Below, in pieces: positions 1 to 26,587 of a DNA stretch of 26,587 nucleotides; positions within the stretch are counted from its first letter, which is position 1; every line of letters begins with the position of its first letter. This stretch comes from a virus. The stretch covers positions 1 through 26,587 of IMG/VR virus record IMGVR_UViG_3300030060_001271; one strand, given 5' to 3'. The translations under genes and the position numbers were made by a program. Under the pieces are notes generated by a model. The model ran no database searches. It saw only the letters and a list, made by a program, of their open reading frames with translations, and was not told the origin of the DNA.

Positions 1-1
1 G

Positions 2-307
2 GTCTCATCTGGTCGCACCGAGTCTAAGACAAGTTGCAGTCGCACCGAGTTTAAAAATGTAAACCACCCCCCGCATTACAACCAAGGTAAGATCGAATGT
101 ATTGACTATATAGAAGACTCTTTGGATGTAGGGTTTAGTTATTATTTAGAAGGTTCTGTAAAGAAGTATCTACATAGGTGGAGGCATAAGCATGGGAACC
201 AAGTGGAGGATTTGCGTAAGGCGAGGTGGTATTTAGATAGATTAATAAAAAATCAGGTACAAGGTGGGGATATTGGAAGTCATGAATCTAATAACAATAG
301 ACTTTGA
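2..307 (+). CDS. DUF3310 family protein, 5' end outside window
   Basis: The reading frame is open from the left edge to TGA at 305-307, with no ATG or GTG before position 122, so the true start probably lies upstream of the window. The readable part carries the DUF3310 signature: an N-terminal HPPHYNQGKIECID-type segment (65-106), then KYLHRWRHK and VEDLRKARWYLDRLI. The two halves correspond to the conserved tryptophan/arginine helix of this small phage family. DUF3310 proteins sit in phage replication and nucleotide-metabolism modules; their biochemical role is not settled. The gene overlaps the polymerase start by 26 bases, so the two are probably cotranscribed and coupled. The 5' part encodes a duplicated short peptide (GRTES, SRTEF) from a 12-base repeat. 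The family call is firm. The start is unknown. Confidence 0.85.
   Translation, partial: VSSGRTESKTSCSRTEFKNVNHPPHYNQGKIECIDYIEDSLDVGFSYYLEGSVKKYLHRWRHKHGNQVEDLRKARWYLDRLIKNQVQGGDIGSHESNNNRL
12..50 (+). repeat. 12-bp direct repeat, two copies 27 bp apart
   Basis: GTCGCACCGAGT occurs at 12-23 and again at 39-50. The 27-base period keeps the copies in the same codon frame of the DUF3310 reading frame. The first 11 bases recur at 14681-14691 inside the 2062-aa gene. A third 11-base match in a window this size is not by itself significant. Confidence 0.7.
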
Positions 308-2111
308 AACTTACTACGACAAGAAGTACAGTCTTAAAAAATTAACAACGGAAGAGTACATAAGGGACTCACGCTTTGAGGTTATAGGTGTGGGTGTGAA
401 ACTTAACAACAACGATACGGAGTGGGCTAGTGGAAATTTTAAACAGACAAAAGAATACCTACACAGTTTTGATTGGAAGAACAGCATACTATGTGCTCAC
501 AATACCATGTTTGACGGTGCTATTCTTGCTTGGATCTATGATGTTCATCCTAGCCGCTATGCCGATACTTTGTGCATTGCCCGTGCTATACATGGGGTTG
601 AAGTTGGCGGATCACTCTCTGCTCTGTCTGAATTTTACGGGATTGGGCAGAAGGGAGAAGAGGTTCACGAGGCTATTGGTAAGCGAAGAGAAGATTTTAG
701 CGAAGAGGAACTAGATAGCTATGGTGATTATTGTGTGAATGATGTGGATTTAACATACGAACTTTTTAAACGTATGGGTAAGAACTTTCCCAAGCAGGAA
801 CTCAAAGTTATAGATACCACACTAAGAATGTTTATAGATCCTGCATTTACGTTGTGCAGCTCCACACTTAAAGATTATCTTGTGGAAATACGTGACTATA
901 AGGAGGACTTGATTTGGAACTGCGGTATAGACAAAGAAAATTTAATGAGTAACCCAAAGTTTGCTGAAGTGCTTTTGAACTTGGGTGTTATACCTCCTAT
1001 GAAGGTTAGTCCTACCACGGGTAAAGAAACCTACGCCTTCGCAAAGACTGACGATGGGTTTAAAGAGCTATTGGTGCATAAAGACGTTAGGGTGCAAGCT
1101 GTAGCCGAAGCACGGTTAGGTAACAAAAGCACGATAGAAGAAACACGCACTGAACGATTCATTGACATTGCAGAACGAGGATCGCTACCTGTGCCTTTGA
1201 GATACTACGCGGCACATACAGGTCGTTGGGGTGGAGACGGTAAGATCAATATGCAGAACTTGAGCAGTCGTGGTGAGGGTAAAAAACTTAAAAAAAGTAT
1301 CTTAGCTCCAGAGGGACACGTTCTTGTAGACTGTGACTCATCGCAGATTGAAGCGAGGGTACTAGCTTGGCTTGCCGAACAAGATGACCTAGTAGATGCT
1401 TTCACCAATAAAGAAGATGTTTACGTGAAAATGGCTTCTAAAATATACAATGTTCCAGAAGATAAGATTACTAAGCAACAAAGGTTTGTAGGTAAAACTA
1501 CTATTTTAGGTGCAGGGTATGGTATGGGGGCAGAAAGGTTTGCCCAACAACTACGATCTTTTGGTGTGATAATAAAACTAGAGGAAGCCCGGAGGATTAT
1601 AGATGTATACAGGAAAACAAATTCTGACATAAAAGATTTATGGTCAGAAGCTGACAGCATGTTAATTGACATGCACAACACTGAAACACCTTATAACTTT
1701 GGACGCAATGGCATAATAAAAACTACAGGGGAATCTAGTATAATATTACCTTCTGGTCTTTTGATGAAGTATAACGATTTAGAGTATAAGGAACTCGATG
1801 GTTCTGTGGAATTTACTTACCGCACCCGCAATGGTCGAACTAAGTTATATGGTGGTAAGGTTATAGAGAATGTTTGTCAGGCTTTTGCACGTTGTATCAT
1901 AGCAGATCAAATGTTAGCAATCAGTGCTAAATATAAAGTTGCATTGACTGTGCATGATTCAGTAGTATGTGTAGTGCCAGAAGATGAAATGGAAGAAGCT
2001 GTGGAATATGTGGAAACTTGTATGAGCACAACTCCTGAGTGGGCAAAGGGTTTACCAATAGCATGTGAGTCTGGTGTGGGTTATTCCTACGGGGAATGTG
2101 GAGATGGCTGA
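282..2111 (+). CDS. polA: DNA polymerase I-like, family A, with 3'-5' exonuclease
   Basis: Replicative phage DNA polymerase of about 609 aa. The exonuclease is at the N-terminus: Exo I is D7-x-E9, Exo II contains N74 and D78, and Exo III is Y150-x3-D154. The polymerase half has motif A at D352-SSQIE357, the O-helix with K405, L409 and Y413, and motif C HD at 558-559. No 5'-3' exonuclease domain is present, as usual for viral forms. L409 aligns with E. coli Pol I F762, so this is a Leu762-type enzyme. There is no CxxCxGxG zinc finger. ATG at 282 is preferred over a GTG at 264 because it is preceded by GGAAG and places Exo I at the usual distance from the N-terminus. The gene overlaps DUF3310 upstream and the nuclease gene downstream (8 bases), in line with a replication operon. 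Confidence 0.97.
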   Translation: MNLITIDFETYYDKKYSLKKLTTEEYIRDSRFEVIGVGVKLNNNDTEWASGNFKQTKEYLHSFDWKNSILCAHNTMFDGAILAWIYDVHPSRYADTLCIARAIHGVEVGGSLSALSEFYGIGQKGEEVHEAIGKRREDFSEEELDSYGDYCVNDVDLTYELFKRMGKNFPKQELKVIDTTLRMFIDPAFTLCSSTLKDYLVEIRDYKEDLIWNCGIDKENLMSNPKFAEVLLNLGVIPPMKVSPTTGKETYAFAKTDDGFKELLVHKDVRVQAVAEARLGNKSTIEETRTERFIDIAERGSLPVPLRYYAAHTGRWGGDGKINMQNLSSRGEGKKLKKSILAPEGHVLVDCDSSQIEARVLAWLAEQDDLVDAFTNKEDVYVKMASKIYNVPEDKITKQQRFVGKTTILGAGYGMGAERFAQQLRSFGVIIKLEEARRIIDVYRKTNSDIKDLWSEADSMLIDMHNTETPYNFGRNGIIKTTGESSIILPSGLLMKYNDLEYKELDGSVEFTYRTRNGRTKLYGGKVIENVCQAFARCIIADQMLAISAKYKVALTVHDSVVCVVPEDEMEEAVEYVETCMSTTPEWAKGLPIACESGVGYSYGECGDG

Positions 2112-2775
2112 TGAAAGCGTAGCTTGGTCGTTCAGTAAGTTGAAAGCATTTGAACAATGCCCCAAGCAGTTTTACCATCTACGTGTGATCAAAGATTATA
2201 AAGAACCTATGTCCTCTGCTATGTTCTATGGTAACGAGTTTCACAAAGCTGCCGAGAATTATATAAATGACTACACCCCTCTACCTTTTAAATTTAATTG
2301 GGCAAAAGACGCTCTCGATAACTTAAATAAGAAAGAAGGTATGAAACTGTGTGAGTTACGACTTGGTGTTGATGACGCAGGAGACCCTTGTAAGTTTTTT
2401 GACGATCAAGTTTGGTATAGGGGCATAATAGATTTATTAATTTTGAATGACGAACTGGCGTGGATAGTAGATTATAAAACCAGTAAGTCTACACAGTATG
2501 CAGACGTAGGACAGTTAGAACTTATGGCTATGGCTATCTTTTCTCATTATCCAACAGTACAGAGAATAAATGCTGGACTCTTGTTTGTTGTGTGCAAAGA
2601 ACTTATTAAACGAACTTATGCTAGAGAAAATTACGATTCATTATTTAGTAAATGGGCACTTAGAGTTTCCGATATGCACACTGCTTATGATATAGATGTT
2701 TGGAACCCTAAACCTAGTGGGTTATGTAAAAAACACTGTGTAGTTACTGAATGTATTTACAACGGGAGGCACTAA
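2104..2775 (+). CDS. PD-(D/E)XK nuclease, Cas4/RecB-like
   Basis: Predicted single-strand or end-processing DNA nuclease of 223 aa. It opens with the Cas4/RecB-type helix (FSKLKAFEQCPKQFYH, C19). A helix with H47 and E51 follows. The metal site is D110 (in GIIDLLI) plus D123-Y-K125, the canonical D...(D/E)xK arrangement. Three cysteines near the C-terminus (C208, C212, C217) together with C19 match the four-cysteine Fe-S layout of Cas4 and AddB-type nucleases, so an iron-sulfur cluster is likely. There are no CRISPR genes nearby, so this is a phage replication/recombination nuclease rather than an adaptation protein. ATG at 2104 is chosen over an upstream start at 2065: it overlaps the polA stop by 8 bases and has GGAG-like bases just before it. 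Confidence 0.88.
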   Translation: MADESVAWSFSKLKAFEQCPKQFYHLRVIKDYKEPMSSAMFYGNEFHKAAENYINDYTPLPFKFNWAKDALDNLNKKEGMKLCELRLGVDDAGDPCKFFDDQVWYRGIIDLLILNDELAWIVDYKTSKSTQYADVGQLELMAMAIFSHYPTVQRINAGLLFVVCKELIKRTYARENYDSLFSKWALRVSDMHTAYDIDVWNPKPSGLCKKHCVVTECIYNGRH

Positions 2776-3008
2776 TGCCATATAAAAATCCAAAAGATAG
2801 AAAGAAACAGGTCAATCCAGAAAAAGGCACAAAAGAACATAAAGACAGAATGGAACGTCAAAGAGCTAGGCGTGCAATGGATAAGAAAGGCGTTGACCGT
2901 AAAGGTAAAGATGTAGGTCATAAAAAGCCGTTGAAGAAGGGAGGTAGTAATAAAGATGGCATACGCATCGAAAGCAGATCAGCCAATAGAAAACGTAACT
3001 ACAAATGA
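2775..3008 (+). CDS. small basic HNH-like protein
   Basis: A 77-aa, strongly Lys/Arg-rich protein. Its C-terminal half (GKDVGHKKPLKKGG, then S-x2-NRKR) resembles the core of an HNH endonuclease: a histidine in a DxxH-type strand, a GGS turn and a terminal asparagine. Similar tiny phage proteins more often read DVDH; here the second Asp is Gly. The CxxC zinc pairs of larger HNH enzymes are missing. It may be a reduced nuclease, a nicking cofactor or simply a DNA-binding protein. The start ATG overlaps the previous stop as TAATG, and its 3' end overlaps the helicase gene by 53 bases in another frame. That it is a real gene is likely from spacing, composition and motif. The activity is unproven. 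Confidence 0.7.
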   Translation: MPYKNPKDRKKQVNPEKGTKEHKDRMERQRARRAMDKKGVDRKGKDVGHKKPLKKGGSNKDGIRIESRSANRKRNYK

Positions 3009-4383
3009 ACTTCAGACGATCACCGACTACCGTTGGACGGGTAAACACCAACCGTTCGATCACCAGAAGAAGACAGCAGACTTTTTGGCTTCGCACCACA
3101 AAGCGTTCTGCTTTAACGAACAAGGAACAGGAAAGACAGCCAGTGCAATCTGGGCAAGTGACTACCTCTTAGATCAATGGGAGATATCCCGTGTTCTTAT
3201 TATATGTCCTCTGTCGATTATGGAGAGTGCATGGCGTGACGATCTGTTTAAGTTTGCCATGCACCGCACTGTGGATGTGGCATACGGGTCAGCAGAAAAA
3301 CGCAGGAAAATAATAGCCAACAATGCTGATTATGTGGTGATAAATTATGATGGGATCACCATTGTTGAGGAGGATTTATACAAAGCAGGGTTTGATTTAA
3401 TTATTGTAGATGAAGCCACTCACTATAAAAATGCACAGACTAACCGTTGGAAATCGTTAAAAAGAATACTTAAACCAGACACACGCCTGTGGATGATGAC
3501 AGGAACTCCAGCCGCACAGAGCCCTCTTGATGCCTATGGTCTAGCTAAACTTGTTAACCCATCAGGCGTACCGAGATTCTTTGGGTCTTTCCGCGATCAA
3601 GTTATGTATAAGGTGACAGCTTTTAAATGGGAAGCTAGAAATACAGCCACAAAAACAGTACATAGAGTGCTACAACCTGCGATACGTTACACCAAAGATG
3701 AGTGTATGGATTTACCACCTATGGTGTATGTCAAAAGAGAAGTAGCATTGACTCGTCAACAGATTAAATATTATAAAGAACTAAAAAATAAAATGATTAT
3801 GGAAGCGGCAGGTGAGCAAATTACTGCCGCTAATGCCGCTGTAAACATGAACAAGTTACTGCAGATATCAGCAGGTGCTATTTATACCGATGGTGGTGAG
3901 TCATTAGAGTTTGATATTAAGCACAGATACAAAGTATTACGTGAAGTTATCGATGAGTCCAGTAAAAAGGTATTAATCTTTGTTGCTTTTAGACACGTCA
4001 TAGATGTGTTAGCGAAAAAACTACGTGAAGAGTACATACCTACAGAGGTAATAAGAGGTGATGTATCCGCACCAAAACGAACTGAAATATTTAAACAGTT
4101 TCAAGAACAAAGAGACCCAAAAGTTTTAATCATACAACCGCAAGCAGCGGCACACGGCATAACTCTTACAGCCGCAAACACTGTGGTGTGGTGGGGGCCA
4201 GTATCTAGTCTAGAAACCTATGCACAAGCCAACGCCCGTGTTCACAGGTCAGGACAAGACTTAAAATGTACGGTGGTACAATTACAAGGTTCTAACATAG
4301 AAAAACGTGTTTACGCAATGTTAGATAACAGAATTAACATACACACAAAGATTACAGATTTATACCAAGAAATACTTGATTAA
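2956..4383 (+). CDS. SNF2-family DNA helicase/translocase
   Basis: A 475-aa superfamily 2 ATPase. Motif I (EQGTGKTA) places the Walker lysine at K60. Motif II is D152-E-A-T. Motif III is MMTGTPA. The C-terminal RecA-like domain ends with motif VI in QANARVHRSGQ, with arginines R428 and R431. The ARxHRxGQ wording is characteristic of SNF2/RapA-type enzymes. These translocate on double-stranded DNA; in phages they are thought to help replication, recombination or clearing of bound proteins. The length is close to the minimal two-lobe core, with no extra chromatin-type domain. GGGAGG at about 2939-2944 lies upstream of the ATG. The gene begins inside the small HNH-like gene (53-base overlap), so translation is probably coupled. 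Confidence 0.93.
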   Translation: MAYASKADQPIENVTTNELQTITDYRWTGKHQPFDHQKKTADFLASHHKAFCFNEQGTGKTASAIWASDYLLDQWEISRVLIICPLSIMESAWRDDLFKFAMHRTVDVAYGSAEKRRKIIANNADYVVINYDGITIVEEDLYKAGFDLIIVDEATHYKNAQTNRWKSLKRILKPDTRLWMMTGTPAAQSPLDAYGLAKLVNPSGVPRFFGSFRDQVMYKVTAFKWEARNTATKTVHRVLQPAIRYTKDECMDLPPMVYVKREVALTRQQIKYYKELKNKMIMEAAGEQITAANAAVNMNKLLQISAGAIYTDGGESLEFDIKHRYKVLREVIDESSKKVLIFVAFRHVIDVLAKKLREEYIPTEVIRGDVSAPKRTEIFKQFQEQRDPKVLIIQPQAAAHGITLTAANTVVWWGPVSSLETYAQANARVHRSGQDLKCTVVQLQGSNIEKRVYAMLDNRINIHTKITDLYQEILD

Positions 4384-4431
4384 GTAATTATTTGATAGTA
4401 AACTGTATTTCTCGATACTAAAGGAGGATGT

Positions 4432-4830
4432 ATGGAGAACGGTAAACTATCGGCTGAGAAACTAACCAAGATTTATTTAAAGATCAAGGCGAAACGAGCT
4501 GAATTATCTGCGAAGTTTAAAGAAGAAGATCAGGAACTTAATGCTCAACTTGAGCAGGTTAAGAAAGCACTGTTAGAGTATTGTAACGACCACGGAGTTG
4601 ATTCTGTCAAGACTACTGAAGGTTTGTTTTATAGGTCAGTTAAAACACGTTATTGGACTTCCGATTGGTCTGCGATGTATGAGTTTGTTTTAGAGCATGA
4701 GGTACCTGAGTTTTTTGATAAACGACTAAATCAATCTAATGTTAAACAGTTTCTTGAGGACAATCCAGAATTAGTGCCCCAAGGACTAAACGTAAACTCT
4801 GAATATATTATTGCAGTGAGGAAAAAGTGA
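4432..4830 (+). CDS. coiled-coil replication-module protein, Gam-like layout
   Basis: A 132-aa protein of unknown function. Residues about 5-50 form a charged helix rich in Lys, Glu and Leu, likely a coiled coil. A compact domain follows with the pattern VKTTEGLFYRSVKTRYW and a C-terminal stretch ending GLNVNSEYIIAVRKK. A long N-terminal helix followed by a small domain is also the layout of Mu Gam-type host-nuclease inhibitors, which bind DNA ends. The resemblance is architectural and I cannot confirm homology. AAAGGAGG sits directly upstream of the ATG, the strongest ribosome binding site in the left block. A 48-bp gap separates it from the helicase gene. Its stop overlaps the next start (TGATG). 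Confidence 0.8.
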   Translation: MENGKLSAEKLTKIYLKIKAKRAELSAKFKEEDQELNAQLEQVKKALLEYCNDHGVDSVKTTEGLFYRSVKTRYWTSDWSAMYEFVLEHEVPEFFDKRLNQSNVKQFLEDNPELVPQGLNVNSEYIIAVRKK

Positions 4831-5030
4831 TGGAACATGCTGAACCATTTGTGCCTATTGAAAAAGTTGCAGACCATTTTGCTGTATCTATTTCTACGGT
4901 AAGGACTTGGATTCGCACAGATAACTTACCAAAAGATTCTTTTTTAAAGATAGGTAACACTTACAGGTTTAGATTATCTGAGGTCTCTGATGCGCTTATG
5001 AAGGCAAAGGACACCGAAGAAAGTGCGTAG
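4830..5030 (+). CDS. small helix-turn-helix protein, excisionase/MerR-like fold
   Basis: A 66-aa protein consisting of one winged helix-turn-helix domain. The text VPIEKVADHFAVSISTVRTW, then FLKIGNTYRF and a final helix, fits the helix-turn-helix 17/excisionase-like pattern (IEKVA-x4-VS-x2-TVRTWI, with the short hairpin wing). Candidate roles are a transcription regulator of the phage or a DNA-bending accessory factor. No integrase is visible in the window, so an excisionase role is not supported. ATG at 4830 is preferred to GTG at 4827 because it forms a TGATG overlap with the previous stop and has GAGG about 10 bases upstream. Its end overlaps the next gene by 8 bases. Confidence 0.82.
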   Translation: MEHAEPFVPIEKVADHFAVSISTVRTWIRTDNLPKDSFLKIGNTYRFRLSEVSDALMKAKDTEESA

Positions 5031-5691
5031 GGTTAGTATCCGTGGTGGTAGATTTGCCGAATTTGTTGATGGTATAGAAGCCACTACAGGTGCTAACAAA
5101 ACTATGGACGTTGTAATTGTAGGAGCCGCTGATGTTGCTAGATCCTACTATGAGGGCTTTTACGACCCTGATAATCATACGGCACCTACATGTTGGTCGT
5201 TAGACACGCAACGACCTGCAAACGATGTCCCAGTAAGCCAGAAACAAGCATTACGTTGTATGGATTGCCGTCAGAATATTAGAGGGTCAGGTTCGTATGG
5301 TGGACGTGCTTGCAGGTACTTCCAAAGGGTAGCTATTGTGTTTGAAGACAGGCTAGACGAGGTGTACCAGTTGCAAATACCTGCATCTTCCATTTATGGT
5401 AGAGCTACTGCGGGTAGTAGAATGCCATTACAACAATATGTTAATTATATTGCTAGTCGTGGTGAGTTAGTTAGTTGTATCCTTACAAGGATATATTTTG
5501 ATGAACAAAGTTCAATACCCAAACTTTATTTTAAACCCATGCGAAATTTAGATAATGAAGAGATACTTGAGGTAGAGGATATAATGAAGGACGAGTCTTG
5601 TTCCAAAGCTATAGCGTTCACACCAGAACCTTCTAACACAGGTAAATCTTTATTTGAAACCGTAGATGGGTTTGACATAAATGCCACTTAG
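5023..5691 (+). CDS. four-cysteine conserved phage protein, unknown function
   Basis: A 222-aa protein starting at GTG (5023) with MRRVSIRGGRF. I do not recognise a characterised family, though proteins of this layout are common next to ssDNA-binding proteins in environmental phages. Visible parts are an N-terminal beta-rich segment (VVIVGAADVARSYYEGFYD), then C57, C79, C82 and C97 with spacing C-x21-C-x2-C-x14-C, which could bind zinc. A segment with YQLQIPASSIYGR and a strand-rich C-terminal half (KLYFKPMRNL) follow. No catalytic motif is seen. The 8-base overlap with the HTH gene and the 10-base gap to the ssDNA-binding protein gene suggest a role with single-stranded DNA or the replisome; that is inference. 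No in-frame ATG exists near the start, so GTG is chosen. Confidence 0.85.
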   Translation: MRRVSIRGGRFAEFVDGIEATTGANKTMDVVIVGAADVARSYYEGFYDPDNHTAPTCWSLDTQRPANDVPVSQKQALRCMDCRQNIRGSGSYGGRACRYFQRVAIVFEDRLDEVYQLQIPASSIYGRATAGSRMPLQQYVNYIASRGELVSCILTRIYFDEQSSIPKLYFKPMRNLDNEEILEVEDIMKDESCSKAIAFTPEPSNTGKSLFETVDGFDINAT

Positions 5692-5701
5692 AGGAAAAAA
5701 T

Positions 5702-6358
5702 ATGTATTACATAAGAGAAGTAAAAGCGTTGTACCCGAAGATAGATCAGCCTTATAGGTTTGACTCCCAAGCAGGAGAACGGGGTAAGAGTGTACCTTGC
5801 TCTGCTACCGATGACGGTGCCTGTTACGAGTTGAGTTTTGTAGCAGACGAAGTAACTGCAAAGGCTTTGCATAAAGGCATGAAAACCGCCTATGACGAGA
5901 AAAAACAAAAGGGTTGGAACAATAGTGTAGCCCGTCCAAAAAAGAACGACGATGGAGATTTTGTTTTTAAAACCACAATAAAAGCTGCTTATAGTGGAAG
6001 AGAAGTACCTAGACCCAAGCAGTTTGATTCACGAAATAACGAATTACCAAGCACGTTTAAATTGACTTCTGGTAGTATAGTTAATATAGCCATTGAGTTT
6101 ATCCCTCATGCTATGGAGGGTGGTGTATCGTTAAGACTCAAGCAAGTACAAGTGTTAAAGTATGTTCCTATAGAAGCTCGTTCTGTGTTTGAATCCTTAG
6201 ATGGTGGATTCGTTTTTGAAGAAGAAGCCCAAGGCAGTTTGTTTGAGGCTGTAGAAGAACCCCCCGAAGAACCCAAGAAGATAGTCAGGACAAAAGCAAC
6301 AGGCACTAAAGGTGCTGATAAAGATTTATCCTCTATCGTAGATGATTGGGACGATTAA
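5702..6358 (+). CDS. single-stranded DNA-binding protein, T7 gp2.5-like
   Basis: A 218-aa protein with the features of phage OB-fold ssDNA-binding proteins. A beta-rich core runs over about residues 1-160, with YPKIDQPYRFD near the N-terminus and LSFVADEVTAKAL, DDGDFVFKTTIKA and LRLKQVQVLKYVPI downstream. A flexible Glu/Pro/Lys linker follows, then a very acidic C-terminal tail ending IVDDWDD. Acidic tails with an aromatic residue let gp2.5 and SSB proteins contact polymerase and primase-helicase, the partners encoded on either side here. ATG at 5702 is preferred to an earlier ATG at 5681 because AGAGGA lies just upstream and the earlier start would overlap the previous stop region. This is the last gene before the 118-bp hairpin region. 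Confidence 0.82.
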   Translation: MYYIREVKALYPKIDQPYRFDSQAGERGKSVPCSATDDGACYELSFVADEVTAKALHKGMKTAYDEKKQKGWNNSVARPKKNDDGDFVFKTTIKAAYSGREVPRPKQFDSRNNELPSTFKLTSGSIVNIAIEFIPHAMEGGVSLRLKQVQVLKYVPIEARSVFESLDGGFVFEEEAQGSLFEAVEEPPEEPKKIVRTKATGTKGADKDLSSIVDDWDD

Positions 6359-6385
6359 GACCAAGGTGCTTTTGCTACCTGTTGA

Positions 6386-6418
6386 ACACGTCGCCCGTGC
6401 GTGTGGTCGAACACGGGC
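6386..6418 (+). promoter_or_regulatory. GC-rich hairpin with an alternative stem, possible attenuator
   Basis: In the 118-bp gap between the ssDNA-binding protein and primase genes, GCCCGTG (6393-6399) pairs with CACGGGC (6412-6418) around a 12-base loop. A shorter competing stem, ACACG (6386-6390) with CGTGT (6400-6404), uses overlapping bases. The sequence after the main hairpin is ACTTTAAAAATT, which is too poor in T for a strong intrinsic terminator. A partial terminator, processing site or attenuator is possible. The stems are seen directly; the function is inference. Confidence 0.4.
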
Positions 6419-6428
6419 ACTTTAAAAA

Positions 6429-6456
6429 TTAAAAAAAACACAATAACTTGTATAAA
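6429..6456 (+). promoter_or_regulatory. possible sigma70-type promoter for the primase gene
   Basis: TATAAA at 6451-6456 lies 21 bases before the primase ATG. A weak -35-like TTAAAA at 6429-6434 lies 16 bases further upstream. A start near 6463 would still leave the GGGGA ribosome binding site intact. The region is very AT-rich, so a chance match is quite possible. Confidence 0.25.
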
Positions 6457-6476
6457 GATGTTAAACGGGGACATCT

Positions 6477-9263
6477 ATGGATACTCATACTTTTTTACAA
6501 AGGTCACTAGGAGATGAAGGGTACTATTGCCTTCTAGGTATTAAAGATAAAAAGAAATTAGTAACACGATTTTTTAGCGATGTAGAAGATTTAGTTAATA
6601 AAGCAAATGAATTAGATAGCCAAGGGTATGATTGTTTTTTTGGTTTAAGTACATTCACTGAACCTACACGTAGGACAGGAGATAATGCAAAGAAGTTAAA
6701 ATCTTTTTTTCTGGATTTAGATGTAGATACAGAAGACCCTAAAAAATTTAATTCTCAACACGAAGCCCTATCTGCACTACAAAGATTCTGCAGAAAACTT
6801 TCTTTACCCAAACCGCTTATAGTAAATTCTGGTAATGGGGTGCATGTTCACTGGCAACTAAAAGAAGCAGTGCTCAAGGAAGACTGGAAGATAGCCGCCA
6901 CAAGGTTTAAAAAAATAATAAAAGAACAGGGGTTATTAACAGATCCTGCAGTAACGTCAGATACCGCCAGAGTCTTACGGGTACCTCACACCCACAACCA
7001 TAAAAATGAACCTAAACAAGTTACTTTTTTCGGTACTCCATCTCTTGAACTCCATGATTTTGACCAGTTTGTATCTCTACTAGGGGTAGATACTACACCA
7101 GTACCTACGCCTATACCCGAAGGTGCTAATGCTGTGATGGCAAATCTAATGGGTAATAGAGAGAGTTATTTTAAAGACATACTAAAAAAATCAATGTCAG
7201 GAGACGGATGTGCTCAGTTAAAACATATTGTCGAAAACCCTAATGATATACCAGAACCCTTGTGGTTTAACGGTATATCTATTATCAAACACTGTGTTGA
7301 TGGTGGTAGGAAAGGCGCACATAAAATATCTTGTGGACACGAAAGTTACGACCCAGAAGAAACAGATACTAAGTATGACACAGTAGAATATGTTCATACA
7401 TGTGAAAGATTTGATGAAAACAACGAAGGCGTATGTGATAACTGTAAACACTGGGGTAAGATAAAAAGCCCTATCGTGTTAGGTAACAGGATAAAAGAAT
7501 CCGATCCTCACGTAGAGTCAAACTTCCCCATATACCCTAAACCTTATTTCAGAGGCGCGAATGGGGGTGTATATAGAAGGGAAAATAAAGACGGAGACAT
7601 AGAGGAAGTTCTTGTATACCACAACGACCTTTATGTAGTGGAACGTATTAGGGATGACATGGAAGGCGAATGTATAGTTATGGAGCTACGTCTACCTAAA
7701 GAAAAACCTCAAAAATTTACGATCTCTCTAAAAACTGTAGCTTCTCAGCAAAAATTTAAAGAAGCACTAGCTGAGAAAGGCGTATCAGTCTTATGGATAG
7801 GAGAATTAATGAAATATACAAATGCATGGATTAATGAATTGCAAGCCACTACCAGAGCTAAAAAAGCACGTAACCAATTTGGTTGGGTAAGTGATAACGG
7901 AATGGAGTTCCAAAGTTTTATACTTGGTGACAAAGAGATACGCACTGACGAAATATTAGAAAACCCACCCTCTGTACATACAGGTCAGTATTTTCATTTG
8001 TTTGGTAGTAAAGGTTCTTTAGAAGAATGGAAAGAGATAACAGATTATTATAACAAGGATGGGTTTGAATTACACCAGTACATAATAGGCACGGGTTTTG
8101 GGTCACCTTTAATGATATTTATGCCTGAGAAAGGGGCAGGATTAAACGTATATGGTAAGTCTGGTGTAGGTAAATCCACTGCCATGTATGCCGCAGCAGG
8201 TATATGGGCTAACCCTGCAAAATATTGCCTTAAATACGATGATACTCAAGCCTCTATTTGGGGTAGAGCAGAGGCATATAAAAACTTACCTTTATATATT
8301 GACGAATTAACTGGTAAAGATCCAAAAGCCCTTTCTAACTTTGCTTATAGTATAAGTGGTGGACAACAGAGGAACAGGCAGTCAAAAGATGCAAACACAG
8401 AACGATGGAGGGGCGATCCTTGTAATTTCATAATGGTGAGTAGTGCAAATGAAAGTCTAATACAAAAGATAAGCTCTGAAAAAGATAATCCAGCCGCAGA
8501 AGGTCAAAGGTTGGCAGAATACAAGGCAGAAGAATTATTAGGTAATTTAAACGACAGTGAAGGAGCTAGAGAGTTAGCTATGAAAATACAAGACGTTTAT
8601 GGGGTAGCAGGAGTGCCATACATACAACATGTTTTGGGGAATCTTAGTCAATACAGGACGGAAACTAGAGAGCTTCAGAAAAAGTTAGACAAAGCGGCAG
8701 GGCTACTCCCAGTAAATAGGTTTTGGTCTGCAAAAGCTGCTTGTTCTTTAATGGGTCTTCTTATAAGTAAAAAATTAGGACTTCACAATTTTGATATGGT
8801 TAAACAAAAAGAGTTTGTTATTGAACTTTTGAAATCGAATAAAGAATCTCTTGAAGAAATGGAGTCTAATGTAGAACAGCAAATATCGGATTATTTATCA
8901 CAATATTGGGGTAACATATTAAAAGTACACAGCACAGAAGATGGACGTAAGAAAGGGGAAGAAAGTTTAAATAACAATGGACTAGATCAATATATAAAGA
9001 TACCAGAAAAAGATCCTAGAACTTGGATAGTAGGTAGGTACGAACCTGATACAAAGTATTTGTATTTAAGGAAAAAACCTTTGAAAGAGTGGTGTATAAA
9101 GTACCAAATAGACTTTCTTTCAATGGAGAGAGATTTACTTAATCATCCTACTTTAGCAGGTGAAAAGGTACAAGCGTCTTTAACTAAAGGGGTTTCTTTA
9201 CGTACATCAGTGACAAGGTTAATTAGAATTAATATGGATTGTTCTACTATGGTAGATGCTTAA
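6477..9263 (+). CDS. primase-helicase fusion: PrimPol-like N-terminus, SF3/DUF927-like ATPase
   Basis: A 928-aa replication protein. The N-terminal domain looks like an archaeo-eukaryotic (PrimPol) primase: D80-L-D82-V-D84 for metal binding, SGNGVHVHW with H123 and H125, then D162 with R165 and R168 in the RVLRVP block. A putative zinc-binding segment follows (C286-x-H288, C309, C320-x2-C323). The C-terminal half is a P-loop ATPase with Walker A GKSGVGKST (560-568, K566) and Walker B LPLYIDEL (D609, E610), then an arginine-rich SGGQQRNRQS stretch like DUF927/DUF927-related helicases. It would prime and unwind DNA for the polymerase encoded at 282-2111. The ribosome binding site is GGGGA before ATG 6477. 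The gene overlaps the next by 8 bases. Confidence 0.9.
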   Translation: MDTHTFLQRSLGDEGYYCLLGIKDKKKLVTRFFSDVEDLVNKANELDSQGYDCFFGLSTFTEPTRRTGDNAKKLKSFFLDLDVDTEDPKKFNSQHEALSALQRFCRKLSLPKPLIVNSGNGVHVHWQLKEAVLKEDWKIAATRFKKIIKEQGLLTDPAVTSDTARVLRVPHTHNHKNEPKQVTFFGTPSLELHDFDQFVSLLGVDTTPVPTPIPEGANAVMANLMGNRESYFKDILKKSMSGDGCAQLKHIVENPNDIPEPLWFNGISIIKHCVDGGRKGAHKISCGHESYDPEETDTKYDTVEYVHTCERFDENNEGVCDNCKHWGKIKSPIVLGNRIKESDPHVESNFPIYPKPYFRGANGGVYRRENKDGDIEEVLVYHNDLYVVERIRDDMEGECIVMELRLPKEKPQKFTISLKTVASQQKFKEALAEKGVSVLWIGELMKYTNAWINELQATTRAKKARNQFGWVSDNGMEFQSFILGDKEIRTDEILENPPSVHTGQYFHLFGSKGSLEEWKEITDYYNKDGFELHQYIIGTGFGSPLMIFMPEKGAGLNVYGKSGVGKSTAMYAAAGIWANPAKYCLKYDDTQASIWGRAEAYKNLPLYIDELTGKDPKALSNFAYSISGGQQRNRQSKDANTERWRGDPCNFIMVSSANESLIQKISSEKDNPAAEGQRLAEYKAEELLGNLNDSEGARELAMKIQDVYGVAGVPYIQHVLGNLSQYRTETRELQKKLDKAAGLLPVNRFWSAKAACSLMGLLISKKLGLHNFDMVKQKEFVIELLKSNKESLEEMESNVEQQISDYLSQYWGNILKVHSTEDGRKKGEESLNNNGLDQYIKIPEKDPRTWIVGRYEPDTKYLYLRKKPLKEWCIKYQIDFLSMERDLLNHPTLAGEKVQASLTKGVSLRTSVTRLIRINMDCSTMVDA

Positions 9264-9471
9264 TATATACGATATAGACCCTGACGGTCTCCGCGTGATA
9301 ATAAATTGGGATAGTATGCGTGTGGGTATGTCTGTATTTATACCCTGTGTAAATACAGATAAGGCACTTAGGCAACTAAAAAATGTGCTCGCACTTAAAA
9401 AATGGCAGTATGAAACCCGTATAGTTATAGAAGATAGAATGTTAGGTGTGCGTGTTTGGCGTATAATGTAG
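9256..9471 (+). CDS. small conserved hypothetical protein at end of replication block
   Basis: A 71-aa protein starting MLNIYDIDPDG. It reads as a compact alpha/beta domain with WDSMRVGMSVFIPCVN, a helix (TDKALRQLKNVLALKK) and a final strand pair ending GVRVWRIM. The single cysteine sits in FIPC. No known motif or function. Comparable small proteins occur at the ends of replication operons in environmental phages. ATG at 9256 overlaps the primase stop by 8 bases, the same spacing as three other junctions in this block, which supports a real gene. It is followed 14 bases later by the intrinsic terminator. An antisense open frame covers the same bases but is not convincing. Confidence 0.78.
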   Translation: MLNIYDIDPDGLRVIINWDSMRVGMSVFIPCVNTDKALRQLKNVLALKKWQYETRIVIEDRMLGVRVWRIM

Positions 9472-9485
9472 TTTCTCTCCCCGTT

Positions 9486-9512
9486 GCCCCGTGTAAAAGC
9501 GGGGCTTTTTTT
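9486..9512 (+). terminator. intrinsic terminator of the rightward block
   Basis: GCCCCG (9486-9491) pairs with CGGGGC (9500-9505) around an 8-base loop, followed by seven T (9506-9512). This is a textbook Rho-independent terminator for the + strand. On the - strand the hairpin is followed by AACGGGGAGAG, with no T tract, so it should act in one direction only. The T tract includes two bases of the stop codon of the convergent 2062-aa gene. Confidence 0.93.
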
Positions 9513-12500
9513 AATCAAATAAAGCATCAAACCCTTGCATATACTGTAGCCTACTTCTTTCAAATGCTAATTTATATATGGGGGACACCCTTACACCGTT
9601 GTGCATTTCAAGAGTAGTTTGTTTATGCCGCTTCATGGATTTATCTAAGGTGTCAAAACTTATAACTGCTTTGGGGAACCTACGCCTTACTTTTTTATTA
9701 AACTCTCTAATGTCTTTTGAATTTTCACGCCATGCTTCGTAGTCACCCATACGTCTTTTAATATGATTATTTTTTAATAGCCTCGTTCTTTCTCTATCTA
9801 TTTCATCAGATATGTTCTGTTCTTGTCTTGTCAATTCCTGTCTGAAGGTGAGTTCTTTGGGGGCAAAACCCATAGCGTTTGTAATGTGATCTGCCGCAGT
9901 CATTTCTGTAAATATGGGATCGCCACGTCTGGTTCGCACTCCTTCTCTGGCATAACGCCCAAACGTATTTCTATACAAATTAGTTACTGCTGGTGGTGTT
10001 ATTTGTTCAACACCTCTTTCTATCTCACCATTAAATAAATCTGAACCTCCTCTACCTAACCTTTTAAAAGTGCTTAAAGCAGGTCCACCAAAATGATAAC
10101 CAATCCACTCTTCCGTGCTACCATAATCTTCAAAAGAATCTTTAAACCTATTTTCTTGGAATACGAGTTCATTTAATTTTATTCGGTCAGATATATCTAC
10201 ACCTGTAGCAGCTACTAACGGACCTTTATAAAAACCTTCACCGATATTTTTTCGTACCAAAGTATCAAAGTCTTCCTCGTCATCAGGCATCATTATATCT
10301 GCCAGTAATTTAACGGCCCCGTATATAGGTATACCTTTTACCCCTGCAAATAGTAATGGTACCAAATGTAAGGTCGCTAGTTGGTTTCTGGCTATTTTTC
10401 TCTCTACTGCTGTTAAATTCTTGTAGTTTATGGCTTGCATAAATGTTTTAAACATGGTGTAGTACATTTGTAAACCGTAGTTTTTGTACATAAACGCCAT
10501 ACGTCCTAACCCGTTTTGCGATATCCTTGCACCTGTTTCTAACCTAGCACCACCGTTAACCTCTTGCGTTTTATACAAAGATTCTTTCGCAGCTCCGTCT
10601 AATTCTTCTGGTGTTAAATCCTCTACTCTAACTTTTTTTTCATCTGCCATACGTTGAGTTTCAAGATTGTATATGGCGAATAAGCTGACTTGCCTGTTAA
10701 GACGTTCTCCTGCGTTGAACATAACTGCTGAAGCAGCGGCAGTTCTATTTAATATTCGTAGAACAAGACCCTCTCTACTTACCCTCCCCGCTTCATCCAA
10801 ACCTAGAGCATCTGCTATATTTGTTTGGTAAAGTTGTCCTCTATCTCTGGCTACTGTCAGTAGTGGTAGGAGGCGATTTAATTCTTCTTTAAGTTTTTTA
10901 GGGGTATCCTCTTTTATAGTAAAACTTTCTACGGGCACTCCGTTACTGTCGTGGGTTCTGGTTATCTTAAAATACTTTTCAACTTGTAAAGGAGGACTGT
11001 TAAACAACCCTATACGCATTACCGTCCTGTAAGCATCCCGTATAGCTTTTTCAGTGTTCAAAGCACCGTATTTAGGTGCCAATATACTAAAGGCAAACAT
11101 GGGTATCTGAAACAGGTTAACAACTGCAGAAGATATGTTAAAACCTAAAGTGTATAAAAAAGCTCCTTGGTTTATAGGGGCAGCTAATCTTTGTATAGAG
11201 TCAATGTTCACACCCCGTGCAAATTCATTCCTTTTAGCTAAATCATTTACAATAGCATTGAGTGTTTCTTCATTTTTGTCTGGTTTATCTTCTAATATTT
11301 TTTTTCTTTCTGCTTCTATATCGTTTGTTATATCTCTTAATCTTCTGTTGTATTTTAGCTTTACAACTTGTCGTCCAGCATCAAAAGCCTTTGATCTCAA
11401 AGCATGTATAGAATCGGTTTGGAATCCCGCAACCCCTTTTCTCCTTTTCATGCTTTTTGCGAAAGATGTTTCTGGTAACTGGTCTATAAACAATTCTATT
11501 ATTTGATCTTCTACTGTCTTATCTACATTCGCTTTTCTTAACTCGTCTATAACCTGTGCTACAAAAGATGAAGGAGGCACGTTCTCAAAAAAAGATGTAT
11601 TCTGATCTAGGTTTCCATCACTTGTCCGTACATTATCAAACTGAGTTTTATCAGCCCTTAATGATTTAGCAATTTCATCACGTTCAGCTTTTGTCTGAAA
11701 GTGTCTTACTACATAAGCATCTTTATTATCTACCAGAGCTTTACCATCTTTGTCGGTTAACACGTTATAGATTAGTTTATATTTACCCTCTCGTGTTAAA
11801 GGAAAGTATTGATCTATGTTGGCCCTGTCGAGTATTTCTTTAAATACTTTTTTTACTTTTGAAATACCTTGTGTATTTGCTACAACTTTCCCATCCTTAT
11901 CGGTGGTCTCCATAGCTTTGTCTGTAACAGTGGATATCTCAGCTATAGTTCTTTGTAACTGTCTTCTGTACAGATTTAACATATCTTGGTACGCTTTTTT
12001 ACCCCCCGCACCAATAATTCTTACTTGCTTACGTTGCTTATTCCATATATCAATTTTTGTTTCCCCACCTTTTTCAACAAACTCAAGGTTGCCTTTATCA
12101 TCAGTATATTGTCGTATAGCTTCGCTTTTAGTAAGGAAAGGATTAACATCATAAATGGTTGAACCAAATTCACTATGGTATATAAGTTTATCCAGAGCTT
12201 CTTTTTTAGCCCTGCCGCTTTGTTTAGCCCAATTATTTACAGACTCCACTACTTCTCTTACTTCTTGATCTGATTTACCTGAGTCTCCTACCATCTTCTC
12301 CATGGTTTCATGTTGTAGTGCGGCTAGATTACCTAAAACGGTAGATTGTGTTGCGGCTATATCGCCCATACCTTGCCCACCGACTAACATGAGTCCTATT
12401 TTTTGTGGTAATCCTCTTGTAAGACCATTCCACGCATCTCTTACTCCAAAACTTGCTTCTCTTGCTGTCTTACTTATGATTTTTTGTACTCTACCTAAAT

Positions 12501-15500
12501 TATTCAAAGTCTCTTGGGGGTCCAAACGGAAATAGGCTTGCGTGTCTCTTAAATTTCTGTCTGCCGAAAGCGTTGAGAATATAGCCATGTCTAACTCAGA
12601 CATGGTACGAATAGCAGGTTTACCAAGTAAACGCCTTACAAAATTACTTACTATCCTAAAAAACTTCTCCAAAGGATTGACAGGTTCTCTAAGATGTAAA
12701 TCAGCTAGTTCTTTTTGGAAAGAAGGTTCTGCAAATGAATAAGCAACAAATTCTTCTAAGGATGCTCCTGCCCCATTGGGGTCTAAGTCTCCCTTAACTT
12801 GTTTGTACAAGTTCATTAACTGTCTAGTCACCGGGTGACTTTTGTTTTGTAAATTTAAAATCGTTGCTGCGTGAGTCATTTCATGCAGAACAGTCTGCAC
12901 TGTAGGACCGAATTGGTTGTTCATGTTTATGAATATAGTATCTTTACTAGGCACATAGGAACCTGCACCCGTTCCACCAAATCGTATCTTAGTATCACCT
13001 GCTACTTTTAATAACGCTTTGGCTACATCTTGTACGTTTTTATCTTTCGCATTTTTACTTATATTTTCTAATAATCCCTTTAAATTATTTTTTGCAACAG
13101 CGGTCATTTGAGGATTGGATAAAGGCGTATCAAGTTCAGTTCCTAATTTACGAGCCACATAGCCTACTACTGTTCTCTGGGCATCAATATCAGTTTCGCC
13201 AAATCCTAAATCTGCGACTTCGTATGTGCCATCATCTATACCCTTCTGTATTTTTTTAAGTTCCTGTAACAGTTGAGTCCTAGTAAGTCTGCTAAGTGGA
13301 CCCTTGGGTATATATAAACTTAATGTTTTCTCTGCTTTCTCTAAAACCCTTCTTGCAGCCCCAGCTTGTGTAGATAATTTTTGTCTCTTATCAGGATCTT
13401 TTTCTCTGTCAAGTTTTATATTAGCGTTTTCTAAAGCCACTGACGCATCATTTACAGCTTTAATTGCAGCTTTTGTTTTATCTCTTCTGTCCTCTTCTAA
13501 CTGCTCATTTAAGGGCTTAGTTTTTGTCTCAGTTACAGGTTGTTTAGCTATAGTTTTCCTTGCTTTAGTTGAATCTTCTAGCCCTTTTGCAGTATCTTTA
13601 GGTATAAAAACAGGTCCAGCTTTTACACCAGTTTTTATTTTCTTTGTCGTTACTTCTTTTGCTTCCCTTGCTTCTTTTGCTTTTTTTGCGTTGTCTATCC
13701 TAACCTGTAATATTTTAGAGCCTTGATTAGTTAAATTTTCATTTACCCAGCTTTCTGCATCTTTAAATGCCCTACCTTGTCCACCTATAACTTTTTGTTC
13801 CAATTCTCGCAAAGGATTAATTTCTTCGCTATGAAACTTCTCCATAATAGCCCTTCTAAGTTCCTTTCTTTTAGTAGAATCAGGACTAAGATTATTAAAT
13901 TCTTCTAGGGTTACCTTCGCTTTTTTCTTACCGTATGTGACCTGTGCTAACTTGTCAGCAAACGCGGGATCTGGAGTTTCTATTTTAGTTTTATCGTATT
14001 TTTCTGGTTCAGCTTCTACTTTTTCTTTTGTTATTAACGTTGGATCGTCTTTAGATTTTAAAGTAATTAACTTCCCATCTTCATCCATAAAAGTAGGAAA
14101 AGACTCTTTAAATTTAGATTCATCAATTTTATATTCAGCTATCGCAGTAAACGCATCGTCTGCTCTTTCAAATTGCTCAAAAAATCCTTTTGCATTTTTG
14201 TTTCTTTTTCCGACCGGATCGGTGGTTACAAGGGATAGAATTTTCTCTCTATCTGTTGTATCTTTTAATTCTTCTTTACCATAAGGTATTGTTTCGGGAT
14301 ATGTTATCGTTCCTCTTTCTGTAATCCCTGTACCTGCGTCTCTCATTCTTGGCTGGTCTTCTGGTGTTTTATCTTCGACCAAATTAATTGGTTTTAATGG
14401 AGGACGGATATCTCCTTCTCGTGCATTAAAGCTATCAGTATCTGTTCTAGCAGGTTCCACTCCCTCTCCGACAACTCCGGCAGTTTCTGTAACAGCTTCT
14501 CCTGTTGGGGTTTTTGTAGTAACTGAAACGCCAACTCCACTTCCTGTTTCGTCAGTTTCTGCAGGTTTGGTAATAACATCAGTAGTTTCTCCTACGTCGT
14601 CTGTTTTAGCCGCACTGAGCGCAACTTCTTCTTTGTCACCAGCTTCTCCCGTTATGCCAGTTGTTCTATCACCCGTTTCAGTCGCACCGAGCTCACTTTG
14701 AAACTTTTCTTTTGACCTTCTTCCTTCGTCAAAAGATTTCTGTACGTTTGGATCTTCTCTAAGTTTTTTGTCTACTTCTGTTATTATTTCTTTATCCGTA
14801 ATAACATCTGTCCCTGCTAAATCTATATCATCGACAGTTTCTTTAAAAGTATCGTCATCATCAGGTGTAACACCCCTTGCTCTACCTTTTATAAATACAT
14901 CTGCAAGGGCTTGTAATATTCCACCTGCACCTGCACCAATAAGCCCCTCTTCAAGCACACCTGAATCAATAAGTTCTCTTGTGGGGTTATATCCACGCTC
15001 GTTAAGATTTTGTAGTATACCTGCGGCAGCTTCTTGAGCACCTTCAGCAAGGCTTGTGGCACCAGCTCTTTGTACTCGGCTGGTTATATCTGTAATGTCT
15101 TCAGGGGCAAGTTTATCTAATACTTTTTGTATAGGTGTAATCTGGAATGCTTTTGCTAGTTTACCTAAAGGAGTTATTTCTGTTGCCCCAATCAATGTAC
15201 CTCTAAGAGCAGCAGCACCTCTCTCGTCTTCAGTAGCACCAAAAGCACGGGCACGTTCACTAGCCTCACCAGCACCAGCGGCAGCAGCAACAGCACCAGC
15301 AACAGGTAAAGCAGCGGGACCGAGTGCAGCAGCAGGGAGTAAAGCACCGATAGAACCAATGCCTGCCGAAAGTTTATAGGCTATAGAATCTTCATCAGCT
15401 TCGTCTGCACCTAGACTCTCTCGTATGGATTCCCCCGCTGCTTGTATTTTTCTCCTTGATCTAAGCTCTGCGTCTTCTTCTAAAGCAGCGGCAGCACCTA

Positions 15501-15699
15501 GTGCTGCGGATTCAAATAACCCTGTAGCACCAGATACAAGTCCTGAGTAGATATTACTTAATATACCAGAGTCGTCTTCTATGGATGTTCGCGGTAAACT
15601 AGGCAGCCCACGTCTTGCTCTTTCTGCAAGGACAATTTCTCGAATACGGTCTTCTCTTCTTTGCCGTTCTTCAAGAATAATTTCTTGTAGGGAAGCCAT
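9511..15699 (-). CDS. large polyvalent internal virion protein with HExxH peptidase
   Basis: A 2062-aa protein, the largest in the window and last in the late block. In order: an Arg/Glu-rich N-terminal helix, a Gly/Ala-rich hydrophobic stretch at about 110-153, an acidic Thr/Glu/Gly low-complexity linker at about 280-470, Lys-rich helices, and a zincin domain with H939-E-M-T-H943 followed by EEFVAY, whose Glu may be the third zinc ligand. A long helical region with hydrophobic patches at about 1500-1540 and 1767-1805 and a basic C-terminus follow. The layout matches the large polyvalent (LPD-type) proteins of short-tailed phages, which are packaged in the virion and ejected into the host. 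No lysozyme or transglycosylase motif is seen. One base separates its ATG from the previous stop; AGGA is the ribosome binding site. Assignment of the C-terminal region to a particular LPD family is uncertain. Confidence 0.8.
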   Translation of the reverse strand: MASLQEIILEERQRREDRIREIVLAERARRGLPSLPRTSIEDDSGILSNIYSGLVSGATGLFESAALGAAAALEEDAELRSRRKIQAAGESIRESLGADEADEDSIAYKLSAGIGSIGALLPAAALGPAALPVAGAVAAAAGAGEASERARAFGATEDERGAAALRGTLIGATEITPLGKLAKAFQITPIQKVLDKLAPEDITDITSRVQRAGATSLAEGAQEAAAGILQNLNERGYNPTRELIDSGVLEEGLIGAGAGGILQALADVFIKGRARGVTPDDDDTFKETVDDIDLAGTDVITDKEIITEVDKKLREDPNVQKSFDEGRRSKEKFQSELGATETGDRTTGITGEAGDKEEVALSAAKTDDVGETTDVITKPAETDETGSGVGVSVTTKTPTGEAVTETAGVVGEGVEPARTDTDSFNAREGDIRPPLKPINLVEDKTPEDQPRMRDAGTGITERGTITYPETIPYGKEELKDTTDREKILSLVTTDPVGKRNKNAKGFFEQFERADDAFTAIAEYKIDESKFKESFPTFMDEDGKLITLKSKDDPTLITKEKVEAEPEKYDKTKIETPDPAFADKLAQVTYGKKKAKVTLEEFNNLSPDSTKRKELRRAIMEKFHSEEINPLRELEQKVIGGQGRAFKDAESWVNENLTNQGSKILQVRIDNAKKAKEAREAKEVTTKKIKTGVKAGPVFIPKDTAKGLEDSTKARKTIAKQPVTETKTKPLNEQLEEDRRDKTKAAIKAVNDASVALENANIKLDREKDPDKRQKLSTQAGAARRVLEKAEKTLSLYIPKGPLSRLTRTQLLQELKKIQKGIDDGTYEVADLGFGETDIDAQRTVVGYVARKLGTELDTPLSNPQMTAVAKNNLKGLLENISKNAKDKNVQDVAKALLKVAGDTKIRFGGTGAGSYVPSKDTIFINMNNQFGPTVQTVLHEMTHAATILNLQNKSHPVTRQLMNLYKQVKGDLDPNGAGASLEEFVAYSFAEPSFQKELADLHLREPVNPLEKFFRIVSNFVRRLLGKPAIRTMSELDMAIFSTLSADRNLRDTQAYFRLDPQETLNNLGRVQKIISKTAREASFGVRDAWNGLTRGLPQKIGLMLVGGQGMGDIAATQSTVLGNLAALQHETMEKMVGDSGKSDQEVREVVESVNNWAKQSGRAKKEALDKLIYHSEFGSTIYDVNPFLTKSEAIRQYTDDKGNLEFVEKGGETKIDIWNKQRKQVRIIGAGGKKAYQDMLNLYRRQLQRTIAEISTVTDKAMETTDKDGKVVANTQGISKVKKVFKEILDRANIDQYFPLTREGKYKLIYNVLTDKDGKALVDNKDAYVVRHFQTKAERDEIAKSLRADKTQFDNVRTSDGNLDQNTSFFENVPPSSFVAQVIDELRKANVDKTVEDQIIELFIDQLPETSFAKSMKRRKGVAGFQTDSIHALRSKAFDAGRQVVKLKYNRRLRDITNDIEAERKKILEDKPDKNEETLNAIVNDLAKRNEFARGVNIDSIQRLAAPINQGAFLYTLGFNISSAVVNLFQIPMFAFSILAPKYGALNTEKAIRDAYRTVMRIGLFNSPPLQVEKYFKITRTHDSNGVPVESFTIKEDTPKKLKEELNRLLPLLTVARDRGQLYQTNIADALGLDEAGRVSREGLVLRILNRTAAASAVMFNAGERLNRQVSLFAIYNLETQRMADEKKVRVEDLTPEELDGAAKESLYKTQEVNGGARLETGARISQNGLGRMAFMYKNYGLQMYYTMFKTFMQAINYKNLTAVERKIARNQLATLHLVPLLFAGVKGIPIYGAVKLLADIMMPDDEEDFDTLVRKNIGEGFYKGPLVAATGVDISDRIKLNELVFQENRFKDSFEDYGSTEEWIGYHFGGPALSTFKRLGRGGSDLFNGEIERGVEQITPPAVTNLYRNTFGRYAREGVRTRRGDPIFTEMTAADHITNAMGFAPKELTFRQELTRQEQNISDEIDRERTRLLKNNHIKRRMGDYEAWRENSKDIREFNKKVRRRFPKAVISFDTLDKSMKRHKQTTLEMHNGVRVSPIYKLAFERSRLQYMQGFDALFD
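12871..12885 (-). other. HExxH zinc peptidase site in the 2062-aa protein
   Basis: The codons read H-E-M-T-H at residues 939-943, set in the helix VLHEMTHAATI. About 45 residues later comes LEEFVAYSF, which supplies a Glu at a distance typical of gluzincin-type third ligands. This is the only candidate enzymatic site I can find in the protein. Confidence 0.75.
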
Positions 15700-15700
15700 T

Positions 15701-17425
15701 TTATTTTCCTAAAGCGTAGTTTTCTAAGGCTTCTTGTAGGTCATTTATAGTCGGTTCTAAATCTTGTAACCGTTCTTTGAGGGCCAGATACTGTGATAAT
15801 TGCTCTATTTCGTCTCTGTCACGTAGTGGTTCTTCTTTTGATTTAATAAGAAGCCTTTCACCTTCAGGAACAACAGTCAATATTGTTTGCTCAATTTCTT
15901 GTTGTACAGACAACAGTTTTTCTAGGGCATTCCCTATGTTAGCTCCTTTTTGTACATCATATAATAATTCTTGTAATTCTTTTTTATTCTTCTCGGCTAT
16001 AACTCGTATCTTGTTTGTTATATTATTTTGATTTTGTTCTACTATTAATTGTGCCTGCCTATCAGCCGCTAAAATATCAGCATTACTAAAATCACCTAAT
16101 GCTTTTAAAGCCTCTCTTTTGTTTTTAGTGGCTGCTTCAAACGCTCTCTGTCCTAGTTCTGAACCTTTATTAGCTTGTAGTTGGTCAGCGTCAAGTCTTT
16201 TATTTTCTTTCTCAATAATATTCTCTTGACCTTTAAGTATGGCATTGTCCATAGCAGCTCGTTGTTTCGTTCTAGCTCTAACACCACCAATTAGCCCTTG
16301 ACCAATTCCACCCCCACCAGTCATTATACCTTCTAAAAATGCTTCTCTTTCAAGGCGTTTACGATTTTCTGGTGAGTATACTCTAGCTAGTTGAGATTCA
16401 AGACCTTCGACCCTACCCTCTCTAATTTTATCGTATTTACCTCTTCTTGCTCTTTTATCCGCAAATTTAGCAAAATCTTCCATATCTTTTTTAGGATCTA
16501 TTTCAGCCATTTTTGTAAGGGGATCTGTTATTCCAGCTCCCATAGCAGACGTAACTCTATTTTGTTGTATACTGGGATCTGACCCCAATATTGGAGGCGT
16601 AGGAGCACCTGTAAGAATATCACTTTGGAATTTCTCTATTGGAGTTGGCGGCCTTATTCCTCCCGGTCCTGTTTGGTCAATTTGTGCAGCTAGTCCTAAT
16701 ATTCTATCTCTTTCTTTAGCAGCAAGCTTTTTAGCTCTAGAATCTGTTATTGATTTTGTAGCAGCCTCCCTTCTAGCATCTAAATTAGCCGCCTGTTCTT
16801 CTGCTTTCCTAGCACTTTCTTCTGCTTCCATAGCACTTTTTTGTTTCATTCTTCCCCTAGATGTAATAGACGCAATATCCCTAGGATTTCTCCCAAACAT
16901 GCTTATTAATTGACTAGGGTTATAGACCTTCGCTTCTATATCTTCGAGTGTTATATTTGACCCTGTCCTCTCATTATACTTTTTTAGTTCTTCTTGAGTT
17001 ATAGGACCACCTGTTTGATATCCTAATATGCCGCCACTAGACATTTTCTGCATAGCAGGACGTGGTAATGGCATGAGACCACCCTTTGCTCTCATCTCTG
17101 GAAGTTGTGGTCCTTTAGCAGCACTTTGTAGATTTTTGCGTTGCATTACTTCTCTTTGTGCCATAATACCTTTAGCTTGATCTGCTAATTCATTTTTAGT
17201 CATAGCCAATAATTTTTGTTCTTGTTGATCTACGACCTGATAAGGTTCTTTTTCAGGAGTATTTAATAACTGTTGATTTGCCACTGCTTGTCTTTGTTGG
17301 ATAAGTATTTGATTTGCAAGAGCATTTATCACTGACGGGTTATCTTGATAACGTTTCTGTAGTGCTTTAGGGTTTGACCTATAAACATCTACGGTATTAT
17401 CGACTTGAGAAGCTATTCCTTGCAT
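15701..17425 (-). CDS. coiled-coil virion-type protein, probable internal/ejection protein
   Basis: A 574-aa helical protein, rich in Gln, Glu, Lys and Ala, with no enzyme motif. Residues 111-145 carry two GGI/GGL blocks (MRAKGGLMPLP at 111, MSSGGILGYQTGG at 128). Long heptad-like helices follow at about 195-240 and 430-570. The GGI blocks are also present in the neighbouring 575- and 1221-aa proteins. Position between tail genes and the polyvalent protein suggests a structural or ejected virion component; this is inference from order and composition. ATG at 17425 follows GGAGAATATTAA, a ribosome binding block identical to that of the preceding gene. The gap to the previous stop is 15 bases. 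Confidence 0.75.
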   Translation of the reverse strand: MQGIASQVDNTVDVYRSNPKALQKRYQDNPSVINALANQILIQQRQAVANQQLLNTPEKEPYQVVDQQEQKLLAMTKNELADQAKGIMAQREVMQRKNLQSAAKGPQLPEMRAKGGLMPLPRPAMQKMSSGGILGYQTGGPITQEELKKYNERTGSNITLEDIEAKVYNPSQLISMFGRNPRDIASITSRGRMKQKSAMEAEESARKAEEQAANLDARREAATKSITDSRAKKLAAKERDRILGLAAQIDQTGPGGIRPPTPIEKFQSDILTGAPTPPILGSDPSIQQNRVTSAMGAGITDPLTKMAEIDPKKDMEDFAKFADKRARRGKYDKIREGRVEGLESQLARVYSPENRKRLEREAFLEGIMTGGGGIGQGLIGGVRARTKQRAAMDNAILKGQENIIEKENKRLDADQLQANKGSELGQRAFEAATKNKREALKALGDFSNADILAADRQAQLIVEQNQNNITNKIRVIAEKNKKELQELLYDVQKGANIGNALEKLLSVQQEIEQTILTVVPEGERLLIKSKEEPLRDRDEIEQLSQYLALKERLQDLEPTINDLQEALENYALGK

Positions 17426-17440
17426 TTAATATTCTCCGTA

Positions 17441-19168
17441 CTAATCTACGATAAAATCATCTTCTTCGTTTGGGTCTTGTATAACTAATTGATCTGAAGG
17501 AATACCCATAGCCTCCCCAATAGCTACTTGTGACTCAGTTGGTTTTATATCGCCACCTAATTGGTCAAACAGATACCCTAACCCACTTCGAGTAAATAGA
17601 TCCCTTAGTGATTGTCCCGTTGCCAAAGAAGAAGCTAAATCACTAGGTGTTGAATATACTGTAGATTGTGCTTCTAATGGTAAGCCTTGTAATAAAGATT
17701 GCATGTACTGCACTTGTTTATATGGGAAATCACGTTCTTCTTCAAACTGTGCCAAATCTCCTGCTATACGTTGTTGTTCTATATTACGTCTAGCTTCTCC
17801 AGCTTTAGCCTGTCCCCCAAGAACATCAAACCCAAACCTATTACGAGCTTCTTGTTCTTTATTAAATTGAGCTAATGCTTTGTCATAGGCATCACGATAC
17901 CCTTCACCCGTTATTTTGCTTTGTAGGTCAGCTAAATTACGTAGTCCTTCTGATTCCATAATGGCTTGGCGAGAACCACCAAATGCACCTGCTCTTGTCA
18001 ACCTACCTGCTGTTTTTTGACGTTCTATTTCTGCTAATCTTGCTGCTTCATCTATCTGTGGTTGTAACGCAGCTTGCACATAGGGGTTCATGTATTGTTG
18101 GGCCGCTGCAGCATCAAAAGTTTTTACTCCCATATTAGACACATTAGGTTGTAACTCTCCAATACCTGTAAATGCTTTTTCCTGTAACGGATCTATGTCA
18201 GCAGTTAATGCACCTTCATAGGCTTCATATGGCATGTCTGCTAACGCCATACCTCTACCTAACATATCTGTCACATACGGTCCCGCATAACTAGATAAAG
18301 AACTTTCTGTACCTAGATTCATATTAACCGGAGCTTCATTAGTATCAGAGCTTCCACTTGGATCAGGCATAGGAAGGTCTGTACCTGTTACGGTATTATC
18401 TGCACCAGTATTTACAGTGTTTCCGGTGCTAAATCTAGCTATACCCCCACTCGCCATTTTGGGCATAAATTTATCAGGGTTTATTTCTATTCCTTGTGCT
18501 TTTCTACCCGTGCGTGCTTGTCGCACGTCATCCATCATATTATGTAATTGTTTAGCACCTGCATCAGAATTACCATTACCAAGGTGACTTACTACATCAG
18601 CAGGTATAACAAATTCACCGTCACTTAAACGAGCTTCTTGTCCACCATCAATACGTGCAGGTACAACATCTGCCATGCCATCAGTGGAACCACTTAGATA
18701 ACGCCCTTGAGCTAGTTTGGCTATACCGCCTTGTGCCATAGTAGGTCTTTCCATTAAATTTCTTTGGGCTAATGCTGCTCTTTGTGCTGTAGCCGTTTTT
18801 TGAGCTTCTTGCACAGTAGGAGGTTTTTTATTCTCAATATCATCAGATACTTGTGCAAACTGTGCATCAGTGAAGTATCTTTGCCCTTTACTCCCTCCTA
18901 CTCTATCCGGATCTATAGGCACTCGTTCACGTACAAATTTATAATCCGGTATTTTTCCTTGGTATCCCAACATAGGTCTAAAAACATTAGGGTCAGCACT
19001 GGGTAATATATTTAATCTATTAGCAACACTGCCCAACCCAGAACCCAATAGAAGATCAAGCGTTGTATTGCCTGTAGTTCCTGTAGTAAAATAGTCACCC
19101 GCAGCATCAAGTGCATTTGAACCTAAATCAGTCACAGTGCTGGTAAAGTCATTCCACCAATTTGACAT
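17441..19168 (-). CDS. virion-type protein with GGI and LSDGEFVIP motifs
   Basis: A 575-aa protein. The N-terminus (MSNWWNDFTSTVTDLG) is followed by a Gly/Leu-rich region. GGI blocks occur at MAQGGIAKL (144) and MASGGIARF (238). Between them is RLSDGEFVIPADVV and a helix with DAGAKQLHNMMDDVR, a segment that I recognise as recurrent in structural proteins of environmental short-tailed phages. The C-terminal half has long helices rich in Gln, Ala and Arg, including AGRLTRAGAFGGSRQA, and ends in an acidic tail (EEDDFIVD). No catalytic site is visible. It is probably an internal or tail-associated virion protein. Its ATG overlaps the previous stop (TAATG) after AGGAG. Confidence 0.75.
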   Translation of the reverse strand: MSNWWNDFTSTVTDLGSNALDAAGDYFTTGTTGNTTLDLLLGSGLGSVANRLNILPSADPNVFRPMLGYQGKIPDYKFVRERVPIDPDRVGGSKGQRYFTDAQFAQVSDDIENKKPPTVQEAQKTATAQRAALAQRNLMERPTMAQGGIAKLAQGRYLSGSTDGMADVVPARIDGGQEARLSDGEFVIPADVVSHLGNGNSDAGAKQLHNMMDDVRQARTGRKAQGIEINPDKFMPKMASGGIARFSTGNTVNTGADNTVTGTDLPMPDPSGSSDTNEAPVNMNLGTESSLSSYAGPYVTDMLGRGMALADMPYEAYEGALTADIDPLQEKAFTGIGELQPNVSNMGVKTFDAAAAQQYMNPYVQAALQPQIDEAARLAEIERQKTAGRLTRAGAFGGSRQAIMESEGLRNLADLQSKITGEGYRDAYDKALAQFNKEQEARNRFGFDVLGGQAKAGEARRNIEQQRIAGDLAQFEEERDFPYKQVQYMQSLLQGLPLEAQSTVYSTPSDLASSLATGQSLRDLFTRSGLGYLFDQLGGDIKPTESQVAIGEAMGIPSDQLVIQDPNEEDDFIVD

Positions 19169-22100
19169 TAATATTCTCCTAATATCTGTAATAATCTTAA
19201 CAGATCATCATTGCGTTCTATAATACCACCTTTTTGTTTTTTTGCTATGGGATTAAAACTTGGAAAATTTACATTATTTTGTATAACGGGTGCTTGTGCA
19301 GTCCTAGCCCCGTATGGAGAAGCAAACAACGCTTCCTGTTGTGGGTTTGCAAATATACTATCTCCACCAATATCATACATATACCGTATCTGTGCTGGAC
19401 CCATTTGTTGAGTTTGTGCTACCCCCGGTTGGGCTAAAGTTGATATTTGGCTGATTAAATTTTCAAGTCTATCTCTGTCTCTTTGTCTACCTTCCTCATC
19501 ACCTACGCCTACACCCTCACCTTCACCTGTGCCTTCTTTAGTATCGTCTCCAATCACATCATCTTCGACGCTATCTCCTTTTCCTGTAACACCATCGGTT
19601 TCACCCTCAGTCTCACCTACATCTCCTTCTCCACCTGTTGTAGGATCAAGCTGGTCCTCTGACCCTACCTCGTCACCAGTGCTAGTGCCAGTATCTGCTG
19701 TTTGTTCTGCCGCATCTTTTGCCGCTTGTTCTGCAGCTATTCTTTCAGCTTCAGCCGCTTGTTCTGCAGCTATTCTCTCTGCTTCAGCTTTTGCTTCAGC
19801 TTCTGCTATTCTTTCAGCTTCAGCCGCTTGTTCTGCAGCTATTCTTTCAGCTTCAGCCTTCGCTGCTTCTTCCGCTGCTATTCTCTCCGCTTCAGCTTTT
19901 GCTGCTTCTTCTTTCGCTACCCTTCTTTCTTCTTCGATCCTTCTTGCTTCTTCTAATGCACGATTAGCTTTCTCTTGATTGTCTGCTTCAGAGGCTATAT
20001 CCGGTAATACAACTTCGCTACTAAAATCACCATCGTCCCCTACAATGTTGTCGCCCATAGGGTCTAAATTAATATTTTCTGTGTCAGTATCTTCTGTGTC
20101 AGTATCTTCTGTGTCAGTATCTTCTGTGTCAGTGTCTTCTGTGTCAGTGTCTTCTGTGTCAGTGTCTTCTGTGTCAGTGTCTTCAGGAGCAGGAAATTCT
20201 TGAGCTGTCATATTATCAAAATCATATACCGTTATACCATCAACACCCAACACTCTAAATGTGCCTGTTTCCCCCCATATTGCACCTTCAGACTGTTCTA
20301 AAATTTCTGACGGTACTACACCCTCTCTTTTATCTCTTGGTATTACATCATCATCAGGATTATTAGGGTTCCTACCAAATATATCTTCAAGGGTATCAAG
20401 TCTGTCTTCTGGATTAGAAGTTCTATCCTCACCATCTTTATTTTTTATTACGTTACCATCTTTATCTATTCTTGTAAGAACTAAATCTGGTTCGTAACTA
20501 CCGCCTACAGTATCACGATCCTCTATAACATCAGTACCAGTATCTTCTACAACGTCTTCTGTAGTACCAGTATCTTCTGTACCAGTATCTTCTGTACCAG
20601 TATCTTCTATAGTGCCAGTATCTTCTGTACCAGTATCTTCTGTAGTACCAGTATCTTCTGTACCAGTATCTTCTATAGTGCCAGTATCTTCTGTAGTGCT
20701 AGTATCTTTCACTACTGCATCGGTGACTGAAGGATCGGCACCGCTATCCCCTGTCCCTTCTCCTGTAGTCTCTTTTGGTGCCCCACCATCAGATTCATCT
20801 ACTTCAAATACAGGAGGTTTTACATCTAAAGGAGTTTCTAAATCGGGGTCTCCTATATCTACAGGCGGTTCTTCAGGTGGAATTATTGTTGGTTCTTCTT
20901 TATCAGGCGTGTCAGGTTGTTCACCTGTTGGAGTTACTACTTCACCTTGAGGGTCTGTTACTACCACCTCTCCTGTTTCGGTATTTTCAACTTCTACAGT
21001 TGATTGTCCTGTTACCGGATCTATGCCTGTATCAATATCAAATTCACTTATTTTACCTACAGATGCTGCTATATCATTTATAGAAGGGGCATCTGCACCA
21101 TATTCACCTGAAGCTATTCTTGTTAATACATTAATTCCTTGAATAACATTCCCAAGGTTTAAGTCTGTAGATACGTCTGCTACATCTGTTACATTTGACG
21201 GATCAAGTGCCTCAATATCTGATAACTTTTGCCCTAGCTCTGTCTCAGCAAAATCCGCAGAAATAACTCCCGATATGTCATCTACTATAGGATCTGCTGC
21301 TCTAAGAACATTTGCAGCTTCTTCTGTTAATTCAATCCCATTGTTAGTAAAAAATGATATTCCTTCTTCAGGATCGTATTTAGCTACATTGATAGCATCT
21401 CCAAAATCTTCCTCGCCAGTGGCTAGTCTTAATGCTGTAGACACAGCTCGCATTGGAGGGAAAAATACAGAAGATACATCTACGGCAAACCTTACAGCGT
21501 CCATAAGATTATCATCTCTTTCAGGAGGTATTTTCACGGCTGCTATAGTATAAGAACCTACTGGAGCAGTGCCTCCTGAAAGGTCAACTAATTGGATAGT
21601 GCTGCGATCTTCTACCCCATACATTTCCGGGTTAAACACATCCCCCGGTAGTTTCATATATACCTTATTTTCAAAGGCAATAGGTCCAGTAAGATCCTTA
21701 AATTGGGGTAATAAAGAATTGTATACAGACATATCTGTTTCTTTTACTTTATCTAGTCCCGATTCTGCAACCAAATAATTAAATGCTGTTCTATTAGCAG
21801 TTCCACTTGCATAATCATATGCTCCTGACGCTCCTTCAAGTTTAGGTTCTGCATATAAGGCAGCAGGAGAGTCCCCATAATCAGGATCGTCCCCACCTTG
21901 CATTTCAGCTATGCTTCTTTGGGCATCAAATATTCTTTCTAGCTTTTCAAAGTTTTGATCAAAAATAGGAGAAGAACTATAGGCACTCCAAGCATCTATA
22001 ATATTAAATTTAGATCCGTCTTTGGCAACGGCACCGCTGTCTTTGAATTTATCCAAGTCTCCTATGGCAGTTTCATAAAGAACATTAGTCATTACTTCTC

Positions 22101-22833
22101 CAGTAGTGGGATCGTAAGACCTGCCTACCTCATTAGAATCTCTAAAACTAAACGAAGAACCATCTGGACCTTCATCAACAGCACCTACACTATAACCATA
22201 AGCATCTTCATAGCCCATGTTAAGAAAATCAGCAGTGCCATCATTACTATAGTCAAGACCTTCAGACGAAAGATAATTAAGAACATCGTCGTCTAGTTGT
22301 GATGCGTAGTATTCACCAAAGACAGTTTTGTTATCGTCTTGCATGGCAGCAATAGCAGCAGGTTTGTAATTTTTATCACTATCCCCATCAGTTAGATGAA
22401 CTCTTTGTTCTACACCGTTTATATATACAGGATTGCCTTCTTTATCTAAAACTTCTCCCATATGATTTATTCTATAACCCTGATCGTTTTCTATATATTT
22501 GTCATAGTCAGGGTTTGTAGAACCTTCAAAAAATAAACTACGCCCATCCTCATCTTTTCCTTTTTTCACTTTAAAAGATGAATAGTCAATGGTGCCATAT
22601 AAATCATCAAAAACTTTTTCTTGGACGGGAGCTTTATTTCTTGCATACAGCAAGGCATCGGCAGAACTAACTTTGCCATCTTGATTTAAATCAAATATCA
22701 TTTTATCGTCTTGAAGTGGACCTACTCCCCTTTCATACCCGTCAAGTCCCACAGCACTTTTCATAACATCTAACTCTGAATAACCTTGGGATAGTAATTC
22801 TCCAATAAGTCCTGCAAGAATTTCGTCGTCCAC
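19168..22833 (-). CDS. 1221-aa acidic repeat protein with EF-hand/dockerin-like loop
   Basis: A very acidic putative virion protein. Residues 48-59 (DLNQDGKVSSAD) form a complete calcium-binding loop of EF-hand/dockerin type. A long Asp/Gly-rich region of unknown fold follows, then two stretches of EDTGT-type and EDTDT-type pentapeptide repeats, then an alanine-rich coiled coil of 11-residue repeats, a further Gly/Thr/Glu linker, and a C-terminal segment with KGGI at 1201-1204. This tripartite pattern suggests a long flexible extended fibre or tether; function unknown. The start is GTG (22833-22831), overlapping the previous stop as TAGTG, with AGAGGTGA upstream. No ATG candidate lies closer to that ribosome binding site. 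I cannot assign a family. Confidence 0.75.
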   Translation of the reverse strand: MDDEILAGLIGELLSQGYSELDVMKSAVGLDGYERGVGPLQDDKMIFDLNQDGKVSSADALLYARNKAPVQEKVFDDLYGTIDYSSFKVKKGKDEDGRSLFFEGSTNPDYDKYIENDQGYRINHMGEVLDKEGNPVYINGVEQRVHLTDGDSDKNYKPAAIAAMQDDNKTVFGEYYASQLDDDVLNYLSSEGLDYSNDGTADFLNMGYEDAYGYSVGAVDEGPDGSSFSFRDSNEVGRSYDPTTGEVMTNVLYETAIGDLDKFKDSGAVAKDGSKFNIIDAWSAYSSSPIFDQNFEKLERIFDAQRSIAEMQGGDDPDYGDSPAALYAEPKLEGASGAYDYASGTANRTAFNYLVAESGLDKVKETDMSVYNSLLPQFKDLTGPIAFENKVYMKLPGDVFNPEMYGVEDRSTIQLVDLSGGTAPVGSYTIAAVKIPPERDDNLMDAVRFAVDVSSVFFPPMRAVSTALRLATGEEDFGDAINVAKYDPEEGISFFTNNGIELTEEAANVLRAADPIVDDISGVISADFAETELGQKLSDIEALDPSNVTDVADVSTDLNLGNVIQGINVLTRIASGEYGADAPSINDIAASVGKISEFDIDTGIDPVTGQSTVEVENTETGEVVVTDPQGEVVTPTGEQPDTPDKEEPTIIPPEEPPVDIGDPDLETPLDVKPPVFEVDESDGGAPKETTGEGTGDSGADPSVTDAVVKDTSTTEDTGTIEDTGTEDTGTTEDTGTEDTGTIEDTGTEDTGTEDTGTTEDVVEDTGTDVIEDRDTVGGSYEPDLVLTRIDKDGNVIKNKDGEDRTSNPEDRLDTLEDIFGRNPNNPDDDVIPRDKREGVVPSEILEQSEGAIWGETGTFRVLGVDGITVYDFDNMTAQEFPAPEDTDTEDTDTEDTDTEDTDTEDTDTEDTDTEDTDTENINLDPMGDNIVGDDGDFSSEVVLPDIASEADNQEKANRALEEARRIEEERRVAKEEAAKAEAERIAAEEAAKAEAERIAAEQAAEAERIAEAEAKAEAERIAAEQAAEAERIAAEQAAKDAAEQTADTGTSTGDEVGSEDQLDPTTGGEGDVGETEGETDGVTGKGDSVEDDVIGDDTKEGTGEGEGVGVGDEEGRQRDRDRLENLISQISTLAQPGVAQTQQMGPAQIRYMYDIGGDSIFANPQQEALFASPYGARTAQAPVIQNNVNFPSFNPIAKKQKGGIIERNDDLLRLLQILGEY
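19721..19894 (-). repeat. 11-residue alanine/glutamate repeat tract (33-39 bp units)
   Basis: Five consecutive units of 33, 33, 36, 33 and 39 bases encode variants of AEAERIAAEQA. The units at 19721-19753 and 19823-19855 are identical over 33 bases. The hendecad (11-residue) periodicity fits a straight or slightly right-handed coiled coil rather than a classic heptad. All length differences are multiples of three. Confidence 0.88.
20081..20185 (-). repeat. 15-bp tandem repeat, seven units (EDTDT)
   Basis: Seven back-to-back 15-base units occupy 105 bases. On the + strand the first three contain GTATC and the last four GTGTC, and the array is otherwise uniform apart from its final base. Each unit adds five residues (EDTDT), so copy-number changes keep the frame. 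Confidence 0.93.
20533..20709 (-). repeat. 15/18-bp tandem repeat (EDTGT with optional T or I)
   Basis: Nine EDTGT pentapeptides and one degenerate KDTST unit are arranged with occasional extra Thr or Ile codons, mixing 15- and 18-base spacing. The order of the longer and shorter units itself repeats, which suggests duplication of multi-unit blocks. All units are in frame with the 1221-aa protein. Confidence 0.9.
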
Positions 22834-23153
22834 TAGGTCACCTCTAGTATGCTGGCAACTACGTGTAAACGATTGGCAGTAGCAGCGGTAACTTTTAATA
22901 TCTCACTGGCCTGCACAACAAGAGGTGCCGAAAGTAGTTCTACGGTGGCATTTGCACTAACAGCTTTGGTATTAAATAGGCTAAATACATCACTACCAGA
23001 AGTGATAGTGAGAGTGATTGTATCTGCATTCCCTGAGTCTTCCGATACTAATATAGATTTTACTATACCAGTAGTTAGCGCAGCACAAGTGTACAATGTG
23101 GTTACGTTAGTAGTAGACAGGTCTACCTTTGCATTTACAAACGTGTTAGACAT
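22833..23153 (-). CDS. small beta-rich structural protein
   Basis: A 106-aa protein beginning MSNTFVNAKVDLSTT. It reads as alternating beta strands rich in Val, Thr, Ser and Ala (TTLYTCAALTTGIVKSILVS, DTITLTITSGSDVF, ATVELLSAPLVV), as in small phage head- or tail-decoration domains. I know no name for it. The start is taken at 23153, where ATG overlaps the previous stop (TAATG). No good Shine-Dalgarno sequence precedes it, so translation likely depends on coupling to the gene before. An upstream TTG at 23168 would add five residues but has no better signal. Confidence 0.8.
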   Translation of the reverse strand: MSNTFVNAKVDLSTTNVTTLYTCAALTTGIVKSILVSEDSGNADTITLTITSGSDVFSLFNTKAVSANATVELLSAPLVVQASEILKVTAATANRLHVVASILEVT

Positions 23154-23350
23154 TAGCTTAAAAACCAACTAGCAGCGTCAGATTTATCTGATAACACGCT
23201 ACTACGCAAAGCAGAATCTAACTGATTAAAGTAAATTCGTAACACATTGTTAAACTGGTCAAAAGAGGCTTGGTTATATTCTTTTGGGGGTGAGGGAAGT
23301 GATGGCGCACGAAACGTTAAATTGTATTGAGTAAAATCTACTGTAGCCAT
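23153..23350 (-). CDS. small tail-associated protein, unknown function
   Basis: A 65-aa protein (MATVDFTQYNLTFRAP) with a Pro-rich turn (APSLPSPPKEY) and a helix containing FDQFNNVLRIYFNQLDSAL. Short proteins with this Pro turn and FNxVLxxYFxQLD helix recur just after the tail-hub gene in environmental short-tailed phages, so a tail-assembly role is plausible. The ATG overlaps the 616-aa gene stop (TAATG), with GGAGAAGG as ribosome binding site; a longer frame starting upstream would lie inside the previous gene and lacks a comparable signal. Confidence 0.78.
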   Translation of the reverse strand: MATVDFTQYNLTFRAPSLPSPPKEYNQASFDQFNNVLRIYFNQLDSALRSSVLSDKSDAASWFLS

Positions 23351-25200
23351 TACCTTCTCCCATCTGGTCGCATGTCTAATCTTGGAGAGCCAAATTGCCA
23401 AGTTGTACCAAGTCCTGTTGATTCTACTTTAAAACTTATCTGTCTACCCCGTATACGTAAAAATACTTGATCTGTAAATTTTTCTATAGGCACAATTGCA
23501 GTTCTTGTTACCGTGCCTTCACTATTACCACTTTCAGATAGAGGTGAATTATATCCTGATCCTGAATTTTTTAACGGCAGTAAAGACATGGTAGCAGCGG
23601 GAGACTCTGCTGTAGATCCATCAAAACTTATATCCGGTAGCATACGAGATACAAGCATAAATTTATGCCCGTCTTCTAAATCAAACTGTGCAGAAGTTAT
23701 AGATGCTGATATAGCCGCCACTGTAGCTGTCTCATTATCGTCAACTCCAACCTCATGTTCTACTATTTTATTATTGCTTGTAGCAGCTATTGGGTTATCT
23801 CTTATACCAGAATCTAACCATGCAGTCCTAGTGATATTGCCGTAGTACCAGATATTTTCAACATAGTTATAGATAACATATCTATTAGTTGTTGTACTAT
23901 CTGCCGATGGATAGAACCACCATACCTCATTGAATGCCTCATTTGTCCCTGCAAATATCTGGGCTACGTTATCAGTATTTATATCTGTAAATATATATTT
24001 TTTAACATCGCAACGAAGATTTCTTACAGTGCCATCATACATGTAAAATGTTTCTTTACCCATCCAATAGGTAACATTACTGGCAACTGCTGCTGCATTT
24101 TGGGATATAATTGATGTGTTCTCTCCAACAATTTGTGCAGTCCATACTATAGGAGCACCAACATACTGCATGGAGTATAAAGAATTATCTGTCCATATTA
24201 ATATTTCTTGTTTAGTTTGTAGAGCCGCTATTATCTCTGAACCACGCGAAAACCGTAAACTACCTGCCTGATTTGTAGCTGCAGGTGTCCAATTTGTAGC
24301 ATCTTCTTGATCCGACCATCGCACTAACATAGGGTCTTGTGTTGATGATCCCACTGGATTAGCACCAAAACAAAACACAAAGCGGTTTATATCTGATATA
24401 AGAATAAAATTTTGTACAGTGGGTACACCAGAAGCTCCAGATTCTGCACTTAAAAGGGTAGCTCTTACATTTAACGCATCACTTTCAGAAGCATCCCAAA
24501 GAAATAAAGATCCTCCTCTTGCACCAAATATTAAATCTTCACCAAAGTTACCTTGGCTCCACAAACGAAGTGCATCAGTGCCTGTAGCACCAATACCCCA
24601 AACACCTTCACTCCAGCCCCCCGCACCCCAACCTTCAAGAGGTACTTCCGTTTCAGGACCAACATTTATTTGGTATGCTGCTGATACTGTACCCCCACCA
24701 GTAGCACTAGAAGACGCTGCCTCAGAAGCTGTTATGGTATATGTATTACCTGTATTATAAGTTATTTGAAACTCACCATTTAAAGTCAGTCCACCGACAG
24801 CAGATGCACTACTAAAAGTAACAAAGTCACCGTCTATATACCCACCGTTAGCGTCTGTTACTGTGACAGTGGTAGAACCACTAACTGTTTGAAAAGGATT
24901 TGATAACGACACAGTGGCCCGTAGAGGTGTAATATCATAATATGCACCTCCACGTTCTATATAAAACTTTAGATGAGTTCCTACACCTGTGAGTTTTAGA
25001 CTACCTAGTGTTACCCAAGAATGTAACGATCTAGCAGTTCCTAGAAACGTGTTATCAGATATTCTCTGCCAACCACCTATTTTTTCTGGTGTGCCCTGAC
25101 GAAATCTTACTTTATCACTTTCATACCAGCCACCCTCACTGGTATAACGAGTATTTTCACGATTAACGCCCGGTTTGAATGCTATTTTTTGTAATGGCAT
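23350..25200 (-). CDS. tail hub-like protein, P22 gp10-type beta-propeller candidate
   Basis: A 616-aa beta-rich protein. The N-terminus (MPLQKIAFKPGVNRENTRYTSEGGW) is followed by a Gly/Trp-rich repeat pattern (GWGAGGWSEGVWG) and blades such as VRWSDQEDATNWTP and ILIWTDNSLYSMQYVG. These features, including the FKPGVN opening, match the gp10-like packaged-DNA-stabilisation/tail-hub proteins of P22-type short-tailed phages. Residues about 100-181 form an inserted beta domain (TVTVTDANGGYIDGDFVTFS to YQINVG). The protein would seal the portal and carry the tail needle or fibres. ATG at 25200 follows the lysozyme gene after 7 bases. Alternative: a different propeller-type tail protein. Confidence 0.75.
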   Translation of the reverse strand: MPLQKIAFKPGVNRENTRYTSEGGWYESDKVRFRQGTPEKIGGWQRISDNTFLGTARSLHSWVTLGSLKLTGVGTHLKFYIERGGAYYDITPLRATVSLSNPFQTVSGSTTVTVTDANGGYIDGDFVTFSSASAVGGLTLNGEFQITYNTGNTYTITASEAASSSATGGGTVSAAYQINVGPETEVPLEGWGAGGWSEGVWGIGATGTDALRLWSQGNFGEDLIFGARGGSLFLWDASESDALNVRATLLSAESGASGVPTVQNFILISDINRFVFCFGANPVGSSTQDPMLVRWSDQEDATNWTPAATNQAGSLRFSRGSEIIAALQTKQEILIWTDNSLYSMQYVGAPIVWTAQIVGENTSIISQNAAAVASNVTYWMGKETFYMYDGTVRNLRCDVKKYIFTDINTDNVAQIFAGTNEAFNEVWWFYPSADSTTTNRYVIYNYVENIWYYGNITRTAWLDSGIRDNPIAATSNNKIVEHEVGVDDNETATVAAISASITSAQFDLEDGHKFMLVSRMLPDISFDGSTAESPAATMSLLPLKNSGSGYNSPLSESGNSEGTVTRTAIVPIEKFTDQVFLRIRGRQISFKVESTGLGTTWQFGSPRLDMRPDGRR

Positions 25201-25207
25201 ACATCAC

Positions 25208-25675
25208 CTATCTCCAGTCTTTACCCTGAAATAATAATGCTTCTGCTTCTCTACGTCTAACTAAACCCGCAACAACCTTACCACCAGCACGGTTCCATCT
25301 CCTTATTTCGTCGGGAGCTTCGTTAAACTTGCCTTCATTTAAACGGATGAGAAGTGTAGAAGCGTGTAAGTTAGTAGGCCCAAGGTTGTATGTCCAAGAA
25401 ACTAAAGCATCAAACTGATTTTGGTTTAATGGTGATTTACCTGAAGATCCATAAGCAACCTCTGGTTTCACCGCATTGGTAACTGCAATCTCAAACTCCT
25501 CAAGATCCTCTACCAACATCTGATCGGCTTCTTCCTGAGTACAAGTATCTCCTTCTTTTACACCTCTGGTGTGACCCCAACCGATAGTCCACACTTTTGC
25601 AGAGCACTTATAGGCTTCTAGTCTGCACCCTTCAAAGTGCTTAATAAGGTATATACCTTTCTCTGACGTTTTCAT
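25208..25675 (-). CDS. GH24 endolysin (T4/P21-type lysozyme)
   Basis: A 155-aa muramidase that cleaves peptidoglycan at lysis. The N-terminal block H13-F-E15-G carries the catalytic Glu. The rest of the active site follows at the usual spacing: position 24 is Cys where many members have Asp, and T30 lies in VWTIGWGHT. The C-terminal part contains NQFDALVSWTYNLG and WNRAGGKVVAGLVRRR, also typical of GH24. No signal peptide or signal-arrest-release segment precedes the domain, so export would depend on the holin gene nearby. ATG at 25675 is chosen because it forms an ATGA overlap with the zincin gene, follows AAGGA, and begins directly at the domain. A frame starting at 25795 would overlap that gene by more than 120 bases. 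Confidence 0.93.
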   Translation of the reverse strand: MKTSEKGIYLIKHFEGCRLEAYKCSAKVWTIGWGHTRGVKEGDTCTQEEADQMLVEDLEEFEIAVTNAVKPEVAYGSSGKSPLNQNQFDALVSWTYNLGPTNLHASTLLIRLNEGKFNEAPDEIRRWNRAGGKVVAGLVRRREAEALLFQGKDWR

Positions 25676-26094
25676 AGTTCCTTGATCTTCGACACTCTTT
25701 TCACTTCTTCCGTCAACAGCTTGCCTACTTTCTTTTCGTCGTAGCCAGAACCATGTGGAAGGCCGTACTCTGAACATAGAAATTTTATTACCCATGTCTT
25801 CGCAGTTTTATCATGCACAACATTATGTGCGTAGGCTTCAATCTCACACATCAAACGGTATTTAGGATTGAACAAATATCTAATGTAGTGCGTCCACGGA
25901 TTACGTAAAAACTGAATATAATGGATATTTTCGTGCCGCTCAATATATTGACGAGTATTTTCTCCGGCAGCTTCATACCAATCTTTTTTGATAATACTAA
26001 TCGGACCAATATTTATTGCAACCATCTTTCTTGGTACCAACCAATTTGACAAATAAATTTTTGCTTTCGGAGTTTTATTTACAGGCGCTATCAT
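25672..26094 (-). CDS. zincin-like HExxH protein in the lysis cassette
   Basis: A 140-aa protein with H54-E-N-I-H58 in the helix YIERHENIHYIQFL, and CEIEAYAH about 26 residues downstream whose E84 or E86 could be the third ligand. This is a minimal gluzincin-type peptidase pattern found in many uncharacterised phage proteins. Basic and aromatic residues are common, and there is no signal peptide. Substrate unknown. Its position between holin and endolysin genes suggests a role at lysis, or in the envelope, or processing of a virion protein. ATG overlaps the holin stop (ATGA), and its own stop overlaps the endolysin ATG in the same way. Confidence 0.8.
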   Translation of the reverse strand: MIAPVNKTPKAKIYLSNWLVPRKMVAINIGPISIIKKDWYEAAGENTRQYIERHENIHYIQFLRNPWTHYIRYLFNPKYRLMCEIEAYAHNVVHDKTAKTWVIKFLCSEYGLPHGSGYDEKKVGKLLTEEVKRVSKIKEL

Positions 26095-26489
26095 TTTTCT
26101 CTACTCACCTTTTGTACTTTTTCCACGGTTCTCATAGCACCCAATCCCAACATACCCATCAAGACGGGCATCATTTGGGAAGTATCGATCATAGGTATGA
26201 CAATATCTACTTCCGCAACGGCAAGACCAAAATTACCAAGGGGTATCAAAATAAAATTACCTAAAAAACCTAGCCCACACGTCCAGCCTATGAAGGGTCT
26301 CCATCCGGCAACGAATAAAGATTTAGAAGCAGCTTCGGTCTTGTTGACTTCAAGTTGTCCTTTTGCAAGCTCTTGAGCATGGCGCTCTGCCATTGTTGCA
26401 ATCTCATGGGCCAAGACCATCTTCTGATCTTTGTCTTCGATGAACTTATCCAAGATTTGAGTAGCTGGACCTATCAATGCTTGTAACAT
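26091..26489 (-). CDS. holin, 3TM (GTA/PF11351-type) family
   Basis: A 132-aa membrane protein. A charged N-terminal helix (MLQALIGPATQILDKF, then EDKDQKM) leads to EVNKTEAASKSLFVAGWRPFIGW, which matches the conserved SLFVAGWRPFIGW block of the 3TM holins used by gene transfer agents and related phages. Hydrophobic segments lie at about 58-78 and 95-120. It would permeabilise the inner membrane for the endolysin. ATG at 26489 is chosen because AAGGAA lies 5 bases before it; the frame extends upstream to 26522 but lacks a signal there. The family is common in alphaproteobacterial elements, a weak hint at host. Confidence 0.9.
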   Translation of the reverse strand: MLQALIGPATQILDKFIEDKDQKMVLAHEIATMAERHAQELAKGQLEVNKTEAASKSLFVAGWRPFIGWTCGLGFLGNFILIPLGNFGLAVAEVDIVIPMIDTSQMMPVLMGMLGLGAMRTVEKVQKVSREK

Positions 26490-26490
26490 A

Positions 26491-26587
26491 TTATTTCCTT
26501 GCCATATACGCGGTTGCACCAAAGTACAAGCCTATCACACTAGCCTGACTTAGAAAAATCATATCACTCATTGCAGACCATGTACTT
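26491..26587 (-). CDS. small membrane protein, 5' end possibly outside window
   Basis: A reading frame runs from the right edge to TAA at 26493-26491, ending 1 base before the holin ATG. The readable part is TWSAMSDMIFLSQASVIGLYFGATAYMARK-like, a single hydrophobic segment with a basic end; an internal ATG at 26571 could make a 26-aa peptide on its own. It may be the C-terminal part of a small holin- or antiholin-like protein. The evidence is limited to hydrophobicity, tight spacing and operon position. Confidence 0.5.
   Translation of the reverse strand, partial: STWSAMSDMIFLSQASVIGLYFGATAYMARK

Follow-up and report, generated by a model that had tools for sequence, protein, structure and literature searches.

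The minus-strand gene P0001 belongs to a short-tailed phage from an aquatic setting and encodes a real, long and highly acidic protein. The protein is probably an internal virion protein that is ejected into the host, and its gene would open an ejection cassette of four genes (E1–E4) in a podovirus-like phage. This placement was derived from the gene order, the depletion of cysteine, the xGG motif together with a tape-measure signature, and a hydrolase domain in four relatives. The first-pass annotation had described the product of a late-operon gene as modular, acidic and repeat-bearing, and had left its role open (fibre, internal tether or decoy). The description held, with all named modules present; on the evidence just listed an internal, ejected protein is favoured, and the fibre and decoy lose support. 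The window, meaning the whole stretch of DNA analysed, is a virus record of 26,587 bases, in a single piece without a completeness estimate, and may therefore be a fragment.

The reading frame starts with a GTG at position 22833, is open throughout as proposed earlier (no strand had been given), and closes with a stop codon ending at 19168; many stops were found when the same interval was read on the plus strand. The protein has a pI of 4.1, acidic residues outnumber basic ones by 192, and cysteine is absent. Residues 1–560 were compared with the counterpart in a relative (L007; 1234 aa against 1221 aa, 85% in the best segment) and gave a dN/dS of ~0.065, so P0001 is a gene under purifying selection. 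No match to P0001 was obtained in Pfam-A, PHROGs, the PDB or 50,697 phage records, in agreement with the earlier failure to name a family, and no confident whole-length match to a characterised tail fibre or capsid protein was returned from the families, the PDB or the phage records. When the first 698 aa were used as a profile query, only close relatives were retrieved. Structure prediction, which had been suggested as a check, was run with AlphaFold on residues 1–560 and gave no usable model (pLDDT 34).

Table 1. Positions of P0001, its modules and the neighbouring genes in the window.
Feature	Position	Strand	Basis
P0001 / 'E1', giant acidic protein	19168..22833	minus	open frame, 1221 aa, GTG start
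EF-hand/dockerin-like loop DLNQDGKVSSAD, residues 48–59	22657..22692	minus	canonical 12-mer pattern; Dockerin_1 below cut-off
EDTGT-type pentapeptide array, residues 714–758	20560..20694	minus	15-bp tandem repeats at 20564–20695
EDTDT pentapeptide array, residues 884–918	20080..20184	minus	15-bp tandem repeats at 20073–20184
Alanine-rich 11-residue repeat (probable helix), ~residues 957–1046	19696..19965	minus	33-bp period, 19721–19898
Conserved C-terminal tail, residues 1133–1221 (MYDIGG.SIFANPQQEALFASPY...KGGII...LLRLLQILGEY)	19171..19437	minus	alignment; sole part alike in distant E1
xGG motif KQKGGII, residues 1199–1205	19219..19239	minus	motif search
P0005, P22-gp10-like 'stabilization' / tubeB protein	23350..25200	minus	phrog_3287 E=2e-72; 37% to DSL-LC04 stabilization protein
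P0006, small protein encoded between P0005 and E1	22833..23168	minus	phrog_1276 E=2e-6; conserved synteny
P0002, 575 aa, tape-measure-like signature and helical domain 'E2'	17441..19168	minus	aligns across two adjacent MinM2 ORFs
P0003 'E3', 574 aa, xGG motifs, 0 Cys	15701..17425	minus	motif and composition counts
P0004 'E4', 2062 aa, 0 Cys	9511..15699	minus	DarB-like C-terminal part, HEMTH metallopeptidase-like segment

The EF-hand 12-mer pattern occurred by chance in 2.7% of shuffles of the Asp-rich P0001, and Pfam Dockerin_1 scored 16.8 bits (E=0.008), under the cut-off of 22.9; a duplicated calcium loop with a Pfam score above the cut-off was not present. On these two measures DLNQDGKVSSAD is plausibly a single EF-hand-like loop, which may bind calcium, and is not a proven dockerin. 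An EF-hand-like module was also seen ~145–180 residues before the end of many relatives; homology of the N-terminal loop of P0001 to it is not claimed, since the alignment was limited to the loop alone (22 columns, probability 16%). Both pentapeptide arrays and the alanine-rich repeat recognised earlier were recovered as tandem repeats in the DNA (Table 1). Outside residues 701–1050 most of the sequence is 96–99% identical to L007, in which an EAERIAAEQAA-type array stands in place of the EDTGT array and a DQDQEQ-type tract in place of the EDTDT array; the segment between the two arrays is 82% identical. Since both arrays are swapped and most flanking sequence is conserved, they look like interchangeable spacers, with a sequence that seems free and a hydrophilic character and rough length that seem to be kept.

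Genes on the minus strand of the window are ordered holin, 140-aa ORF, lysozyme, P22-gp10-like P0005, P0006, P0001, P0002, P0003 and P0004, which puts P0001 in a block after gp10/tubeB with the other candidate ejection genes. The IMG/VR loci share the order gp10-like, P0006, E1, E2, E3, E4. A like order of large genes after the gp10-like gene was found in DSL-LC04, MinM2, HTVC023P and HTVC027P (with extra genes in some), and a similar arrangement with three large genes in CRP-902. The position after a gp10-type tail gene is shared with P22 gp7/gp20/gp16 (P22 order: gp10, 26, 14, 7, 20, 16) and T7 gp14/gp15/gp16, and in PhiGT1 the fast-diverging internal virion protein genes are placed beyond tubeB, the gp10 type (PMC10386132). 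P0002 is cysteine-free and consists of the signature at residues 144–236 (window 18461–18739) and a conserved helical E2 domain (~residues 280–530); AlphaFold predicted long helices (pLDDT 50) and gave no usable model for most of the protein, and a PDB fold search with it returned no significant match. The C-terminal part of P0004 resembles the antirestriction protein DarB (phrog_10089, E=1e-46) and its HEMTH segment gave a weak metallopeptidase match below the cut-off (DUF6782, E=8e-4); P0004 is likely an ejected multi-domain protein. A replication block (DNA polymerase A, PD-(D/E)XK nuclease, SNF2-type helicase and DUF927 primase-like protein) occupies 264–9263 on the plus strand.

P0001 is no isolated oddity. 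At 78 loci (window and IMG/VR) an ORF that is nearly always acidic, and large when complete, lies in the interval from the P22-gp10-like gene to the next conserved gene, and these E1 proteins form a family without a name, seen here only in uncultivated viruses. The loci are partly redundant (38 representatives at ~60% identity) and many are contig fragments; relatives of P0002 in IMG/VR numbered 197. Complete E1 ORFs span 428–2577 aa, with a body that changes freely (hydrophobic Ala/Gly stretches, coiled-coil-like repeats or acidic arrays) and a conserved tail. A Hydrolase_2 (cell-wall hydrolase) domain was detected within the body of four of 33 relatives (L054, E=7e-19), a likeness to T7 gp16. 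Many relatives carry an extra ~160-aa ORF directly before E1 (e.g., L016 246–734, L019 2807–3316), where the gap between P0006 and E1 is ~450 nt. A search of genomes for hosts identified no firm one: the 13 loci obtained were mostly weak and, with few exceptions, came from binned or single-cell assemblies.

The tail, with ~60 conserved residues, is present in all 78 upstream ORFs including P0001 (70 fit a strict pattern, and in the remaining 8 it was recognised by eye), a count that is not fully independent because loci were fetched mostly via the downstream P0002 and some via P0001 or its tail; body, length and cysteine content were unselected. Significant matches between P0001 and distant members were confined to residues 1129–1221, the one exception being a match to L046 in the repeat region. 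A tblastn search of phage records with the C-terminal region and the tail consensus returned no match, and thus revealed no relative of the tail among cultivated phages. The C-terminal motif that had been noted as common to the neighbours was confirmed: KQKGGII in P0001 is accompanied by MAQGGIA and MASGGIA in P0002 and by RAKGGLM and MSSGGIL in P0003. The stricter form xAxGG[ILMQ] occurred in 21/38 E1, 13/28 E2 and 27/29 E3 relatives (shuffled sequences gave 2.3, 1.4 and 1.3) and in none of 27 gp10-like proteins; KQKGGII fits the looser form only, and E1 tails of relatives read YAEGGQVED, YAKGGQV and FAKGGLIR.

E1–E4 of the window contain no cysteine in 4432 aa, and the other window genes counted (gp10-like and flanking) do contain it. 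Representatives of E2, E3 and E4 in the relatives have none in ~75,000 aa, 34 of the 38 E1 representatives are cysteine-free, and gp10-like proteins average 6.2 per 1000. Counts in four other phage genomes were 0 in 10,706 aa, and in CRP-902 1 in 1742. The depletion extends outside low-complexity stretches (1 in 10,554 aa, L086 left out). Paired cysteines were observed in a DPCLDPAYAAENPEICGT-type repeat of E1 in L086 (6005–7990), L088 (2868–4853) and fragments in L087, L089 and L090; a full-length E1 of this type has ~30 cysteines beside otherwise cysteine-free cassette genes, and these copies count against a strict no-disulphide rule. P22 gp7/gp20/gp16 and T7 gp15/gp16 are cysteine-free like P0001, P22 gp14 has 4 and T7 gp14 has 1. 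The P22 tail needle gp26 and P22 scaffold likewise have none, so the absence is not exclusive to ejected proteins, and the cysteine-free composition of P0001, though like that of ejection proteins, is no formal criterion. No cysteine rule was found in the literature, in a search that reached few subscription papers.

A related composition was found in tape-measure proteins. Four sampled from long-tailed phages (L118, L119, L120 and L121) have no cysteine in 7403 aa (neighbouring genes, 84 in 11,513 aa), and all carry a GG motif just before the signature, reading FAEGGKVRGPGT..SDSI, FAEGGQVRGPGT..SDSIPA and alike. Of the signature GG..GPGT.TSDSIPA.LS..EFV, P0001 has the xGG motif, which recurs in the next two genes as xGG[IL] and opens the full signature (SDxIPA..GEFV) near the start of P0002, its sole location. 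In DSL-LC04 the module matching P0002 residues 144–236 ends a single 'tail tape measure protein' (WJZ48115.1, 759 aa), and it matched 351 phage records, most among the matches listed being named tape measure. WJZ48115.1 resembles P0001 in its slot between a small structural gene and E2, its tandem repeats and its lack of cysteine, and as one fused gene it corresponds to E1 together with the initial part of P0002; unlike in the window, no E1-type tail was found in DSL-LC04 by tblastn. P0001 is thus tied to tape-measure proteins through its C-terminal GG motif, a short link for the E1 tail, and through the signature encoded downstream. It is also large, with hydrophobic stretches in many relatives. 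It differs from them in having no full signature and in its family's length range, which would argue against a ruler role, and no tail-tube or tail-chaperone gene was seen among the window proteins scanned, in a record that may be a fragment. Tentatively, a class of short-tailed aquatic phages might use a split tape-measure protein for ejection, with the E1 body and the P0002 signature as separate genes and the body as an interchangeable acidic spacer crossing the periplasm.

In T7, gp15 and gp16 build a periplasmic conduit, and lysozyme domains are exchanged between ejection proteins (PMC8954989). By analogy with T7, P0001 would be stored inside the head, dock by means of its C-terminal tail and act in the periplasm: it would be driven through the portal into the bacterium together with the DNA and aid envelope crossing. 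The conserved tail with its GG motif may dock P0001 to E2/E3 at the portal. An unstructured, negatively charged, cysteine-free body could be readily threaded through the channel and would not stick to DNA; it could form no disulphides in the periplasm and may serve as an extended spacer. The N-terminal region of E1 might act in the envelope, with an EF-hand-like loop in P0001 and a cell-wall hydrolase inside the body of some relatives. P0001 is unlike podoviral ejection proteins in its more acidic, repeat-built body and its cassette of four large genes, and no ejection-family match by sequence or profile was detected in PHROGs, Pfam, the PDB or phages.

An extended tail fibre or outside tether, with an N-terminal part that binds the host surface, repeats as a stalk and the C-terminal tail anchored to the phage tail, would suit the late operon position and the repeats, which are typical of stalks. 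It is nevertheless unlikely: L007 has a separate cysteine-containing fibre-like ORF upstream, cysteine depletion and the xGG motif are common to the cassette neighbours and not to the gp10-like tail gene, and E1 relatives contain the hydrolase domain. No fibre-family match outside repeats was found for P0001. Tail-fibre PHROGs did match the relative L033, over its GDT repeat only, and these matches were rejected as repeat composition.

A giant tail needle plugging the gp10-like hub is less probable still. The P22 needle gene directly follows gp10, gp26 is cysteine-free and E1 has helical repeats, but E1 is 2–11 times the length of gp26 (233 aa), most of P0001 is acidic and part of it low-complexity, and no needle-family match to it was found in PHROGs or the PDB. 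The motif common to E1, E2/E3 and tape-measure proteins and the enzymatic domain in E1 relatives also argue against a needle. Equally improbable is an assembly factor, a scaffold or chaperone-like acidic protein absent from the final particle: the acidic, repeat-rich, fast-changing body and the cysteine-free P22 scaffold are consistent with it, whereas in relatives E1 lies far from the head genes, shares its motif with neighbouring cassette genes and can carry a hydrolase.

As an internal virion protein, an anonymous giant ORF at many loci of uncultivated viruses gains a testable role. The shared motif and the absence of cysteine tie podoviral ejection proteins to tape-measure proteins, and consecutive large late genes whose products lack cysteine and carry GG motifs offer a simple mark for ejection cassettes missed by profile searches. 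If the split tape-measure reading is true, proteins that exit the particle before the DNA would, in short- and long-tailed phages alike, be marked by a GG motif together with a lack of cysteine.
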